From the NCBI GenBank assembly GCA_000720995.1, contig JOEL01000014.1, positions 62,001 through 126,000 of the forward strand: a stretch of 64,000 nt of DNA. The letters are read 5' to 3'. Source of the stretch: Streptomyces celluloflavus (GTDB taxonomy: Bacteria; Actinomycetota; Actinomycetes; Streptomycetales; Streptomycetaceae). Under the pieces are notes generated by a model that saw only the letters and a program-made list of their open reading frames with translations, had not been told where the DNA came from and ran no database searches. The position numbers were made by a program, and so were the translations under genes. Shown here piece after piece: positions 1-64,000 of the stretch (position 1 is its first letter; every line of letters begins with the position of its first letter).

Positions 1-767
1 ATCACGGATACGCCCGCCCCGTGGGCACGGACAGCGTGGTCGCGGACGCGTTCGAGGTAGTCGCGGAAGGTGCGGACCTCGCGCTTGCCGACGACCGGGC
101 CGTGTCCGGGCACGATCGTTTCGACGTCCAGGCAGAGGATCAGATCGCAGGCGGTGATCCAGTTCTCCACCGGGCCGCTGTGGATCACCGGGTGGCCGCC
201 GACGAACAGGATGTCCCCGGTGAACAGCGTGGCGGCGTCCGGGACATGGACCAGCACGTCCCCGGCGGTGTGGGCCGGGCCGACCTCGATCAGCCGGACC
301 GTACGCCGGCCCACCGCCACCTCCAGCTCGCCGCTGAAGGTCCGGGTCGGCAGCGTCGGGGTGATGCCGGTGAAGTCGAAGGTCTTGCGCATGTCCTCGG
401 CGACCCGCGGGAGCCGGACCGCGCCGGGCGCGGCGAACAGTTCGTGGAGCCGGTCGCGGCGCATGGCGGCCGCGGCGGCCTCGGAGGCGAGGATCGTGGC
501 GTCCGGGAGCAGTTGGTTGCCCCACCAGTGATCGCCGTCGCTGTGGCTGTTGACCAGCGTGCCGATCGTGAGCCGGGGCAGTGCCCGCGCCATCGCGTCC
601 AGCATGTCGCGGGTCTGCGGGACGGAGAACAGGGTGTCGACGAGCAGCCCTTCGTCGCCGGAGACGATCAGCCCGGCGTTGCTGAACCCCCAGGAACCGT
701 TGGGCTGCAGGTAGGCGTAGGTGTCTGCGGCGATCTCGTGCAGACCCGGGGTGAAGGGGACGGCCAT
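1..767 (-). CDS. MBL-fold metallo-hydrolase, partial (C-terminus off the left edge)
   Basis: The minus-strand frame is open from an ATG at 767 to the window edge, so about 255 residues are visible. The metal-binding HSDGDH motif is at residues 75-80. Later family landmarks are an AHTAGD segment, FTGDILF and a VPGHGP segment near the edge. This is the metallo-beta-lactamase fold used by glyoxalase II-like and beta-lactamase-like hydrolases. No signal peptide is evident, so a cytoplasmic enzyme is likely, and the substrate cannot be read from sequence. A GGAGG-type ribosome site (775-780) lies 7 nt before the ATG. It is divergent from a TetR regulator with a shared operator between them, so it is probably that regulator's target. 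Confidence 0.85.
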   Translation of the reverse strand, partial: MAVPFTPGLHEIAADTYAYLQPNGSWGFSNAGLIVSGDEGLLVDTLFSVPQTRDMLDAMARALPRLTIGTLVNSHSDGDHWWGNQLLPDATILASEAAAAAMRRDRLHELFAAPGAVRLPRVAEDMRKTFDFTGITPTLPTRTFSGELEVAVGRRTVRLIEVGPAHTAGDVLVHVPDAATLFTGDILFVGGHPVIHSGPVENWITACDLILCLDVETIVPGHGPVVGKREVRTFRDYLERVRDHAVRAHGAGVSV

Positions 768-798
768 CGCTTGACCTCCTCGATAGATGCACTCGGAT

Positions 799-828
799 GT
801 ACTTGAGTACCAATGTATACTCAAGTAT
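799..828. promoter_or_regulatory. Operator between the MBL hydrolase and TetR genes
   Basis: TACTTGAGTA (800-809) and TACTCAAGTA (818-827) form a perfect 10-bp inverted repeat. Each arm is itself nearly palindromic, with centres 18 bp apart. A third half-like AAGTAC follows near 840. An upstream ATG at 813 lies inside this element, which argues against it as the TetR start. It is probably a TetR-family operator controlling both divergent genes (inference). Confidence 0.65.
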
Positions 829-854
829 CGATTGGACCCAAGTACACTCACGGT

Positions 855-1505
855 GTGAGGTCGACGACACCGCAGGACGCGGGAGAACCGCAGGACCGCC
901 GCGAACGGCGCCGCAACGCGACACGGGAGCGGCTGCTGACCGCGGCCCTCGAACTGTTCGCCGCCCAGGGGTACGCGGCCACCACCTATGAGCACATCGC
1001 CGAGCGCGCCGATGTGGGCCGCCAGACCGCGTTCAACCACTTCCGCCGCAAGGAGGACTTCGTGACCGCCTGGGTCCAGGGGCGGCACGAGCGGCTGGAC
1101 CGGCAGGCGGCGGCGGACGCGTCCGCCACGGGGAAGTCCGCCGTCGAGGCACTGGCGGACGAACTGCGCGCACTCGCGGAACTCAACGAGCGGGATTACG
1201 CGCTGGCCAAGGAGCTGCACGACGGTGGAGTACTGCACGCCGCCTTCGGCCTCGGGGCCGCCACACCCCATGCGATCCTCGCCGTTGTCACCCGCGGTCA
1301 GCAGCGCGGCGAGATCCGCGGCGACCTCGATCCCGGGACGCTCGCCGATATGGTCTTCGACGGTTATGTGACCGCCCTGAGCCGCTGGCTGAGCGGCGAC
1401 GGCGCGTACTCGCTCACCGAGGCCCTGCTGACCAGGCTCGCCGTGCTCGCGGAGGGTTTCACGGCCCGTGGCGCCGCCAATTCCCGCCGTTCCGGCGCGA
1501 GTTGA
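855..1505 (+). CDS. TetR/AcrR-family transcriptional regulator
   Basis: About 216 residues from the GTG at 855. A basic lead (RRERRRNATRERLL) runs into the TetR helix-turn-helix, with the recognition region around VGRQTAFNHF about 60 residues in. The remainder is the variable ligand/dimer domain. The ATG at 813 would add 14 residues but sits inside the operator, so GTG 855 is preferred; no clear Shine-Dalgarno precedes it and the message may be leaderless. It is divergent from the MBL-fold hydrolase and most likely a ligand-responsive repressor of it and of itself (inference). The ligand is unknown. Confidence 0.85.
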   Translation: MRSTTPQDAGEPQDRRERRRNATRERLLTAALELFAAQGYAATTYEHIAERADVGRQTAFNHFRRKEDFVTAWVQGRHERLDRQAAADASATGKSAVEALADELRALAELNERDYALAKELHDGGVLHAAFGLGAATPHAILAVVTRGQQRGEIRGDLDPGTLADMVFDGYVTALSRWLSGDGAYSLTEALLTRLAVLAEGFTARGAANSRRSGAS

Positions 1506-1631
1506 CGTGACGGCAGCAGGGCCGATGACCGATCCTCGCCTCCCCCGGCCGGCCGCAACAGGCAGCACACCACGGGGTATTGAGGACCTCGGACCCGGCG
1601 GACGCCGGACAGGGCACCGACGCCGGTCCGG

Positions 1632-2507
1632 TCAGTCCTGCGTGCGATTGGCGTGCAGCCGGAAGGCGGTCGGCGTCCGGCCCGTGCGTTCGCGGAAGAA
1701 CCTGGTGAAGGCCGTCGCGTGGGGGAATCCGAGCCGTTCCGCGATGCGGCTCGCGGGCAGGGCGGTATGCAGCAGCATCCGCTTGGCCTCCAGCAGTACG
1801 CGGTCGTCGATGAGCCGCTTGGCGCCGTGTCCGACCGCGGCCCGGGTGGCCCGGCTCAGGGTCCGGACGCTGTAGCCGAGGCACCTCGCATAGTCCGCCA
1901 CCCGGTGGCTGCGGGTGAAGCCGTTCTCCACCGCCTGGTGGAAGCAGTGGAACGCCTCACTTCCCGCCGCGCGGGCGCGGGGGTCGTCCGGTAGGTGGGT
2001 CAGGCGCATCAGCAGGACGGCGAGCAGGTGGCGCATGATCCCGGCGTGCACGTCGACGGGCAGTGAGCCCAGGCGGCGTTGCTCCGTCTCCAGCATCGCG
2101 AGGGTCTGCCGCACCGGCGCGTCGGCCGGCGGCGGGAGGGTGACGGGCAGGCGCCAGGCACGCTGGTCGAGACCGACGGCGGCGACGGCGTCCGGGCCGA
2201 GCACATTGGCCTGGAAGAGGACCGCCGCCCCCTCCGCGTCCAGGGCGCCGGACCGGAACCGGAGCACCTGCCCCGGCCGCACCCACAGCCAGCTTCCGCC
2301 GGGCGCGACGCATTCGGTGGAGTCCACCGAGCAGGGCAGGAGTCCCGCTCGTACGGAGATCACCAGATGGAAGGCGGGCCGGACGGGACCATATCCGCCG
2401 TCGGTGCGGCGGCCGATACGTGTGACCAGCCTCGACAGTCCGAGGACTTCCACGCCGGGCAGGCTGCCAGGCGTGTCCGGGAACGGGACCTCCGGGACGC
2501 TCCCCAT
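1632..2507 (-). CDS. AraC-family transcriptional regulator
   Basis: About 291 residues. The N-terminal half resembles the AraC_binding/cupin-like sensory domain, and the C-terminal ~100 residues carry the two-helix AraC DNA-binding domain, with RIAERLGFPHATAFTRFF followed by RERTGRTPTAFR as the signature. ATG 2507 is preferred over a GTG at 2528 because AAGGAG at 2517-2522 lies 9 nt before it. It is divergent from the UbiD-family decarboxylase across about 240 bp and is therefore the probable activator of that gene. It converges on the TetR gene to its left. The inducer is unknown. Confidence 0.87.
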   Translation of the reverse strand: MGSVPEVPFPDTPGSLPGVEVLGLSRLVTRIGRRTDGGYGPVRPAFHLVISVRAGLLPCSVDSTECVAPGGSWLWVRPGQVLRFRSGALDAEGAAVLFQANVLGPDAVAAVGLDQRAWRLPVTLPPPADAPVRQTLAMLETEQRRLGSLPVDVHAGIMRHLLAVLLMRLTHLPDDPRARAAGSEAFHCFHQAVENGFTRSHRVADYARCLGYSVRTLSRATRAAVGHGAKRLIDDRVLLEAKRMLLHTALPASRIAERLGFPHATAFTRFFRERTGRTPTAFRLHANRTQD

Positions 2508-2746
2508 ACGACGCGTCTCCTTTTGCACAGAGTCCGGCGGTTTTTCACCCGAGCGGGACGCGGCGTCGAGCCTAGCGTGGAGTCACGGCGCAGGTCAGCG
2601 GCGCCGACAGGGGGCCCCGCTACGCGCGCCCGTTGACCCGCACCGGCCACAGCCACGCGAACCGCGCATCGGCACAACCCCCGCATCCACTGCACCGACC
2701 GCGCCCATCGCACGCCCGGACCGCCCCACCACGACGAGGAGACCTC

Positions 2747-4237
2747 ATGGCCCCGCACCACCACCCGGCACTCAGTTTCCGGGACTTCCTTGACGGACTG
2801 CTCGCCGCCGGCGACGCCGTACCGATCGCCCGGCCCGTCGACCCTGAACTCGAAGTCGGGGCGGTCACCCGGCGGGCCTACGAGACCCGTTCGCCCGCGC
2901 CCCTGTTCACCACCCTCACCGGCGGCGCCACTGGATTCCGGATCCTCGGCGCCCCGGCCGGGCTGGGCGCCGCGGACCGGGGCACGTACGGCAGGCTCGC
3001 CGCGCACTTCGGGCTGGAGCGCCACAGTGGCCCGAGGGACATTCTGGAGAAGCTGGTCTCCGCCCTGCACGCGGTACCCGTGCCACCGGTCGTCGTCGCC
3101 GACGGTCCCTGCAAGGAGAACATCCGCCGCGGCGACGACGTCGATCTGGAGCGGTTCCCCGTCCCGTTGCTGCACCAGGGCGACGGCGGCCGGTACCTGG
3201 GCACGTACGGATTCCACATCGTGCGGAGCCCCGACGGCAGTTGGACCAACTGGTCCGTCGGACGCACCATGCTGCGCGACCGCACCACGCTGGTCGGCCC
3301 GGCGATGCCGCAGCAGCACCTCGGCATGATCCGCGAGATGTGGCGGGAACGGGGCGAGCCCACCCCGTGGGCCATGGCGCTGGGCGCACCCCCCGCCGCC
3401 CTGGCCGCCGCCGGTATGCCGTTGCCCGCCCACGTCAGCGAGGACGGCTACGTCGGGGCGCTCGCGGGCGGCCCCGTCGAGGTCGTCCGGACCGAGACCA
3501 ACGGCCTCTATGTGCCCGCCCATTCGGAGATCGTGCTGGAGGGGTACATCAGCACGGACGAGACGGCGCCGGAGGGGCCGATGGGCGAGTACCACGGATA
3601 CCTGTTCCCGCAGAGCAAACCGCAGCCCGTCTTCCATGTGCAGGCGGTGACCCACCGCGACGATGCCGTCCTGCCCGTCTGCGTGGCGGGCGTACCCCCG
3701 GAGGAGAACCACACCATCTGGGGCACGATGATCTCGGCGGAGGCCCTGGACCTGCTGCGCTCCGCGGGTCTGCCCGTCGATCTGGCCTGGTGTTCCTACG
3801 AGGCGGCCACCTGCTGGATGGTGATCTCCGTCGATGTCCGCGAGCTGGCGGCGAGGAGGACCACCGAGGCGGAACTGGTGGATGCCGTGGCGAGGGTGCT
3901 GTTCGGCTCGCACGCCGGCTGGCTGGTGCCCAAAGTCATCCTGGTCGCCGACGACATCGACATCACCGACATCGATCAGGTCGTCTGGGCGCTGGCCACT
4001 CGCTACCACCCCGGCACCGAGTACTGCTTCCCCGACACTCCCGGCATCCCCATGGTCCCCTACCTCACCCCCGAGGAGGCCCGCACCGGCCGCGGCGGCA
4101 AGTCGGTGATCAGCTGCCTGACACCCGAGCAGTTCATGGGCACCACCCGCGGTACCACCGCCTCGTTCCGCACCTCCTACCCGCGCGCCCTCCAGCAGCA
4201 CGTCATCGACAACTGGGGTGCCTACGGCTACCGCTGA
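2747..4237 (+). CDS. UbiD-family (prenyl-FMN dependent) decarboxylase
   Basis: A 496-residue protein, the usual UbiD length. The family signature EGPMGEY is at residues 276-282; its two glutamates (E276, E281) fit the catalytic pair of UbiD/Fdc enzymes. The RGDDVDLERFPVP stretch and the glycine-rich GKSVISC region also fit. Family members decarboxylate aromatic or alpha,beta-unsaturated acids using prenylated FMN made by UbiX, plus Mn and K. No UbiX/Pad1 partner is encoded nearby, so the cofactor must come from elsewhere. ATG 2747 has GAGGAG just upstream; a longer frame to 2633 has low-complexity coding and is rejected. The substrate is unknown, with aromatic or heteroaromatic acids the main candidates. 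Confidence 0.88.
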   Translation: MAPHHHPALSFRDFLDGLLAAGDAVPIARPVDPELEVGAVTRRAYETRSPAPLFTTLTGGATGFRILGAPAGLGAADRGTYGRLAAHFGLERHSGPRDILEKLVSALHAVPVPPVVVADGPCKENIRRGDDVDLERFPVPLLHQGDGGRYLGTYGFHIVRSPDGSWTNWSVGRTMLRDRTTLVGPAMPQQHLGMIREMWRERGEPTPWAMALGAPPAALAAAGMPLPAHVSEDGYVGALAGGPVEVVRTETNGLYVPAHSEIVLEGYISTDETAPEGPMGEYHGYLFPQSKPQPVFHVQAVTHRDDAVLPVCVAGVPPEENHTIWGTMISAEALDLLRSAGLPVDLAWCSYEAATCWMVISVDVRELAARRTTEAELVDAVARVLFGSHAGWLVPKVILVADDIDITDIDQVVWALATRYHPGTEYCFPDTPGIPMVPYLTPEEARTGRGGKSVISCLTPEQFMGTTRGTTASFRTSYPRALQQHVIDNWGAYGYR

Positions 4238-4353
4238 CACCGTCAGCCGGGCCCGCGACCGGCCCGCGGACACCGCACCGGCCGGTCATCGCGGGAACCG
4301 CCACGGCTGCGGGAGCCGCCACCGGCCGGGATACCGGTTCCGGCCGCGGTGGC

Positions 4354-5121
4354 TCAGCGGAGCAGCATCTGGACGATGCCCACGGTCCCGACCACCACGA
4401 TGAGGGTGCGCAGGAGTACGGGACTCAGGCGGCGGCCCACCGTGGCCCCGATCTGGCCGCCGATGGCGGAACCGACCGCGAGGAGTGCGACGGCCGTCCA
4501 GTCGAAGTCCGCGACGGCGAGGAAGAAGAGCGCGGCGACGCTGTTGACGACGGCGGCGAGAACGTTCTTGGCGGCGTTGAGACGTTGCATGCTGTCGTCG
4601 AGGAGCAGGCCCATCAGGGACACGTAGACGATCCCCTGGGCCGCGGCGAAGTAGCCGCCGTAGATGCTGGCCAGGGTCAGTCCGATGAGCAGCGGCAGTC
4701 CGCCGTCGGGGGGACCGGAGGTGCCGGTCAGTTCGCGGCGCTGCCGCAGGTTCTTGCTGATCCGGGGCTGGAGGACGACCAGGACGAGAGCGAGGCCCAC
4801 CAGGACCGGCACGATCCTCTCGAATGCCGTGGCGGGCAGGGCCAGCAGCAGCGTGGCACCCGTGAGACCGCCGAGCAGCGCGCCGGCGCCCCACTTCAGG
4901 ATGCGCCGGCGCTGGCCGCCGAGTTCCCGCCGGTAGCCGATGGCTCCGCTGATCGAGCCGGGGATCAGGCCGAGGGCGTTGGAGACCGTGGCGGTGACGG
5001 GCGGCAGGCCGACCGCGAGCAGAACGGGAAAGGTGATCAGTGTCCCGGAGCCGACGACGGCGTTGATGGCCCCGGCCCCGGCGCCCGCCCCGAAGACGGC
5101 GAGCATCTCCCCCAGCGTCAC
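4354..5121 (-). CDS. TauE/SafE-family membrane transporter
   Basis: 255 residues with about eight hydrophobic segments and the family's internal repeat. The N-terminal half has GAGAGAINAVVGSGTLITFP and the C-terminal half has LNAAKNVLAAVVNS. TauE/SafE proteins export sulfite, sulfoacetate or other small organic anions across the cytoplasmic membrane. The GTG at 5121 overlaps the stop of a small upstream frame as GTGA, suggesting translational coupling; an internal ATG at 5106 is an alternative. It converges on the UbiD gene, so a functional link is not established. The substrate is unknown. Confidence 0.85.
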   Translation of the reverse strand: MTLGEMLAVFGAGAGAGAINAVVGSGTLITFPVLLAVGLPPVTATVSNALGLIPGSISGAIGYRRELGGQRRRILKWGAGALLGGLTGATLLLALPATAFERIVPVLVGLALVLVVLQPRISKNLRQRRELTGTSGPPDGGLPLLIGLTLASIYGGYFAAAQGIVYVSLMGLLLDDSMQRLNAAKNVLAAVVNSVAALFFLAVADFDWTAVALLAVGSAIGGQIGATVGRRLSPVLLRTLIVVVGTVGIVQMLLR

Positions 5122-5306
5122 GCCGCGCCCGATTCCACGGAACCGGTGCCACCGCCCGCCGCGGCGGAGCGCGAGGGCCGTGATCCGTCCGGCTGCCGCA
5201 TCGGGACGACCCGCACCGGAGTACCGGAGTACGCGGTGCCCGGCTCGACGGCTATGCGAGCGCCGGCCGCCGCCGCGGGCGGGACCCCGAGGTATGTGGT
5301 GTTCAT
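5118..5306 (-). CDS. Small hypothetical protein, overlapping the SafE start
   Basis: A 62-residue frame from ATG 5306 with strong G/C at third positions. Its TGA (5118-5120) overlaps the SafE GTG as GTGA. No domain or transmembrane segment is recognised; the middle reads AVEPGTAYSGTPVRVVPMR and the end is Gly/Ser/Arg rich. There is no clear Shine-Dalgarno, and a TATGCT-like -10 lies only about 10 bp upstream, so a leaderless message is possible. It may be a leader peptide for the transporter or a chance frame. Confidence 0.4.
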   Translation of the reverse strand: MNTTYLGVPPAAAAGARIAVEPGTAYSGTPVRVVPMRQPDGSRPSRSAAAGGGTGSVESGAA

Positions 5307-5462
5307 GACGTACAGCATAGAAACGGAACGCTTCGGGAGTGGCCGAAGTGTCCTAGCGGTAATCAGGCGTCCGGGCCCGATGCACGCCCGCGAGGGGGCG
5401 GACGCCGTCATGGGTGCACGGCCGTGCCCGGCCCGGCGGCCGCCCCACCCCGCCCCGCCGGG

Positions 5463-6239
5463 TCAGTTGTCGACGTACTTGCGCAACACGGCCTGGTAGT
5501 CGGCGAATTCGGGCCCGGTGTGGAGCTTGTCGGTGCCCTTCTTGAGGTAGACCAGCCCCGGGCAGTTGGGCTTCCCGGAGCCGCGCAGCTGCTCGCTGCC
5601 GACCTTCTTGCCCGTCCTGGCCTCGTACACGGTGACGTCGTACACGCCGCGGTACAGCTTGATGGTGTCCGAGGTGAACTTGCAGTCGGTCAGGAACTCG
5701 CCCTCGTCGGGGGTGTCCAGACAGGCGATGAGCTGGACCCGGTGCGGGTCGAGTCTGTTTCCGCTCCAGTAGTCCGCCGTGTCCGAGGCCGGGTAGAGAG
5801 ACTGGGGGGAGCCGGACTCGCTGATGGTGAACATCGCGATCGGGTGCGGGCCCGCGCCGGTGCGGTCGGCCGCCTGCGGGAAGTACTTGCGGGCCAGGCC
5901 CGCGCCGCAGCCGGTCTCGAAGTCGGAGACACGGCCGAGCGCCTTGTCGTTGGCCTTCGGCTCGAACAGCACCCAGTAGACGCCGTAGCCGACCACCGCC
6001 ACCATGACCACCGCTATCACCCGGACGAACAGCGTCCGCCGCCGGCGCTGTCCGGGCCCCGGGTCCTGCGCGGACGCCCCGCCGGACCTGCGCCTGCTCG
6101 CCAGGAGGTATCCGAGGTAGAGGACCGGGGCGGCCGCCAGCACGGCGAACAGGGCGCCGACCAGCGGATTCCCGCCGTTGAAGGCGATCACGGAGAAGAG
6201 CACCGCGAAGCCGAGGAGCAGGACGATCAGCTTGGCCAT
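5463..6239 (-). CDS. Hypothetical membrane-anchored protein
   Basis: 258 residues from ATG 6239, which has GGAAC about 8 nt upstream; a GTG at 6302 would add 21 residues. Two hydrophobic segments lie near residues 3-50, and a third around 70-95 follows a basic GQRRRRTLFVR stretch. An exported domain of about 160 residues follows, with cysteines in FETGCGAG, LIACLDTP, TDCKF and KPNCPG that could pair outside the cell. No family was recognised. It is likely a surface protein anchored by its N-terminus. The next gene is 205 bp away beyond a hairpin, so it is probably transcribed alone. Confidence 0.7.
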   Translation of the reverse strand: MAKLIVLLLGFAVLFSVIAFNGGNPLVGALFAVLAAAPVLYLGYLLASRRRSGGASAQDPGPGQRRRRTLFVRVIAVVMVAVVGYGVYWVLFEPKANDKALGRVSDFETGCGAGLARKYFPQAADRTGAGPHPIAMFTISESGSPQSLYPASDTADYWSGNRLDPHRVQLIACLDTPDEGEFLTDCKFTSDTIKLYRGVYDVTVYEARTGKKVGSEQLRGSGKPNCPGLVYLKKGTDKLHTGPEFADYQAVLRKYVDN

Positions 6240-6360
6240 GAACACACCGTTCCGTGGAGCCCGACAAGGAGCCCAAAGGCTACCGACGGCAGGTGAGTTC
6301 ACCTCGACGGTTCTGTACCAAGGTCATGACAGGTGCTCAACAATCCCGCTCGCCCGGTGA

Positions 6361-6392
6361 GGCGGCCCGGTCACCTCACCAGCCGGGCCGCC
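6361..6392 (-). terminator. Hairpin terminator after the SnoaL-like gene
   Basis: GGCGGCCCGG (6361-6370) and CCGGGCCGCC (6383-6392) are perfect 10-bp arms around a 12-nt loop. It lies just beyond the 3' end of the minus-strand gene at 6445. There is no T-run, as is common in Streptomyces. Confidence 0.6.
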
Positions 6393-6444
6393 GCACCGGT
6401 CCGCCGGCCCGTGCGGGCCTCGGTCCCGAACCGGGAGTTCGCGG

Positions 6445-6987
6445 TCAGTCTCCGGTCGGGACCACCGAGGAGTGGTGGTTGATGATCAGCCACCGCCCGC
6501 CCCGCAGCTCGTAGACGAAGGTGTAGCGGGCGTCGACCTTGGACTTGGTGCCGTCCTTGTTGGTCAGCGTGAACTGGTAGAGGCCGGTGTCGATGGCGGC
6601 GGTGGGGCCCAGGATGTGGATGAACCGCTCCTGGATCCGGCCGACGGGTTTGCTTTCGAGGAAGTGCTCGAAGTAGTCGACGATCCCGGCCCGGTCGGTG
6701 CGCACCCGGGCCGAAACGGTCGGCAACAGCACCGCACCGGGGGCGTAGAGGTCTGCGACACGGTTCGCGTCACCCGTGGCCAGGGCCGCGTTCCACCGGT
6801 CGAACAGGTCGGCGATCTGCCGCTGCGTGGGCAGCGGTGTCGTGGCCGCCGGGACCACCGTGGCCGCTGTGGCCGTGCGTACGGCAGGGTCTTGGACAGG
6901 GGTGCCGGCCGCGTAGGCGGACCCCGCACCCGTGAAGAGTACGGCGACGGTGGCGACGGCGACCCCGGCGGAATACATGCGTCTCAC
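6445..6987 (-). CDS. Secreted SgcJ/EcaC-type NTF2/SnoaL-fold protein
   Basis: 180 residues. The first ~27 form a signal peptide ending near SAYA-AG. The mature part from about residue 55 matches the SgcJ/EcaC or CaMKII-association NTF2-like fold: QRQIADLFDRWNAALATGD, then DLYAPGAVLLPTVS, and the closing GGRWLIINHHSS. Relatives are ligand-binding cones or small oxidoreductase-like proteins, and a catalytic role here is unproven. GTG 6987 is supported by GGAGGT 6 nt upstream. The neighbours on both sides are also exported proteins of unknown role. Confidence 0.8.
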   Translation of the reverse strand: MRRMYSAGVAVATVAVLFTGAGSAYAAGTPVQDPAVRTATAATVVPAATTPLPTQRQIADLFDRWNAALATGDANRVADLYAPGAVLLPTVSARVRTDRAGIVDYFEHFLESKPVGRIQERFIHILGPTAAIDTGLYQFTLTNKDGTKSKVDARYTFVYELRGGRWLIINHHSSVVPTGD

Positions 6988-7088
6988 AATGCACCTCCCG
7001 CTCTGTGGCAGTTCTGCACACAGGGAAGACCAGCTTCACTCACCCCACGCGATTCGGCACCCGCAGCGCCGCCCCGGCCGCCGTGCGC

Positions 7089-7655
7089 TCAGAACGTGAT
7101 GGTCGAGACGGTATAAACGACCGGATGGCCGGGTTCGTCGTGGCTGACCATGATCCGCTGTGAGGGCTGCGGGGCCTTCTTCTCATGGCTGGTGCCGGTC
7201 CACTGCCGGTCGGTGGTGAAGTCCCAGCCGACCTTCGCGGCCTGTTCGGGCGCGATGGTGGGCGTGCCCGAATTGAGGTCCTCGGCCGAGGTGCCGACCT
7301 TCGTCAGGAACTTGTCGAGCCCCCGGTCGTCCGTCCTGAACTGCACGAACAGCGAGCTGGTCTGCCAGGAGTTGGACTCGTAGTAGTAGACCGGGGTGGA
7401 GCCGACGGGGACCGGGACGTTGTAGATCCGCTGCTGGACCTTGGAGGGGAAGCCGTTGGTCAGGCCGGTGGCCGCGGCCTCCTGCTCCTTGCCCTCGCCG
7501 CTGTCGCGGCTCTGCTCGGCGGAGATGACGATATAGCCGGCCGGGATCGTGATCAGCAGGAAGACGATCAGCGCCATCAGCCACGGGCGGGGGCGTTTAC
7601 CGCGCGGCGGCCCGGCGAGATGGTCGTCGTGCATATGCGGGTCCGGTTCGGTCAT
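7089..7655 (-). CDS. Hypothetical single-pass membrane protein
   Basis: 188 residues. A basic N-terminus (GKRPRPW) is followed by one transmembrane helix at about residues 27-44 (MALIVFLLITIPAGYIVI), then an extracytoplasmic domain with no recognised family. Its start overlaps the stop of the ROK gene as ATGA (7652-7655), so the two are probably co-translated. That places it at the end of a transcript with the ROK sugar kinase, but the sequence gives no mechanistic link. Confidence 0.75.
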   Translation of the reverse strand: MTEPDPHMHDDHLAGPPRGKRPRPWLMALIVFLLITIPAGYIVISAEQSRDSGEGKEQEAAATGLTNGFPSKVQQRIYNVPVPVGSTPVYYYESNSWQTSSLFVQFRTDDRGLDKFLTKVGTSAEDLNSGTPTIAPEQAAKVGWDFTTDRQWTGTSHEKKAPQPSQRIMVSHDEPGHPVVYTVSTITF

Positions 7656-8773
7656 CGGCGGCCGGACCGTTCATAGCGCTCGTACCGCTCGACGCGGCGG
7701 CGGTTGGCGCGCCGGAAGCGGCGGGCGACCAGCCGGGCGAGGTCCGCGGCGCCGACCATACCGGCCTCGGGGCCCAGCTGGGCCTTGGCGATCCGGGCCT
7801 CGGGGCGGTAGCCGCGGCCGGTGAGCTGGCGCCGGAAGGCGTCCCGGGCCGGGCCGATCAGGAGATCGTCGGCGGCGCTGACGCCACCGCCGATGACGAA
7901 GCAGGAGGGGTCGAGGGCGGCCGCGAGGTTGGCGATACCGACGCCGAGCCACTGGCCGATGTCCTGGAGGAGCTCGACGCACATCGCGTCGCCCTCCCGG
8001 GCCAGCTCGGTGATCAGCGGTCCGGTGATGTCGCCGACGCGCCCGCCGACCCGTTCGATGATGTTGTACGCGACCGGGGAGTCGGCCGCGGCCAGTTCGC
8101 GGGCCTCGCGCACCAGGGCGTTGCCGGAGCTGTACTGCTCCCAGCAGCCGCGGTTGCCGCACGGGCAGCGGTGGCCGCCGGGGACGACCTGCATATGGCC
8201 GAACTCACCGGCCACGCCGTACTTGCCCCGCTTGACCTGGCCGTCCTCCAGGATCGCGCCGCCGATACCGGTGCCGAGGGTGATCATGACGAGGTGGTCC
8301 TCGCCGCGGCCGGCGCCGAACCGCCATTCCGCCCAGGCGGCGGTGTTGGCGTCGTTGTCGACCATCACCGGCACCGCGAGGCGCCCGGCGAGCCGGTCGC
8401 GCAGCGGTTCGTTGCGCCAGTTCAGGTGCGGGGCGAACAGCACCTTGCTGCGGTCGGCGTCGACCCAGCCGGCCGCGCCGATGCCCACCGCGTGCACATC
8501 GTGCCGGTCGGAGAGGTCCAGCACCAGCTCGGTGATGGTGTCCTCGACGACCTTGGGGCTCTTGGACTTGTCCGGTGTCTCGGTGCGGACCTTCTCCAGG
8601 ATGGTGCCGTCGGCGTCGACGACACCGGCCATGACCTTGGTGCCGCCGATGTCGATACCGACGGTGGGCACCCGCGGCGCGGTCAGCAGCGAGCGGCGCT
8701 CACGGGTGCCGACCGTGCGCAGCACGGTGGCTCTCGCCGACCCGCGGTGCACCCGTTCCCGATACGTGCTCAT
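7652..8773 (-). CDS. ROK-family sugar kinase (glucokinase-like)
   Basis: 373 residues. ATP-binding DIGGT is at 41-45, DNDAN at 139-143, the ROK signature E190..H193, and a zinc cluster H201/C203/C205/C210 in CPCGNRGC. There is no N-terminal winged helix, so this is the kinase rather than the repressor branch of ROK; the first ~35 residues are a basic extension. Probable role: cytoplasmic phosphorylation of a hexose or similar sugar. GAGGTGGG precedes ATG 8773. It follows the sugar ABC transporter by 210 bp in the same direction, so it may phosphorylate the imported sugar (inference). Confidence 0.87.
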   Translation of the reverse strand: MSTYRERVHRGSARATVLRTVGTRERRSLLTAPRVPTVGIDIGGTKVMAGVVDADGTILEKVRTETPDKSKSPKVVEDTITELVLDLSDRHDVHAVGIGAAGWVDADRSKVLFAPHLNWRNEPLRDRLAGRLAVPVMVDNDANTAAWAEWRFGAGRGEDHLVMITLGTGIGGAILEDGQVKRGKYGVAGEFGHMQVVPGGHRCPCGNRGCWEQYSSGNALVREARELAAADSPVAYNIIERVGGRVGDITGPLITELAREGDAMCVELLQDIGQWLGVGIANLAAALDPSCFVIGGGVSAADDLLIGPARDAFRRQLTGRGYRPEARIAKAQLGPEAGMVGAADLARLVARRFRRANRRRVERYERYERSGRR

Positions 8774-8983
8774 CGGCCCACCTCTTCGCCGTTACGGCTG
8801 CCGTGACGGTCGCGGCGGCTGCGTGCTCGCAAGAGTCGTCTCGTCCCTGCGGATCTCGGGAGGCCGGGGCCTCGGCGTGCATGGTCCGCTGCGATTGTGC
8901 ATCACGCGCGGCCTCCGGCGCACCGCGGCCAGGGGCGGGCGGCCCGCACGGGGCGGCGGACCGGCCACGGGGTGCGGGCCGGG

Positions 8984-9793
8984 TCAGTCGGACCGGTGGC
9001 CGCCGGGGAACTCCGGGGTCGCCGCGCGGGACAGTTCGTGGCTGAGCTGCTCCAGCTCGCTGCCGCCCGCCATTTGGCGCGTCAGCTCGTCCAGCGCGAT
9101 CTCCGACTTGGCGTGGCTGCCGGCCATCGTGCCGCGCTTGAGCAGGACGAAGCGGTCGCCGACGAGATAGGCGTGGTGCGGATTGTGGGTGATCAACACC
9201 ACGCCGAGGCCGGCGTCGCGCGCGGCCGCGACGTACTTGAGGACGACGCCGGACTGCTTGACGCCGAGCGCCGCGGTCGGCTCGTCCAGGACGAGGACCT
9301 TGGCGCCGAAGTACACGGCGCGGGCGATGGCGACGCACTGCCGCTCGCCGCCCGAGAGGGTGCCGATCGGCTGGTCGACATCGCGCAGGTCGATGCCCAT
9401 CCGCAGCAGCTCGCTGCGGGTGGTCTCGCGCATGGTGCGGACGTCGAGGCGGGCGAAGGGGCCGCGGCCCTTGGTGGGCTCGGAACCCAGGAAGAAGTTC
9501 CGCCACACCGGCATCAGGGGGACCACCGCCAGGTCCTGGTAGACGGTGGCGATACCGCGGTCCAGCGCCTCGCGGGGGGAGCCGAGCCGCGCCTCCTCGC
9601 CCTCGATGGTGAAGGATCCGGCGTCGTGCTGGTGCAGCCCCGAGATGATCTTGATGAGGGTGGATTTGCCGGCGCCGTTGTCACCGAGCACACAGGAGAT
9701 CTCCCCCGCGTGCACCTCCAGGGACACCCCCTCCAGCGCCCGGATGCTGCCGTAGTACTTGCTGACGTCGGTGAGCTCGACCAGGGCCGTCAT
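8984..9793 (-). CDS. Sugar ABC transporter ATP-binding protein (CUT2-type, single domain)
   Basis: 269 residues. Walker [10 protein letters not shown] is at 37-45, signature LSGGE at 146-150, Walker B VLVLDEP at 166-172, and the switch histidine is in LITHNP. CUT2 ATPases for ribose or xylose usually have two fused ATPase domains (~500 residues). This one has a single domain, as in FrcA-like systems, so it must act as a homodimer. ATG 9793 overlaps the permease stop as ATGA. The C-terminus is an uncharacterised tail of about 25 residues. Confidence 0.92.
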
Positions 9794-10863
9794 GCCTTCG
9801 CCTCCGCGCGCTTGCGGATCCATGCGTTCAGGAGCGTGGCGAGCAGCAGCATCGCCCCGAGGAAGAACTTGTACCAGTCCGGGTTCCACTGCGCGTAGAC
9901 GATGCCCTTGCTGGTCATGCCGAAGATGAAGGCGCCGACGGCGGCGCCGATCGCCGAGCCGTAGCCCCCGGTCATCAGACAGCCGCCGACCGCCGCCGCG
10001 ATGATGTAGAGGAACTCGTTGCCCACACCGTCGCCGGACTGGATCGCGTCGTACGAGAACAGCAGGTGCTGGCCGGAGACCCAGGCGGCGAAGGCGACCC
10101 CCATATAGAGGCCGATCTTGGTCTTGACCACCGGGACACCGACCGCGCGGGACGCGTCCGCGCCGCCGCCCACCGCGAAGATCCAGTTGCCGACGCGGGT
10201 GCGCAGCAGGATCCAGGTGGCCACCGCGACCAGCACGATCCACCACAGGATGGTGATCTGGATGTCCACCCCGCCCAGGGTCAGCCGGGAGGCGAAGAGC
10301 GCACGGGCCGAGTCGAAGCCCTCCATATCGGCGATGGACTTCGTCGAGACGGTGCCGCTGATCAGCTTGGTGAAGCCGAGATTGAGGCCGGTCAGCATGA
10401 AGAAGGTGCCGAGTGTGATGAGGAAGCTGGGCAGTTTCGTCCGGGTCAGCAGGAAGCCGTTGAAGAAGCCGATGGCCAGGGTGACCAGCAGCGATACACC
10501 GACGCCGACCCAGGTGTTGGCCGTCAGCTGGTAGCTGACCATGGACGAGACCAGCGCCGAGCTGACGACCATCACACCGGCCGACAGATCGAATTCGCCG
10601 CCGATCATCAGCAGCGCCACCGGCACCGCCATGATGCCGATCGTCGAGGACGCGTAGAGCACGGTGGAGAGGCTGGATGCCCGCAGGAACGGTTCCGCGA
10701 CGACCGAGAAGAAGACGAAGACGGCGATGGCCCCGACGACCGAGCCCAGCTCGGGGCGGCCCATCAGGCGGCGCACCGGCGAACGGCGCACCAGCCCGTC
10801 GTCGGCCGCGCCCCCCGCCGGCGGGCCCGAGGGGGCCGGCGACGGTACGGCGGTGCTGCTCAT
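9790..10863 (-). CDS. Sugar ABC transporter permease (CUT2/RbsC family)
   Basis: 357 residues with about nine or ten transmembrane helices after a polar N-terminus of about 50 residues. The RbsC landmarks [13 protein letters not shown] (about 110-122) and [19 protein letters not shown] (the EAA-like loop that meets the ATPase) are both visible. A single permease gene fits the homodimeric CUT2 arrangement. Both ends overlap neighbours by ATGA, so binding protein B, permease and ATPase form one coupled unit. Confidence 0.92.
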
Positions 10864-11873
10864 CGCGTTCCCCGCTTCGTGTACTCCTGGAGCGCCGCGG
10901 CGTCCTTCTTGGTGATCACCTGGGGCCCGGTGAGCACCGGCTTGCCGCCGCCGAGGACGTCGGAGTTGTACTTGTAGAGCCAGAGCAGGTCCACCGCCTG
11001 GTAGCCCTGGAGGTAGGGCTGCTGGTCGACGGCGAAGCCGAGCGAACCGTCCTGGAGGCCGGCCGCCACCTGCGCGTTGAGGTCGAAGGTGTCGATCTCG
11101 GCCTTGCTGCCGGCCTGCTCCTTGGCCTTGACGGCGGTGGGGGCGAACGGCGCGCCGAGGGTGACGACGGAGTCGATGGCGCCGTCCGCCTGGAGCTTGG
11201 ACTCGATGGAGGACTGCACATCGGGCATGTTGGTGCCCTCGACGTACAGCTTCTGCAGCTCGCCCTTGAAGCTCTTCTTCGCCCCGTCGCAGCGCTGCTC
11301 GTGGCCGACGTTGCCCTGCTCGTGCAGGACGCAGAGCGCCTTCTTGCGGCCGCGCCGGTTCAGCTCCTCGCCGACCGCCTCACCGGCCACCGTCTCGTCC
11401 TGGCCGATGTGGCTGAGCGCGCCGAACGCCTTGGACTCCGCGGAGCCGGAGTTCACCGTGATCACCGGGATGCCGGCCTTCTCGGCCTTGGCGACGACGT
11501 CCTTCATGGCGTCCGGCTTGGCCAGCGTCACGATCAGCCCGTCGACCTTCGCGTCGATGTAGGACTGGACGAGCTGGCTCTGCCGCGCGGCTTCCTCGTC
11601 GTTCGCGTAGACGAACTTGATGTTGTCCTTGGCCGCGGCCTGCTTGGCGCCGTTCTGCACGATGTCCCAGAAGCTGTCGCCGGCTCCCGAATGGGTGACC
11701 ATCGCGAAGGTCCACCGGGGGGTGTCCACCGCGGCCCTGCCACCGGCGGCCTTGGCGGCGCGCTCGTCCTCCGCGCGCTTGCCCCCGGTGCTGCTGCACC
11801 CCGCCAGGGAGGCGCCGAGCACCGCTGCCAGCACGGCGCTCACGACGCGCACCCCTCTGCGAACCCTTACCAC
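10860..11873 (-). CDS. Sugar-binding lipoprotein of ABC transporter (copy B)
   Basis: 337 residues. Lipobox LAGC ends at Cys26 (signal peptidase II), so the mature protein is membrane-tethered. The rest is a Peripla_BP_4/RbsB-type periplasmic-binding fold: [10 protein letters not shown] at the first strand, [22 protein letters not shown], and the hinge segment TLGAPFA. Two cysteines (ALCVLHEQG and HEQRCDGA) could form a disulfide. Closely similar along its length to copy A immediately upstream, including the RGTR C-terminus. The sugar is not deducible; ribose, xylose, inositol and fructose classes share this fold. Confidence 0.88.
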
Positions 11874-12015
11874 GAGGTCTTGCCCTTCCCGCTGATGTCA
11901 CGCTGTGTGGTGTGCGCGGTGACGCGCACGGGCACCGGTTTCCCGGCACCAACCGCCCAAGTATCCGTTACGGCCGACCGGTGCGGATTCATCGGGTCCC
12001 GCGACCCGTGCGCGG

Positions 12016-13023
12016 TCACCGGGTACCGCGTCCGGTGTACTCCGCGAGCTTCGGTACGTCCTTGGAGGTGACCAGGGTGGGACCGGTGAGCACCGGCCGG
12101 CCGCCGCCGAGCACATTGCCGTTGACCTTGTCGAGCCAGAGCAGGTCCACCGCCTCGTACCCCTGGAGGTAGGGCTGCTGGTCGACGGCGAAGGCCAGGT
12201 CCTTGGACTTGAGGAGCCGTACGACGGTGGAGTCCAGGTCGAAGGTCGCCAGCTGCGCGGTGCTGCCCGCCTGTTTCCTGGCCTCGGCGGTGAACGCCGC
12301 CATCGGCGCGCCGAGGGTGACGACCGCGTCGATGGACCGGTCGGCCCGGAGCGCGGCCGCGACGGCGGACCGGGCGGCGGACGCGTCGGCGCCGTCGACG
12401 GTGAGGTTCGTGACCGGCCCGTGGAAGCCCTTGCGGACACCGGCGCAGCGGTCCGCCAGCGAGGTGTCGCCCTGTTCGTGGATGACGCAGAGGGTCTTCT
12501 TGGCGTGCCGGGCGGTCAGCTCCGCGCCGACCTCCTGCCCGGCCGCCGCGTCGTCCTGGCCGATATGCGTCAGCGCCCCGTAGGCCCGGGAGAACCGGCC
12601 GCCGGCGTTGACGGTGATGACCGGTATGCCCCGCGCGACGGCCTTGCGGACGGCCGCCTCGACGGCCGCCGGCTCGGCGAGGGTGACGATCAGCCCGTCG
12701 ACCTTCTGGTCGATATAGGACTCCACCGCCTCGGCCTGTTCCGCACCGTCCGTGTCGTTGGCATAGAGGAACTTCACGTTGTCCTTGGCCGCGGCCTGTT
12801 CGGCACCGTTGCGCACGATGTTCCAGAAGGTGTCGCCGGTATCCGCGTGGCTGACCATCGCGAAGGTCATCCGGGGCGTATCGGCGATCCTGCGGCCCGT
12901 GCCCGTCCCACCGTGTCCGCCGTGCTCGCCGCCGGAGCCGCTGCACCCGGCGACCAGCGCGAGGGCCGCCAGCAGGGCGGCCGCGCCGCGGAATCCGGGT
13001 CGAGCCGTACGCACGCAGATCAT
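12016..13023 (-). CDS. Sugar-binding lipoprotein of ABC transporter (copy A)
   Basis: 335 residues with lipobox VAGC at 24-27. Same Peripla_BP_4 fold and near co-linear with copy [42 protein letters not shown] and the shared [16 protein letters not shown] segment. It is the first gene of the transporter unit. Its promoter carries a copy of the putative GntR operator. 142 bp separate it from copy B, so the ratio of the two binding proteins may be set separately. Probably a tandem duplication followed by divergence, giving a second affinity or substrate (inference). Confidence 0.87.
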   Translation of the reverse strand: MICVRTARPGFRGAAALLAALALVAGCSGSGGEHGGHGGTGTGRRIADTPRMTFAMVSHADTGDTFWNIVRNGAEQAAAKDNVKFLYANDTDGAEQAEAVESYIDQKVDGLIVTLAEPAAVEAAVRKAVARGIPVITVNAGGRFSRAYGALTHIGQDDAAAGQEVGAELTARHAKKTLCVIHEQGDTSLADRCAGVRKGFHGPVTNLTVDGADASAARSAVAAALRADRSIDAVVTLGAPMAAFTAEARKQAGSTAQLATFDLDSTVVRLLKSKDLAFAVDQQPYLQGYEAVDLLWLDKVNGNVLGGGRPVLTGPTLVTSKDVPKLAEYTGRGTR

Positions 13024-13070
13024 CGTGGAACCGCCTTTCCTCCCCGGCCGCCGGAATGACGGTTGGAGGA

Positions 13071-13115
13071 GTTCTAACGGTGCTGACAGAGCCACGTCAA
13101 TGGTTTGTCTGAACA
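13071..13115 (-). promoter_or_regulatory. Promoter and operator of the sugar transporter
   Basis: Read on the minus strand: -35 TTGACG (13095-13100), 18-bp spacer, -10 TAGAAC (13071-13076). Directly upstream of the -35, + strand TTGTCTGAACAT (13105-13116) matches 9 of 12 positions of the perfect palindrome TTGTCCGGACAA found before the GntR gene. A repressor bound here would block the -35 region. Confidence 0.5.
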
Positions 13116-13237
13116 TTCTGACGCGGAGTTCGATTATCCGGCGCGTATACCGGCGTCCCTCCGGCGGGCGGCCAGGGGCGGGGACGCGGTGTGGACGCGG
13201 TGGGCGGCACCGCCCCGCCCCGTCCGCCCGGCCGCGC

Positions 13238-14035
13238 TCAGGGGCGGACGAGCAGCTGGAACTCGAAGGCGTAACGGGACGCCCGGTAGACGTGAGAGCC
13301 GAATTCGACCGCGCGCCCGGTGTCGTCGAAGGTGGTCCGCTCCATCGTGAGCAGCGGGGCGCCCTCGGGCTCGTCGAGCCGCGCCGCCTCCTCGGCGGTC
13401 GCGGCCCGCGCGCCGACCGCCTGCCGGGCACTGTGCAGGGTGATCCCGGCCGACCGCATCATGCGGTACAGACCGGTCTCCTCCAGCCGGGCGGTCTCCA
13501 GCTCCAGCAGACCGGCCGGAATGTGGTTGCGCAGATGCGCGACGGGCTCGCCGTGGGCGAGCCGCAGCCGCTCGACGAGCACCACCTCCGCCCCCTCGGC
13601 GATGCCCAGCGCGGCGGCGATCTCGGCGTCCGCCTGGGTGAGGACGTTGCGCAGCACCCGGGTGGCGGGCTTCTGCCCGGCGGCCTCCAGATCGTCGTAG
13701 AGGCTGCTCAGCTCCAGCGGGCGCTTGACCTGGCTGTGGACGACCTGGGTGCCGATACCGCGCCGCCGGACCAGCAGCCCCTTGTCGACCAGCGACTGGA
13801 TCGCCTGCCGCACCGTCGGCCGGGACAGGCCGAGCCGGCCGGCCAGCTCGATCTCGTTGCCGAGCAGGCTGCCGGGAGCCAGCTTCCCGTTCTCGATCGC
13901 CGCTTCCAGTTGCTGGGCCAGCTGGAAATACAGCGGGACCGGACTGCTCCGGTCCACGCTGAACTGAACGGGGCTCTCGGCGCCCGCGGTACCTGTCTCG
14001 CGTTTCCCCACGGTCGCGAGCGTATCCGCCCGCAC
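13238..14035 (-). CDS. GntR-family (HutC/UTRA subfamily) transcriptional regulator
   Basis: 265 residues. The winged helix at about residues 32-95 has LGNEIELAGRLGLSRPTVRQAIQSL and then the wing LVRRRGIGTQVV. The rest is a UTRA ligand-binding domain (about 110-260), which in HutC-type regulators senses sugar phosphates or similar effectors. GTG 14035 is used; a GTG at 14011 is an alternative, and neither has an obvious ribosome site. It lies upstream of the sugar transporter in the same direction and is the likely regulator of it. Confidence 0.88.
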   Translation of the reverse strand: MRADTLATVGKRETGTAGAESPVQFSVDRSSPVPLYFQLAQQLEAAIENGKLAPGSLLGNEIELAGRLGLSRPTVRQAIQSLVDKGLLVRRRGIGTQVVHSQVKRPLELSSLYDDLEAAGQKPATRVLRNVLTQADAEIAAALGIAEGAEVVLVERLRLAHGEPVAHLRNHIPAGLLELETARLEETGLYRMMRSAGITLHSARQAVGARAATAEEAARLDEPEGAPLLTMERTTFDDTGRAVEFGSHVYRASRYAFEFQLLVRP

Positions 14036-14061
14036 AGATGACGGGAAGTCCAGAGGTCACA

Positions 14062-14073
14062 TTGTCCGGACAA
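14062..14073. promoter_or_regulatory. Perfect palindrome TTGTCCGGACAA, putative GntR operator
   Basis: A 12-bp perfect palindrome 27 bp upstream of the GntR start, repeated imperfectly at the transporter promoter. This suggests autoregulation plus control of the transporter. Nothing else was recognised in the 319 bp between the GntR and SDR genes. Confidence 0.55.
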
Positions 14074-14354
14074 GGGCGGGTGGGGGTGACTTCTCCCCGC
14101 CCCCTCCGGCCGATCCGGGGCCCGGGTACTCCGGCAGTCCGGCACTCCCGCGCTCGGGCCGCCGTCCGGCCGAGCCCGAGCCGCTGTGCACCCGGTGCAC
14201 GGCCCGGCCCGGGGAACGCCGCACCGTCCGTTACAGCGATGGTCCGACCGCGGAGGCGCAGTTCCCCCATTGCGAGCGGGCCCGGCCGGCGCAGAAGGCT
14301 GCAGGGCCGGGTGAGGTTCGCCAGGTTCCCCGTTTCCGTACCGGGCGGGGCCGT

Positions 14355-15215
14355 CTACGCGCTCGTGTCGTCCTCCTGGGGGAAGTCGGTCGAGCGGGCG
14401 AGGTCTTCCCAGGTGTTCAGATCACTGTCGACGGCGTCGCGTCCGGCGCGGATCACACGCAGCGCGTCGGAGCCGAGAACGAGGTGGGCCGGCGGGTTCG
14501 GTGTGCCGAGGATGTGCAGGACCGCGGCGGCTGCTCGGGCCGGGTCGCCGAGCTGCCGGCCGCTGGCCTGTTGGCGGGCGGCGCGGAGGGGTTCGAACAG
14601 GCCGTCGTAGTCGGGGACGGACCGCGGTGCGCGGATCATCGAGCGGCCGGCCCAGTCGGTGCGGAAGGAGCCGGGCTCGACGGCGGTGACGTGGATGCCG
14701 AAGGCGGCGACTTCCTTGCCGACGGCTTCGAGGATGCCTTCGAGCGCGTACTTGCTGCCGCAATAGGCGGACACTCCGGGGAAGCCGGTCAGGCCGCCCA
14801 TGGAGGTGACGGCCAGAATGTGCCCGCGGCGGCGCCTGCGCATGAAGGGCAGGACAGCCTGGACGGTAGCTGCGGCGCCGAAGACGTTGACGTCGAACTG
14901 CGCGCGCAGGTCGGCCAGGGACGTCTCCTCGAAGGTCCCTTCCAGGCCGTAACCGGCGTTCGCGATCAGCACGTCAATGGGGCCGACGGCCTTCTCCACC
15001 TCACCCGCCACGGCGAACACGGCTTCGTCGTCGGTCACGTCGAGGACGCGGGCATGAGCGTGTTCCGGATGGAGGGCGGCGAAGGCTTCCGCGTCGGCCT
15101 GTTTGCGGACGGTTCCGACGACGGTGTGGCCGGCGTCGAGTGCGGCGGCGGCGAAGGCGCGGCCGAGGCCGCTGCTGACGCCGGTGATCAGAAACCTCTT
15201 GGCCGTGTGTGTCAT
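14355..15215 (-). CDS. Short-chain dehydrogenase/reductase
   Basis: 286 residues. Classical SDR landmarks are present: TGVSSGLG for the dinucleotide at about 10-17, IANAGYG, the catalytic serine region LAVTSMGG and the catalytic YCGSK (Tyr-x3-Lys). The basic residues after the glycine motif (VRKQ) suggest NADP(H). It is cytoplasmic with an unknown alcohol or carbonyl substrate. ATG 15215 overlaps the stop of the Atu4866-type gene as ATGA, so the two are co-translated. The divergent XRE regulator probably controls both. Confidence 0.9.
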   Translation of the reverse strand: MTHTAKRFLITGVSSGLGRAFAAAALDAGHTVVGTVRKQADAEAFAALHPEHAHARVLDVTDDEAVFAVAGEVEKAVGPIDVLIANAGYGLEGTFEETSLADLRAQFDVNVFGAAATVQAVLPFMRRRRRGHILAVTSMGGLTGFPGVSAYCGSKYALEGILEAVGKEVAAFGIHVTAVEPGSFRTDWAGRSMIRAPRSVPDYDGLFEPLRAARQQASGRQLGDPARAAAAVLHILGTPNPPAHLVLGSDALRVIRAGRDAVDSDLNTWEDLARSTDFPQEDDTSA

Positions 15216-15505
15216 GCCCGTTCTTCCTTGTGGAGGACGAGGTGCTCGTGGAAGAGCACGCCGTCCCGGATGTCGCCGGTGGCTGTGAAGCCGGTGTCGT
15301 CGACGTAGTCGAGGTGGCTGCCGGTCACCGTGTAGCAACCGGTGTAGGCGCTGCGGCAGTTGCCCCGCGCTTCGTCGTAGCGGCCGTCGGCGCGGAGTTC
15401 CTGCCGGATGTGCCCGTCCGCGGTCACCCACATCCCGACCACGTCCGCGTCGCCGGTCCTTCGCCCGGGGGCCTCCTCCGGCGGGTCCGACTCGTTCCTC
15501 ACCAT
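15212..15505 (-). CDS. Atu4866-domain protein
   Basis: 97 residues matching the small Atu4866 family: GMWVTADGHIRQEL, GRYDEARG, YTGCYTVTGSHLDYVDDTGF and the closing GVLFHEHLVL. It is a beta-barrel-like fold of unknown function, often found beside SDR oxidoreductases. It is the first gene of a two-gene unit and is translationally coupled to the SDR. Confidence 0.8.
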   Translation of the reverse strand: MVRNESDPPEEAPGRRTGDADVVGMWVTADGHIRQELRADGRYDEARGNCRSAYTGCYTVTGSHLDYVDDTGFTATGDIRDGVLFHEHLVLHKEERA

Positions 15506-15575
15506 GCGCTCCTTCTTGTTCGCGGGTGCTGATCACCAGCGTGGGCGGGCGACGGGAGGGGAGCCAGGACGGGTG

Positions 15576-15602
15576 GTGCCTGGGTACGGCACACCCAGGC
15601 AC
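15576..15602. promoter_or_regulatory. Inverted-repeat operator between the XRE and SDR units
   Basis: GTGCCTGGGT (15576-15585) and ACCCAGGCAC (15593-15602) are perfect 10-bp arms with a 7-bp spacer. A TAGCCT -10-like element (15621-15626) for the XRE gene lies downstream. It is well placed to control both divergent units. Confidence 0.6.
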
Positions 15603-15632
15603 GCGGGGCAGGGCGCGGCCTAGCCTGGAGGG

Positions 15633-16475
15633 ATGCCCAGCAACGATCTCGGAGATTTCCTGCGCGCCCACCGCGCCCGCCTGCGGCCCGGCGACGTCGG
15701 GCTCGCCTCCTACGGCGCCCGCCGGGTGGCGGGGCTGCGGCGGGAGGAGGTAGCCGTCCTGGCCGGTATGAACAGCGACTACTACGCCCGTCTCGAACAG
15801 GGCCGCGAGCGCGGTCCTTCCCCGCAGATCCTCGAAGCGATCAGCGGTGCGCTGCGGCTGGACGACGAAGCGCGGGAGCACATGTTCCGGCTGGCGGGCA
15901 CCGCGCCGGAGGGGGAGCGGCCGCAGCCGAGGGAAGCGGTCAGTCCTGCGCTGCGGCAACTGCTGGACGGTTATCCGAAGGCCGCGGCGTTCGTCCTGAA
16001 CCCGGCCAACGACTTCCTGGCTTCGAACGCGCTGGCCGACGCACTGTTCTCACCGTTCGAGGACATGGGCAACATGGCCCGCATGACCTTCCTCGACCCG
16101 GTCGCCCGGAGCTTCTTCTCGCAGTGGGGGCGGGCGGCGGAGGCGGTCGTGGCCGGACTGCGCCACGCCACGGGCCTGGACCCGCACTATCGGCGCCTGC
16201 ACGACCTCGTTCGCTCCCTGACCGAGGAGAGCGAGGAGTTCGCCGCCCTGTGGTCCTCGCACACCGTGCACCGGAAGTCCCGTGACGGCAAGAGGCTGCT
16301 CCACCCCGATGTCGGGCCCCTCGACCTCACCTACCAGACCTTCGATGTCCGCGAAGCGCCGGGCCAGCAACTGGTGATCTACCACGCCGAACCGGGAAGC
16401 CCCAGCGCCCAGGCGCTCTCACTGCTCGGCAGCCTCCACGCCACCCACCACCAGGAGGCCGCTCCGGAGCGGTAA
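15633..16475 (+). CDS. XRE-family regulator with MmyB-like ligand domain
   Basis: 280 residues. The N-terminal helix-turn-helix is at about 10-75 (RRVAGLRREEVAVLAGMNSDYYARLEQGRE written in part: LRREEVAVLAG, DYYARLEQG). The C-terminal ~170 residues are the MmyB-like PAS-type ligand-binding domain (VLNPANDFLASNALADAL, FAALWSSHTV, LDLTYQTFDV). This architecture is common in Streptomyces next to SDR oxidoreductases that it represses. GGAGGG sits immediately before the ATG, so leaderless translation is possible. Confidence 0.9.
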   Translation: MPSNDLGDFLRAHRARLRPGDVGLASYGARRVAGLRREEVAVLAGMNSDYYARLEQGRERGPSPQILEAISGALRLDDEAREHMFRLAGTAPEGERPQPREAVSPALRQLLDGYPKAAAFVLNPANDFLASNALADALFSPFEDMGNMARMTFLDPVARSFFSQWGRAAEAVVAGLRHATGLDPHYRRLHDLVRSLTEESEEFAALWSSHTVHRKSRDGKRLLHPDVGPLDLTYQTFDVREAPGQQLVIYHAEPGSPSAQALSLLGSLHATHHQEAAPER

Positions 16476-16497
16476 GCCCCCCGGCACGGCCATCTGC

Positions 16498-16535
16498 ATG
16501 TCGGCCCGGCGCACCACGGTGCGCCGGGCCGACAT
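16498..16535 (+). terminator. Long perfect hairpin after the XRE gene
   Basis: An 18-bp stem, ATGTCGGCCCGGCGCACC (16498-16515) and its complement (16518-16535), with only two unpaired bases at the tip. It starts 22 bp after the XRE stop. CTGC/GCAG continue the stem after a 2-nt bulge. Likely an intrinsic terminator without a U-tract. Confidence 0.65.
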
Positions 16536-16758
16536 ACGCAGGGCCCGGTTACCCGGGGTTCCGGTGACGCGGGGGCTGCGGTGCCGGGGCGGCGTCCAGG
16601 ACAAGCCCGGCGGCCCGCACGCGCAGGATGGCGGCGAGGCCCTGCCCGGTCAGGGCGCCGGCCAGTCGCGGACCCAGGCCGGCGCCGATGGACATGCTGC
16701 ACGTGCCGAGGGCGACGGCCGCGCCGCGCGTGCGGGGCCGCCCGGCTGTCGTACGGGC

Positions 16759-16863
16759 CACCGTCGTTGTACGGAACCGCTCGGCCGCCGCGCGAGGCCG
16801 CCCGACCGCCGTACAGGTCCGCTCAACCGCCGTACGGAACCGCCCCGCCGCTATACAGGTCCG
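16759..16863. repeat. 21-bp minisatellite, five units
   Basis: Five contiguous 21-bp units with frame-preserving substitutions. On the + strand three successive units are CCCGACCGCCGTACAGGTCC+G, CTCAACCGCCGTACGGAACC+G and CCCCGCCGCTATACAGGTCC+G, and degenerate copies continue on both sides (about 16745-16935). The array abuts the stop codon of the aldolase gene. The rest of 16536-16920 holds no supported gene; a 70-residue minus-strand frame (16549-16761) is open but unrecognised. Confidence 0.7.
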
Positions 16864-16920
16864 CCCAGCGCGCCCTATGGATCCGCCCGGTAAATCCGCC
16901 CGACCGCCGTCCGGAACCCC

Positions 16921-17589
16921 TCAGACCCCGTACGGGTCCGTCGTGCCGTCCGGGGCCAGGTGGTCGGGTGCCGCGTCGGCGAGGCGGGCGAGGAGGTCGG
17001 CGGCGCGCTTGGCGACCGTGTCGCGGTCGCCCTCCGAGAGGGCCGAGCCCATCCCGACGGCGACGGCGCCCGCGGCGATCCACTCCGGCGCGCTCTCGAT
17101 CGTCACCCCGCCCGTCGGCAGCAGCGGCGCCTGCGGCAGGGCGGCGCGGACATCCTTGATCCAGGACGGCTGGTGCGCGGAGGCGGGGAACAGCTTGAGC
17201 GCGTCGGCGCCCAGCTCCAGGGCGCGGACCATTTCCGTCGGCGTCGCCACTCCGGGAAAGACCGGGACGCCGTAGCGGTGGCCGGTGCGGATGACCTCGG
17301 CGTCCAGGCTCGGCGAGACCAGGAAGCGGGCGCCGGCGTCCACGGCCATCCGGGCCGACGCGGCGTCAAGGACCGTGCCCGCGCCGATGACCGCGTCATC
17401 GCCCAGCTCGCGGGTGAGGGTGGTGACCGCCTCCAGCGCGAACGGGGTGGTCAGGGATATCTCCAGGCTGGTGATACCGGCCGACAGCAGGGTGTCCGCC
17501 GTGGCGCTCGCCTCGTCGTAGGTCTCGCTGCGGACGATGGCGAAAACACGCTGCGCCAGTGCGGCCCGGGTGATCTCCCAGCGATACAC
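16921..17589 (-). CDS. eda: Bifunctional KDPG/KHG aldolase
   Basis: 222 residues, typical for class I 2-keto-3-deoxy-6-phosphogluconate aldolase. The catalytic glutamate is E43 in SLEISLTTP, the phosphate-site GAGTV is at 69-73, and the Schiff-base lysine is K132 in ALKLFPAS. The enzyme cleaves KDPG to pyruvate and glyceraldehyde-3-phosphate, or KHG to pyruvate and glyoxylate. GTG 17589 is the likeliest start, with AAGGAAGG upstream at a wide spacing. No dehydratase or kinase partner is adjacent, so the Entner-Doudoroff versus hydroxyglutarate role is open. The tail after about residue 210 is variable. Confidence 0.87.
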   Translation of the reverse strand: MYRWEITRAALAQRVFAIVRSETYDEASATADTLLSAGITSLEISLTTPFALEAVTTLTRELGDDAVIGAGTVLDAASARMAVDAGARFLVSPSLDAEVIRTGHRYGVPVFPGVATPTEMVRALELGADALKLFPASAHQPSWIKDVRAALPQAPLLPTGGVTIESAPEWIAAGAVAVGMGSALSEGDRDTVAKRAADLLARLADAAPDHLAPDGTTDPYGV

Positions 17590-17725
17590 GGCAGTTCGCC
17601 GCCCTTCCTTGTCTCCAACGCTCGATGCCGCCTCGCCGCGACCACGGCGGACCAGCGCTCCCAGAGGCGCGCCGACGGGGCTGACCACCGCATGGTGACT
17701 TTGCCGTCGATGCCCGCCCACTCCT

Positions 17726-17741
17726 CGTTTCCACCGAAACG
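17726..17741 (-). promoter_or_regulatory. Palindrome CGTTTC-CACC-GAAACG upstream of eda
   Basis: A perfect 6-bp inverted repeat about 137 bp before the eda start. The regulator is not in the neighbourhood. The remaining bases of 17590-17964 show no supported gene. Confidence 0.35.
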
Positions 17742-17964
17742 CTACCGGGAGCCACTGATAATCCTCCCGCGGGGGTACGCCCGGCGCTCCCCCTCCGGCA
17801 AGAACTGCGCCCCCCGTCGACCGGAATCGCGCCCCCGCCCGGCAGAATCCGGCGGTCCCCGAAGCCGGGCGGCGCGAGCCGGGCGACGGGGGCCGGGGGA
17901 ACAGGGACCGAGGGGAACAGGGACCGGGCGCCGGAGGCGGCGCGGCGGACGGGAGCACGGCGCG

Positions 17965-18000
17965 GCGGCGGCCGGGGTGCCCGAGCACCCCGGCCGCCGC
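17965..18000 (-). terminator. Terminator of the RNase gene
   Basis: Perfect 16-bp stem GCGGCGGCCGGGGTGC / GCACCCCGGCCGCCGC with the 4-nt loop CCGA, 18 bp beyond the RNase stop on the minus strand. There is no T-run. Confidence 0.7.
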
Positions 18001-18017
18001 TGTTCCCGACCGCCGCG

Positions 18018-18467
18018 TCAGCAGCCGCGGTCGACGAGGTCGAACGACTCGTAGTGGTCAGAGGTGTAGTAGTCCTCTTCCGTCTGCTTACCGGCCACGA
18101 TGCGGCGGGCACCGCGGTTGGGCGAGCCCGGCGTGACGACGGTGTACTCGTGGTAGTAGCCGGACTTCTGGGACGGGAGGATGCCCTCCCGGTTGTCGAA
18201 GACCGTGCCGTCCTTCGGATACGGGAAGGGGCCACCCTTGTCGATCAACTTCAGGGTGTCGTGCGCCTGGGAGGGCAGGTCGGAGTAGCAGATGTCGCCG
18301 ACGGACTTGAGGTGCGCGGCCGGGGCGTGCGCCGTGGTGGCGTACGCGGTGGCGGGGTGGGTCACCGCGGCGGCCGGCGCGGCGGTGACCGCGGTCCCGC
18401 CGAGGAGAAGGGCCGACGCGAGGGCGCCCGCGGCGCCGATCCTGGTGATGCGTGGGGGGATTCTCAT
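18018..18467 (-). CDS. Secreted guanyl-specific ribonuclease (RNase Sa/T1 type)
   Basis: 149 residues. A signal peptide covers about 1-35 and an alanine-rich propeptide-like stretch follows. The mature domain matches RNase Sa closely: DICYSDLPSQAHDTL, GPFPYPKDGTVF.NRE, SGYYHEYTVVTPGS, GARRIV and EEDYYTSDHY. The general base Glu (NREG), the Arg (GARRIV) and the general acid His (TSDHYES) are all present, and two cysteines bracket the domain as in RNase Sa. It cleaves RNA 3' of guanosine outside the cell. No barstar-type inhibitor gene is adjacent. ATG 18467 gives a normal signal peptide; ATG 18494 would add nine residues. Confidence 0.9.
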   Translation of the reverse strand: MRIPPRITRIGAAGALASALLLGGTAVTAAPAAAVTHPATAYATTAHAPAAHLKSVGDICYSDLPSQAHDTLKLIDKGGPFPYPKDGTVFDNREGILPSQKSGYYHEYTVVTPGSPNRGARRIVAGKQTEEDYYTSDHYESFDLVDRGC

Positions 18468-18667
18468 GCCCCACAGGATGACGCGCGTAGACATGAGCCT
18501 GTCAATCCCAACGGGCGGATGTTTCCCGGGAGTTCACAAGGTCACCCCAGTTGGCCCACCGGCGCTCGCCCGTCGGTCACCCAACCCGCGCCCCCGACAC
18601 CTTCCCGCGACGGACACCCATCGGGCATAGTGGACAATTTTGCGTGTCGCGAACCGGGCCGAGCGGT

Positions 18668-18716
18668 TTGCCTCTGAGGCAAGTTTTTTGCCTCAGAGGC
18701 GAAGTCTCGTTATACC
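18668..18716 (+). promoter_or_regulatory. Double palindrome and promoter of the XRE-cupin gene
   Basis: TTGCCTC-T-GAGGCAA (18668-18682) is perfect and TTGCCTC-A-GAGGCGA (18688-18702) has one mismatch, with centres 20 bp apart. The second supplies the -35 (TTGCCT, 18688-18693), followed by a 17-bp spacer and -10 TATACC (18711-18716). Transcription would then start at or next to the ATG (18723). Repressor binding would cover the -35, a strong sign of autoregulation. Confidence 0.7.
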
Positions 18717-18722
18717 GGGAGC

Positions 18723-19349
18723 ATGACCGAGCTCCTTGACGAGCCCCCCGGCATCCCGCCCGAGGACCTGTCCACCGTCGCACCCCGCCTGCGTGACCTG
18801 CGGCGTCACAGTGGGCTGACCCTGGAGGCGGCGGCCCGACGGGTCGGGCTGTCGCCCGCCCATCTGTCCCGGCTGGAGACCAACCGCCGCCAGCCGTCGC
18901 TGCCGATGCTGCTGGCGCTGGCCCGTACGTACGGAACCACGGTATCCGACCTGCTGGGCGAGACCGCGCCCGAGCGCGACCCGATCCTGCGGGCGAACCG
19001 CACCGAGCCGTCGGGCGCCGGCGGCTGGACCTACTGGACGGTGGGTGCCGCCGGGCGGGCGATGCAGGCGCTGCGGCTGCACGTACCGCAGCGTGCGCAG
19101 GGCGACCTGGTGCGGGTGCACCCGGGCGAGGAGTGGCTCTACGTCCTCAACGGGCAGCTGCGGCTGACCCTCGGAGAGGCCGTTCATCTGCTGGATCCGG
19201 GGGACGCGGCGCACTTCGACTCGCTGACCCCGCACCGTATCGCCGCCGCCTCGCCGGGCGGGACAGACCTCTTGTTCGTGCACACCCTGATGCAGAGCGG
19301 CACCGCCGAGCTGTGCCTGGGTGACGCCGCGCCGCGCCGCGGCCTGTGA
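18723..19349 (+). CDS. XRE-family regulator with C-terminal cupin domain
   Basis: 208 residues. The helix-turn-helix is at about 22-78 (LRRHSGLTLEAAARRVGLS, then HLSRLETNRRQPSLPML). The small cupin barrel is at about 110-195 (VRVHPGEEWLYVLNGQLRL, LDPGDAAHFDSLTPHRI). The cupin probably senses a small ligand or metal. It is followed by a DUF6126 membrane gene, a pairing seen repeatedly in actinomycetes. The promoter layout predicts a leaderless transcript. Confidence 0.9.
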   Translation: MTELLDEPPGIPPEDLSTVAPRLRDLRRHSGLTLEAAARRVGLSPAHLSRLETNRRQPSLPMLLALARTYGTTVSDLLGETAPERDPILRANRTEPSGAGGWTYWTVGAAGRAMQALRLHVPQRAQGDLVRVHPGEEWLYVLNGQLRLTLGEAVHLLDPGDAAHFDSLTPHRIAAASPGGTDLLFVHTLMQSGTAELCLGDAAPRRGL

Positions 19350-19420
19350 TGCCGGGGGCGCGGACGATCTCCGTGCCCCCACCCGTGCCGCACCGTTCCG
19401 GAAGGGAAGGACCGTACACC

Positions 19421-19633
19421 GTGCCTGACCAGACCACTCCCTCGTCCCCCCAGACGTCCCCGGAGACCACGCCCCCGCCCGCGGAGCCGCTCGCCGACGC
19501 GGCGCCCGCCCGGGTGTACGTCGAGAACAAGCCACCCCGCGGACTGTATGTGCGGGTGTTCATCTACGTCATCGCCACCCATGTGCTGCTGGCCTTCATG
19601 AGCCTGCTGGTGGTCGTCGCCAAGTCCCGCTGA
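19421..19633 (+). CDS. DUF6126-family small membrane protein
   Basis: 70 residues from GTG 19421 (GAAGGGAAGG about 10 nt upstream). An N-terminal Pro/Thr-rich stretch is followed by PPRGLYVRVFIYVIATHVLLAF and one transmembrane helix, ending VVVAKSR. A longer frame from GTG 19346, overlapping the regulator stop, is possible. Function unknown. The gene follows the XRE-cupin regulator directly and is probably its target or partner. Confidence 0.7.
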   Translation: MPDQTTPSSPQTSPETTPPPAEPLADAAPARVYVENKPPRGLYVRVFIYVIATHVLLAFMSLLVVVAKSR

Positions 19634-20004
19634 CGGGCAGGGGCGGCGCCCCGCGGAACAAGACCCGCGCGCCGCCCCGTCGCCATCTCAGGGCCCCGGT
19701 ACGGGCTTACCGCCACCGCAAGGACTCCCCTCCGGCGGGACCGTCGACAGCCCACCCGTAGCCCCCGTACACCCCACCACCGGGCGAACCGCAGCCCCCG
19801 CCACCCCCATTCCCGGATGAACCGGACACCCGCCGAACCGTCTCGGCAACGTCCATCCCCCCGATGGGAAAGTCCATTGCCCCGCCGCGGCCACGGGGTG
19901 CAGCCTTCTTCCGCACTTCCACTCGCTCCACACAGCTCTCCAGAGATCACTGCGCACCCAGCACAGCTGTCCCTGAACCTCGCTGTACCGAGGAGGACCG
20001 AAGG
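19634..20004. other. Intergenic region with terminator
   Basis: GGGGCGGCGC (19640-19649) and GCGCCGCCCC (19669-19678) form a 10-bp stem after the DUF6126 stop. The rest leads into the GH84 gene. I looked for a DasR-type ACTGGTCTAGACCACT-like site, expected for aminosugar genes, and saw none. Confidence 0.5.
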
Positions 20005-22671
20005 ATGCACCGTACGCGTACCGCGGCGGCCACCGCGTTCGCCCTGGCCCTGGCCGCGATCCCCCTGGCGGGGCCGCCGGCCGCCGCCGCGACCGCGGGC
20101 CCCGCCCGCGCCCCGGACAGACCGGCGGCCGCCACCCCGCTCTCCCCCACCCCCCGGTCCGTCCAGGCCCGGTCCGACCGGGTCACCGTCACTCCGTCCG
20201 TCACCGTCGTCGCGGACCCCAAGGCCGACGCGCCCGCCCTGGCGCTCGTCGAGAAGTCCCTCAAGGCGGCGGGCGCCGAGCGGATCGTCCGGTCCGCGCG
20301 GGCCGCCGCCGGCCGGCAGCTGACCGTCTACGTGGACGGCTCGGGCGCGGCCCGGGAGCTGAAGCGGCTGGGCGCGCGCGGCACCGACGGACTGCCCGCG
20401 GAGGGCTACGCGCTGGCCGTCGGCGATGGCCGGATCGCGCTGGCCGGCAAGGACGCCACCGGCACGTACTACGCCGCCCAGTCGCTGCGGCAACTGCTGC
20501 CGCACCGCGACCGGCCCGGTGCCCGTATCCAGGGCACCGCCGTACGGGACTGGCCCGCCACCCCGCTGCGCGGCGTCATCGAGGGCTTCTACGGCACCCC
20601 CTGGTCGCACCAGGCCCGCCTGGACCAGCTCGACTTCTACGGCGAGCACAAGATGAACATCTACGTCTACTCGCCCAAGGACGATGCGTATCTGCGGGCG
20701 AAGTGGCGCGACGCCTACCCCGCGGACCGGCTCGCCCAGTTGAAGGAGCTGGTGGACCGGGCGCGGGCCCGCCATGTGGAGTTCACCTACGCCCTCTCCC
20801 CCGGCCTGTCCGTCTGCTACAGCTCCGATGCGGACGTCGCCGCGCTGACGGCGAAGTTCCAGACGCTGTGGGACATCGGCGTCCGGACCTTCGCGGTGCC
20901 GCTGGACGACATCAGCTACACGAACTGGAACTGCACCGCGGACAAGGACCGGTTCGGGACCGGCGGCGGGGCGGCCGGTACCGCACAGGCGCACCTGCTC
21001 AACCGCGTCAACCAGGAGTTCATCGCCAAGCACCCGGGCGCCGAGCCGCTCCAGACCGTGCCGACCGAGTACTACGACGTGCAGCCATCGCCGTACAAGC
21101 AGGCGCTGTCAACGCAGCTGGACAAGAACGTGCTGGTGGAGTGGACGGGTGTGGGTGTGGTCGCGCCGACGATGTCCGTCGCCGAGGCGCAGCGGGCCCG
21201 GGAGGTCTTCGGGCATCCGATCCTCACCTGGGACAACTACCCGGTCAACGACTACGCGACCGACCGGCTGCTGCTCGGCCCGTTCAACGGGCGGGAGAAG
21301 GGGCTGCCCGGACAACTGGCGGGGATCACCGCGAACCCGATGATCCAGCCCGCCGCGTCCAAGATCGCGCTGCACACGGTCGCCGACTACGCCTGGAACG
21401 ACCAGGCTTACGACGCGCGCGCCTCCTGGGGCGCGGCGATCGACGAACTGGCCGGCGGCGACGCCCGCACCGCGCGGGCGCTCCGGGCCTTCGCGGACGC
21501 CAACTACTACTCGGTCCTCAACCCCCGGCAGTCGCCTGAACTGGCCGCCGCCGTCGACGCGTTCGGCAAGGACGGCGACGCGCGGCGGCTGGACGCGGCG
21601 CTGCGCACCGTCCAGGACGCGCCGGCGGTGCTGCGCGACCGGCTCACCGACCGGGGCTTCGTCCAGGACAGCGAGCCCTGGCTGGACGCGACGCACGCCT
21701 GGGGCACCGCGGCGCGTACGGCGCTGAAGCTGATCGAGGCGACCCGGGCGGGCGACGACGCGAAGGCGTGGCAGCTGCGCCAGCGCATACCCGAGTTGGT
21801 GCGGACCGCCAGGTCCTTCGTCTATGTCGATCTGAACGGCAAGAAGGTCCCGGTGCGGGTCGCCGACGGAGTGCTGGACACCTTCATCGAGGGCGCGCTC
21901 GCGGCGCATGACGCGGCGCTCGGGGTGACCGGCCGCCCCACGGCCTCGACCGATCTCGCCGCCTACCAGGACAACACCGTCTCCCGGATGACCGACGGCG
22001 ACGACGCCAGCTACTTCTGGAGCGGCGCCGCCCCGAAGGCCGGTTCCTATGTCGCGCTGGATCTGCACACCGAGCGTCCGCTGGGCCGGATCACCCTCGC
22101 GATGGGCAAGAGCGGCAGCCCGGACGACTATCTCCACCACGGCGTTCTCGAATACTCCGCGGACGCCACGCACTGGCGGCAACTGGCCGCCTTCGACGAC
22201 ACGGCGGAGATCACGGTCGATCCGCCGGCCGACGCCGGAGCCCGGTATGTGCGGGCCCGCGCCACGCAGTCCCAGGACAACTGGCTGGCGGTACGGGAGT
22301 TCACGGTCGCCGGGTCGGACACGGTGACCGGCGGCCCGCCCGCGGCTGCGGGCAGCGCGCTCGGGGCGGCGGCGGACGGCGACCCGACGGCCGCCTACCG
22401 CGCGGCGCGGGCGGCGCAGTCCGGCGAGTCACTGGAGTTCACCCCGGCCACACCCCGCACCGCGCGGTCCGTGGTGGTACTCCGCCCGCAGGGCGCGCCG
22501 CCGAAAGCCGCCCGGGTCCAGGTCCGTACGGCCGGCACCTGGCGCACGCTCGGCACCCTGTCCGGCGCCTACACCCGGCTCGCGACGGGCGGCGGCACCA
22601 TCGAGGGCGTACGGCTGGTCTGGCGCACGGGGACGGCGGCCCCCGAGGTCAACGAGGTGATCCTGCACTGA
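20005..22671 (+). CDS. Secreted GH84-type beta-N-acetylglucosaminidase/hyaluronidase
   Basis: 888 residues. Signal peptide at about 1-30; GH20b-like N-terminal domain to about 175; GH84 catalytic barrel from about 180 (PLRGVIEGFYGTPWSH) to about 470; helical region; and an F5/8-type C carbohydrate-binding domain at about 640-770, plus a further beta-rich tail. The substrate-assisted catalytic aspartate pair is D301-D302 in VPLDDIS. It removes terminal beta-linked GlcNAc from glycoconjugates or hyaluronan-like polymers outside the cell. GAGGAGGACCGAAGG precedes the ATG. It is transcribed alone between two hairpins. Confidence 0.9.
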   Translation: MHRTRTAAATAFALALAAIPLAGPPAAAATAGPARAPDRPAAATPLSPTPRSVQARSDRVTVTPSVTVVADPKADAPALALVEKSLKAAGAERIVRSARAAAGRQLTVYVDGSGAARELKRLGARGTDGLPAEGYALAVGDGRIALAGKDATGTYYAAQSLRQLLPHRDRPGARIQGTAVRDWPATPLRGVIEGFYGTPWSHQARLDQLDFYGEHKMNIYVYSPKDDAYLRAKWRDAYPADRLAQLKELVDRARARHVEFTYALSPGLSVCYSSDADVAALTAKFQTLWDIGVRTFAVPLDDISYTNWNCTADKDRFGTGGGAAGTAQAHLLNRVNQEFIAKHPGAEPLQTVPTEYYDVQPSPYKQALSTQLDKNVLVEWTGVGVVAPTMSVAEAQRAREVFGHPILTWDNYPVNDYATDRLLLGPFNGREKGLPGQLAGITANPMIQPAASKIALHTVADYAWNDQAYDARASWGAAIDELAGGDARTARALRAFADANYYSVLNPRQSPELAAAVDAFGKDGDARRLDAALRTVQDAPAVLRDRLTDRGFVQDSEPWLDATHAWGTAARTALKLIEATRAGDDAKAWQLRQRIPELVRTARSFVYVDLNGKKVPVRVADGVLDTFIEGALAAHDAALGVTGRPTASTDLAAYQDNTVSRMTDGDDASYFWSGAAPKAGSYVALDLHTERPLGRITLAMGKSGSPDDYLHHGVLEYSADATHWRQLAAFDDTAEITVDPPADAGARYVRARATQSQDNWLAVREFTVAGSDTVTGGPPAAAGSALGAAADGDPTAAYRAARAAQSGESLEFTPATPRTARSVVVLRPQGAPPKAARVQVRTAGTWRTLGTLSGAYTRLATGGGTIEGVRLVWRTGTAAPEVNEVILH

Positions 22672-22675
22672 CCCG

Positions 22676-22699
22676 GGGCCGCGCGCAGGTGCGCGGCCC
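22676..22699 (+). terminator. Terminator of the GH84 gene
   Basis: GGGCCGCGC (22676-22684) and GCGCGGCCC (22691-22699) around a 6-nt loop, starting 5 bp after the stop codon. Confidence 0.65.
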
Positions 22700-22884
22700 G
22701 CGTGGGCGGACACCGGCGGGGCCCGGCACTCACCGGCACCGGACCTCGCCCCGCCCGCCCCCTGAAGCGGTCGGAGCGCGGACCGTCCCTCCCCCGGAGC
22801 AACACAGGCCACCATGGGCCGGCTGTCCCTCGCATCAACGGTGGACCGGTCCCCGACCACGCATACGCCCTCAACCGCCCGTAC

Positions 22885-23068
22885 TCACGGCGCCCACTCC
22901 TCGGCGAGCAGGCCGAGAACGACCAGGTCGACGAAGGCCCCGTACACCCAGGCGGAACGCCGCAGAGTGCCCTCGACGGAAAATCCGGCCCTCGTCGCAG
23001 CCGTGATCATCGCGGTGTTGTCGGCGAGGGTCTCGATCTGCAGCCGGTGCAGGCCGCGTACGGAGGCC
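22885..23068 (-). pseudogene. C-terminal fragment of a RimJ/RimL-type GNAT acetyltransferase
   Basis: The minus-strand frame ending at 22885 carries GLHRLQIETLADNTAMI, then AATRAGFSVEGTLRRSAWVYG and a LLAEEW end, the last ~60 residues of a ribosomal-protein-type acetyltransferase. Homology stops at about 23068, where phage terminase sequence begins on the other strand. The N-terminal part of the same family lies at 31630-31875, also on the minus strand and in the correct order. About 40 middle residues, including the acetyl-CoA loop, are found in neither piece. Confidence 0.75.
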
Positions 23069-24023
23069 GTGCTCGACGCGATCGTCGACCACAAACGCAT
23101 TGCCGCTCCTGCCGGGTTCGGCGTCGGCAAGACCCATCTCGCCGTGCGGGCCGCCGTCTGGTGCACCAACGTCCATCCGGTCGGCACCGCCTTGTGCATC
23201 ACCACAGCGACGAGGTTTCGCCAGGTGCAGCGGCAGCTCTGGCCGCACATCCGCAAGGTGGTGCCGCGGGCCGGCCTGCCGGGCTGTTGCCGGCACGGTC
23301 CAGTACAAGATGCCCGACGCGTACGGCCAGGACGTTGTGGTCACGTACGGCTTCTCAGCGCCGGCCAACGACGAGGTGGCGATGCAGGGCATCCATATAC
23401 CTCACCTGCCGCTCATCGTGGACGAGGCGGGCGGTATCAACCCGTGATCGGCGCGGCACCAACAACCTGCTCACGGGCGGGCACGCAGTGATGCTCGCGA
23501 TCGGCAGCCCTGCGATGGACGATCCCGTGTCCTGGTTCGAGGAGTTGTGCATCGAGAGCGAAGACCCGAGCGAGACGACGACCGTCACCATCCCCTCCCC
23601 CGACTCCCCAGCAATCGCCAAGGAGCGGACGCCGTACTGCGCGGACTGCACGGACTGCCCCGACGGCATCGCCCGGCACTCCCTCGCCGACCACATGCCG
23701 GACCAGGACTGGGTCGACCGCACCATCCGGTCGTACGGCGAAGACCACCTGTACGTGATCGCCAAGGTGTTCGCTCGGTTTCCTCGGGGCGGCGGCGAGG
23801 CGCCGAGTACACCGGGCGCGTGCCGGACTACGCGGAGCCGGACGCAGAGCCGCTGCGCTGGGAGCGCCTCAGCACCGTGTGCGGTTGCTCGGAGGAGGAC
23901 CGGGCACCGCACGACATCACCCCGGAGACGGGCGACCCGCGCCTGTTCCCGACGAAGCCGCCGTTCCTGCCCGGCTGGCGCCGTCCGGCGAGCGACATCG
24001 GCCTGCAGCCGCCCGCCTGGTGA
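23069..24023 (+). pseudogene. Frameshifted phage terminase large subunit
   Basis: Terminase similarity runs through three frames. The Walker A-like APAGFGVGKTHLA and the TTATRFRQVQRQLWPHIRKV segment are in the first. After a shift near 23285 come VVVTYGFSAPANDEVAMQGI and the Walker B-like LPLIVDEAGGI. After another near 23447 come NNLLTGGHAVMLAIGSPAMD and DRTIRSYGEDHLYVIAKVFARF. At least two frameshifts and loss of both ends mean no functional motor. No other recognisable phage gene survives next to it. Confidence 0.65.
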
Positions 24024-24130
24024 GTGCGGCAAGGGAACCCAGGACCGTCACCGGGCCCGGCAGCGCTACCCTCCCGCCCGCGTTGGGAGCACTTCTCCTC
24101 TCCACCTGGTCCCACGGCTGCAGCCGGAGC

Positions 24131-24160
24131 GGTGCATCTCCGCCCGGGCGGAGGTGAACC
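24131..24160. repeat. 30-bp near-perfect palindrome
   Basis: The core CTCCGCCCGGGCGGAG (24138-24153) is a perfect 16-bp palindrome, and outward the match continues with two mismatches over 30 bp. It sits between the terminase remnant and the DHDPS remnant. It could be a terminator, a protein-binding site or an old recombination site; the sequence does not decide. Confidence 0.5.
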
Positions 24161-24204
24161 GCCGAGGAGGGAGGGTACTGGCTGCGGACCCCGGTGCTCT
24201 CCAC

Positions 24205-24584
24205 GCAGGCGGTAGTGCTCCACGACCGCCGCCCGCTCCGCCCGGTAGGCGTTGGGCGGCGGCAGCAGCACCGAGGTGGCGCCGGCCTTGGCTGCCTGCT
24301 TGGCCCAGCGGCGGGCCTCGAAGGCACCGTACGCGGCCACGCCCGGCATCACGCCGAAGCCGTCGGGGGCGGTGGACGGCGGTCTCGACGACGCGGGCGC
24401 GCTCCTCGGCGGTCAGCGTCTGGTACTCGCCCAGCGAGCCGTTGGGCGCCACGCCGTCACAGCCGCCGGCGGCCAGGAAGCGGACATGCTCGGCGAAGGC
24501 GTCGTAGTCGACCGACAGATCGTCGTGGAACGGCAGGGCCGTGGCGACGTGGACTCCGTGTCAGGGCCTCGCGGAGTTGGTCAT
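24205..24584 (-). pseudogene. Dihydrodipicolinate synthase-family remnant
   Basis: From an ATG at 24584 with GGAGC upstream, the minus strand reads seven residues and then an in-frame TGA (24561-24563). It continues in the same frame with ALPFHDDLSVDYDAFAEHV, GGCDGVAPNGSLGEY and LTAEERARVVETA. A frameshift near 24370 leads to GVMPGVAAYGAFEARRWAKQ and LPPPNAYRAERAAVVEHYR, after which similarity ends. The catalytic-lysine half is lost. The family includes hydroxyproline-pathway deaminases. It is divergent from the LysR gene, its probable former regulator. Confidence 0.75.
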
Positions 24585-24781
24585 GCTGCAGCTCCTTGAC
24601 TGGTGTGGGAAAGAAGGTAGTAGTGCAATGTCACACGCCATAGACCTGGAACCGGGCTGATGGCCCGATGCCGCGGATCGGGTAACGGCCGTGCTGCCGG
24701 CCCGCGTCGAACAGTGCCTCGTCCACCGGGACCATCGGACGTAAAGTTGGCACACTCCTGAGAGACCTGGAACGGGTGCTG

Positions 24782-25741
24782 ATGGAAATCGAACTGCGAC
24801 ACCTGCGGATTCTGTGCACGATCGCCGACACGCTGAGCCTCGGCCGGACGGCCGCCATCATGGGGTGCTCGCAGCCCGCCGTCAGCAGTCAACTGAAGCG
24901 CATCGAACGGCTTATGGGCGAGGACCTCTTCGTCCGGGGCAGTGCGGGGGTGACACCGACGCGCTTCGGGGTCGAGGTGGTGGTGCAGGCCCGCGAGGTG
25001 GTGGCGCTGGCGAACGCGATCGGGCACCGGTCCACCGCGAGCCGCCGCGGAGCTGATCGGGTGCTGCGGGTAGCCGCGACGAATACGCCCATCCTGCCGG
25101 GGCTCCTGCAGCGGGCGCGCACCGTCCTGCCGGCGCTGACCGCGCAGGTGAGCAGCGTGTACTCCTCGGCCGAGATCATCGGGCTGCTCGAGGACGACAA
25201 GCTGGACGTCGCCGTCGCAGTCGACTACCCCGGACGGGAGTTGGGGCATTCGGAAGCCGTGGCGCGCCGCGGCATCGTCACCGAGCCCAGCTTCGTGGCG
25301 CTGCCCGCCGACCACCCGGCGAGCGGGCAACTGGACGTGCCGCTGCTCGATCTGGCCGGGGACGCATGGTTCCTGACACCCGACGACGGTGCGGGCTGGC
25401 CCGGTGTCTGCTACGACGCCTTCCAGGCGGCCGGCTTCCGACCCGCCACCGTGCACGAGTACCTCGGTGACCGGGACCAGTTGCAGCGGATGATCGCCGA
25501 CGGGCTGGGGATCGCCGTCGTCCAGGCGACGTGCAAGCCGAACCCGGGTGTGGTCGTCAAGCCGCTGGCCGGCACGCCGCTGTGGTGCCGCTATGTGCTG
25601 GTGTGGCACAGGGAGCGGGTGTCCGATGAGGTCACGGAGGCGCTCTTCGGCGCGGCCCTGGCCGCCTACGAGGAACTCATCGCCCGGGCACCGCACTTTC
25701 GGGCGTGGGCAGCCCGCCACTACCCGGCCCCGCGGAGGTAG
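24782..25741 (+). CDS. LysR-family transcriptional regulator
   Basis: 319 residues from ATG 24782 (a GTG at 24776 adds two). The helix-turn-helix is at about 15-60: LSLGRTAAIMGCSQPAVSSQL, quoted in part as AAIMGCSQPAVSSQL, then KRIERLMGEDLFVR. The C-terminal ~220 residues form the substrate-binding fold. The gene is intact, although the adjacent divergent DHDPS-family gene is broken, so the regulator may have outlived its target. It is separated from the convergent collagenase by a strong bidirectional terminator. Confidence 0.88.
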   Translation: MEIELRHLRILCTIADTLSLGRTAAIMGCSQPAVSSQLKRIERLMGEDLFVRGSAGVTPTRFGVEVVVQAREVVALANAIGHRSTASRRGADRVLRVAATNTPILPGLLQRARTVLPALTAQVSSVYSSAEIIGLLEDDKLDVAVAVDYPGRELGHSEAVARRGIVTEPSFVALPADHPASGQLDVPLLDLAGDAWFLTPDDGAGWPGVCYDAFQAAGFRPATVHEYLGDRDQLQRMIADGLGIAVVQATCKPNPGVVVKPLAGTPLWCRYVLVWHRERVSDEVTEALFGAALAAYEELIARAPHFRAWAARHYPAPRR

Positions 25742-25780
25742 GCGTACGGGGCTTGTACGACACCGGCACAGCCCGAGGCC

Positions 25781-25812
25781 GTGGCCCGGCCGACCGGAGT
25801 CGGCCGGGCCAC
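25781..25812. terminator. Bidirectional terminator between LysR and collagenase
   Basis: Perfect 14-bp stem GTGGCCCGGCCGAC / GTCGGCCGGGCCAC with the 4-nt loop CGGA, between two convergent genes. Confidence 0.75.
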
Positions 25813-25850
25813 GGTCCCGGGTCATGCAACCACTGCCGTTCAGGAGGGGA

Positions 25851-28166
25851 TCAGAACGACGTGGTGACGGTGACCCCGCTGAAGTCGGTCACCGCGTACA
25901 GGCTGATGTACCGGTAGCCCGCCTCGGTGTTGTTGACGGTGATGCTCTCAGCGTTGCCGGAGTTGGTGGACTTCTGGGTGAAGGCGGACGGGCCGGCCCA
26001 TGTCGTCGGGTCGTAGTAGAGGTCAGCATTGCCGCTGCCGCCGCTGGTAGTGACCTTCAGAGTGGTGTTGCCGGCCGGCAGCCACACCCACAGGTAGTCG
26101 GTGTCACCGGCGACCCGGGACTGGTCCGACCGGAAGCAGTTCTTCCCCATCGCCTGCGTGTTGGTGTCGGCGCAGGCCGTGCGGTTGCCGCTGCCACCGC
26201 CCAGGGTGTCGAGCCAGGCGTCGAAGTCGGCGTCGTAGCTGGTGCCGATGTTGTTGTAGACGGCGTAGGCACCCTGGTAGTCCCCGGTCCGCATCTTGGC
26301 CAGCATGGCCTGGATCTGGTCCGGGTGTTTCTCGGTCATGTACCGGACGGCCAGGTATCCCCACGGGTAGGTGCGGGTCTCGTCGTCGATGACGTAGGTG
26401 TTCTGGAAGAGCTGGCTGAGCTTGTAGGTGTGTTTGCCCGCCTCGGTCAGCGCGCCGTCGTCGGTGAGGTTGCGGTAGGAGTAGGAGACGTACTCCGCTT
26501 GGCCCTCTATCCACCAGACGTCCGGGACGGTGATCTGGGTGCCGAAGTCGCCCTTCATGTCGTAGATGGACTGCTGGACGTGCGCGAACTCATGGTTGAG
26601 GTTCCACGCGTTGGCCGGGAAGCCGTTGTCGGTCGGCCACTGGTAGAGGATGGAGTAGGCGATGTTGTCGGGGTCGGTCGGCGTGCCGGTCAGCGTCTCG
26701 CCGCCGTTGTTGGTGTCATTGCCGAAGATCGCCCACGAGTAGGTCGTGTAGTCGGTCCTGCTCCCGAAGATGACCATCTTCAGGTTGAAGTACTCACCGG
26801 GGATCGGCGTGCTGGTCTTGACCTGATTCTGGTAGAACGCGACCTCATTCGACAGGCTCGTGCAGACGTCGGACTGCTCCTTCGCTGTCAGCGCCTGCGC
26901 CATGACGGTGAAGTTGCTGCAGGCGTTGTTGATCGGCAGCGCGGCCGCGGTGAGTTGCTTCGTCAGGTCGCAGACGCCGTAGTAGGAGCACTGGTCCGGG
27001 TCCCCGACGCTAGCCCGGTAGGCGACGTGCACCCACAGGTTGTCCGTGGCACCGGTGATGGACGAGCCGTCCAGCAGACCCTTGATGAGCGGGCGGATCT
27101 TGCTCTGCAGGGCCGGTATCTGGATGAGGTTGGCCAGGTCGTTGCCTGCGTTCGAGTCGAGGACGTCGTTGACCCCGCCGAGCAGGTCGCGGTGGCCGAG
27201 GGTGAAGTTGTAGAGCGTGTCGGCGATACCGGGTTTCGCGGTGATCGCGGTGACGAAGTCCGACAGCCACGGGCCGCGCCACAGCGGGGTGTAGATCGCG
27301 TTCAGCGCCCGGTCCATCTCCGGGACGGCGTCCCACGAACTGCTGGTGTAGGCGTTGAGGTAGCGGCCGTAGACGTCCAGGTAGTCGGCCTGCACCTGCG
27401 CGCTGTCGGTGAGGACGAACGCCTGCTCCAGCACACCGCCGTTGCCCGCGCTGACGTCATTCGCGTGACTGCTGGCGAACAGCGTGTTGAACCCGTTCTC
27501 GATGGCGCTGCGGAGCGAGGGGTCGTACGTGCCGACGTCCTGGGGGTTGCCGTACTGCACGTAGTAACCGGCACGCATGAAGTACATCAGCTCGTACAGG
27601 CCGCCGGAGTCGTCACCGGTGTAGGAGCCTGCCGCTCCGGCGACGCCGTTCGCCACCGCGAGCATCTGGGACTGATTGAACACAGCGTGCGCGTCCGGAC
27701 CCGTCAGGCTGAACAGCGGGTTGATGCAGGAGCTCCAGTCCACCGTCTTGATGTACGACACCAGGTCGCTGCCGGACCGGCCCGAGAAGTCCGACGTGGT
27801 GCACGACGTGACGGCGGCAGGCCGGGCGGCACCGGCCGCGTTGAGTGGCGCGTGTGCTGACAGGTGCGGCTTGGACGGCTTGGCCGAACCCAGGGCAGCC
27901 GGCGCCCCGCGAAGTTTCGCGGGCAACGGCTTGGCGCTGGTGGCGGCGGCTTGGGACTGAGCGGTCTCGGGTCCGGTGGGCGTGACCTTCCCGTGCTGTT
28001 TGGCAGCCTGCACGGCTGCGGAGGGTACCGACACGGCCGGTGGTGAGGCATGCCTCGTGTTGCTGGTTGCCGCGGCCGCCTGAGTGTTCGTCAGGCCGGC
28101 GACGACGAGCCCTCCGGCCGCCAGACCTGCGGCCAGAACTCTGGGCAGGATTGATCGACAGTGCAT
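25851..28166 (-). CDS. Secreted M9-family (collagenase-type) metallopeptidase
   Basis: 771 residues. Signal peptide at about 1-32; low-complexity Ala/Pro propeptide-like region to about 120; M9 N-terminal helical domain (FSGRSGSDLVSYIKTVDWSSC onward, quoted in part as LVSYIKTVDWSSC); gluzincin catalytic domain with HEFAH in LNHEFAHVQQ and the third zinc ligand Glu in WWIEGQAEYVSY about 30 residues later. The C-terminal ~110 residues are a pre-peptidase C-terminal (PPC-like) domain, common in secreted peptidases. It degrades collagen or gelatin-like substrates outside the cell. ATG 28166 has GGAG about 5 nt upstream. It appears intact within a region of broken genes. Confidence 0.9.
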   Translation of the reverse strand: MHCRSILPRVLAAGLAAGGLVVAGLTNTQAAAATSNTRHASPPAVSVPSAAVQAAKQHGKVTPTGPETAQSQAAATSAKPLPAKLRGAPAALGSAKPSKPHLSAHAPLNAAGAARPAAVTSCTTSDFSGRSGSDLVSYIKTVDWSSCINPLFSLTGPDAHAVFNQSQMLAVANGVAGAAGSYTGDDSGGLYELMYFMRAGYYVQYGNPQDVGTYDPSLRSAIENGFNTLFASSHANDVSAGNGGVLEQAFVLTDSAQVQADYLDVYGRYLNAYTSSSWDAVPEMDRALNAIYTPLWRGPWLSDFVTAITAKPGIADTLYNFTLGHRDLLGGVNDVLDSNAGNDLANLIQIPALQSKIRPLIKGLLDGSSITGATDNLWVHVAYRASVGDPDQCSYYGVCDLTKQLTAAALPINNACSNFTVMAQALTAKEQSDVCTSLSNEVAFYQNQVKTSTPIPGEYFNLKMVIFGSRTDYTTYSWAIFGNDTNNGGETLTGTPTDPDNIAYSILYQWPTDNGFPANAWNLNHEFAHVQQSIYDMKGDFGTQITVPDVWWIEGQAEYVSYSYRNLTDDGALTEAGKHTYKLSQLFQNTYVIDDETRTYPWGYLAVRYMTEKHPDQIQAMLAKMRTGDYQGAYAVYNNIGTSYDADFDAWLDTLGGGSGNRTACADTNTQAMGKNCFRSDQSRVAGDTDYLWVWLPAGNTTLKVTTSGGSGNADLYYDPTTWAGPSAFTQKSTNSGNAESITVNNTEAGYRYISLYAVTDFSGVTVTTSF

Positions 28167-28332
28167 CGCATCTCCAGTGGGGGGGAGCGAAGGGGAAGCC
28201 GCCCGAGGAAGCGAGCAGCGGTGTGTAACATTGCACTGGGTGAAGTCGTGAGCAATACTCCGGGACCCAGCACTGTTTCCAGTTGCCCCATAACACCGGC
28301 GCACAGGGTGTCAACGCCCGCCTGGAAGTGAG

Positions 28333-28440
28333 ATGCGGACGACCAGGGCACAGCCGATCGAGACGATCGACTGGCACACCGGCGGCGAACCGTTCCGGAT
28401 CGTCGTGGACGGCCCGGCCAAGGTGACGGGTGACGGGTGA
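28333..28440 (+). pseudogene. N-terminal fragment of proline racemase/4-hydroxyproline epimerase
   Basis: ATG 28333 opens 35 residues containing ETIDWHTGGEPFRIVVDGP, the conserved start of the proline racemase family. TGA at 28438-28440 then arises inside an array of GGTGACG repeats. No catalytic-cysteine region follows in any frame, so only the first strand of the enzyme is left. Confidence 0.7.
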
Positions 28441-28456
28441 CGGGTGACGGGTGACG
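28422..28456. repeat. Five tandem GGTGACG heptanucleotides
   Basis: Five exact copies from 28422 to 28456 at the point where proline racemase homology ends. Seven-base steps shift the reading frame, so slippage here alone could have broken the gene. Confidence 0.85.
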
Positions 28457-28609
28457 TGCCCGCCTACATCCACGCGCACAGCGTCGAACACCGCGCACAC
28501 GGTCGGCACATGCCGGTGCACCGTCGTTCCGCGCGACGCGTTCCTGCCCGGATTCGTGCTGAGATGACCGAACTCCTCCACGCGGAGCTGGTCTTCGCCT
28601 TGGGGCCGG

Positions 28610-28750
28610 TAGCCGCCGTCCGGGCCGTCCGCCGACCTGCTCACCGCGAAGGCCGCCCTGCGAGGCGACCGTCCGACGGTCGTCAGGACCACCGGGGTGG
28701 GATGTGGGAGGACCTGGTGGTCGCCGTCGCGGCGTACCAGGCAGGGAGAG
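28610..28750 (+). pseudogene. Possible C-terminal fragment of ornithine cyclodeaminase-family enzyme
   Basis: The stretch SADLLTAKAALRGDRPTVV with TTGVG, then after a one-base shift MWEDLVVAVAAYQAG, resembles the end of ornithine cyclodeaminase/mu-crystallin proteins, which finish with a (V/I)G..DL..A...Y pattern. The evidence is short and needs a frameshift. No gene was recognised in the remaining bases of 28167-28847. Confidence 0.4.
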
Positions 28751-28847
28751 GCGCACCAGCAGGGAGCACAGGCGGAGCGCCCCCTGTTTCCGTACCATGT
28801 GAAATAGTACTGTCGCCGCACAGGGTTCCCGACGGACGGAGCACACG

Positions 28848-29440
28848 GTGGTGCGAGACGACATGCAGCAGCGCGAGGGCGCGAGCCACGACCGCGCGGT
28901 GCCGCCAACGCTGGCGGAATGCTTCACGCAAGGGTGGGCCGAGGAGACTCCGGCGGTGCCGGTACTGCCCGGAGCGGCGTACGCGGCCAAACGTCGCGCG
29001 CTGCTGTCCGCGCGCTTCCCCGGGGAGCGAATCGTGATCTCGGCCGGCGGCCTGAAGGTCCGGAGCAACGACTTCGACTACCCCTTCCGGCCGCACTCCG
29101 CGTTCCTCCACCTCACCGCGGACGAGGGCGGCGCCGCCGCCCCGGACAGCGTCCTCGTCCTGGAGCCGACGGGCACCGGCCACGACGCCACGGTGTTCGT
29201 CCGGCCGCGCTCCCCGCGCGACGGCGGGCCGAACGGCACCGAGTTCTACCGCGACCGCCGCTACGGCGAGTTCTGGACCGGCCGGCGCCGCACCCTGGCG
29301 GAGACCTCCGACGCCCTGGGCCTTACAGCTCTCCCCCGCGATGGCCTCGCACGCGCCCTCGCCTCGGACGTCCCGACCCGGGTGGTGCGCGGCCAGGACC
29401 CGGTGGTCGACGCGGCGGCGCCGCCGGCCGCCGGGGCCGA
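28848..29440 (+). pseudogene. N-terminal fragment of Xaa-Pro aminopeptidase
   Basis: From GTG 28848 about 195 residues match the aminopeptidase P N-terminal domain: LPGAAYAAKRRALLSARFPG, ISAGGLKVRSNDFDYPFRP, DSVLVLEPTGTGHDATVFV and the FWTGRRR block. The metal-binding catalytic half (~290 residues) is missing. At about 29440 the similarity passes to a truncated thymidylate kinase in another frame. The intact enzyme removes residues before proline from peptide N-termini, which fits the proline theme of the surrounding fragments. Confidence 0.75.
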
Positions 29441-29442
29441 GG

Positions 29443-29950
29443 CATCGCCGTACACCGAACCGTGGAGCCCTCCACCAGCGAGCTCGGCACCTTCACCCGC
29501 CAGAACGCCAACACCATCCATGGGCACGCTCTGGCCTGCCTGGTCGCGGCGGACCGGTACGCGCACATCGAACACGAGATCAAGCCGTCGCTCCACGCCG
29601 GCGACACGGTCATCTGTGATCGCTACCTCGCCTCGACGCTGGTCTTGCAGCGGCTCGACGGCGTGCCGCTGGAGTTCCTGCTCGACCTGAACGCGGACAT
29701 CCTGATGCCCGACCTGGCGGTGATCCTCACCGCGTCGCCCGGCCTCATCGCCCACCGGATAGCCGAGCGCGGAATCCGCCACCGATTCCACCTCGACCCC
29801 ACCATGCCCAGCCGCGAGGTCGACCTCTACGCCGAGACCGCCCTCACCCTCACCGCCAAGAACGTGAAGGTACTGGTGCTCGACAGCAGCAATGCCACGC
29901 CGTCGGAGCTCGCGGCCGAAATCGCCGACACGCTCCCCGACCCTCGATAG
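29443..29950 (+). pseudogene. Thymidylate kinase lacking its P-loop
   Basis: The frame ending at 29950 has VEPSTSELGTF, LACLVAADRYAHIEHEIKP, GDTVICDRYLASTLVLQRLD and a long dTMP kinase C-terminus. The first ~25 residues of the family, including the ATP-binding GxxGxGKT loop, are absent and replaced by aminopeptidase sequence. Without the P-loop it should not phosphorylate dTMP. It lies 39 bp before the NUDIX gene in the same direction; dTMP kinase, NUDIX and MazG may once have been a nucleotide-metabolism set. Confidence 0.75.
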
Positions 29951-29989
29951 CGTCGGCAACCTCACCGAAGCCGACAACCCCCAGGGATC

Positions 29990-30430
29990 ATGAACCCGGA
30001 ACCCGCACAACCCGTCATCGACACACACGTCATCCTCCGCGACGGGGACAAGATTCTCTTCTCACAGCGTGGCGGCCCGTACGGCCACGGGCGGTGGCAC
30101 ATGCCCTCGGGCAAGCTCGACAAAGGCGAGCCCCTGACCGTCGGCGCCGCCCGCGAACTGTACGAGGAAACCGGCATCACGGCCGACCCGGCTCACCTGC
30201 GCCTCGTCCAGGTCGTACACCACCGGCAAGACGCGGAAATGGAACGAATCGGCTTCTTCTTCGAGGCCACCGAATGGCAAGGACACCCGGTCAACAAGGA
30301 ACCCGAGAAGTGCCGCGCCCTCGGATGGTTCACCGTGCACGAACTGCCCGACGACATCATCGAATACCCCGCGGCCGGCTTGAACGGCTACCTCCGGACC
30401 ACGGGTCCTCTCACTGAGCACGCCTGGTAG
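29990..30430 (+). CDS. NUDIX hydrolase
   Basis: 146 residues. A complete NUDIX box G-x5-E-x7-REUxEExGU spans about residues 41-63: GKLDKGEP then GAARELYEETGI. The protein begins VIDTHVILRDGDKILFSQR and keeps the WHMPSGKL lead-in typical of MutT-like enzymes. It hydrolyses a nucleoside diphosphate-linked or damaged nucleotide substrate, identity unknown. No strong ribosome site precedes ATG 29990, so translation may depend on the upstream frame. Confidence 0.88.
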   Translation: MNPEPAQPVIDTHVILRDGDKILFSQRGGPYGHGRWHMPSGKLDKGEPLTVGAARELYEETGITADPAHLRLVQVVHHRQDAEMERIGFFFEATEWQGHPVNKEPEKCRALGWFTVHELPDDIIEYPAAGLNGYLRTTGPLTEHAW

Positions 30431-30449
30431 CCGCGGCACGAGGACCACG

Positions 30450-30480
30450 TCCGGGGCGTGGCTCAATCGCCCGCCCCGGA
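30450..30480 (+). terminator. Terminator of the NUDIX gene
   Basis: TCCGGGGCG (30450-30458) pairs with CGCCCCGGA (30472-30480) around a 13-nt loop, 20 bp after the stop. Confidence 0.6.
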
Positions 30481-30833
30481 CTTCTTCATCGGATGAGCCG
30501 AGCCCCCGGGTGGACCCCGGCGGAGAAGGCCAGATCTTCCTTGAGACAGAGCGCATCGCCGCCGAGCGCATGACGATCGACGTCACGCACCAGCTGGAGA
30601 ACATCCGTCTCGCCGGCCGAATCCTCGCTATGCGTGACGCCCGCATTATCGAGCAGGTGGATACAACGAACTGGCCCATGCGGGCGGCTTGTTCGCTGAG
30701 ATCGTGGCCCCCGTCAAGGACCGGTAGGCAGCCGGTGTCCTCACGCAGCCAAACGACCGGCCACTCCCCGATGACGCTCACGTTCCCCCTGAGCGCTTGA
30801 ACCCCGTCCGTACGAAACAGAATCGAGACACAC
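30481..30833 (+). other. Unrecognised stretch with a possible gene remnant
   Basis: A frame from 30510 reads GQIFLETERIAAERMTIDV and HQLENIRLAGRILAMRDARI, with codon use unlike a random frame, but it degenerates after about 50 residues. No family was recognised. It may be a fragment of another lost gene. Confidence 0.3.
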
Positions 30834-31169
30834 GTGACTGATACCTGGCAGACGATTGCCCGCCTTGCCGGCCGCCTGGAGGAACACTCCACGCTCCCTC
30901 GCGAACAGCGCATCCTTCTGCAACTGCTGAAGATCCAGGAGGAGGCCGGCGAGGTCGCCGAGGCGGTCATCGGAGCCATGGGGCAGAACCCTCGCAAAGG
31001 TCACTCGCACACCTGGAAGGACGTCGAGGCCGAGATCTGCGATGTCATCGTCACCGGCATGGTCGCCTTGACCCGCATGAACCCCGAGGCCGCGACCGTC
31101 TTCCAACGTCACATGGAGGGCCTCGTCGCGCGGGACCTGGACCAAGCCGAGGGCGCCGCTGCCCAGTGA
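30834..31169 (+). CDS. MazG-like nucleotide pyrophosphohydrolase
   Basis: 111 residues, one MazG/all-alpha NTP pyrophosphatase domain. The metal-binding pattern is visible: QEEAGEVAEAVIGAMG (E-E-x2-E) and, about 30 residues later, DVEAEICDVIVTG (E-x2-D). Such enzymes hydrolyse (d)NTPs to NMPs and pyrophosphate, often as a house-cleaning step. GTG 30834 has only a weak ribosome site. It lies in the same direction as the NUDIX gene and the thymidylate kinase remnant. Confidence 0.83.
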   Translation: MTDTWQTIARLAGRLEEHSTLPREQRILLQLLKIQEEAGEVAEAVIGAMGQNPRKGHSHTWKDVEAEICDVIVTGMVALTRMNPEAATVFQRHMEGLVARDLDQAEGAAAQ

Positions 31170-31629
31170 ACCGGCTCGCACAATCGGCCAAGAGTGATCA
31201 CGGTTGGGGCGGATGTAACAGATCACCGCTCCACGACGTTCCGAACCGCGAAACGGGGTTGACCTTCGTGCCAACCCCACTCACAGCCGAGGAATGGGTG
31301 ACAACTGCTACCGCTCCCCTCTCACCGGCAGCAGGACGGGCCTTCTGTCAGGAACCCCCGTTCCCGTCACGGCCCGCCTCGGCGCCACAGGCCCCGGTGG
31401 CCGACTACGCGCTCACCGGCTCGTACGGCCTGATCTTCTTCACCCGCACGATCACCTCGCCCGCAGCGGAGTCCTGAAATCCGGCGCGGATCGCGTCGAC
31501 GCTCGGGCCCTGGTCTCCCACCGAACGGCGGCGGACCGGGACGCGGTTCCCGAGGTGTGCACGCGACACCAATCGGGCGCCGTACCCATCGTGCGCGTCG
31601 TGAGTACACCGCCTGAGCCCCCCTTGCCG
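31170..31629. other. Unassigned sequence at the right end of the island
   Basis: The minus-strand frame of the GNAT N-terminal fragment stays open to 31405 with unrelated sequence ending AGEVIVRVKKIRPYEPVSA. No family was recognised for it, and nothing convincing appears on the + strand. Confidence 0.3.
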
Positions 31630-31875
31630 CGAATCATCGCCCGCGAAGTTGCCGGCCAGCTCCTGCGACGCCAGCTCCACCACCGAGGAATACGCCCGCC
31701 GGTCCGACGGCACCGGCACCGCGGCGGGAGACTCCGCCGCGTCCGGCGGGAGGGGCCGCCAGGGCTCGGAGCCGGCGCGCGACCGCGTCGCCACGTCCTC
31801 GTACAACTCGGCCTGGAAAACGGGGACATCACTGTCCCACCGAGTCCGCAGTGCGACCTTCTCGCCTCGTATCAT
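31630..31875 (-). pseudogene. N-terminal fragment of a RimJ/RimL-type GNAT acetyltransferase
   Basis: From ATG 31875 about 80 residues match the beginning of this GNAT family: MIRGEKVALRTRWDSDVP, FQAELYEDVATRSRAGS, then RAYSSVVELASQELAG, where similarity stops. The last third of the same family lies at 22885-23068 on the same strand, so the two pieces look like one gene broken by the ~8.6-kb island between them. The acetyl-CoA-binding middle is lost. Confidence 0.7.
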
Positions 31876-31989
31876 GCGCCCTTGCTATCCCACCCGGCAC
31901 AGTCGATCAGGAGACCGGGTCGGCCGGACCGCCTGCCTGTGCCCGGCCTGATGGCGAACCCTCAATCCTGGCCCCGACCGGTGCGCGGG

Positions 31990-32667
31990 TCAGCTCGCCG
32001 TCCCGTCGAGGAGGGGCTTGAGTTTGGCCACGAGGGTGCCGGCCGAGACGATACGGGGGATCTGCTCACCTTCCGGCGGCGCGAGGTTCGGGCAGGATTC
32101 GCTGTCGGACGCATCGCCCTTGAGCTTGAAGCTCTGCAACTGGCGGCCGGTGTCCGCCGTCCGGACGGTGACCTGATAGGACACGTCGACGAGGAGCCGA
32201 AGGCTCATGTTGTATCCGCCAGGTTTCGCGTACATGCACCGGCCCGTGGTCGCCGTGGAGTGGCCGGGCAACGGCGCCAGGCAGATGACGAGTTGGGCGA
32301 CGGACCCGCCTGCCTTCGCGGTCTGCGATGCCCACCGTGGCGGCAGGTGGATATAGGCCGGCGTCGCGAGGTCGGGGGTGTCCAACTGGATGACGTCCGC
32401 CGGGTGCGGCCCCGGTCCCTGGTAGTGGCCCTGAGGGTCGCTCGGCACCTTGCCCAGGCACACGTTCTGCGGAGTGGCAGCCGGTGAACTCGCCTCCGCG
32501 GACGGGGCAGGAGCCGAAACGGTACGGGCAGGAGTACTGGGCGGAGCCGTCGGCCCGGCTTGATCGCCCCCGGCGCGGCCGCATCCGGCGAGCGCCGTGA
32601 GCACAACGGCAACTCCGACTCCCGCACACATCCGCACGCCGCGCCGTCGCCTGTCCCGCTCCCGCAC
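31990..32667 (-). CDS. Hypothetical lipoprotein
   Basis: 225 residues. Basic start (RERDRRRRG), hydrophobic core and lipobox LAGC, so lipid-anchored outside the membrane. A Thr/Pro/Ala linker follows to about residue 60, then a soluble domain with four cysteines (NVCLGK, LVICLAP, GRCMYA, ESCPNL) that may pair. No family recognised. GTG 32667 has AGGGGG six bases upstream. It appears to be transcribed alone. Confidence 0.72.
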   Translation of the reverse strand: MRERDRRRRGVRMCAGVGVAVVLTALAGCGRAGGDQAGPTAPPSTPARTVSAPAPSAEASSPAATPQNVCLGKVPSDPQGHYQGPGPHPADVIQLDTPDLATPAYIHLPPRWASQTAKAGGSVAQLVICLAPLPGHSTATTGRCMYAKPGGYNMSLRLLVDVSYQVTVRTADTGRQLQSFKLKGDASDSESCPNLAPPEGEQIPRIVSAGTLVAKLKPLLDGTAS

Positions 32668-32834
32668 TCTCGCCCCCTGGCATGTCCCCGATGATTGTCG
32701 CGATCAAGTCTGCCCCACGAGGACGGCGGGTTCCAGGGCTACCGTTCGAATGCCATCCACACCTGGCAGCGGCGCATCATCGGCCACACCAGGGGCCTGC
32801 GGGCGACGGCGGACGGATCGGACCGCTTGACGAA

Positions 32835-33560
32835 TCAGGGGCGCCAGCGGTGCGAGTGGCCTTCCCTCAGCGGCCCGCCGAGCAGGTCGAGCACGTGCTC
32901 GGCGGCGGCCGCCAACGGGGCGGGGTCGGCGTGTTCGGCCACCGCTTGATGGCCGTCCAGCAGGGCCCTGCCCCGTACCGGGTCCGCGCTCAGCAGTCTG
33001 CGGGGCAGCCACTTGCCGATGCCTGTCCAGGCGTTGTGGTGCGCGGTGAGCAGGTGTGTCGCCTCGCGCAGGGTGAAGTCGGCGAGGGAGAGCTGTTCGT
33101 ACCGATCGGCCGGCGGGGTGTCGATCAGGTCGTCCATGAAGCAGGTGAGGCCGTAGCGTCCACGTTCCCATTCCGCCGGGGTGAGCGGGGGCGGGCCGGC
33201 CGCCAGCACCGCTCGGGCCCGATCGCACGTACGGGAGAGATGACCGTGGGGGTCCATCAAGGGCAGCCCCTGGTCATAGATGAACAGGACCGTGCCGCGA
33301 CGGCGGGCTCTGTCCCACGCGAAGAATTCCGGTATGTCCGCGAGGGTGTTCAGGAACAGCTCGGCCAGAAGGCCCTCGTGGCGTATCACCTCGCGACGGC
33401 TGGTGTCCGAGTCCGGCAGGAGGACGGCCACGTCGAGATCGCTCTTCGCAGTGGCCCGCCCCTGGGCGGCCGAGCCTCCCAGCAGGGCTCCCAGGGCGTG
33501 CGGGAAGAGGGTCGTGACCAAGCGCAGAGCCTGGGCGGCAGGGTTTTCCTGATCATTCAT
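32835..33560 (-). CDS. Nucleotidyltransferase-domain protein (MNT/HepT-like fusion)
   Basis: 241 residues. The minimal nucleotidyltransferase motif GGSAAQGRATAKSDLDVAVL is at about 28-47, matching GSx10DxD, with the third carboxylate probably in the TVLFIYD segment. The C-terminal half (about 135-235) is helical and resembles a HepT/DUF86-like partner fused in the same chain. Relatives AMPylate or otherwise nucleotidylate a target, or act as toxin-antitoxin modules. No separate HepT gene flanks it, and a role is not established. Confidence 0.72.
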   Translation of the reverse strand: MNDQENPAAQALRLVTTLFPHALGALLGGSAAQGRATAKSDLDVAVLLPDSDTSRREVIRHEGLLAELFLNTLADIPEFFAWDRARRRGTVLFIYDQGLPLMDPHGHLSRTCDRARAVLAAGPPPLTPAEWERGRYGLTCFMDDLIDTPPADRYEQLSLADFTLREATHLLTAHHNAWTGIGKWLPRRLLSADPVRGRALLDGHQAVAEHADPAPLAAAAEHVLDLLGGPLREGHSHRWRP

Positions 33561-33852
33561 GGCCGGTCATCGTGCCAGCCCGGGGATGCGTTCGTCCGAG
33601 TTCGGGGTCCCTACCTTGTTCCCTGGTTCAGGGAAGCCTGCCTGGCGTGGCCGATGCTCGTCACCGCCCGGGAGTTCCTGCCACCGCACCGCGTCTCCGC
33701 AGCAACGTCGCAGCAACGTCGCCGGTTCCCCGTAAAGTCAAGGCATTTCCGACCTTCGCCGTCACAGCGGATCAAAGCCGCGAACGCCCGTATCCGGCGG
33801 CCGGACGAGAAGTACGGCGGCGCCGCTCCGCGTTGCCCGGTGCCTCCGCGGG

Positions 33853-34845
33853 CTACGTCAACGGCAGAAGCGCCAGTGCCTCATTCATGTTGTGCTCGGC
33901 GATCCCTCGCATGCTCGCCCGGTCGGGGAAGTCACCGTCGAGGAGACGCAGTGGACCGGCTACCAGCGACAGACGCATCGCGAGCATGTAGAGGTCGAGC
34001 CGCCGCGGATCGAGACCGGGCCGGGCCAGTGCGGTGTACCGCTCGCCGAAGCGGAGTTGGAGGAAGACGTGCTCCCACTCGACGTCGAAGTACATCAGAT
34101 CTTCGATGTCGATCAGGACGGGGTGGCCGTCCGCGTCGACCAGGACGTGGTCGGGTCCGAGTTCTCCGTGGATCAGTCCGTATTCCGTGCGCGGGCTCAC
34201 GCGATCGGCCAGTTCCCGCAGACGGTCGCGGAACGCGGCGTCGGCTCTCGCGATCCTGTCCTCGCGCCCCGCCGCCTCATCGAGGTCCCGCAGGGCGCGG
34301 TCGAGGACCCGTCGCTCGCACGGGACCTCGGACGCGGAACCGCCCCGGTCCAGCAGGTCCACCTTGCCGTAGTGCCGGGCCCGGTGCCGGTGCATCACCT
34401 CAAGCATCCGGGCGAGGTCACCCAGAGCACCCGCGGCACGCGCAGGGTCGGTTGCGAGGAGGGCTTCGAGCGTGCCGCCGGAGACATCCTCGACCACGGC
34501 GACGTCCGCCGGATAGCGGCGCCTGCTGTCATCCGCCAGGAGTACCCGTGGAACCCGTGCCCCGACGTCGTCCAAGCACCGCTGCGCGGCCAGGAACGGG
34601 ACCAGCCCGGAGGCGGGCGCGAACGGGTCAGCCGGATCGGCCTCTCGCGCGCCCGGCCAGAAGTTCTCAGCCGCCGCCCAGCTGTAGACGATCACGCTCG
34701 ACGTGTGGGTCCCCTCAAGGCGGACCCGGTAGACCCCCTTCTTGCTTCCCCCGCGCAACCGGTCCACCGCGACAACGCGGCATCCGGCTCCCAGTGCGTC
34801 ACGCACGAGCCCCGACAGGTCCTGGATGTCCGTGAATTGCCGCAT
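33853..34845 (-). CDS. Aminoglycoside phosphotransferase-like kinase
   Basis: 330 residues with a protein-kinase-like APH fold. The nucleotide loop GGSKKGVYRVRL is at about 31-42. The catalytic loop is LIHGELGPDHVLVD, in place of the usual HGDxxxxN, and the metal site is LIDIEDLMYFDVEWEH. The Asp of HGD is replaced by Glu and the Asn by His, so catalysis may differ from antibiotic kinases. The substrate is unknown and antibiotic resistance should not be assumed. Confidence 0.78.
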   Translation of the reverse strand: MRQFTDIQDLSGLVRDALGAGCRVVAVDRLRGGSKKGVYRVRLEGTHTSSVIVYSWAAAENFWPGAREADPADPFAPASGLVPFLAAQRCLDDVGARVPRVLLADDSRRRYPADVAVVEDVSGGTLEALLATDPARAAGALGDLARMLEVMHRHRARHYGKVDLLDRGGSASEVPCERRVLDRALRDLDEAAGREDRIARADAAFRDRLRELADRVSPRTEYGLIHGELGPDHVLVDADGHPVLIDIEDLMYFDVEWEHVFLQLRFGERYTALARPGLDPRRLDLYMLAMRLSLVAGPLRLLDGDFPDRASMRGIAEHNMNEALALLPLT

Positions 34846-34898
34846 CCGCAGAACCTACTGAAGACGGCGCGCGCACATGCCATGGGATACCTCCTCCG

Positions 34899-35129
34899 CT
34901 ACGTATCATCGCCGCCCCTGCCCCCACTCTCGTCGAGCAGGCCCAGAGCCGAGCAGAGGGAGACGGAGAGGGTCATCCATACGACGAACGCCCCGCCGCC
35001 GTAGAGCACCGCGCGGGGCACGCTGCCGTCCGCTGCCCACGACAGCACACCGGCGATGACGGCGACCAGCAGGGAGAGGGTGATTGCCAGGGCGACGAGC
35101 AAGATCCGCGTCGAAAGTCCGGAGCGCAC
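34899..35129 (-). CDS. Small two-helix membrane protein
   Basis: 76 residues from GTG 35129, which has AGAAGG 9 nt upstream (ATG 35138 is too close to that site). Two hydrophobic segments: RILLVALAITLSLLVAVIAG and AVLYGGGAFVVWMTLSVSL. The C-terminus is charged and glycine-rich. No family recognised. Confidence 0.6.
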   Translation of the reverse strand: MRSGLSTRILLVALAITLSLLVAVIAGVLSWAADGSVPRAVLYGGGAFVVWMTLSVSLCSALGLLDESGGRGGDDT

Positions 35130-35170
35130 GGCCGGCATCCTTCTGTGAAGGGTGGCCGCTCCGAGACACG

Positions 35171-35211
35171 CGTCTCAGCCCGACCACCGCAAACGGTGGT
35201 TGGCTGAGACG
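35171..35211. other. Long interrupted hairpin in a gene-free stretch
   Basis: CGTCTCAGCC (35171-35180) pairs with GGCTGAGACG (35202-35211), and ACCACCG with CGGTGGT, around a CAAA loop: 17 bp in two segments. It lies 42 bp upstream of the small membrane gene. A related odd palindrome GAGACGGTCTC is at 35340-35350. The rest of 35130-35579 shows no gene. Confidence 0.5.
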
Positions 35212-35579
35212 GTGTGGTCCCGGGATGTCTCCGCACCGTGGCAGGTCCGGACACCCCCGGGGCAACGCCCTCAATCAGTCCTCGGATGGTAGGGGACTCC
35301 GGCGGATCACACCAGAAGACGGCTCGTTCGCCGTAGGCCGAGACGGTCTCAGCGGTGATCAACTGCCCTCCGCCGCCCGCCGTCTGGCCTCCGCCCTCCG
35401 ATGCACCGCACCGCACACCACGGAACCGCCGCACGGCCGAACGACGCCACCCCGACGACACGCCCCCGCGCCCCTCCCGCGAGCTGACCGACGCCCCTCC
35501 CCGCGTCCTAACCTGAGGGCCGGGCCGTTCTGCTGAGGCCCTGGCCACCCTCGCGACCGCACACGGAGGAGACGACACC

Positions 35580-36257
35580 ATGGCCCGACCCGCCGATGCT
35601 CCGAGCCCGACCGCGACCGCCGTCCTCGACGACGCCGTACGCGCCCTCGCCCCGGACGCCGACGCCAACCGGCTCGTCCCGCGGATCGCGGCGGGCGAGG
35701 CGCCGCGCGACGTGTTCACCACCTTCGCCCTGGAACAGCAACAGGTGATCGCGTCCGACCGCATCAGCTTTCAGCACCTGGCGCGCCGGGCCGATGGCGA
35801 CCCGCCCGTGGCCGACTTCTTCGACCTGCTCGCCAGGGGCGAGGCGCTGGCCCTGGAGCAGCTGGCCGGCCTGGCGGACTCCTGCGGGCTGACCGAGCGG
35901 GACCGCGCCGCCTACCGGCCGCGGCCCGGCTGCCAGGCGTACCCCTCGTACGTGGCGCGCCTCGCGCTCGGCGCCGAACCAGCCGATGTGGTGATCGCCC
36001 TCACCGCCAACTTCGCCGCCTGGGGCGGCTACTGCGCCACCGTGGCCCGCGCGACGCACGACCACTACGCCTTCCCGGACACCGCCCGCGCCTTCTTCAC
36101 GTTCTTCGCGGAACCGGCGCCGGACCTTGCGGACCAGGCCCGCGCCGCCGTCCAGCACGGCCTCGACACGGGCCAGTCGCGGCCTGCCGCGGCGCACCGC
36201 TACGGCCGCCTGCTGCAGGCGTACGAGGAGATGTTCTGGGACTCCCTCACGGACTGA
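35580..36257 (+). CDS. TenA/heme-oxygenase-fold family protein
   Basis: 225 residues, all-helical TenA/THI-4/PQQC-like fold: TTFALEQQQVIASDRISFQH, FFDLLARGEALALEQL, CQAYPSYVARLALGA and the C-terminal YEEMFWDSL. TenA proper hydrolyses pyrimidines in thiamine salvage. The active-site cysteine context is not clearly conserved here and no thiamine genes are near, so the role is uncertain. GGAGGAGAC precedes the ATG. It is followed after 80 bp by the phosphatase-GrpB fusion, perhaps in one transcript. Confidence 0.75.
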   Translation: MARPADAPSPTATAVLDDAVRALAPDADANRLVPRIAAGEAPRDVFTTFALEQQQVIASDRISFQHLARRADGDPPVADFFDLLARGEALALEQLAGLADSCGLTERDRAAYRPRPGCQAYPSYVARLALGAEPADVVIALTANFAAWGGYCATVARATHDHYAFPDTARAFFTFFAEPAPDLADQARAAVQHGLDTGQSRPAAAHRYGRLLQAYEEMFWDSLTD

Positions 36258-36337
36258 GCGGGTGTACGGAGCGCTCGGCGCGGTCGACGGCGCGGGCCCG
36301 GGAACTCGCCTTCGCCGACAACCCCGAGACCGAACCC

Positions 36338-37798
36338 ATGACCACATCCGATACCTCCGCCACCCCTCCCCCATCCCCCGCACCTCTCTCTTCCGGCCCC
36401 TCCCATTCCCCCAGCCCCGCCGGCTCCACCACCCCGCCCGCCGACCGGAAGGTGTTCGACTTCGCCGTGCGGCTGGCCGCCGCGGCCGGCCGCAGGGCCG
36501 CCGCGGGCTTCTTCGCCGAGGCCGGCCGGAACGCCGCCCGCAAGACGGACGGCACCGAGGTGACCGAGGTCGACACGGATGTCGAGGCATTCGTCCGCGG
36601 TGAGCTGGCCGCGGCGTTTCCGGCGGACGCCGTCCACGGCGAGGAGGGCGGGCCGCGCCCGGGAATGTCCGGCCGCCGCTGGATCATCGACCCCCTCAAC
36701 GGCACGAAGCAGTTCACCGAGGGCGACCCGTCCTTCGCCGTCTACCTCGCGTACGAGGACGAGTTCGGTCCGGCGGTCGGCGTGATCCATGTACCGGTGA
36801 GCCGCCGGACGGTGGCGGCCGGGCGCGGGCTCGGCTGCTGGCTGCTGCCCGGCGACGTACCGGACCCGGCGCACGGCCGACGGTTGCGGGTCGGCGAACG
36901 GGATGTGCTCACCGGCGCCAGGACCCGGATGCACAACCCCGCGGGCTGGCCGGAATCGCTGCTGACGGCGCTGCACCGGCGGGTGTTCCTGACGCCGTCC
37001 GGGGGCGGGGTCGTCGATGTGATCACCGGGCGCGCCGATGCCTGGGTGATCGCGGGGCCCGCGATGGGTTACGAGGACTGTGCGCCGCTGCCGGTGATCG
37101 TGGCGGAGGCGGGCGGCCGGGTGACCGATCTCGCGGGGGCGCCGGTGCTGGCGGGCGACGGGTCCGTGCTGATCACCAACGGGCTGCTGCACGATGCCTT
37201 TCTGGAGTTGGTGGCCGAGTCGGGCGGCCATGCGATGCGGGCCGTGGTGGTCGACGCGCATCCGGGGTGGGCGGCCGAAGGACGCTGCCTGACGACGGAG
37301 TTGGGGGCGCTGCTCGGACCGTCGGCGCTGCGGCTGGAGCACATCGGGAGTACGGCGGTACCGGGCCTGGACGCGAAACCGGTCTTCGATCTCCAGGTCG
37401 GCGTGGCGGATCTGCCGGAGGCCGCGCGGGCCTTCGACGCACCGCTGTCGGGCGCCGGATTCACCCGCTCACCGTACGAGCACGATCACGTCCCGGCGGG
37501 CCGTACGGACGATCCGGAGCGCTGGACCAAGCGGCTGTGGCTGCGACGCGGCGGGCCCGGTCCGGACGTCAACCTGCATGTCCGCCGGGTGGGGTCGCCC
37601 AACGAGCGGCTGGCGCTGCTGTTCCGCGACTGGTTCCGGGCGCATCCGGAGGCGGTACCGGCGTACGCCCGGTTCAAGCGGGAACTGGCGCACCGGGTCC
37701 CCGATATCGACGCGTACAGCGATATCAAGAACCCGGTGGTGGACCTGGTCATCGAGGTCGCCGAGGCGTGGGCTTCGGCGACCGGCTGGCGGCTTTGA
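36338..37798 (+). CDS. Inositol monophosphatase-family protein fused to a GrpB domain
   Basis: 486 residues in one open frame. A Ser/Pro-rich lead (1-36) is followed by an inositol-monophosphatase/HisN-type domain at about 38-295: GEEGG at 101-105, DPLNGT at 118-123 and GYEDCAPLPVIVAEAGG. The second Asp of the usual DPLDGT metal motif is Asn (N121), so metal binding may be altered. From residue ~300 a GrpB/DUF4269-like nucleotidyltransferase-superfamily domain follows: VVVDAHPGW, LRLEHIGSTAVPGLDAKPVF, then YARFKRELAHR. No ribosome site is clear, and the real start may be inside the Pro/Ser-rich lead. The combined substrate is unknown. Confidence 0.82.
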   Translation: MTTSDTSATPPPSPAPLSSGPSHSPSPAGSTTPPADRKVFDFAVRLAAAAGRRAAAGFFAEAGRNAARKTDGTEVTEVDTDVEAFVRGELAAAFPADAVHGEEGGPRPGMSGRRWIIDPLNGTKQFTEGDPSFAVYLAYEDEFGPAVGVIHVPVSRRTVAAGRGLGCWLLPGDVPDPAHGRRLRVGERDVLTGARTRMHNPAGWPESLLTALHRRVFLTPSGGGVVDVITGRADAWVIAGPAMGYEDCAPLPVIVAEAGGRVTDLAGAPVLAGDGSVLITNGLLHDAFLELVAESGGHAMRAVVVDAHPGWAAEGRCLTTELGALLGPSALRLEHIGSTAVPGLDAKPVFDLQVGVADLPEAARAFDAPLSGAGFTRSPYEHDHVPAGRTDDPERWTKRLWLRRGGPGPDVNLHVRRVGSPNERLALLFRDWFRAHPEAVPAYARFKRELAHRVPDIDAYSDIKNPVVDLVIEVAEAWASATGWRL

Positions 37799-37823
37799 CG
37801 GTCTTGGCGTCCCTGACGGCTGG

Positions 37824-39167
37824 TCAGTGGCCGGGGGGCCGCTCCAGGAGGCGGCCGGTGGGCTCGGTCAGGGTGGTGCCGTCGTTGATCCGGTGGCCGC
37901 GCAGCCAGGTGGACCGTACGACGCCGTGCAGGGTCTTCCCGGCGTAGGCGGTGATCTTGTTGCGGTGGCGGAGCGCGGCCGGGTCGACGGTGAACGTCTC
38001 CTCGGGCGCCAGGACCGCGAAGTCGGCGTCCCGGCCGGGCTCGATGGCGCCCTTCTGGCCGAGGCCGACCAGCGCGGCGGGGGCGGTGGCCATCCAGCGG
38101 GCGACGTCCTCCAGGGTGTGGCCGCGCCGGCGGGCCGCGGTCCAGACGGCGGGCAGGCCGAGCTGGAGGGAGGAGATACCGCCCCAGGCCGTGCCGAAGT
38201 CGGCGGTCTTGAGGTCGGCGGTGGCGGGCGAGTGGTCGGAGACGACGCAGTCGATGGTGCCGTCCGCCAGGCCCTGCCAGAGCGCCTCCTGGTTGGCCGC
38301 CTCGCGTATCGGCGGACAGCATTTGAACTCCGTGGCACCGTCCGGGACTTCCTCGGCGGTCAGCGTCAGGAAGTGCGGGCAGGTCTCGACGCTGATCCGG
38401 ACCCCCGCCCGCTTGGCGGCGGCGATCAGCGGCAGCGCGTCACCGGAGGAGAGGTGCAGGACGTGCACGCGGGCCGCCAGCCGTTCGGCGAGCGCGATCA
38501 GCCCGGCGATGGCGTCGTTCTCACCGGCCCGCGGGCGGGAGGCGAGGAAGCCGGCGTAGTGCGGGCCGCTTGCCCGCGGGGCGCGCTCCAGGTGGCCGGG
38601 GTCCTCGGCGTGCACGATCAGCAGACCGTCGAAGCGGGCGATCTCGCCGAGGGCGGCGGCCAGCTGTTCCGGGGTGAGCTCGGGGAACTCGTCCACGCCG
38701 GAGGGCGAGAGGAAGCACTTGAAGCCGAAGACGCCCGCGTCGAAGAGCGGGCGCAGGTCCTCGACGTTGCCGGGGACGGCGCCGCCCCAGAAGCCGACGT
38801 CGATATGCGCCGCGCCGCGGGCGGCCGCGCGCTTGGTGTCGAGGTGGCCGACGGTGGTGGTGGGCGGGAGGCTGTTGAGCGGCATGTCCACGAGCGTGGT
38901 GATACCGCCGGCCGCGGCCGCGCCCGTCGCGCTCCGGAAGCCTTCCCACTCGGCGCGGCCCGGGTCGTTGACGTGTACGTGGGTGTCCACGAGGCCGGGC
39001 AGCAGGACGTCGTCACCGAAGTCCTCGACCCGCGCCCCGGCCGGGGGGCGGGCGTCGTACGGCAGCACCGCCGCGATCCTCCCGTCCCGGACGCTGACGG
39101 ACGCGGCACGCATCCCCTGCGGTGTGACGACGCGCGTGGCACGCAGCACCAGTTCGGCCTCGGACAC
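37824..39167 (-). CDS. allB: Allantoinase
   Basis: 447 residues, cyclic amidohydrolase family. Metal-binding HVH is in [10 protein letters not shown] at about 62-71. The lysine that is carbamylated in this family is in [10 protein letters not shown], later histidines are in VHAEDP and [10 protein letters not shown], and the aspartate is in [12 protein letters not shown], an allantoinase signature. It opens allantoin to allantoate in the cytoplasm. GTG 39167 has GAGGAGGGG upstream; a longer frame to 39308 crosses the promoter. It is divergent from the IclR regulator. Allantoicase, which usually accompanies it, is absent. Confidence 0.93.
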
Positions 39168-39260
39168 CCGGCCCCTCCTCGCTCGCTCCAGGTCGGTACG
39201 CGCTGCACACGGGACGCCCTGTGCCGCACGCGATACCTCACACGGGCGCGCCGCACAGGA

Positions 39261-39277
39261 TTCAACAATCTGTTGAA
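39261..39277 (-). promoter_or_regulatory. Inverted repeat TTCAACA-ATC-TGTTGAA upstream of allB
   Basis: A perfect 7-bp inverted repeat 94-110 bp before the allB start, closely matched at the urate operon (56881-56895). The intergenic region 39168-39665 also holds TTCCACGGAA (39421-39430) and an imperfect TTTC-N7-AGAA (39442-39456), which resembles boxes before aceB and the isomerase gene. These are probable sites for the divergent IclR regulator or the HTH regulator at 56978. Confidence 0.6.
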
Positions 39278-39665
39278 CGAGTGTTCCCGGCGGGCATCGA
39301 CCCGTCAAGACCCGTCACCCGCCGTTGATTCGGCGGCCGGCCACCCACAGCCGACGGCCACCGAGCGCCGCGCACCGCACGCCAAAAGGCCGGGCACCCA
39401 CCCCGGCCCGACTTGGAGGATTCCACGGAATGGACAGTAGTTTTCGTGCAGCAGAACGTAGCTACCACCAATGGCACCCTCGACGGATCACGGCCGGTGA
39501 TCTCACCCCTCGGGACAAACAGGGCCTGACCGGCGGGAACGAGTGTGCGATCGGCCGCGTGTCGGCGGGAGGGGACCGGTAGGCTGCTCCGGTCGGGCCC
39601 GGCACCCGTACACCGGAGCCGAGACCGCCGAGACCCGACCTGACCCGCCCCGAAAGGAACGCGAC

Positions 39666-40469
39666 GTGCCGCCGTCCAGCGCCAGCACCTCCGCCGCCGA
39701 AGCCAAGCCCGCAGGCGCGAGCGGCGGTGTCCAGTCCCTTGAGCGCGCCTTCGACCTGCTGGAGCGGATGGCGGACGCCGGAGGCGAGGTGGGCCTGAGC
39801 GAGCTCGCCGGCAGCAGCGGACTGCCGCTCCCCACCATCCACCGCCTGATGCGGACCCTCGTCGCCTGCGGCTACGTCCGCCAGCAGCCCAACCGCCGGT
39901 ACGCGCTCGGCCCCCGCCTGATCCGGCTGGGCGAGAGCTCCTCGCGGCTGCTGGGCACCTGGGCCCGGCCGTTCCTGGCCCGGCTGGTCGAGGAGACCGG
40001 TGAGACCGCCAACATGGCGCTGCTCGACGGCGACGAGATCGTCTACGTCGCCCAGGTGCCGTCCCGGCATGCGGTGCGGATGTTCACCGAGGTCGGCCGG
40101 CGGGTGCTGCCGCACACCACCGGCGTCGGCAAGGCGCTGCTGGCCGGTCATCCGCCGGAGGAGGTCCGCGCGCTGCTCGCCCGTACGGGCATGCCGGCCG
40201 CGACCGACAAGACCATCACCGACCCGGACGTCTTCCTCGAAGAGCTCGCCGAGGTCCGCCGCCTCGGCTACGCGGTGGACGACAACGAGCAGGAGATCGG
40301 TGTCCGCTGCTTCGCGGTACCGGTGCCCGACTCCCCCACCTCGGCGGCGATCTCCATCTCGGGACCGACCGGGCGGGTGACGGAGGCATCGACGGGCAAG
40401 GTCGTACCGGTGCTCCAGGACGTCGCGGCGAAGCTGTCGGTGGCACTCGCCAACCAGACGCCCGCGTAG
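39666..40469 (+). CDS. allR: IclR-family regulator, AllR-like
   Basis: 267 residues. N-terminal winged helix at about 22-80 (ERAFDLLERMADAGGEVGLS quoted in part: VGLSELAGSSGLPLPTIHRL). The C-terminal IclR effector domain has VLPHTTGVGKALLAG and VDDNEQEIGVRCFAVPV. Streptomyces AllR represses allantoin and glyoxylate genes; assignment here rests on its position divergent from allantoinase and near malate synthase. GAAAGGAAC precedes GTG 39666. Confidence 0.82.
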   Translation: MPPSSASTSAAEAKPAGASGGVQSLERAFDLLERMADAGGEVGLSELAGSSGLPLPTIHRLMRTLVACGYVRQQPNRRYALGPRLIRLGESSSRLLGTWARPFLARLVEETGETANMALLDGDEIVYVAQVPSRHAVRMFTEVGRRVLPHTTGVGKALLAGHPPEEVRALLARTGMPAATDKTITDPDVFLEELAEVRRLGYAVDDNEQEIGVRCFAVPVPDSPTSAAISISGPTGRVTEASTGKVVPVLQDVAAKLSVALANQTPA

Positions 40470-40539
40470 GCGTCCGACGCGGGAGGGCGGCGCGGGGCAC
40501 GCACGGCCCCGGTCCGCTCTCCCGCAGTCCATCCTTCCG

Positions 40540-40675
40540 CGCGCACCGGCGCCTCCCACGCGTACGCGCCTCTCCCGCGCACCGGCGCCTTCACAGTCCA
40601 CGCGCCGTCGCCTTCACTGGCGGCACATCGGCACCTTCACCGTCCACGCAACCGGCGCCTTCACCGTCCGCGTGG
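40540..40675. repeat. Degenerate repeats of CACCGGCGCCTTCAC
   Basis: Four or five imperfect copies of CACCGGCGCCTTCAC(A/C)GTCCACGC-like units spaced about 30-40 bp apart between allR and the DUF5955 gene. No gene is apparent in them. Confidence 0.5.
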
Positions 40676-40978
40676 CGACCGGCCGAAGCGGTCGATGCTC
40701 GCGCGGACCTCGGTCAGCGCGGGCGACAGTGCGCTGACCGAGCCGACCGCACCGGCTATCAGCAGCAATGAGCGGCGCAGTCGGGGAACTTCGGGCACAC
40801 CCGCGCACACCATCGCATCCAGCGCGGCCAGCTCGTCCTCGGCGACCGCCCGGTCCGGTAACTCGCCGGGCAGCACGGCCAGTTGGCGGCGCATCCGGGA
40901 CACCGCCCCGCGTAGCTCCCTCACCCGCGGATCACGCTCACCCCCGGCCACTCGTCCCCGCCTCTCCCCATACACCAC
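40661..40978 (-). CDS. DUF5955-family protein
   Basis: 105 residues, predicted helical: VRELRGAVSRMRRQLAVLP, AVAEDELAALDAMVCAGVPE and RRSLLLIAGAVGSVSALSPA. This matches a short Streptomyces family of unknown function (DUF5955). It starts at GTG 40978. It converges on allR without an obvious functional link. Confidence 0.75.
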   Translation of the reverse strand: MVYGERRGRVAGGERDPRVRELRGAVSRMRRQLAVLPGELPDRAVAEDELAALDAMVCAGVPEVPRLRRSLLLIAGAVGSVSALSPALTEVRASIDRFGRSPRGR

Positions 40979-41560
40979 AACGGCGGCGCCCTCCCGGGCT
41001 GTTGACCCGTTTCACAATGTGGGACAGTTAACGCCACTCTCCGCTGATCGCGCCACACAGAGAGCGAAATCCGAGGCGCGGGCGGGCCACAGGTATCCGC
41101 TGACATCTGATCGGCGCGTCCGCTCTCCGCCCTCGCCCGTCACGATCGCGCCGGATCTCCGCATCGACGGCCGCGCAGGCGCTCGGAGCCGGATCGAGGC
41201 CACCGCCTCCCCGCACCCGCACACCCACGCATCCGCACGCCCGTACTCCCGCACCGGAGCCTGCCTGAGGACCGGTCACCTGGGCATCCCTCCACATCCG
41301 CCCCAACTCCTCTCCCTCTCCGGGCCTCGCGTTCAGTCCACTCCCAGTGCCGCGTTCAGTGCCGATTCCGGTTCCCACGAGGGGCGTTGGTCGCCTGTCC
41401 TGCGGCGCTTCCCCCGCACGGTCCGATCATGCGTCAGTACGTGCGTTCCCCCTGACACCCGTTGGCATGGGCAGGTGCGATCCGATGCGTACAGCGCGAC
41501 AGAATGGAGCATTCTCCCTTCCAGGGAAATATCCGGCATATCACTGGATCGGAGATTGCC
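40979..41560. other. Gene-free region, 582 bp
   Basis: A TTGACC element near 41002 is followed by TTCACAATGTGGGACAGTTAA, cited in part as CACAATGTGGGACAG, an AT-richer patch that could be a promoter on the + strand. The rest is low-complexity CCGCAC/CATCC-rich sequence. No supported frame. Confidence 0.3.
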
Positions 41561-41785
41561 ATGGAGCCCAGCACCGGGCCCGACACCGGCCCGAACCAAC
41601 GGCGCATCAGCGTCGTGCAGCTCATCTGCCACGCGTACGGCCTCTCCGACGTCTCGGAGATCACCGTGGAGCACATACACCGTTACGTCACCGAACGCCG
41701 CCTCGCCGAGACCGGCACACACCATGTCCGTGACCGATTGCGGCCGAGAATTCCGCGCCCCCGGGCGCCCGGCGACATGACCTGA
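41561..41785 (+). CDS. Small hypothetical protein
   Basis: 74 residues from ATG 41561, with GGAG six bases upstream. The core QRRISVVQLICHAYGLSDV then EITVEHIHRYVTERRLAET looks like a compact helical domain, and the tail is Arg/Pro-rich. No family recognised. It stops 47 bp before the MobA-like gene in the same direction. Confidence 0.55.
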   Translation: MEPSTGPDTGPNQRRISVVQLICHAYGLSDVSEITVEHIHRYVTERRLAETGTHHVRDRLRPRIPRPRAPGDMT

Positions 41786-41832
41786 CGCCGACGCGCGGGC
41801 GGAGCGGCACACTGTGGGGTAAGCAGTCCCCC

Positions 41833-42546
41833 ATGGCACCCAAGGCATCCATCACACCCACACCACGGTCGGCGCGAGCGGCGGGGGCGGCAGGAACGCC
41901 GGGGGCGACGGAACCCACCGGGGCGCGGGGGACGGCGGGGGCCGCGTGGCCCGAGGGGCGGGGGAAGGTCGCCGGGCTGCTGCTCGCCGCGGGCGGTGGC
42001 CGGCGGCTGGGCGGCCGGCCGAAGGCGCTGCTCGAACACCGGGGGCGGCCCTTGGTGGAGCACGCCGCACGGGTGTTGCGGGAGGGCGGCTGCGCACAGG
42101 TGCACATCGTGCTGGGCGCGGCCGCCGCGGCTGTACGCGAACAGGCCGAGCTCTCCGCGTACACCGTCTCCGAGAACCCCGACTGGGCGCAGGGCATGGG
42201 GTCCTCGCTGCGGGTGGGGCTGGCGGCGCTGACCAGGTCGGGGGCGGACGCGGTGGTGGTGGCGCTGGTGGACCAGCCCGGCATCGGCGCCGCGGCGGTG
42301 GCCCGGGTGGTGGCCGCGTACGAGGGCGGCGCCTCGCTGGTGGCCGCGACATACGGGGGCCGCCGCGGCCACCCGGTGCTGTTCGGCGCCGACCGGTGGG
42401 GGCGGATCGCCGCGAGCGCGGAGGGCGACCGCGGTGCGCGGGCCTATCTGCGGGAGCACGCGGCGGCGATCACGCTCGTCGAGTGCGGGGATGTGGCCGA
42501 GGCGTACGACATCGACACACCGGAGGACCTGCGCCGGCTGGAGTGA
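41833..42546 (+). CDS. MobA/MocA-like nucleotidyltransferase
   Basis: 237 residues. After an Ala/Pro-rich lead of about 45 residues comes the NTP-transferase signature LLLAAGGGRRLGGRPKALLE. The metal-binding Asp is in ALVDQPG and the specificity segment is GRRGHPVLFG. This is the molybdenum cofactor cytidylyltransferase (MocA) type, which loads the cofactor of xanthine dehydrogenase-class enzymes. That would fit purine catabolism, but no xanthine dehydrogenase is in the window. Confidence 0.82.
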   Translation: MAPKASITPTPRSARAAGAAGTPGATEPTGARGTAGAAWPEGRGKVAGLLLAAGGGRRLGGRPKALLEHRGRPLVEHAARVLREGGCAQVHIVLGAAAAAVREQAELSAYTVSENPDWAQGMGSSLRVGLAALTRSGADAVVVALVDQPGIGAAAVARVVAAYEGGASLVAATYGGRRGHPVLFGADRWGRIAASAEGDRGARAYLREHAAAITLVECGDVAEAYDIDTPEDLRRLE

Positions 42547-42794
42547 GGGCGCAGTACGGCGAGTGACGCCGGCGGAGGCGGGGGCGGGGACCGTTGCCGG
42601 GCGCCACCGGAACCGGCACAGAACCACGACCGGGCCGGAACCTCGCAGGCCCCGGACGACCCGCGCAGGCCCCGGACAATCGGCGCAGGGCCGGGGCAGC
42701 CGAACAAGGCCAGAGCCGGCACACCCACGCCGGCACCCGGCGCCATCCATCCGCCAATTCCGCCGACTCCGGGAATCTCGACATCAACAAACCA

Positions 42795-42823
42795 TTGAAG
42801 TTCCGCGATAAGGAAACTACTCT
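42795..42823 (+). promoter_or_regulatory. aceB promoter with operator in the spacer
   Basis: -35 TTGAAG (42795-42800), 17-bp spacer, -10 TACTCT (42818-42823). The spacer itself contains TTCC-GCGATAA-GGAA (42801-42815), which a bound regulator would occlude. The stretch 42547-42794 otherwise holds only GC-rich repeats of CGCAGGCCCCGGAC. Confidence 0.6.
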
Positions 42824-42948
42824 CCACAGGTCAGAAGCGTCTTGCACCCAGACGGCGCCCGCGACCGCACTCCGGAGCCGACGGCACCCCGTGCCGTGCG
42901 GGCGTCCCGGCGGCCGCCGGGCACCGCCGCCGAATGGAGTGACAGCTC

Positions 42949-44586
42949 ATGTCCGCACCAGCGCCGTCCCCGCTGGCCACCGTCGAAGCCGGCCCCGGCA
43001 ACACCCCCGCGCGGCAGGGCGAGATCCTCACCGACGCCGCGCTCGCCTTCGTCACCGAGCTCCACCGCCGGTTCACCCCGCGCCGCGACGCACTGCTCGC
43101 GCGCCGCGCCGAGCGCCGCGCCGAGATCGCCAGGACCGGCACCCTGGACTTTCTCCCCGAGACCGCGCACCTCCGCGCCGACGACAGCTGGCGGGTCGCC
43201 GCGTCGCCCGCCGCGCTCAACGACCGCCGGGTGGAGATCACCGGTCCCACCGACCGCAAGATGACCGTCAACGCCCTCAACTCGGGCGCCCGGGTCTGGC
43301 TCGCCGACTTCGAGGACGCCACGGCGCCCACGTGGGAGAACGTCGTCACCGGCCAGCTCAACCTGATCGACGCCTACGAGCGCCGGATCGACTTCACCTC
43401 ACCGGAGGGCAAGACGTACGCGCTCAAGCCCGCCGCGGAGCTCGCCACCGTGGTCGTACGGCCGCGTGGCTGGCATCTGGACGAGCGTCACCTCCGGGTC
43501 GAGGGCCGGCCGGTGCCCGGTGCGCTGGTCGACTTCGGGCTGTACTTCTTCCACAACGCGCAACGCCTGCTGGACCTCGGCAAGGGCCCGTACTTCTATC
43601 TGCCGAAGACCGAATCGCATCTGGAGGCCCGCCTCTGGAACGACGTCTTCGTCTTCGCCCAGGACCATCTCGGCATCCCGCAGGGCACCGTGCGCGCCAC
43701 CGTGCTGATCGAGACGATCACCGCCGCGTACGAGATGGAGGAGATCCTCTACGAACTGCGCGCGCACGCCTCGGGGCTGAACGCCGGCCGCTGGGACTAC
43801 CTCTTCTCCCTCGTGAAGAACTTCCGTGACGGCGGTGCCAAGTTCGTCCTCCCGGACCGCAACGCGGTGACGATGACCGCGCCGTTCATGCGGGCGTACA
43901 CCGAACTCCTCGTCCGCACCTGCCACAAGCGCGGTGCGCACGCGATCGGCGGGATGGCGGCGTTCATCCCCAACCGCCACGACCCCGAGGCCAACGAGCG
44001 GGCGCTGGCGAAGGTCAAGAGCGACAAGGACCGGGAGGCGGGCGACGGTTTCGACGGCTCCTGGGTCGCGCACCCGGATCTGGTCCCCGTCGCCCGCGCC
44101 TCCTTCGACGCGGTCCTCGGCGACCGGCCGCACCAGAAGGACCGGCTGCGCGAGGACGTGCACGTCACGGCAGCCGACCTGATCGCCGTGGACACCCTGG
44201 ACGCCGAGCCCACCTACCAGGGCCTGGTCGACGCCGTGCAGGTCGGCACCCGTTACATCGAGGCGTGGCTGCGCGGTCTGGGCGCCGTCGCCATCTTCGG
44301 CCTGATGGAGGACGCCGCCACCGCCGAGATCTCGCGCTCGCAGATCTGGCAGTGGGTGGACGCGGGCGTCGTCTTCGACAGCGGGGCGCACGCCGGCGAA
44401 AGGGTGACCGCGGAACTGGTACGCGCCATCGCCGCCGAGACCCTGACCGGTATCCGCGCCGAGGCCGGCGACGAGGCGTTCGCCGCCGGCAAGTGGCAGC
44501 AGGCGCACGATCTGCTGCTGCGGGTCGCACTCGACGCCGACTACGCGGACTTCCTGACGCTGCCCGCGTACGAGTTGCTGGACTGA
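42949..44586 (+). CDS. aceB: Malate synthase A
   Basis: 545 residues, the length of the A isoform. The substrate-binding [14 protein letters not shown] is at about 168-181, the Mg-binding glutamate segment is [17 protein letters not shown] near 250-265, and [15 protein letters not shown] contains the second acidic ligand. It condenses glyoxylate with acetyl-CoA to malate in the cytoplasm. Here it sits beside allR and allantoinase, so it probably consumes glyoxylate made from allantoin rather than serving only the isocitrate shunt. GGAGTGACAGCTC precedes the ATG. Confidence 0.95.
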
Positions 44587-44597
44587 CCCCGGCCCCG

Positions 44598-44638
44598 AGG
44601 GCCCGTACCGCCTGCGCGCCGCAACGGGTACGGGCCCT
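44598..44638 (+). terminator. Terminator of aceB
   Basis: AGGGCCCGTACC (44598-44609) and GGTACGGGCCCT (44627-44638), perfect 12-bp arms, start 12 bp after the stop. Confidence 0.7.
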
Positions 44639-44885
44639 TCGCCGTGCTCGGCACGGTGGGGCTCCGGCCGTGGAGTGGCGGCCGGTGGAGTCCGGGTCGA
44701 TCGGCGTCGGGGAAGCGGTTTCCCCGGCGGGGGGCGCGGCGACCCGTCAGCCGCGCACCCCGCCGCTGTGCCCGTGGCGCGGCGCGCCGACGGGTTACGG
44801 TCCGTGTCGGCCGGGGCCTTGAGGGTGTCCGGATCCATGAGAAGGTGAGCTTTCGGGCTCCATTCCTGCGCACCCTTGTTGAGGC

Positions 44886-45152
44886 ATGATGCGTGTCACC
44901 ATTGCCGGCGTTTTCTTCTACCTCCAGGCGAGCGAGGTGGAGCAGAAGATGAGCACCGTTACGCCGGAGCCGATCGACGGCGACTCCGTGGTCGTCGGCA
45001 CCACCGCCTTTCCCGTCAAGCAGGTCGGCCGGATCGTCACCGGTCAGGACCCGCGGGATTTCAGCGCCGGCGAGATGGTCCGCGCGCTGCGCCAGCTCGG
45101 TTTCACCTGCAAGCCGCGGCCGGCGGCGAGCGAGCCGACGCCCTTCCTCTGA
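44886..45152 (+). CDS. SCO5918-type small conserved protein
   Basis: 88 residues starting ATGATG (44886 or 44889) after GAGG. MRVTIAGVFFYLQASEVEQK, then PVKQVGRIVTGQDPRDFSAG and EMVRALRQLGFTC match a short Streptomyces family of unknown role (SCO5918-like, from memory). No signal or transmembrane helix. Monocistronic. Confidence 0.6.
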   Translation: MMRVTIAGVFFYLQASEVEQKMSTVTPEPIDGDSVVVGTTAFPVKQVGRIVTGQDPRDFSAGEMVRALRQLGFTCKPRPAASEPTPFL

Positions 45153-45227
45153 GGCCAGGCGCCACGCGGCGCGGCCGCCCCGTCCTGGTACGGCCACCCC
45201 GTCCACGTCGCCGTCCCGACGCGGCCG

Positions 45228-46781
45228 TCAGCCGAGTACCGCGCCGAGCGCCACGAAGCCGCAGACGAGGACGGCGAGCAGGGCCAGCAGTGGCCAGACG
45301 AAACGCAGATATCTGTCGTAGCCGACCTTCGCCAGGGAGATGCCTCCCATGATGACGGCGGTGGTGGGAACCCAGAGGTTCATCCAGCCGCTGGCGGCCT
45401 GCCAGGCCGTCACCACCACCGCCCGGGAGACGCCCGCGAAGTCGGCGAGCGGGGCCAGGATCGGCATGGCCAGGGTGGCGTGGCCCGAGGTCGACGGGAT
45501 CAGGAATGCCAGCGGCAGGTTCACCAGGAACACCATGATCCCGAAGGCCGCCGACGGGGTGCCGGAGACCACGCCCTCGATCGAGTGCAGCACGGTGTCG
45601 GTGATCTTCGAGTTGTTCATGATGACGGTGACGCCGCGGGCCAGCACGATCACCAGCGCGGGCGCGATGAAGTCCGCCGCGCCCTGCACGATCGTCGCGC
45701 TGAGCCGCTGCTCGCCCATCCGCGCGATGATCCCGACCAGCACCGCGGCCACCAGGAACAACGCCGCCAACTGCGGGAAGGACCAGTCGAGTTCGAAGCC
45801 GTACGGGGGTGCCGCGGTGTTGCCGGTGAGGGCGCCGGCCCAGGGGATCACCGAGAAGATCATGAAGGCGAAGACCAGCGCCACGGTCACCAGCACCGTC
45901 TTGTGCAGCCCGGTCAGTCCGGGTGGCGCCGCGGCGGACGTCGTGGTCCGGGCGTGTTCCCGGTCGCCGGGCAGGAAGCCGCAGAGTGAGCGGTCGGGGT
46001 TCCGGCGTACCCGGCGCGCGTAGCGGACGACATAGGCGATGGTGACCGTGGTCAGCACGAGCCACATCGCGACCCGTAGCGCGATGCCGTCGCCCAGGGA
46101 GATCTCCGCGGCGGACGAGGCGACGCCGGTGGCGAACGGGTTGACGGTGGAGCAGAGCACGCCGATGCCGGCGCCGAGGATGATGGTGCCGGTGGCCACC
46201 AGCCGGTCGAAGCCGAGTGCGAGCATCAGCGGCACGATCAGCCCGTAGAAGCCCAGCGTCTCCTCGGCGAAGCCCTCGACGGTGCCGAGGAGGGAGAAGA
46301 CCGCCATCACGCCGGTGATCAGGAGTGCGCCGCGGTCGCGCAGCCGGTGGGCGAGGCGGCCGATACCGCGGTCCAGGGCGCCGGTGGCGAAGACCACGGT
46401 GATGAACGCGCCGATGGCGAGCACGAAGAGGAACACCCCGGCGCTGCCGTACAGTTCGCCGCTCAGTCCGGGGCCGACCTGCCCCGTCCTGGCGTCCTTG
46501 ATGCCGTAGAGGCCGTTGACGGGTGACAGGAAGAGGTCGTTGAGGCTCTCGGGGAAGGTCTGGGCGGACGGCGCACGGTGGTAGGTGCCCTGGACGGGGG
46601 CGCCGTGGCCGTTGCGGGTGTAGGTACCGGCGGGGATGACGAAGGCCAGCAGCCAGACCGCGAGGGTGACGACGGCCAGGACGGTGACGGCGCTGGGGAA
46701 GGTGAACCGCTTCGCGGGCGGCGGTTCGGCGGGGGCGGCGGCGGGCGGGGCGGGCGGTTCGGGCGCCCGCGGGACCGTCAT
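45228..46781 (-). CDS. YfcC-family transporter
   Basis: 517 residues with about twelve transmembrane helices after a Pro/Ala-rich cytoplasmic lead. The family features GAFITVVFATGALDRGIGRL, VEGFAEETLGFYGLI, IGVLCSTVNPFATGVASSAA and FLIPSTSGHATLAMPILAPL belong to the YfcC/DcuC-like group, known or suspected to carry C4-dicarboxylates, amino acids or similar anions. Its ATG overlaps the stop of the M20 peptidase as ATGA, so both probably handle the same peptide or amide compound: uptake plus hydrolysis. Confidence 0.88.
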   Translation of the reverse strand: MTVPRAPEPPAPPAAAPAEPPPAKRFTFPSAVTVLAVVTLAVWLLAFVIPAGTYTRNGHGAPVQGTYHRAPSAQTFPESLNDLFLSPVNGLYGIKDARTGQVGPGLSGELYGSAGVFLFVLAIGAFITVVFATGALDRGIGRLAHRLRDRGALLITGVMAVFSLLGTVEGFAEETLGFYGLIVPLMLALGFDRLVATGTIILGAGIGVLCSTVNPFATGVASSAAEISLGDGIALRVAMWLVLTTVTIAYVVRYARRVRRNPDRSLCGFLPGDREHARTTTSAAAPPGLTGLHKTVLVTVALVFAFMIFSVIPWAGALTGNTAAPPYGFELDWSFPQLAALFLVAAVLVGIIARMGEQRLSATIVQGAADFIAPALVIVLARGVTVIMNNSKITDTVLHSIEGVVSGTPSAAFGIMVFLVNLPLAFLIPSTSGHATLAMPILAPLADFAGVSRAVVVTAWQAASGWMNLWVPTTAVIMGGISLAKVGYDRYLRFVWPLLALLAVLVCGFVALGAVLG

Positions 46782-48199
46782 GCGGTGCCTCCGGCCCGGT
46801 ACGTCGCGGCCCGGTGCGTCGCGGCGTATTCGGCGAAGAAAGCCGCCTCGGCGAGCAGCGCGCCGCGCAGTTCGGACAGCAGCACGCGCTCGTCGGGGCC
46901 GTGCCGTTGGCAGAGCTGGTCGGCGGGGCCGAAGAGCAGGATCTCGGCGTCGGGCACCGCCGCGGCCAGGCCGTTGACCAGGGGGAACGAGCCGCCGGCC
47001 GCCGTGTGCACGGGGTCGGTGCCCCAGGCGCGGCGCAGTGCGGTGCGGGCGGCGCGGTAGGCGGGCCCGCCGGTGGCGGCCTCGTAGCCGGGGCGCACGC
47101 CGCCGGGGGTGACGGTGAGCGGGATGCCGAAGGGGCGCAGCCGTTCCAGGTGGCGGACGAGGGCGGTGAGCGCTTCGCGGGGGTCCTGGCGGGGGTGGAC
47201 GCGGAGGTTGAGCGCGGCGCGGGCGTGGGGCACGACGGCGGGGGCGGCGGACGTGACGGGCGGGGCGTCGAGGCCGACGACGGTGATCGCCGGGCCGCTC
47301 CACAGCCGTTCGCCGAGGCCGCCGGAGCCCATCAGGGGGGTGCCGTCGGTGATGCCGGCCAGTTCCCGGAACTCGTCGTCGGTGAAGGTGGTGCCGTCCC
47401 AGGGTTCGCGGCGCAGGCCCGCGACGGCGACATCGCCGTGCGCGTCGTGGAGGGTGGCGAGCGCCGTGACGAGGGCGAGCAGTGCGTCGGGGGCGGCGCC
47501 GCCGTACGCGCCGCTGTGCACGGCGGCGTCGAGGGTGCGGACTTCGACGAGGAGGTCGGCGGCGCCACGCAGGGCCGTGGTGAGAGTGGGCGTGCCGGGG
47601 CGGATGTTGCCCGTGTCCGCGATGAGCATCGCGTCGCAGGCGAACATCCCGGGGTCGGTGGGCGGGTAGGCGTCGAAGGCGCTGCCGTGCTCTGCCTGCC
47701 CCTCGAAGATGATCCTGATGCCGACCGGGGGCCGGCCGCCATAGGCCCGCAGCGCGCCGATATGGGCCATCACATTGGCCTTGCCGTCGGCGATACCGCG
47801 GGCGCGGACGCCGCCCGGGATGCCGGCGGGCTCGAAGGGCGGTGAGGCCCAGCGGTGTTCGTCGCCGGACGGCTGGACGTCGTAGTGGGCGTAGAGCAGG
47901 ACGGTGGGGGCGTCGGGGGTGGGCGGCGGGACGGTGGCGGTGACGACGGGGGCGGTCTCGGGGAGGTTCAGTTCCCCGATGTCGGTCACGCCGGTGTCCC
48001 GCAGCAGGGCGACGACGAGGTCACGTGCCTGGAGGACCGGTTCGGGCGAGAGGCCGGGGAAGGCGATGGAGGGGATGGCCGCGAGCCGTTCGAGGTCCGC
48101 GCGCACCCCTGGCAGCAGCGCGTCGGCGGTGGACTCCAGGGCGGCGGACCGGCCTGCTCCCGGGGGCCGACCGTCCGGGTCGTTGGCTTCCTGGTTCAC
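46778..48199 (-). CDS. M20-family metallo-hydrolase with altered active site
   Basis: 473 residues. Metal ligands H105 and D107 (YAHYDVQPSG), bridging D138 (RGIADGKAN), E170 and a late His in QRHGPDE are recognisable. The catalytic Glu that normally precedes the metal Glu (EE pair) is Ala169 in FEGQAEHGS, so ordinary peptidase chemistry should be impaired. The dimerisation domain spans about 220-330. GTG 48199 has GAGAGGGG eight bases upstream. It is co-translated with the YfcC transporter. Confidence 0.85.
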   Translation of the reverse strand: MNQEANDPDGRPPGAGRSAALESTADALLPGVRADLERLAAIPSIAFPGLSPEPVLQARDLVVALLRDTGVTDIGELNLPETAPVVTATVPPPTPDAPTVLLYAHYDVQPSGDEHRWASPPFEPAGIPGGVRARGIADGKANVMAHIGALRAYGGRPPVGIRIIFEGQAEHGSAFDAYPPTDPGMFACDAMLIADTGNIRPGTPTLTTALRGAADLLVEVRTLDAAVHSGAYGGAAPDALLALVTALATLHDAHGDVAVAGLRREPWDGTTFTDDEFRELAGITDGTPLMGSGGLGERLWSGPAITVVGLDAPPVTSAAPAVVPHARAALNLRVHPRQDPREALTALVRHLERLRPFGIPLTVTPGGVRPGYEAATGGPAYRAARTALRRAWGTDPVHTAAGGSFPLVNGLAAAVPDAEILLFGPADQLCQRHGPDERVLLSELRGALLAEAAFFAEYAATHRAATYRAGGTA

Positions 48200-48344
48200 C
48201 GCGGAACCCCTCTCCGTGGCGCGGCCGGTGCGCGCAGATGGCCTCAGAATCGCTCATTGACGTACCTTCAGAGCCAATGCAGCATATCCGGCATTTCACT
48301 ACGCGAGGTGGCCGTTCGGCGACAAACGGTGACCGTGGCGCCCG

Positions 48345-48941
48345 CGCTCACCGTCCCGCGCGCCGCGCGCCGGCGGTCACCCCGGCGGGCCGCCGACCGC
48401 GAGCGGCGCGGGCGGCAGCGTGTTCCGCGCCTTTGTGCCGTACGGCTTCCGCGCCATCCGCACCACCTGCCGGGTGGGCGGCACATCCGGCGCGGCCCGC
48501 AGGGCGGCCGCCAACTCCAGGCCGTCCACCAGCGCTTCGCAGGCGCCGCGCCTCAGGTCCGGGGGCATCGCGTGCGCGGCGTCGCCAATCAGCGCCGTGC
48601 GGCCGGAGAGGTAAGACGGCAGCGGCGGGGCAAGGTGGTACAGGACGTACCGCAGCGCCCCGGCCTCCGTCGGGCGGTCGAGGACGGCCCGCACACCGGC
48701 GCCCCAGCGGCCGAATCAGGCGCGCGGCACGGCGACTTCCCCCTCCGGCGCCGAGGGTGTCAAGGGTGTCGAGGGCGTCGAGCGCCCGCAGGGCGAAGGG
48801 CCGCAGCGCGAGGGCGGTACCGGCGGTCGGTGGGGCGCCGACCCGCTCACGGGCATCGACGCGTCGGCCGCCGGCACACAGGACCATGGCAGCGCCGATT
48901 CCGCCGATTCCGCCCCCGACGACAGCCGTCGAGGACTCCAT
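48345..48941 (-). pseudogene. FAD-dependent monooxygenase remnant
   Basis: From ATG 48941 the FAD-binding start is clear (VVGGGIGGIGAAMVLCAGG, then TALALRPFALRALDAL). After a large internal loss and a frame change the C-terminal FAD signature appears (TALIGDAAHAMPPDLRRGA, then ALVDGLELAAAL). About half of a normal ~380-residue enzyme is missing, including most of the substrate domain. It is divergent from an intact TetR gene, its likely former regulator. Confidence 0.75.
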
Positions 48942-48951
48942 GACCGCGCGA

Positions 48952-48967
48952 TACTATTTTTGTAGTA
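48952..48967. promoter_or_regulatory. Operator TACTA-N6-TAGTA between the remnant and tetR
   Basis: TACTA (48952-48956) and TAGTA (48963-48967), with another TAGTA at 48984-48988, lie in an AT-rich patch within an otherwise GC-rich region. Probable TetR site. Confidence 0.5.
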
Positions 48968-49003
48968 GTCAAGCAGGTAAACGTAGTACGAGGAGCGGGC
49001 GGC

Positions 49004-49558
49004 GTGGCACGACGGCGGGACGAGGTACTGGACGCGGCGATCGAGGTGCTGGGGGCCGAGGGCTCCCGGCGGCTGACCTACCAGGCCGTGGACACCGCCG
49101 CGGGCGTCCCCACGGGCACCACGTCGAACTACTTCCGCAACCGCACGGCGCTGATCGACGGCATCGTCGATCACCTCCAGACCCTGGAGCACCGCGACTG
49201 GGAGTCGTTCGCGGGCGGCGCCGATCCGGCCGATCCCGGTGAACTGGCCGAGGTGATGGCCGCCTTCGTCCGGCACGCCACCGGTCCCGGGCGGGCCCGC
49301 ACCGCCGCCCGCTTCGCGCTCTTCCTGGAGTCCTCGGCCCGCCCCGAGCTGCGCGCCCCGCTCGCCCGGGGGCGCCAGACGGTGCTCGCCTGGAGCGCGG
49401 AGCGGGCACGCCGCTTCGGCTCCCCGGCGCCGGAGCGGCACGGCCGGATCCTGCTCGACCATCTCGACGGCGTCGTACTGCACGAACTCTCCTTCCCCGC
49501 GGCGGATTTCGATCCGGCACCGGACATCCGCGACCTGCTGCGCGCGCTGCTGGGCTGA
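49004..49558 (+). CDS. TetR-family regulator
   Basis: 184 residues. Helix-turn-helix at about 6-52: RRDEVLDAAIEVLGAEG, LTYQAVDTAAGVPTGTTSNY, FRNRTALIDGI. The C-terminal domain has the SARPELRAPLARGR and LLDHLDGVVLHEL features of the TetR_C group seen with monooxygenases. GTG 49004 has GAGGAGCGGG upstream. It is intact although its divergent target is broken. Confidence 0.88.
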   Translation: MARRRDEVLDAAIEVLGAEGSRRLTYQAVDTAAGVPTGTTSNYFRNRTALIDGIVDHLQTLEHRDWESFAGGADPADPGELAEVMAAFVRHATGPGRARTAARFALFLESSARPELRAPLARGRQTVLAWSAERARRFGSPAPERHGRILLDHLDGVVLHELSFPAADFDPAPDIRDLLRALLG

Positions 49559-49666
49559 CCGCGGACGGAGCCCTGGGCGCGCCGCGCCGGACAGCCGGCG
49601 CACCACGCGCCGGACGCGCGTCGCAAACCAGTCGCTCCGCGGTGCCCGGTGTGGTGGAGTGCCCGG

Positions 49667-50482
49667 ATGACCACAGATGAGACTTCCGAACGGGCGGCCG
49701 CCTACCTCGCCGCGTACGACGAGCAGCTGCGTGCCCGCACCTTCTCCCCCGAGCTGAGCGGGGCCGAGCGCGTCGGCCCGGTCGAGCGCATTCTCGTCCC
49801 CGGGGAGGGCGGGCTGATCCTCTACCGCGATCTGGGCGGTCTCGACGGGCCCGAGCTGGACGCCTTCATCGCCGCCCAGCGTGATCACTTCGCCGCGCTC
49901 GGCCGGCCGGTCGAGTGGAAGTACTACGGCTACGACCTGCCCGCCGATCTGCCCGACCGGCTGCGGGCGGCCGGCTTCACGCCCGGTGAGCAGGAGACGG
50001 TGATCATCGGCGAGGCCGCCGAGATCGCCGCGGAGCCACGGCTGCCGGAGGGCGTACGGCTGCACGAGGTCACCTCCCGGGCCGACTTCGACCGCATCGC
50101 AGCGCTCTCGCAGGAGGTCTGGGGCGGCGACCAGAGCTGGCTGGCGCCGGCCATGGAGGGATGGGTGTCCGGCGGCGGCGACCCGTGCACCGTGCTGGTC
50201 GCCGAGTCGCTCGCGGGCGAGGTGGTCTGCGCCGCCTGGGTCCGCTTCCACCCCGGCACGGAGTTCGCCTCCCTGTGGGGCGGCTCCACGCTGCCCAACT
50301 GGCGGGGCCGCGGCCTCTACCGGGCGCTGGTCGCCGCCCGCGCCACGCTCGCCGTGGAGCGCGGTTTCCGCTACGTCCAGATCGATGCGCTGGACACCAG
50401 CCGTCCGATCCTCGCCCGGCTCGGTCTGCTCCCGGTGGCCACGACGACCCCGTACACCTGGGAGCCGGACGCCGGGAACTGA
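49667..50482 (+). CDS. GNAT-family N-acetyltransferase
   Basis: 271 residues. The N-terminal ~125 residues are a degenerate first domain, and the C-terminal GNAT domain carries the acetyl-CoA loop in LPNWRGRGLYRALVAARATL (Q/RxxGxG/A) and a RPILARLGLLPVATTTPY end. The acyl acceptor is unknown. ATG 49667. Monocistronic between TetR and chitosanase. Confidence 0.85.
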   Translation: MTTDETSERAAAYLAAYDEQLRARTFSPELSGAERVGPVERILVPGEGGLILYRDLGGLDGPELDAFIAAQRDHFAALGRPVEWKYYGYDLPADLPDRLRAAGFTPGEQETVIIGEAAEIAAEPRLPEGVRLHEVTSRADFDRIAALSQEVWGGDQSWLAPAMEGWVSGGGDPCTVLVAESLAGEVVCAAWVRFHPGTEFASLWGGSTLPNWRGRGLYRALVAARATLAVERGFRYVQIDALDTSRPILARLGLLPVATTTPYTWEPDAGN

Positions 50483-50604
50483 CGGCCGGTCGCGGGCCGG
50501 GGAGCGCCGGAAGCGGAACCCGTGACGCCGCGGTCGCGCCAACAGCGGCCGCGGCGGCTCGGGTTGGTGCCGCTGGACGGGTATACGGCACCCTTCAAGT
50601 CTGG

Positions 50605-50619
50605 TAGGAAAGCTTCCTA
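50605..50619 (+). promoter_or_regulatory. Palindrome TAGGAA-AGC-TTCCTA upstream of chitosanase
   Basis: A perfect 6-bp inverted repeat 47 bp before the chitosanase start. It resembles the palindrome recognised by the ROK-family repressor CsnR before Streptomyces chitosanase genes (established for S. lividans csnA). No HTH-bearing ROK gene is in the window. Confidence 0.6.
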
Positions 50620-50665
50620 ACGATTGGGGAACCCCCCTCGGACCACCTCGACTTGGAGGCCATCC

Positions 50666-51538
50666 ATGCGCACCCGATCGATCAGCAGAGCTCTGCCCAA
50701 GACCGCGACCCGGGTCGCCCTCGGTCTCGCCCTGCTCGCGGTGCCGGCGACGGCGGTCGCCGGCACCGCGTCCCCGGCCGCGCCCTCCCAGGCCGTGGCC
50801 GACACCGCGCCACTCACCGCGCGGGCCGCCACCGGCCTCGACGATCCCGCGAAGAAGGAGATCGCCATGCAGCTGGTCTCCAGCGCGGAGAACTCCTCGC
50901 TGGAGTGGAAGAAGTGGTACAAGTGGATCGACGACATCGATGACGGCCGCGGCTACACCGCCGGCATCATCGGCTTCTGTTCCGGCACCGGCGACATGCT
51001 GGATCTCGTCGAGCTCTACACCAAGCGCAAGCCCGACAACATCCTCGCCAAGTACCTCCCCGCGCTGCGCAAGGTGAACGGCTCCGACTCCCACAAGGGC
51101 CTGGACCCGAACTTCAAGAAGGACTGGGAGAAGGCCGCCCAGGACACCGCCTTCCAGCAGGCCCAGAACGACGAGCGGGACCGGGTCTACTTCGACCCCG
51201 CGGTCAAGCAGGGCAAGGCCGACGGGATCGGCGTCCTGGGCCAGTTCGCGTACTACGACGCGATCGTGATGCACGGCGACGGCGACGAGAAGACCAGCTT
51301 CTCCAGCATCCGCAAGCGCGCGCTGAAGTCGGCCAAGACGCCGGCCCAGGGCGGCGACGAGGTCAAGTACCTCAACGCCTTCCTGGACGCCCGGGTCTGG
51401 GCCATGAAGCAGGAGAAGGCCCACGAGGACACCGGCCGGGTGGACACCGAGCAGCGCCTCTTCCTCAAGAAGGGCAACCTCGACCTGAAGCCGCCGCTGG
51501 ACTGGAAGACCTACGGCGACTCCTACCACATCGGCTGA
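50666..51538 (+). CDS. csn: Secreted chitosanase, GH46
   Basis: 290 residues. Signal peptide at about 1-33 and a short pro-region to about 55, then a mature domain very close to Streptomyces N174 chitosanase: DPAKKEIAMQLVSSAENSS, GRGYTAGIIGFCSGTGDML, QQAQNDERDRVYFDPAVKQG. The catalytic acid is E75 (SSAENSS) and the base is D93 (DDGRGYT). It endo-hydrolyses beta-1,4-glucosamine linkages in chitosan outside the cell. GGAGGC precedes ATG 50666; an upstream ATG at 50624 would spoil the signal peptide. Confidence 0.96.
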   Translation: MRTRSISRALPKTATRVALGLALLAVPATAVAGTASPAAPSQAVADTAPLTARAATGLDDPAKKEIAMQLVSSAENSSLEWKKWYKWIDDIDDGRGYTAGIIGFCSGTGDMLDLVELYTKRKPDNILAKYLPALRKVNGSDSHKGLDPNFKKDWEKAAQDTAFQQAQNDERDRVYFDPAVKQGKADGIGVLGQFAYYDAIVMHGDGDEKTSFSSIRKRALKSAKTPAQGGDEVKYLNAFLDARVWAMKQEKAHEDTGRVDTEQRLFLKKGNLDLKPPLDWKTYGDSYHIG

Positions 51539-51560
51539 CCCCGGCGGCCCGCATGACCCG

Positions 51561-51604
51561 ACGGCCCGTAAGAGAGCGGATGGTGCCGCTCCCCTGCGGG
51601 CCGT
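51561..51604 (+). terminator. Branched hairpin after chitosanase
   Basis: ACGGCCCG (51561-51568) pairs with CGGGCCGT (51597-51604), enclosing a second stem GAGCGG/CCGCTC (51574-51591). It lies between convergent genes. Confidence 0.55.
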
Positions 51605-51620
51605 TGCCGTGCCCGGCCGC

Positions 51621-53084
51621 TCAGTGCGCGGGGGCCGCCACGAACCCGGCGGCGTCCGGCTCACCGCCCGCGGGGCGCCGCGGGCGGTCCGCCTCCTCGT
51701 GGCCGCCCCCGGCCCCGGCGTCCAGCGGACCGGGCCCGCCGTCCGGCCGCCGGCCGCCGAGGTGGTGGAAGACGAGGTTGAGGACGAGGGCGACCAGGCA
51801 GCCGGTGCTGATACCGGAGTCCAGGACGACCAGCAGGTCCTTCGGGAAGGCGTGGTAGAAGTCCGGTGCCGCGATCGGGATCAGGCCGATGCCGAGGGCC
51901 GCCGCCACGATCAGCGCGTTCTCGCCCTTCTCCAGCGCGGCCGAGGCCAGCGTCTGGATCCCGCTGGCGGCCACCGAGCCGAAGAGCACGATGCCCGCGC
52001 CGCCCAGGACCGGCAGCGGGACCAGTGAGATCACCGACGCGGCCACCGGGCACAGGCCCAGCACGATCAGGATGCCGCCGCTGGTCGCCACGACGAACCG
52101 GCTGCGCACCCCGGTCATCGCGACCAGGCCGATGTTCTGGGCGAAGGCGCTGTTGGCGAAGCCGTTGAAGAACGGGCTGACCGCAGTGCCCAGGGTGTCG
52201 GCGCGCAGTCCGCCCGCGATGGTGCGCTCGTCCGCCGGGCGGCCGACGATCCTGCCGAGGGCCAGTATGTCGGCCGTCGACTCGGTCATGCAGACCAGCA
52301 TGACCACGCACATCGAGACGATGGCGGCGAGTTCGAACCGCGGCGCCCCGAAGTGGAAGGGCACCGGGAAGCCGACGAGCTCCGCCCCGGCGAGGGCGGA
52401 GAACCGGGTGATCCCCACGGGTATCGCGATCAGCGTGCCGGCGACCAGGCCGAGCAGGATCGCGATCTGCCGGAGGAAGCCGCGCAGCACCCGGCGCAGC
52501 ACCAGCACGATGACGAAGGTCAGCGCGGCCGTCCCGATGTTCGCCAACGAGCCGTGGTCGGAGGCGTGTTCATTGCCGCCCTGGGACCATCTGAAGGCCA
52601 CCGGGAGCAGGGAGAGGCCGATCAGGGTGATGACGGTGCCGGTCACCACCGGCGGGAAGAACCGTACGAGCCGGGAGAAGTAGGGGGCTAACAGGAAGCC
52701 CAGCACACCGGCGACGAGCACCGCGCCGAAGATGACCGGCAGCGCGTGGCGGGGGCTCTGCGACTGGCCGATCGCGACCATCGGGGTGACGCCCGCGAAC
52801 GAGACGCCGTTGACGAAGGGGAGCTTCGCCCCGATCTTCCAGAAGCCCAGCGTCTGCAGCAGAGTGGCGATACCCGCCGTGAAGAGGCTGGCGCCCATCA
52901 GGAACGCGGTCTCGGCGGGGCCCAGACCGCAGGCCGGGCCGACGATCATCGGCGGGGCCACCACCCCCGCGTACATCGCGGCCACGTGCTGGAGGCCGCT
53001 GGTGACCATCTTGACGGGTGGGAGGGTCCGGTCGACCGGGTGCCTGCGGTCGGCCTCCGGCTGCTGCCCGGGGCGTGGGGCCAC
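51621..53084 (-). CDS. NCS2 nucleobase:cation symporter (urate/xanthine type)
   Basis: 487 residues with about 14 hydrophobic segments. The TM1 QH motif is in LQHVAAMYAG and the NCS2 signature region has CMTESTADILALGRIVGR with the conserved acidic residue. The C-terminus is Gly/Pro-rich and cytoplasmic. It imports urate, xanthine or uracil with protons. AGGAGG sits seven bases before GTG 53084. It lies just downstream of the urate genes in the same direction, so a purine substrate is likely. Confidence 0.9.
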   Translation of the reverse strand: MAPRPGQQPEADRRHPVDRTLPPVKMVTSGLQHVAAMYAGVVAPPMIVGPACGLGPAETAFLMGASLFTAGIATLLQTLGFWKIGAKLPFVNGVSFAGVTPMVAIGQSQSPRHALPVIFGAVLVAGVLGFLLAPYFSRLVRFFPPVVTGTVITLIGLSLLPVAFRWSQGGNEHASDHGSLANIGTAALTFVIVLVLRRVLRGFLRQIAILLGLVAGTLIAIPVGITRFSALAGAELVGFPVPFHFGAPRFELAAIVSMCVVMLVCMTESTADILALGRIVGRPADERTIAGGLRADTLGTAVSPFFNGFANSAFAQNIGLVAMTGVRSRFVVATSGGILIVLGLCPVAASVISLVPLPVLGGAGIVLFGSVAASGIQTLASAALEKGENALIVAAALGIGLIPIAAPDFYHAFPKDLLVVLDSGISTGCLVALVLNLVFHHLGGRRPDGGPGPLDAGAGGGHEEADRPRRPAGGEPDAAGFVAAPAH

Positions 53085-53434
53085 TGCGGGCCTCCTGTCG
53101 TTTTCTGCGCCGCCTTGAACGGGCGGGGCGAGGCTGTCACGGAGGGCGTGCGGAGTGGTGCGTGGGGCGGGAGGTCGTGCGAGGGAGGAGGGAGAGCGAA
53201 GGGGGGACGAGGGGGGCGAGGGGGGGTGCGCAGCCGGGCGGGCCGGTGGCGCGCGGCGGAGCGGCGGTGCGGCGGTGCGGCGGTGGACCGGCCCGGGGGC
53301 GCAAGGGTGCTCTCCCCGCGCCCCCGGGTCCGGCGCCCGCGGATCCCGCTCGGATCCACGGGCCCGGCCGGGAGCCGTCCCTCCCGGCCCGTTCGGGGGC
53401 GGTACACGTCAACGGCGGACCGCCGGAAGGTAGT
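53085..53434. other. Gene-free GC-rich region
   Basis: Contains three tandem GCGGCGGT units (53261-53284) and runs of GGGGGG. No supported gene. A promoter for the permease is expected here but no convincing -35/-10 pair is visible. Confidence 0.35.
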
Positions 53435-54850
53435 TCAGCCCGCGGCGGCGATCCGGGCCAGCCGCCGGGCCTCGGTGCGCGCGGTGCGGGCGAGGGTGTC
53501 CTCGTCGACGCGGGTCAGGCGGTTGCCCTCGACGACCGGGACGCCGCCCACCAGGGAGAGCGTGACCGGGGCGGCGGCGCCGAAGACCAGGGCGGTGACC
53601 GGGTCGGCGATGGAGGAGTGACCGAGGCCGTCCAGCTTCCACAGCACCAGATCGGCGAGCTTGCCCGCCTCCAGCGAGCCGATCTCGGCGGTCCGGCCGA
53701 GGACCTGCGCGCCCCCGTAGGTGCCCAGCCGCAGTGCCTGGCGGGCGTTGAGGGCGGCCTCGCGGTGCGGGCCTAGGCGGTTGACGAGCAGGGCGTTGCG
53801 CAGTTCGGTGTGGAGTTCGCCGGACTCGTTGGAGGCGGTACCGTCCACGCCGAGGCCGACCGGGACGCCGGCCGCGAGCAGGTCGGGGACGCGGGCGATA
53901 CCGGCGGCGAGGCGAGCGTTGGAGGACGGGCAGTGCGCGACGCCGGTGCCGGTGCGGGCGAAGGCGTCGATATCGGAATCGTGCAGATGGACGCAGTGCG
54001 CCATCCAGACGTCGTCGCCCAGCCAGCCGGTGGACGCGAGGTAGTCGGTGGGGCCCATGCCGAAGAGCCGGCGGCAGAACGCCTCCTCCTCGACGGTCTC
54101 CGACCCGTGGGTGTGCAGCCGCACCCCCTTGCGGCGGGCCAACTCGGCGCTCTGTCGCAGGAGTTCGGTGGAGACGGTGAACGGCGAGCAGGGCGCCGCG
54201 GCGATGTGCACCATCGACCCGAAGGAGCGGTCGTGGTGGGCGTCGATGGCCGCTTCGGTCGCCAGCAGGGCGCCCTCGGTGGTCTCCACGGCGAAGTCCG
54301 GCGGCAGCCCGCCGTCCTTCGCCCCGCGGTCCATGGAGCCGCGGGCCAGGGTGATCCGGGCACCGATCTCGGCGACCGCCGCCAGTTCGGCGCCGACCAG
54401 GTCGCCGGCGCCCTCGGGGAAGATGTAGTGGTGGTCGCTGACGGTGGTGGCGCCGCCCTTGACCAGCATGCCGAGCGAGCCCTGGGTGGCGGCGGCGAGC
54501 ATCGGGGCGTCGATACGGGCCCAGGTCGGGTAGAGCGCGACCAGCCAGTCGAACAGGTTGTGGTCGGTGGCGAGTCCGCGGGTGAGCCACTGGTAGAAGT
54601 GGTGGTGGGTGTTGACCAGGCCGGGGGTGGCCAGTTGCCCCGTACCGTCGATCCGGCGGACGACGTGCGCCAGGTCCGCGGGGGCCCGGCCCGCGCCCAC
54701 CGACTCGATGACGTCCCCGGCGACGACGACATGGCCGGTGGCGTACTCGGTGTCGTGGGCGTCGACGGTGGCGATGGCGCAGTTCTCGATGACGATCCGC
54801 GCGACCGCGTGGTCCTCGACCGCGCGGTCCGTGGATCCCGGTGCAGCCAT
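53435..54850 (-). CDS. 8-oxoguanine deaminase/amidohydrolase
   Basis: 471 residues, AtzF/TrzN-type metallo-dependent hydrolase. NTHHHFYQW (metal ligands at 82-84), a later His in LHTHGSE, HCVHLHDSD, and the Asp in GLGVDGTASNES, the signature of the 8-oxoguanine deaminase subgroup. It converts 8-oxoguanine to urate and ammonia, feeding urate oxidase encoded immediately upstream. GAAGGAAGC precedes ATG 54850. Confidence 0.88.
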   Translation of the reverse strand: MAAPGSTDRAVEDHAVARIVIENCAIATVDAHDTEYATGHVVVAGDVIESVGAGRAPADLAHVVRRIDGTGQLATPGLVNTHHHFYQWLTRGLATDHNLFDWLVALYPTWARIDAPMLAAATQGSLGMLVKGGATTVSDHHYIFPEGAGDLVGAELAAVAEIGARITLARGSMDRGAKDGGLPPDFAVETTEGALLATEAAIDAHHDRSFGSMVHIAAAPCSPFTVSTELLRQSAELARRKGVRLHTHGSETVEEEAFCRRLFGMGPTDYLASTGWLGDDVWMAHCVHLHDSDIDAFARTGTGVAHCPSSNARLAAGIARVPDLLAAGVPVGLGVDGTASNESGELHTELRNALLVNRLGPHREAALNARQALRLGTYGGAQVLGRTAEIGSLEAGKLADLVLWKLDGLGHSSIADPVTALVFGAAAPVTLSLVGGVPVVEGNRLTRVDEDTLARTARTEARRLARIAAAG

Positions 54851-54987
54851 GGCGCTTCCTTCTTCTGTGACGGGTGAGGGGGATGCCCCGCGCCGGCCCT
54901 CGCGGGATCCGGAGGCGCGCCCTCCCCGGTGTGGGGAGGGGAGGGACGCGTGACACGGCGAGCCGGGTAAGGGCCGTCAGGGGCCGG

Positions 54988-55929
54988 TCAGATGGTGGTC
55001 AGGTCCAGTGGGATCCGGGCTTCGGCGCCGTCGCGCAGCACCGTGGCCTCTATCAGGCCGTACGGACGGTCCGCCGCGTGGTACACGGCGCCGTCGGCGG
55101 TGTCGTTCTCCAGACCGAACAGCTTGAGGTCCACGAGGAAGTGATGCTTGTTCGGCATCGAGAAGCGGATCTCCTCGACCTCGGGGCGGTGCTCGATGAC
55201 GCGCGAACCCATCTGGTAGAGGGTCTGCTGGAGGGAGAGGCTGTAGGTCTCCGCGAAGGCTTGCAGCAGGTGCGTCCTGACCTGCTCGTAGGAATGCTCC
55301 CAGTCGGGCATCGGCTGCGCGTCGCCGGTCCAGTCGAACCGCCAGCGGCTGGAGACCTCGGTGGCGAGGATGCGGTCGTACGCCTCCTGGAGGGTGGTGT
55401 ACCTGTCCTTGATATAGCCCCAGAACTCCGAGTTGGTGGAGTTCAGCACGACCAGGTCCTTCAGGCCGGAGACGACCTCCCAGGTCTCGCCGTCGTAGGT
55501 GATCTGGGTGAGGCGGGTCTCCTGGCCCTTGCGGGCGAAGGAGTGCCGGACCTCGTCGGCGCCGGGGGCGGCGGTGGCGATCCGCTCCCAGGCGTACTCC
55601 TCTATACGGATCCGCGCCCGGGTGATCGGTTCCTGGCTGGTCACGAAGTGCCGGGCCAGGTGGATGCCGAACTGTTCGGCCGATGCGATGCCGTGTTCCT
55701 TGGCGAAGGCGAACACGGTGTTCTTGGTGGTGTCGGTGGGCAGGCAGTTGGCGTTGGAGCCGGAGAGGTGGACCTCTTCGAGGTCGCCGGAGAGTGCGAC
55801 CGAGACGTTGAGGTCCCTGATGTGGTGGGTGCCGCCGTCACGGGTGATCTTGACGACGCGGTTCTCCGCCTTGCCGTACTGGTTCTGGCCGAGAATCGCG
55901 GGGCGGGCCGGGCGGTGCTGAACGGTCAT
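54988..55929 (-). CDS. Urate oxidase (factor-independent)
   Basis: 313 residues, two T-fold domains. The first has QNQYGKAENRVVKITRDG with the active-site Lys, and CLPTDTTKNTVFAFAKEHG with the catalytic Thr-Lys neighbourhood. The second has NSTNSEFWGYIKDRYTTL and MPNKHHFLVDLKLFG. It oxidises urate to 5-hydroxyisourate with O2 and no cofactor. It lies between the HIU hydrolase gene (7 bp away) and the deaminase in one minus-strand operon. Confidence 0.95.
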   Translation of the reverse strand: MTVQHRPARPAILGQNQYGKAENRVVKITRDGGTHHIRDLNVSVALSGDLEEVHLSGSNANCLPTDTTKNTVFAFAKEHGIASAEQFGIHLARHFVTSQEPITRARIRIEEYAWERIATAAPGADEVRHSFARKGQETRLTQITYDGETWEVVSGLKDLVVLNSTNSEFWGYIKDRYTTLQEAYDRILATEVSSRWRFDWTGDAQPMPDWEHSYEQVRTHLLQAFAETYSLSLQQTLYQMGSRVIEHRPEVEEIRFSMPNKHHFLVDLKLFGLENDTADGAVYHAADRPYGLIEATVLRDGAEARIPLDLTTI

Positions 55930-55936
55930 GTCGGTG

Positions 55937-56290
55937 CTAGCTCCCTCGGTATACGGAGTAGCCGAATGGGTTGAGCAGCAGCGGTACGTGATGATGCTCG
56001 CCCGGCCGGACGGCGAAGGTGACCGCCACTTCCGGGAAGAAGGCACCGCTGTCCGCGGCGTACTCCTCGACGGCGAAGACGAGGCGTGCGTGGGTGGTGC
56101 CCGCCGGCAGGGCCGGCAAGTCCGTGCAGCGTCCGTCCGCGTCGGTCGTGGCCGCGGCGTGCGCGATCCAGACGCTGTCGGGGCCGGAGCGCACCGCCAG
56201 GTTGACGGCGACGCCCGCCGCGGGGCGGCCCGCGCTGGTGTCCAGGATGTGCGTGGACACCGACGCCGGTGCGGCCGTCGTACCGCTCAT
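55937..56290 (-). CDS. uraH: 5-hydroxyisourate hydrolase (transthyretin-like)
   Basis: 117 residues. VSTHILDTSAGRPAAGVAV carries the N-terminal active-site His, HHHVPLLLNPFGYSVYRGS the C-terminal signature ending YRGS. It hydrolyses 5-hydroxyisourate to OHCU. ATG 56290 overlaps the OHCU decarboxylase stop as ATGA. Confidence 0.94.
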   Translation of the reverse strand: MSGTTAAPASVSTHILDTSAGRPAAGVAVNLAVRSGPDSVWIAHAAATTDADGRCTDLPALPAGTTHARLVFAVEEYAADSGAFFPEVAVTFAVRPGEHHHVPLLLNPFGYSVYRGS

Positions 56291-56808
56291 ACCGTGCCTC
56301 CTTCCGCGCGTTCGGTCAGGCGGGTCAGCCGAAGCCGGTTGATCTCGGCGAGCTCGCCGCGGACGATCTCCCGTTCCTCTTCCGGTGCGTTGCCGATCCG
56401 GTGCCGGATGGCGTCCCGCAGGTGTTCCGCGGTGCGGCCGGCGGCGCGGATCAGGAAGACCTGGCCGAACTTCTCCTGGTAGTCCAGGTTCAGTTGGCGC
56501 ATCTCCGCCGTGAGTGCGGCGGAGGCGCCGGCCATACCGCGCTGTTCGCGGGCGGCGGCCGCATCGCCCGGCTCCGGCCGGCCGATGGGCGGATGCCCGG
56601 CCATCGCCTCGGCCAGGTCCGCCGCGGTCAGTTCGGCCACGGCGGCGTCGTTCGCGGCGTACAGGGCGTCGGTGGTGGCGTACGGGCGCCGGGCGAGCAG
56701 GCGCGCGGCCCATGCCCGGCTGGTACACACCTGGTGCAGTGCGGCCTGCGCCGCGTTGTCGTCGGCTGCGTTGAACCGGGTCAGGCCCGGTGGCGGGAGC
56801 GAGGACAC
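56287..56808 (-). CDS. uraD: OHCU decarboxylase
   Basis: 173 residues, all-helical. The active-site segment AMAGHPPIGRPEPGD has the catalytic His, LNLDYQEKFGQVFLIRAAG the conserved KFG.VF motif, and the C-terminus has RHRIGNAPEEEREIVRGEL. It decarboxylates OHCU to S-allantoin. GTG 56808 has GGAGG six bases upstream. It is the first gene of the operon uraD-uraH-urate oxidase-8-oxoguanine deaminase-permease. Confidence 0.93.
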   Translation of the reverse strand: MSSLPPPGLTRFNAADDNAAQAALHQVCTSRAWAARLLARRPYATTDALYAANDAAVAELTAADLAEAMAGHPPIGRPEPGDAAAAREQRGMAGASAALTAEMRQLNLDYQEKFGQVFLIRAAGRTAEHLRDAIRHRIGNAPEEEREIVRGELAEINRLRLTRLTERAEGGTV

Positions 56809-56854
56809 AGACAGCCTCCGTGGCCTGATGCTGGACGGCTCTGCTGGCTGGAGA

Positions 56855-56895
56855 CAGCTAAGACCCCCCGCAACACCGCGTCAACACTTTGTTGA
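56855..56895 (-). promoter_or_regulatory. Urate operon promoter with operator
   Basis: On the minus strand: -35 TTGACG (56879-56884), 18-bp spacer, -10 TAGCTG (56855-56860). TCAACA-CTT-TGTTGA (56881-56895) overlaps the -35 and matches the repeat before allantoinase. Confidence 0.6.
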
Positions 56896-56977
56896 AAACT
56901 CGGCAACGCCCGAGCCGCCGCCCGGGAAACCCGGACGGCGGCTCGCGGGATCGGGGCGCGCCCCGGGCCGGTGCGCC

Positions 56978-57358
56978 TCAGTCGGTCTCCTTGGCGGCGT
57001 TCTCCCTGTTCAGGTAGTTGTAGACGGTGAAGCGGCTGACACCGAGGGCGTTCGCGACGATCTCCACACCGTGCCGTACGGAGAAGGCCCCGCGGGTCTC
57101 CAGAACCCGCACCACCGACTGCTTGGTCTTGCGGTCAAGTTCGGCGAGCGGCATACCGTGCCGGCGCCGGAGTTCGGCCAGGAGGTGGTCGAGCGAGTCC
57201 GACAGATGCGGGAGCCGCACGGCCACCCGGTCCACGCCCTCCCAGACCAGGACGACATCGTCACCCTGCGCCAGGTCCGGCGCGACCAACTGCCCGCCCA
57301 TCGCCTCCACCAGCGGCTTCACCGCCTCGACGAACGGGTGGTCGACGGGCCCGGTCAT
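56978..57358 (-). CDS. DauR/YheO-type helix-turn-helix protein
   Basis: 126 residues. The N-terminal ~60 residues are a short sensory or dimer region with no family assigned. The C-terminus has the HTH_22 signature: LDRKTKQSVVRVLETRGAF, RHGVEIVANALGVSRFTVYN, YLN. It is co-translated with the upstream small gene (ATGA at 57355-57358) and lies directly upstream of the urate operon, so it is a candidate regulator of purine genes alongside the IclR protein. Confidence 0.8.
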   Translation of the reverse strand: MTGPVDHPFVEAVKPLVEAMGGQLVAPDLAQGDDVVLVWEGVDRVAVRLPHLSDSLDHLLAELRRRHGMPLAELDRKTKQSVVRVLETRGAFSVRHGVEIVANALGVSRFTVYNYLNRENAAKETD

Positions 57359-57624
57359 ACGGCGCCCCCCGCGGCCCCGTCGGCTCCCGCTATCACATTG
57401 ACCTGTACGGAGATCCGGGTGGCGCCCGCCGCCAGCGATTCGCGCAGCAGGGCGGCCACCACGTCGAGCACCCGGTCCGCGTCACCCTCGGCCGTGTTGC
57501 CGAACGGACCGACGTCCACGGCGTCCAACTCGGCGCCCGTCACCACCTCCCGCCCCACCACCGCATGGGCGGGCGCCTCGTCCAGATCGAACGGCTCCGT
57601 CGTGAATTCCAGTCTCAATCGCAC
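57355..57624 (-). CDS. Small conserved protein, thiamine-binding-like fold suspected
   Basis: 89 residues from GTG 57624: RLRLEFTTEPFDLDEAPAHA, VDVGPFGNTAEGDADRVLD and a closing ATRISVQVNVI. The beta-alpha-beta pattern recalls MTH1187/YkoF-type ligand-binding proteins, but this is a guess. It is the first gene of a pair with the HTH regulator and may be its ligand sensor. Confidence 0.6.
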   Translation of the reverse strand: MRLRLEFTTEPFDLDEAPAHAVVGREVVTGAELDAVDVGPFGNTAEGDADRVLDVVAALLRESLAAGATRISVQVNVIAGADGAAGGAV

Positions 57625-57708
57625 GGCGCTCAACCTACGCGCGCTCCGCCCCGGCCACCAGAAATCGCCCCGCCCCCTCTTGACAGCCCTCGAACGGGCC
57701 GGGCAGGG

Positions 57709-57744
57709 TTCCAGTAACCAGAAACTAAATTCCATATTCCGGAA
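57709..57744 (+). promoter_or_regulatory. Two TTCC-N7-RGAA boxes before the isomerase gene
   Basis: TTCC-AGTAACC-AGAA (57709-57723) and TTCC-ATATTCC-GGAA (57730-57744) are spaced 21 bp apart, two helical turns. The second overlaps the ribosome site GGAAGGAG. The same box lies in the aceB promoter spacer. They sit in the divergent region between the HTH pair and the isomerase gene. Confidence 0.55.
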
Positions 57745-57759
57745 GGAGTGACGCGCCCC

Positions 57760-58599
57760 ATGGGATTCCCGGACACGCGCTTCAGCGTCAATCTGTCGAT
57801 CCTGTTCACCGAACTCCCGCTGCGGGAGCGGCCCGCGGCGGCCGCGGCGGCGGGTTTCACCGCGGTGGAGCTGTGGTGGCCGTGGCCGGACGCCCCGGTC
57901 CCGGAGCGCGCCGAACTCGACTCGCTGCGCACGGCGTTGGAGGACGCGGGGACGCGGCTGGTGGGGCTGAACTTCTACGCGGGGCAACTGCCGGGCCCGG
58001 ACCGGGGAGCGCTGTCCGTCCCGGGTGCGCTGTCGCGGGGATTCCGGGCGAACGTCCCGGTGGCGGTGGACTTCGCCCGCTCCCTGGGGTGCACCTCCTT
58101 CAATGCCCTCTACGGCAACCGGGTCGCGGGGGTCCCGGCGGCGGAACAGGACGCGCTGGCGCTCTCGAATCTGACGCTGGCGGCCCGCGCGGTCGCGGCG
58201 GCCGGGGGCACGCTGCTGATCGAGGCGCTCAACGCGGCGGAGTCCCCGGCCTGTCCGATCGTCAGCACCCCGCGGGCGATGGAGGTCGTGGACGCGGTGA
58301 ACGCCGCGACGGGCCTCGACAACGCCCGGTTCCTGATGGACCTTTACCACCTGTCGATGAACGGCGAGGACCTGGCCGAGGTCATCGACCGCCATACCGC
58401 GCGGACCGGGCACGTCCAGATCGCCGACACCCCCGGCCGCGGCGCACCGGGCACCGGAACGCTGGACTTCGCCGCGCTGCTGGACCGGCTGCGGAAGAAC
58501 GGCTACGCCGGCTGGACCGGTCTGGAATACCGGCCGGACGGTGCCACCGGCGACGCGGCCTTCGCCTGGCTGCCGCGGCCGCTGCGCGCCGCCCGCTGA
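57760..58599 (+). CDS. hyi: Hydroxypyruvate isomerase
   Basis: 279 residues, xylose isomerase-like TIM barrel. RFSVNLSILFTELPLRER at the start, the metal-binding Glu in LLIEALNAAESP, DLYHLSMNGEDL, the His of GHVQIADTPGR and the last Glu in GLEYRPDG. It interconverts hydroxypyruvate and tartronate semialdehyde. ATG 57760 is preferred over GTG 57748. It is followed 102 bp later by the reductase of the same branch. Confidence 0.9.
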   Translation: MGFPDTRFSVNLSILFTELPLRERPAAAAAAGFTAVELWWPWPDAPVPERAELDSLRTALEDAGTRLVGLNFYAGQLPGPDRGALSVPGALSRGFRANVPVAVDFARSLGCTSFNALYGNRVAGVPAAEQDALALSNLTLAARAVAAAGGTLLIEALNAAESPACPIVSTPRAMEVVDAVNAATGLDNARFLMDLYHLSMNGEDLAEVIDRHTARTGHVQIADTPGRGAPGTGTLDFAALLDRLRKNGYAGWTGLEYRPDGATGDAAFAWLPRPLRAAR

Positions 58600-58701
58600 C
58601 CACCGTGATCGTCGGCCCGGGTCGGGTGCGTCGCGCCCGCCCGCGGGAGTACGCGTCCCGATGGGGCGGAAAGTCGAATCGAGCGGGAAAGAGGTGTCCG
58701 T

Positions 58702-59598
58702 ATGAGCAGCCTGCCCAGGATCGGGTGGATCGGACTGGGGATCATGGGTTCGCCCATGGCCGAGAATCTCCTCAAGGCCGGTTACGCCGTGACCGGTTAC
58801 ACGCTGGAGCGGCCCAAACTGGACCGGCTGGCCGCGGCCGGCGGCACCGCCGCCGCGTCCGTCGCCGAGACGGTGCGGGACGCGGACGTGGTCATCACGA
58901 TGGTGCCCGCCTCCCCCCAGGTCGAGGCGGTCGCCTACGGCCCCGACGGCATCCTCGCCCACGCCAGGCCCGGGACACTGCTGATCGATATGTCCTCGAT
59001 CACCCCGCAGACCTCCGTCGACCTCGCCGAGGCCGCCGGACGGCACGGGATCCGGGTGCTGGACGCGCCGGTCTCCGGCGGTGAGGCGGGTGCCGTCGAG
59101 GCGGTCCTGTCCATCATGGCCGGCGGCACCCAGGCCGACTTCGACGCGGCCCGGCCGATCCTGGAGACGCTGGGCAGGACCGTCATCCGGTGCGGACCGC
59201 ACGGTGCGGGCCAGACGGTCAAGGCAGCCAACCAGCTGATCGTCGCCGTCAACATCCAAGCCTGCGCCGAGGCCGTGGTCTTCCTGGAGAAGTCCGGCGT
59301 CGACCTCGCCGCCGCCCTCGACGTCCTGAACGGCGGTCTGGCCGGCTCCACCGTCCTGACCCGCAAGAAGGACAACTTCCGCGACCGTGACTTCGCGCCC
59401 GGCTTCCGTATCGACCTGCACCACAAGGACATGGGCATCGTCACCGACGCCGCCCGCGCGGTCGGCGCCGCCCTTCCCGTCGGCACGGTCGTCGCGGGCC
59501 TCGTCGCCGCCCTGCGCGCCCAGGGCGACGGCGGTCTCGACCACTCCGCCCTCCTCCGCGGCGTCGAACGCCTCTCCGGGCACCCCGCCGGCGCCTGA
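58702..59598 (+). CDS. glxR: 2-hydroxy-3-oxopropionate (tartronate semialdehyde) reductase
   Basis: 298 residues, beta-hydroxyacid dehydrogenase family. Dinucleotide motif GWIGLGIMGSPMAENLLKAG at about 8-27, substrate motif DAPVSGGEAGAVEA, the catalytic Lys in GQTVKAANQLIVA and FRIDLHHKDMGI at the end. It reduces tartronate semialdehyde to glycerate. Glyoxylate carboligase, which makes the substrate from glyoxylate, is not in the window. Confidence 0.92.
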   Translation: MSSLPRIGWIGLGIMGSPMAENLLKAGYAVTGYTLERPKLDRLAAAGGTAAASVAETVRDADVVITMVPASPQVEAVAYGPDGILAHARPGTLLIDMSSITPQTSVDLAEAAGRHGIRVLDAPVSGGEAGAVEAVLSIMAGGTQADFDAARPILETLGRTVIRCGPHGAGQTVKAANQLIVAVNIQACAEAVVFLEKSGVDLAAALDVLNGGLAGSTVLTRKKDNFRDRDFAPGFRIDLHHKDMGIVTDAARAVGAALPVGTVVAGLVAALRAQGDGGLDHSALLRGVERLSGHPAGA

Positions 59599-59640
59599 GC
59601 CCGGGGACGCGCCCGGACGCACCACCGGGCCTCGGGCCCC

Positions 59641-59685
59641 GGGCCCCGCGCTTCCGGGCCCCGCGCTTCCGGGCCCCGCGCTTCC
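59641..59685. repeat. Three tandem 15-bp repeats
   Basis: GGGCCCCGCGCTTCC is repeated exactly three times, with a partial copy before, starting 43 bp after glxR. The rest of 59599-60091 (493 bp) is GC-rich with no supported gene. Confidence 0.8.
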
Positions 59686-60091
59686 GGGCGGCGGCCGGGC
59701 CGACAATTTCCCTGTCGCGCCCAGGCCCGGCCGCCGCCCGGAACACCCCCCAACGCCCGCCCCCGCCGCCCCGGTTCACCACGGACCGGCGGGCGGCGGC
59801 CGGCTGTCGCGCGCATCCGTACCGTCCGGCCCGTTGCGGAGTGCCCAGCCCGTACGCGGCGGCAGCGCCTGCCGGGCCCCGTGGACGGCCCCGGTACGGG
59901 CACCACGTGCGCCGCCCACGCGCCCCGTGTGCGCCGTACTCCTCTCCCCGGATGCGCTGTGCTCCCCCGGATGTCTCCGCCCGTACTGCGCCGCTCGATG
60001 CATTCCGGCCTCGTCCGACCGCGTTTGGAGAGAGCATGGAAGGCGCCAGCAGAGCCGATCCGTCCGCCGATCTACCAGCCAGGAGCCGACC

Positions 60092-60841
60092 ATGGCCGAC
60101 AGCGTGCCGGTGCGGTGCCCGACGTGCCGCCGCGAGAACGCCTTCACCCCGCCCACCTTCCCGTGTGCGTGCGGCGCCCCGCTGACCCTGCCCGTGCTGC
60201 CCGGCGGACTGCCCGTCGAGATAGTGCACCGCACCTGGCAGGGCTCCTGGGTGGAGGTGCGCTGTGACAGCTGCGGGCGCCAGGACGACTGGCCGGCGCC
60301 CGAATCCGGCTGTGTGTGCGGGACGGTGGTCCGCATTCCCGTCCTGCCCGCACCCGTCCCGCCGCCGCCGAACTTCCCGTCCGCAGGCCCGCTGCGCACC
60401 GCGGCCGAGCCGCTGCCCGCGACCGCCCCGGGCACCGTGCCCGCCGTGGCGCGGCCCGCGTTCCGGCCGGTCACCATCCGTACCGCCCGGGACTGCGTCA
60501 CCGCCGCCGCGCAGTACCTGAAGTGGCTGGGCTACACGGATGTCGCCCGGACCCAGGAGCGGACCGCCTCCGGCGTGGACCTGCGCGGCCGCGGTGTGGT
60601 GGCGCAGGTCGATCCGACGACCCGGTCCACGGCCCTGCGCGAGATCGAGTGCGTCTGGCTCAACGGCCTCAACGACTCGGCGACAGCGGTCTTCTTCTCC
60701 CTGGCGGGCTATGCCCGGGACGCCCGCTCGCGCGCCGACGAGCTGTACATCCCACTGTTCGTCATGGACCTCACGGGCACCCCACAGCCGGTCAACGACC
60801 CGGCCGACGAGCTGATCCGGTACGGCGCGACGGGCCGGTGA
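60092..60841 (+). CDS. Zinc-ribbon protein with restriction endonuclease-like domain
   Basis: 249 residues. Two cysteine clusters at 9-29 (CPTCRRENAF..PCACG) and about 56-77 (CDSCGRQ..CVCG) look like zinc ribbons. A Pro/Ala linker covers about 85-125. The C-terminal ~115 residues resemble the Mrr/PD-(D/E)xK fold: AAQYLKWLGYTDV, SGVDLRGRGVVAQVDP, then GYARDARSRADELYIPLFVM. The usual catalytic Lys after the Q is not seen (QVDP), so the nuclease may be inactive or use a variant site. AGGAG precedes ATG 60092. No methyltransferase is adjacent. Confidence 0.7.
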   Translation: MADSVPVRCPTCRRENAFTPPTFPCACGAPLTLPVLPGGLPVEIVHRTWQGSWVEVRCDSCGRQDDWPAPESGCVCGTVVRIPVLPAPVPPPPNFPSAGPLRTAAEPLPATAPGTVPAVARPAFRPVTIRTARDCVTAAAQYLKWLGYTDVARTQERTASGVDLRGRGVVAQVDPTTRSTALREIECVWLNGLNDSATAVFFSLAGYARDARSRADELYIPLFVMDLTGTPQPVNDPADELIRYGATGR

Positions 60842-61253
60842 CACCGCCCCGGCCGCAGCCCGGGACCGGGCCGCGGCCACCGCGCGGGAGCGGTCGGAGT
60901 GCCGGTCCGGGAGCGGAGGAGGTGTCACCGACCGGCGGCGGTAGGCGAGCCACGGCGGGCGGACTCCCGGCCCCGGCGTCCGGCGGGCGGGGACTCCCAG
61001 CCTCGGCGTGCGGGGTGCCAGGCACCGTCCGCACCTGATGGGGGGGCGTTCCCCCAGCCGGGTCCGGCTGAGGGAGCAGATTGCGACACGGCATGATCAC
61101 CCCCATGAAGATCACTGTGATCGGCGCGACGGGCGCCGTCGCCCCGCAAGGGGAGCACCGCGGCGACGCCGCCCGCCACCGCCTCGACGCCCTCACCTCG
61201 CCCCACCGGACCGGTGGTCTGCGCCCGGCCTCCCCGTACGGAGACCGACTGCC
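60842..61253. other. Intergenic region with a possible gene-start relic
   Basis: ATG 61105 opens MKITVIGATGAV, the start of NmrA/atypical SDR proteins, but the similarity ends after 12 residues. Upstream, two copies of a 27-30 bp GGCGGGCGG..ACTCCC unit lie at 60957-61013. Confidence 0.35.
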
Positions 61254-61835
61254 GTGACCACCCTGATAGTTCTGGCCCACCCCGACCTCGCCGCCTCCCG
61301 TGCGAACGCGGCGCTCGCCGACGCCGCCCGCGCCGAGGCCAACGTCACCGTCCACGACCTCTACGCCGCCTACCCCGGCCTGCGGGTCGATGTCGCGCAC
61401 GAGCAGCGGCTGCTCCTCGCCCACGACCGGATCGTGTTGCAGTTCCCGTTCTACTGGTACTCCGCTCCCCCGCTGCTCAAGGCGTGGCTGGACGAGGTCC
61501 TCGCGTACCGTTTCGCCCACGGTCCGGGCGGCACCGCGCTGCGCGGCAAGGTCCTCCAGGTGGCGACGACGGCCGGGGGCGCCGAGGAGTACTACCGCCC
61601 CGACGGGTTCAACCGCTTCCCGGTACGGGATCTCCTGCGGCCGTTCGACGCGACGGCGTATGTGACGGGCATGCGGTACGCGGAGCCGTTCGTCGTCCAC
61701 CGTGCCCATCGCCTCACCGACACGGAGCTGGCCGCCGAGACCGGCCGCTACCGCTCGCTGCTGCGGCACGGCGACCCCGCGGCCGTCGAAACCCGGTCGC
61801 CGCACCCGGCGGAAACGGCGACACTGTCCGGATGA
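61254..61835 (+). CDS. NAD(P)H-dependent oxidoreductase, flavodoxin-like fold
   Basis: 193 residues of the KefF/MdaB/NQO-like group: TLIVLAHPDLAASRANAAL, IVLQFPFYWYSAPPLLKAWL, EVLAYRFAHGPGGTALRGK and TTAGGAEEYYRPDGFNRF. Probable FMN/FAD enzyme reducing quinones or nitro compounds in the cytoplasm. GTG 61254 has GGAG ten bases upstream. Its stop overlaps the GNAT start as ATGA. Confidence 0.88.
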   Translation: MTTLIVLAHPDLAASRANAALADAARAEANVTVHDLYAAYPGLRVDVAHEQRLLLAHDRIVLQFPFYWYSAPPLLKAWLDEVLAYRFAHGPGGTALRGKVLQVATTAGGAEEYYRPDGFNRFPVRDLLRPFDATAYVTGMRYAEPFVVHRAHRLTDTELAAETGRYRSLLRHGDPAAVETRSPHPAETATLSG

Positions 61836-62395
61836 TCATCCGTATCGCCACGCCCGAAGACCTGCCCGCGCTGCGTGACCTCGAACGGGCCGCCGGAGAG
61901 CCGTTCCGCGCCCTGGGAATGCCGCAGATCGCGGACGACGAGCCGCCGACGACGGCGCAACTCACGGAGTACCAGCGGGCGGGCCGGCTGCTGGTCGCCC
62001 ATGACGAGCCGGGCGAGGGCGGCGCCGAGGGCCGGCCGGCCGCCTATGTGATGTGGGAGCCGGTCGACGGCTGTACCCATATCGAGCAGGTGTCGGTGCG
62101 CCCGGACCATGCGCGGCGCGGCCTCGGCCGGGCGCTGATCGACCGGGCGGAGCGGGCCGCCGGGCCGTACCCGCTGACCCTGACCACCTTCGCCGAGGTC
62201 CCGTGGAACGCCCCGTACTACGCCCGGATCGGGTTCCGCGTCCTGGCCGATACGGAGCTGACCCCGGGGCTGCGGGCCATCCGCGCCCATGAGGCGGCGC
62301 TCGGCCTGGACCGCTGGCCCCGGGTGTGCATGCGACGGGCCGCGGCGGGGGCGGCCCCGGAGCCGGGTCCGGCGGCGCCGGAGTCCGCGCGCTGA
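61832..62395 (+). CDS. GNAT-family N-acetyltransferase
   Basis: 187 residues, single GNAT domain: IIRIATPEDLPALRDLERAA, the acetyl-CoA loop in VRPDHARRGLGRALIDRA (RxxGLG) and WNAPYYARIGFRVLAD. The acceptor is unknown. It is co-translated with the oxidoreductase. The last ~25 residues are an Ala/Pro-rich tail. Confidence 0.88.
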   Translation: MIIRIATPEDLPALRDLERAAGEPFRALGMPQIADDEPPTTAQLTEYQRAGRLLVAHDEPGEGGAEGRPAAYVMWEPVDGCTHIEQVSVRPDHARRGLGRALIDRAERAAGPYPLTLTTFAEVPWNAPYYARIGFRVLADTELTPGLRAIRAHEAALGLDRWPRVCMRRAAAGAAPEPGPAAPESAR

Positions 62396-62504
62396 GGCCG
62401 GCGTTCCCCGGTGGAACGGCTCTTCGCGGGCGCGTGCCCGGCGAGGAGCCGTTCCGCTGCTGACGAGCCGTAAGGTCCGCGGGAGGGCGCGCCATACTGT
62501 GACC

Positions 62505-62879
62505 ATGATCGACGCGAACGCCCTCCGGTCCGCCTGTCTGGACTTCAACGGCGCGACCGAGGAGTTCCCCTTCTCCCGGAACCCGGACGTGTCCACCTTC
62601 AAGGTCGGCGGCAAGATCTTCGCGCTGACCACGCTGACGGCCCGGCCGCTGACCGTGAGCCTCAAATGCGAACCGGAGCTGGCCGAGCGGCTGCGCGCGG
62701 CGCACCCGGAGGTCCGGCCCGGCTACCACCTCAACAAGCGGCACTGGAACACCGTCTCGCTCGACGGCGGGCTGCCCGACCGGCTGGTCCTCGACCTGAT
62801 CGAGGACTCCTACGACCTCATCGTCGCCGCTCTCCCGCGTACCCAGCGCCTTCTCCTCGACTGGCCGGGACAGCGCTGA
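62505..62879 (+). CDS. MmcQ/YjbR-family protein
   Basis: 124 residues with the double-wing/CyaY-like fold: NGATEEFPFSRNPDVSTFKV, LTVSLKCEPELAERLRAAHP, YHLNKRHWNTVSLDG. The family has been proposed to bind DNA, and a role here is not known. ATG 62505. Its stop codon lies inside a terminator stem. Confidence 0.87.
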   Translation: MIDANALRSACLDFNGATEEFPFSRNPDVSTFKVGGKIFALTTLTARPLTVSLKCEPELAERLRAAHPEVRPGYHLNKRHWNTVSLDGGLPDRLVLDLIEDSYDLIVAALPRTQRLLLDWPGQR

Positions 62880-62913
62880 CCGGCCCCGCCCTCAGTGGAG
62901 GGCGGGGCCGGTC
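62878..62913. terminator. Bidirectional terminator after MmcQ
   Basis: Perfect 16-bp stem GACCGGCCCCGCCCTC / GAGGGCGGGGCCGGTC with the 4-nt loop AGTG, overlapping the MmcQ stop and facing the convergent lectin gene. Confidence 0.75.
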
Positions 62914-62995
62914 GGGGCGGTGCGGTCCCGGCCGCGCGCTGCCGGGACCGTGGCGGCGGGCGCGGGCAGGGCGGCCGGGAGGGGTGGTACCCGGG

Positions 62996-63565
62996 TCAGG
63001 ACACCGGTTCCCACACGGGCAGCCAGACGTCGTTGGCGGTGCCGTGGGCGGAGCAGGAGTACTGGATCAGCGCGTTCCCCTTGCCGACGCCCCCTTCGAC
63101 GTTCAGACACTTGCCGCTGGACCTGACGACGACCTGGTATCCGATGCCCTTGGGTACGAACCGCCACTGTTCGTTGGCGCCGCTGTCGCAGGTGTACTGG
63201 ATGACCGGTGCGCCGTTCTCGCGCCCGCCGCCCCGGACGTTCAGGCACTTGCCGCTCTCCCGGGAGGCGAGCCGGTAGTAGCCGTCGGCGACCGCGGTGG
63301 CCTCCCAGCGCTCGTTCTTGCCGCCGGTCCAGGGCCACTGGACGACCGGGGTGCCGTTCTCGCTCCCGCCGCCGCGGACGTTGGCGACCTGGCCCGGGTC
63401 CGATGCCAGCCGCAGGCTCAGCCGCCCCACCGAGGCCGCGTGGGCCGCCGCGGGCCGGTCCGGCACGGGCTCGGCCGAAGCGGCCGGACCCGACAGGGCG
63501 CAGACCAGCGCCGTCCCCACGAGGGCGGTGGTCGCGGCCACCAGGTTCCGCTTGAATGCCGACAT
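62996..63565 (-). CDS. Secreted ricin B-type (RICIN) lectin domain protein
   Basis: 189 residues. Signal peptide at about 1-31, then three beta-trefoil repeats each with a GKCLNV- or NVRGG-type motif and a Q-W end: VANVRGGGSENGTPVVQWPW, SGKCLNVRGGGRENGAPVIQ, SGKCLNVEGG. No catalytic domain is attached, so it is a free-standing carbohydrate-binding protein. The third repeat ends with VWLPVWEP rather than the usual QxW. AGGAG lies six bases before ATG 63565. Confidence 0.88.
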   Translation of the reverse strand: MSAFKRNLVAATTALVGTALVCALSGPAASAEPVPDRPAAAHAASVGRLSLRLASDPGQVANVRGGGSENGTPVVQWPWTGGKNERWEATAVADGYYRLASRESGKCLNVRGGGRENGAPVIQYTCDSGANEQWRFVPKGIGYQVVVRSSGKCLNVEGGVGKGNALIQYSCSAHGTANDVWLPVWEPVS

Positions 63566-63730
63566 GGCTTCTCCTGAAAGGACTTGGCGAACTCGGCCGG
63601 AGGGTCCGGCCGAAGAGGAGCATGGCGAAGGCGGCACGGCCAAGGGGGAAATGAACGCGGAAACAATCCTTTCGTGTGATATTCCCGGGAAATGTAGATC
63701 GGTCGGCGTGGAAGGCGCCCCGCCCCGTGG

Positions 63731-64000
63731 TCAGGCGCCGGCCGGCGCGGGCGGCACCGCGTCCCGGGCCCCGGCCCCGCCCCGCTCCTTCGCCAGCCGC
63801 TCGCGCAGTTCGACCTTGCGGACCTTGCCGCTGACCGTCATCGGGAAGGAGTCGAGGATCTCCAGATGGCGCGGCACCTTGAAGTGGGCGAGCCGGGAGC
63901 GGCAGTACTCGGCCAACTCCTCCTGGGTCAGCCGCACTTGGGGATCACGGAGGATGACGCAGGCGGCGATCTCCTCGCCGTACTTCGGGTCCGGGACGCC
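63731..64000 (-). CDS. AMP-binding acyl-CoA synthetase, partial (C-terminal part)
   Basis: The last ~89 residues of an adenylate-forming enzyme running off the right edge: DPKYGEEIAACVILRD, LAHFKVPRHLEILDSFPMTV and the A10 motif SGKVRKVELRE with the catalytic lysine. The full enzyme would activate a fatty or aromatic acid as acyl-AMP and then acyl-CoA. The substrate cannot be read from this part. Confidence 0.88.
   Translation of the reverse strand, partial: GVPDPKYGEEIAACVILRDPQVRLTQEELAEYCRSRLAHFKVPRHLEILDSFPMTVSGKVRKVELRERLAKERGGAGARDAVPPAPAGA

Follow-up and report, generated by a model that had tools for sequence, protein, structure and literature searches.

The 64,000-nucleotide stretch of Streptomyces celluloflavus DNA analysed here (the window) contains a segment of ~12.8 kb that is, as judged by synteny, a genomic islet absent from the syntenic place in relatives. 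Within it lie two pieces of DNA that are most likely the halves of one RimJ/RimL-type GNAT gene, separated by ~8.6 kb. The best explanation, and one that we regard as probable, is that the GNAT gene of an acquired islet was broken by end-joining-like capture of plasmid, phage or phage-plasmid DNA, followed by deletions. The islet, its flanking genes and its genes to the right of the split GNAT are the following.

19864-22671: GH84 gene, left flank of the islet
~22725-35495, no strand: whole accessory islet between the GH84 and TenA/THI-4-like genes, ends approximate
31990-32667, minus strand: putative lipoprotein gene, signal-like N-terminus with GCG, judged by eye
32835-33560, minus strand: nucleotidyltransferase-domain gene (Pfam NTP_transf_2)
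33853-34845, minus strand: APH-fold phosphotransferase gene (Pfam APH)
35580-36257: TenA/THI-4-like gene, right flank of the islet

Eleven regions were fetched from relatives, and ten were readable (that of G218 is cut short by the end of its contig). In all ten, the GH84 gene is followed by the orthologue of 35580-36257, with 0.1-0.8 kb between the alignments. Left-hand homology gives out at or just before 22671 in five of six aligned relatives, with G161 reaching ~22724; right-hand homology picks up again at ~35496 in G390 and, for the remaining aligned relatives, at ~35532. Because the flanking genes are adjacent in every readable relative, the accessory segment comprises ~22725-35495, GNAT included, and is thus wider than the unit of 22885-31875 that the initial annotation had delimited. 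No GNAT of any kind is present at the syntenic place in the ten relatives, and near the five close intact GNAT orthologues no GH84, lipoprotein or nucleotidyltransferase gene occurs in the contig stretches examined, which at two of the five loci end 37 and 359 bases past the gene, leaving one side unseen. Given an islet absent from relatives and orthologues in other contexts, the GNAT looks like acquired cargo of the islet and not an old chromosomal resident. The initial annotation had instead envisaged insertion into a resident GNAT, recoverable intact between the GH84 and lipoprotein genes of related strains; this is not supported by the synteny of the relatives, all ten of which lack the ~12.8 kb, or by the locations of the orthologues, and was rejected. 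Two complete GNAT genes at both places, the arrangement that would have spoken against a split gene, were likewise seen in none of the ten. Among the other islet genes, the putative lipoprotein gene has no Pfam match, and a search of 392 genomes with its DNA returned short matches only (93 bp or less among the matches listed). Orthologues of the nucleotidyltransferase gene in G088, G372 and G414 are on the same contig as GH84, 0.36-6.4 Mb away, and the APH gene is 88.5% identical in DNA to a 1-Mb linear plasmid of NBC_01562.

Two features make up the GNAT.

22885-23062, minus strand: GNAT C-terminal part, including the stop codon; its inner end falls at 23062-23075
31651-31875, minus strand: GNAT N-terminal part, 75 residues; homology extends upstream to ~31918

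By homology, both halves are members of one GNAT subfamily, and an origin in different ones was not borne out: among 57 distinct homologues the top five genes are identical for the two. The C half shares 84-89% amino acid identity with these five intact orthologues (87.6% and 88.7% in DNA for two of them) and the N half 72-80%; in the tblastn searches for orthologues, reading frames were picked by GC at codon position 3. Phylogenies of the halves, both built on few columns and with unsettled bootstraps, place all five orthologues together with the N half (support 100/98) and four of them with the C half (92/77), the S. scabichelini gene remaining outside; the smallest well-supported set holding the C half in its tree has 19 rows. 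The S. bluensis orthologue matches Pfam PF13302, and the fragments by themselves fall below Pfam significance. Within its own genome the N half has no second match at E <= 0.001, and the C half has three further, weaker matches.

The proposal of one gene split by ~8.6 kb is supported by the shared nearest genes together with the complementary ends of the halves, and alignments confirm that these lie on the same strand in the right order and that a terminase remnant adjoins the C part. On the N side, DNA homology ends at 31651 in both the S. bluensis and the S. acidicola alignments. On the C side, local alignments to the same two genes reach 23063-23075, and the break is placed at ~23062 because the match turns gapped beyond that base. 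The halves have zero overlap, and the middle of the gene, guessed earlier at ~40 residues, measures 127 bp with the break at 23062 or ~113 bp with the alignment carried to 23075. The acetyl-CoA-binding loop region falls within this missing middle (RGRGLA in an orthologue, which we take to be the loop motif). The split GNAT is expected to be non-functional, since the gene is cut and the loop lost.

The insert is, by its homologies, made up of three truncated blocks: a terminase piece, a collagen/hydroxyproline-type cluster and a dTMP kinase-NUDIX-MazG block. Relatives of all three occur on Streptomyces plasmids or phages, and homology ends abruptly at ~23062, 24209, 29432-29443 and 31651.

23063-23800, plus strand: terminase large subunit remnant, both ends missing, three frames; clear homology at 23073-23797
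24120-24166, no strand: palindromic repeat unit resembling the units arrayed on a linear plasmid of S. cyaneofuscatus
24209-24584, minus strand: DHDPS-family gene of which the N part alone remains after a cut at 24209, with an early stop and a 2-base deletion (Pfam DHDPS)
24776-25741, plus strand: LysR-family regulator, looks complete (Pfam HTH_1 and LysR_substrate nearly full length)
25851-28304, minus strand: M9 collagenase, looks complete, 817 aa (Pfam Peptidase_M9_N, Peptidase_M9 and PPC, nearly full length)
28353-28437, plus strand: proline racemase family stub, 5' part (blastn and tblastx)
28489-28738, plus strand: ornithine cyclodeaminase family gene in which a large internal deletion leaves the start followed by the end
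28819-29432, plus strand: aminopeptidase P, N-terminal domain only (Pfam AMP_N), cut at ~29432-29443
29438-29950, plus strand: dTMP kinase, first ~30 residues missing
29990-30430, plus strand: NUDIX hydrolase, looks complete (Pfam NUDIX profile positions 7-120 of 134)
30834-31169, plus strand: MazG-like protein, looks complete

The terminase, DHDPS-family, proline racemase, ornithine cyclodeaminase, aminopeptidase P and dTMP kinase genes and both GNAT parts are broken or truncated. The LysR, collagenase, NUDIX and MazG-like genes all look complete, so that the earlier description of nearly every gene as a fragment went too far. No origin was identified for 31170-31650, including in a comparison with 50,697 phage records. 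Among the islet-gene pairs sought in homologous loci, tmk-NUDIX and tmk-MazG occur together elsewhere; collagenase is also found beside LysR or aminopeptidase P, but in other arrangements.

The switch from GNAT to terminase takes place within ~10-15 bp. The terminase is shared with Streptomyces phage Gilgamesh (MN234216), to which the remnant has 71% DNA identity over 725 bases (nt 272-994 of a 1758-nt gene), and with plasmids, where the same gene is present in at least nine records of 53-133 kb, such as MBT27. Unlike that of Gilgamesh, where the next gene is a tyrosine integrase, the window terminase retains just the central ~40% of the gene and is frameshifted; its pieces matched no PHROGs family. 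The nearby repeat unit has many matches, at 61-bp spacing, in the S. cyaneofuscatus linear plasmid array (L130). With up to 2 mismatches, a 22-base form of it has a single site in its own genome (window 24135-24156), and a looser 17-base core matches two further places in the window.

Within the second block, 24209-24637 is 92.7% identical in DNA to a plasmid of Streptomyces sp. SAT1. Two homologues cease to be similar exactly at the base of the DHDPS cut, and the match to the strain's own contig C13 starts one base later. That contig carries a cluster of the same type with open frames; there and on the S. cyaneofuscatus plasmid, as in the window, genes for collagenase, proline racemase and ornithine cyclodeaminase are found, accompanied by aminopeptidase P on the plasmid and by a DHDPS-like gene on C13. 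The window cluster differs from both in that collagenase and LysR are its only whole genes, the rest having been cut or reduced to stubs, and in that its collagenase has an inverted orientation with respect to the stubs. A LysR homologue with 62% amino acid identity adjoins a collagenase gene on pSCATT. The racemase stub matches C13 and the annotated S. cyaneofuscatus plasmid racemase at 92% over 51 bp; its end at 28437 rests on tblastx, whose rows in this comparison were mostly noise, and the other remnants rest on collinear blastn rows. The two cyclodeaminase parts (71% over 128 bp and 79% over 73 bp) are collinear with 12323-12196 and 11427-11357 of the C13 locus (L133), and a counterpart is annotated on the S. 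cyaneofuscatus plasmid. Aminopeptidase P homology ends at 29432 against an S. californicus plasmid, at 29443 against S. longwoodensis and at 29305 against S. cyaneofuscatus. Because the racemase and cyclodeaminase remnants are collinear with their counterparts and carry internal deletions, shrinkage of the insert is supported, as the earlier suggestion of deletion-type decay had it.

In the third block, tmk-NUDIX is 79.8% identical in DNA to an NBC_01320 plasmid, the match starting inside tmk, and 72% identical to Streptomyces phage SF3 over 29522-30430; in SF3, as in the window, a thymidylate kinase gene adjoins NUDIX, a pairing also seen on many Streptomyces plasmids. Plasmid homologues are covered at residues 2-146 of 146 by NUDIX and at residues 4-102 of 111 by the MazG-like gene. 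The latter is 55% identical to a MazG-like protein adjoining tmk on plasmid pSITFR-21c and has no Pfam match.

A Pfam scan of 20 proteins, 17 of them taken from the islet, found no integrase or transposase. None of 12 direct and 17 inverted repeats listed (>=18 nt) joins the two ends of the islet or the two break points of the GNAT, and the window contains no tRNA. Compared with the 50,697 phage records, 24700-35600 gave no Gilgamesh match, and SF3 matched no part of it besides the segment noted above. A prophage remnant was rejected as the main identity of the insert: the phage-like parts, terminase and dTMP kinase-NUDIX, both occur on plasmids too, and a terminase scrap does not make a prophage because most of the other content is metabolic cargo. 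An apparent Tn3-transposase end at the right side was also discarded; the DUF4158 label came from a small plasmid gene sharing just a few bases with the match, and at this spot the window carries a small ORF of membrane type.

For the locus as a whole, we infer end joining as the mechanism, together with the order of events and the donors. An acquired islet would have brought a RimJ/RimL-type GNAT gene, into which plasmid, phage or phage-plasmid DNA would have been joined by illegitimate (end-joining-like) recombination with loss of ~113-127 bp of the GNAT middle; later deletions would have shrunk the inserted DNA to three truncated blocks. One trait of an end-joining scar is present, a target deletion of >100 bp with no long homology between the partners. 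At the GNAT joints the donor relatives are too diverged for microhomology of a few nucleotides to be called base by base. The host has one Ku match (PF02735, E 1.3e-45), a property of the host and not specific to the locus.

A doubtful competitor is that a conventional mobile element entered the GNAT by its own integrase or transposase, with the enzyme and most of the element later lost. Since phage relatives exist for two of the three blocks, similar remains would be left by a phage or phage-plasmid that had integrated site-specifically and then lost its integrase by deletion; the integrase beside the Gilgamesh terminase, the similarity to SF3, the plasmid-type cargo and the deletion decay all fit such an origin. 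It is countered by the >100 bp missing from the target, by the lack of a listed repeat of >=18 nt linking the islet ends or GNAT breaks and of any tRNA in the window, and by proteins that scanned free of recombinases. It is rather unlikely that the 8.6-kb insert arose by end joining of several fragments, with pieces from different plasmids and phages stitched together at one break, and not one shrunken element. Quite improbably, the GNAT pieces could be scraps of two separate copies of the same subfamily brought in independently, as the patchwork of the islet and the poorly resolved C tree would allow; the same strand, right order, complementarity and zero overlap, the five shared nearest genes and some of the gene's own upstream sequence, retained beyond the outer end of the N part, speak against this. 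An assembly artefact joining unrelated contig pieces, conceivable in a draft of 193 contigs with several joints within 12.8 kb, is highly implausible given a window free of undetermined bases, a single full copy (best other genome match 420 bases at 88%) and frameshifts and internal deletions in the broken genes that misjoins do not make.

Capture at a break, as preferred here, has a precedent in S. ambofaciens. In Hoff et al. (2018, PMC5869714), break repair is accompanied by deletions and by inserts, five in number and 30 bp to 18.8 kb long; some survivors combine, like the islet, a deletion at the break with inserted unrelated DNA. There, the breaks were induced and the strain's own genome supplied the inserts, uptake of foreign DNA by the same route being a proposal only, whereas the islet holds old, decayed pieces resembling mobile elements. 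The insertions and deletions that accumulate in Streptomyces chromosomes (PMC8627663) likewise place acquired genes in one strain where the syntenic place is empty in relatives; the present case differs in that a single islet, which contains a broken gene, is resolved down to its individual genes.

What the locus clearly records is DNA gain and decay of an ordinary sort, an event of known kind and no new system. It provides a well-resolved case of Streptomyces accessory DNA in which no recombinase was found, and corrects the unit of study to an islet of which the broken GNAT is itself cargo. Its decay pattern is one in which members of a catabolic cluster have become collinear stubs, with the collagenase and the neighbouring regulator still complete. 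If the insert did prove to be a multi-fragment product, such loci would be natural records of recombinase-free building of accessory DNA in Streptomyces. Loci of the present kind could also serve to gauge the natural frequency with which pieces of mobile elements are captured by end joining.

Translation of both places in the draft genome (8.68 Mb in 193 contigs; window C14:62001-126000) placed the end of a GNAT C-terminus at 22885 on the minus strand and the start of a GNAT N-terminus at 31875. Because neither piece alone reached Pfam significance, both were assigned by comparing them with intact genes. The N part found matches in 15 of 61 genomes including its own, where the sole match was the fragment itself; the C part matched in 332 of 392 genomes, with four matches in its own (the fragment and three weaker ones, the latter absent among the matches listed). 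The best C part matches outside its own genome were the genes of genomes G377 (89% identity) and G391 (87%), and for the N part, too, these two clearly ranked first (73% and 72% vs at most 61%, among 47 loci). The G377 protein retrieved 18 loci from a species-genome collection (84,980 species). Halves were then compared separately with 60 homologues (57 distinct; L001, L018, L015, L019 and L020 excluded as self, partial or duplicate). Among the 57, the top five for the N part and the top five for the C part were the same set: S. bluensis, S. acidicola, S. scabichelini, S. spongiae and S. sp. DvalAA-14, with 72-80% identity to the N part and 84-89% to the C part. These orthologues are 184 aa long in S. 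scabichelini and 176 aa in the other four. Identities to the two halves had a rank correlation of 0.54. Separate trees, both of few columns and unsettled bootstraps, were built for the halves. In one, the N half grouped with all five orthologues (support 100/98); in the other, four of them joined the C half (92/77) and the fifth lay outside, weakly supported, and the smallest set around that half with good support comprised 19 rows. A single RimJ/RimL-type GNAT gene was probably split, as the initial annotation had proposed; the gene is probably now dead.

On the N side DNA homology ends at 31651, and on the C side local alignments reach 23063-23075 and are gapped past 23062; the middle of the gene is therefore missing by 127 bp, or at minimum about 113 bp. 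The RGRGLA stretch, which we take to be the acetyl-CoA loop of GNAT, falls within this absent segment.

The extent of the acquired DNA was delimited from the flanking GH84 gene, which 190 of 392 genomes match at E <= 1e-50, its own counted. Regions were taken from 11 of the 12 best GH84 relatives (G199, with its match at a contig start, was omitted), and G218, whose contig ends too early, was left outside the count. In all ten relatives with sufficient reach, the gene that comes next after GH84 is orthologous to the 35580-36257 gene (product Pfam TENA_THI-4), with 0.1-0.8 kb separating the alignments; the distance in the window is 12.9 kb. Alignment of six relatives showed the left intergenic match running up to about 22671 (~22724 in G161) and resuming on the right at ~35496 (G390) or ~35532. 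By this comparison, ~22725-35495 is an accessory islet that includes the GNAT gene. The initial annotation, which saw an ~8.6-kb island inside a GNAT gene (22885-31875 overall), was thus mostly right in what it observed and half right in its reading: one gene was probably split and the decay by deletion is real, whereas the unit is a larger, ~12.8-kb islet missing from all ten relatives, and the GNAT gene is itself acquired cargo. Among the ten relatives, G361 alone matches a 486-aa ORF (36338-37798) that sits between the genes at 35580 and 37824, so the neighbourhood is variable beyond the islet too.

No GH84, lipoprotein or nucleotidyltransferase gene was found near the five intact orthologues in the stretches examined; for two of the five, the contig runs only 37 and 359 bases beyond the gene. 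Three of the five have neighbours in common; S. scabichelini and DvalAA-14 have the GNAT alone in common within the stretches examined. A DNA search of 392 genomes gave no locus outside its own genome with GNAT, lipoprotein and nucleotidyltransferase together among the matches listed. The putative lipoprotein gene adjoining the N part (31990-32667) had DNA matches of at most 93 bp among those listed from 392 Streptomyces genomes.

Between the GNAT halves lie the following features.

23063-~23800 (+): terminase large subunit, middle part, in three frames
After the terminase: short spacer holding a palindromic unit
24209-29432: remains of a collagen/hydroxyproline-type cluster, the pathway name being a reading of the gene set
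29438-31169: dTMP kinase, NUDIX and MazG-like gene, arranged as on many Streptomyces plasmids

The terminase piece is 71% identical in DNA to nt 272-994 of 1758 of the phage Gilgamesh gene, and the same type occurs on Streptomyces plasmids (nine records of 53-133 kb among those listed, seven of them 125-133 kb). A linear plasmid of S. cyaneofuscatus carries the palindromic unit many times over, at 61-bp spacing (L130, about 1356-6588); its near-perfect 22-base palindrome (24135-24156) has one site in the 8.7-Mb genome at up to 2 mismatches, and a looser 17-base core occurs at two further places in the window. The dTMP kinase lacks about its first 30 residues, and phage SF3 matches kinase and NUDIX at 72% across 29522-30430. 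A second locus like 30530-30944, which takes in the first part of the MazG-like gene and the space ahead of it, lies on the genome's own contig C6 (88% identity). No source was found for 31170-31650, phage comparison included.

Within the cluster remains, the DHDPS-family gene (92.7% identity to the SAT1 plasmid copy) is truncated at 24209, contains a premature stop and has lost 2 bases. Nearly every gene had been described as a fragment, but several inside appear whole, LysR and the M9 collagenase among them. Stubs of proline racemase and ornithine cyclodeaminase lie between collagenase and aminopeptidase P, collinear with contig C13 of the same genome and the S. cyaneofuscatus plasmid, with several hundred bases gone at two places. 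Where aminopeptidase P homology stops varies with the homologue compared: 29432, 29443 or 29305. Aminopeptidase P and the collagenase lie side by side in divergent orientation on an S. californicus plasmid, as in the window minus the stubs, and a LysR gene adjoins the collagenase on pSCATT. Contig C13 (positions 7809-16868 of its segment 46000-65900, L133) holds an apparently intact cluster of this type, of which the islet version is a decayed relative; it comprises collagenase, ornithine cyclodeaminase-like, two racemase-like, DHDPS-like and FAD oxidoreductase-like genes, named by similarity to annotated plasmids or by eye.

No integrase or transposase was matched by Pfam in 20 proteins scanned (17 from the islet), none of the listed repeats of at least 18 nt connects one end of the islet, or one GNAT break, with the other, and the window holds no tRNA. 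Together with the loss of >100 bp of target and a switch from GNAT to terminase inside about 10-15 bp, this fits illegitimate joining, the most likely origin; the host has a Ku gene. Foreign DNA would have been joined into the GNAT gene with loss of its middle, and then reduced by deletions, which the racemase and cyclodeaminase stubs with their internal losses indicate did happen. The sequence data fit both one large element that shrank and several pieces joined at once. A phage or phage-plasmid that later decayed may also have been the source, two of the three blocks having phage relatives besides plasmid ones.

The literature consulted on mechanism and collagen catabolism includes PMC8627663, PMC5124664 and PMC5869714. 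The S. ambofaciens study describes repaired breaks that carry deletions, with five inserts ranging from 30 bp to 18.8 kb; half of the central-region scars show microhomologies of 1-6 nt. Uptake of foreign DNA by this route is its authors' proposal, not a demonstration (PMC5869714).
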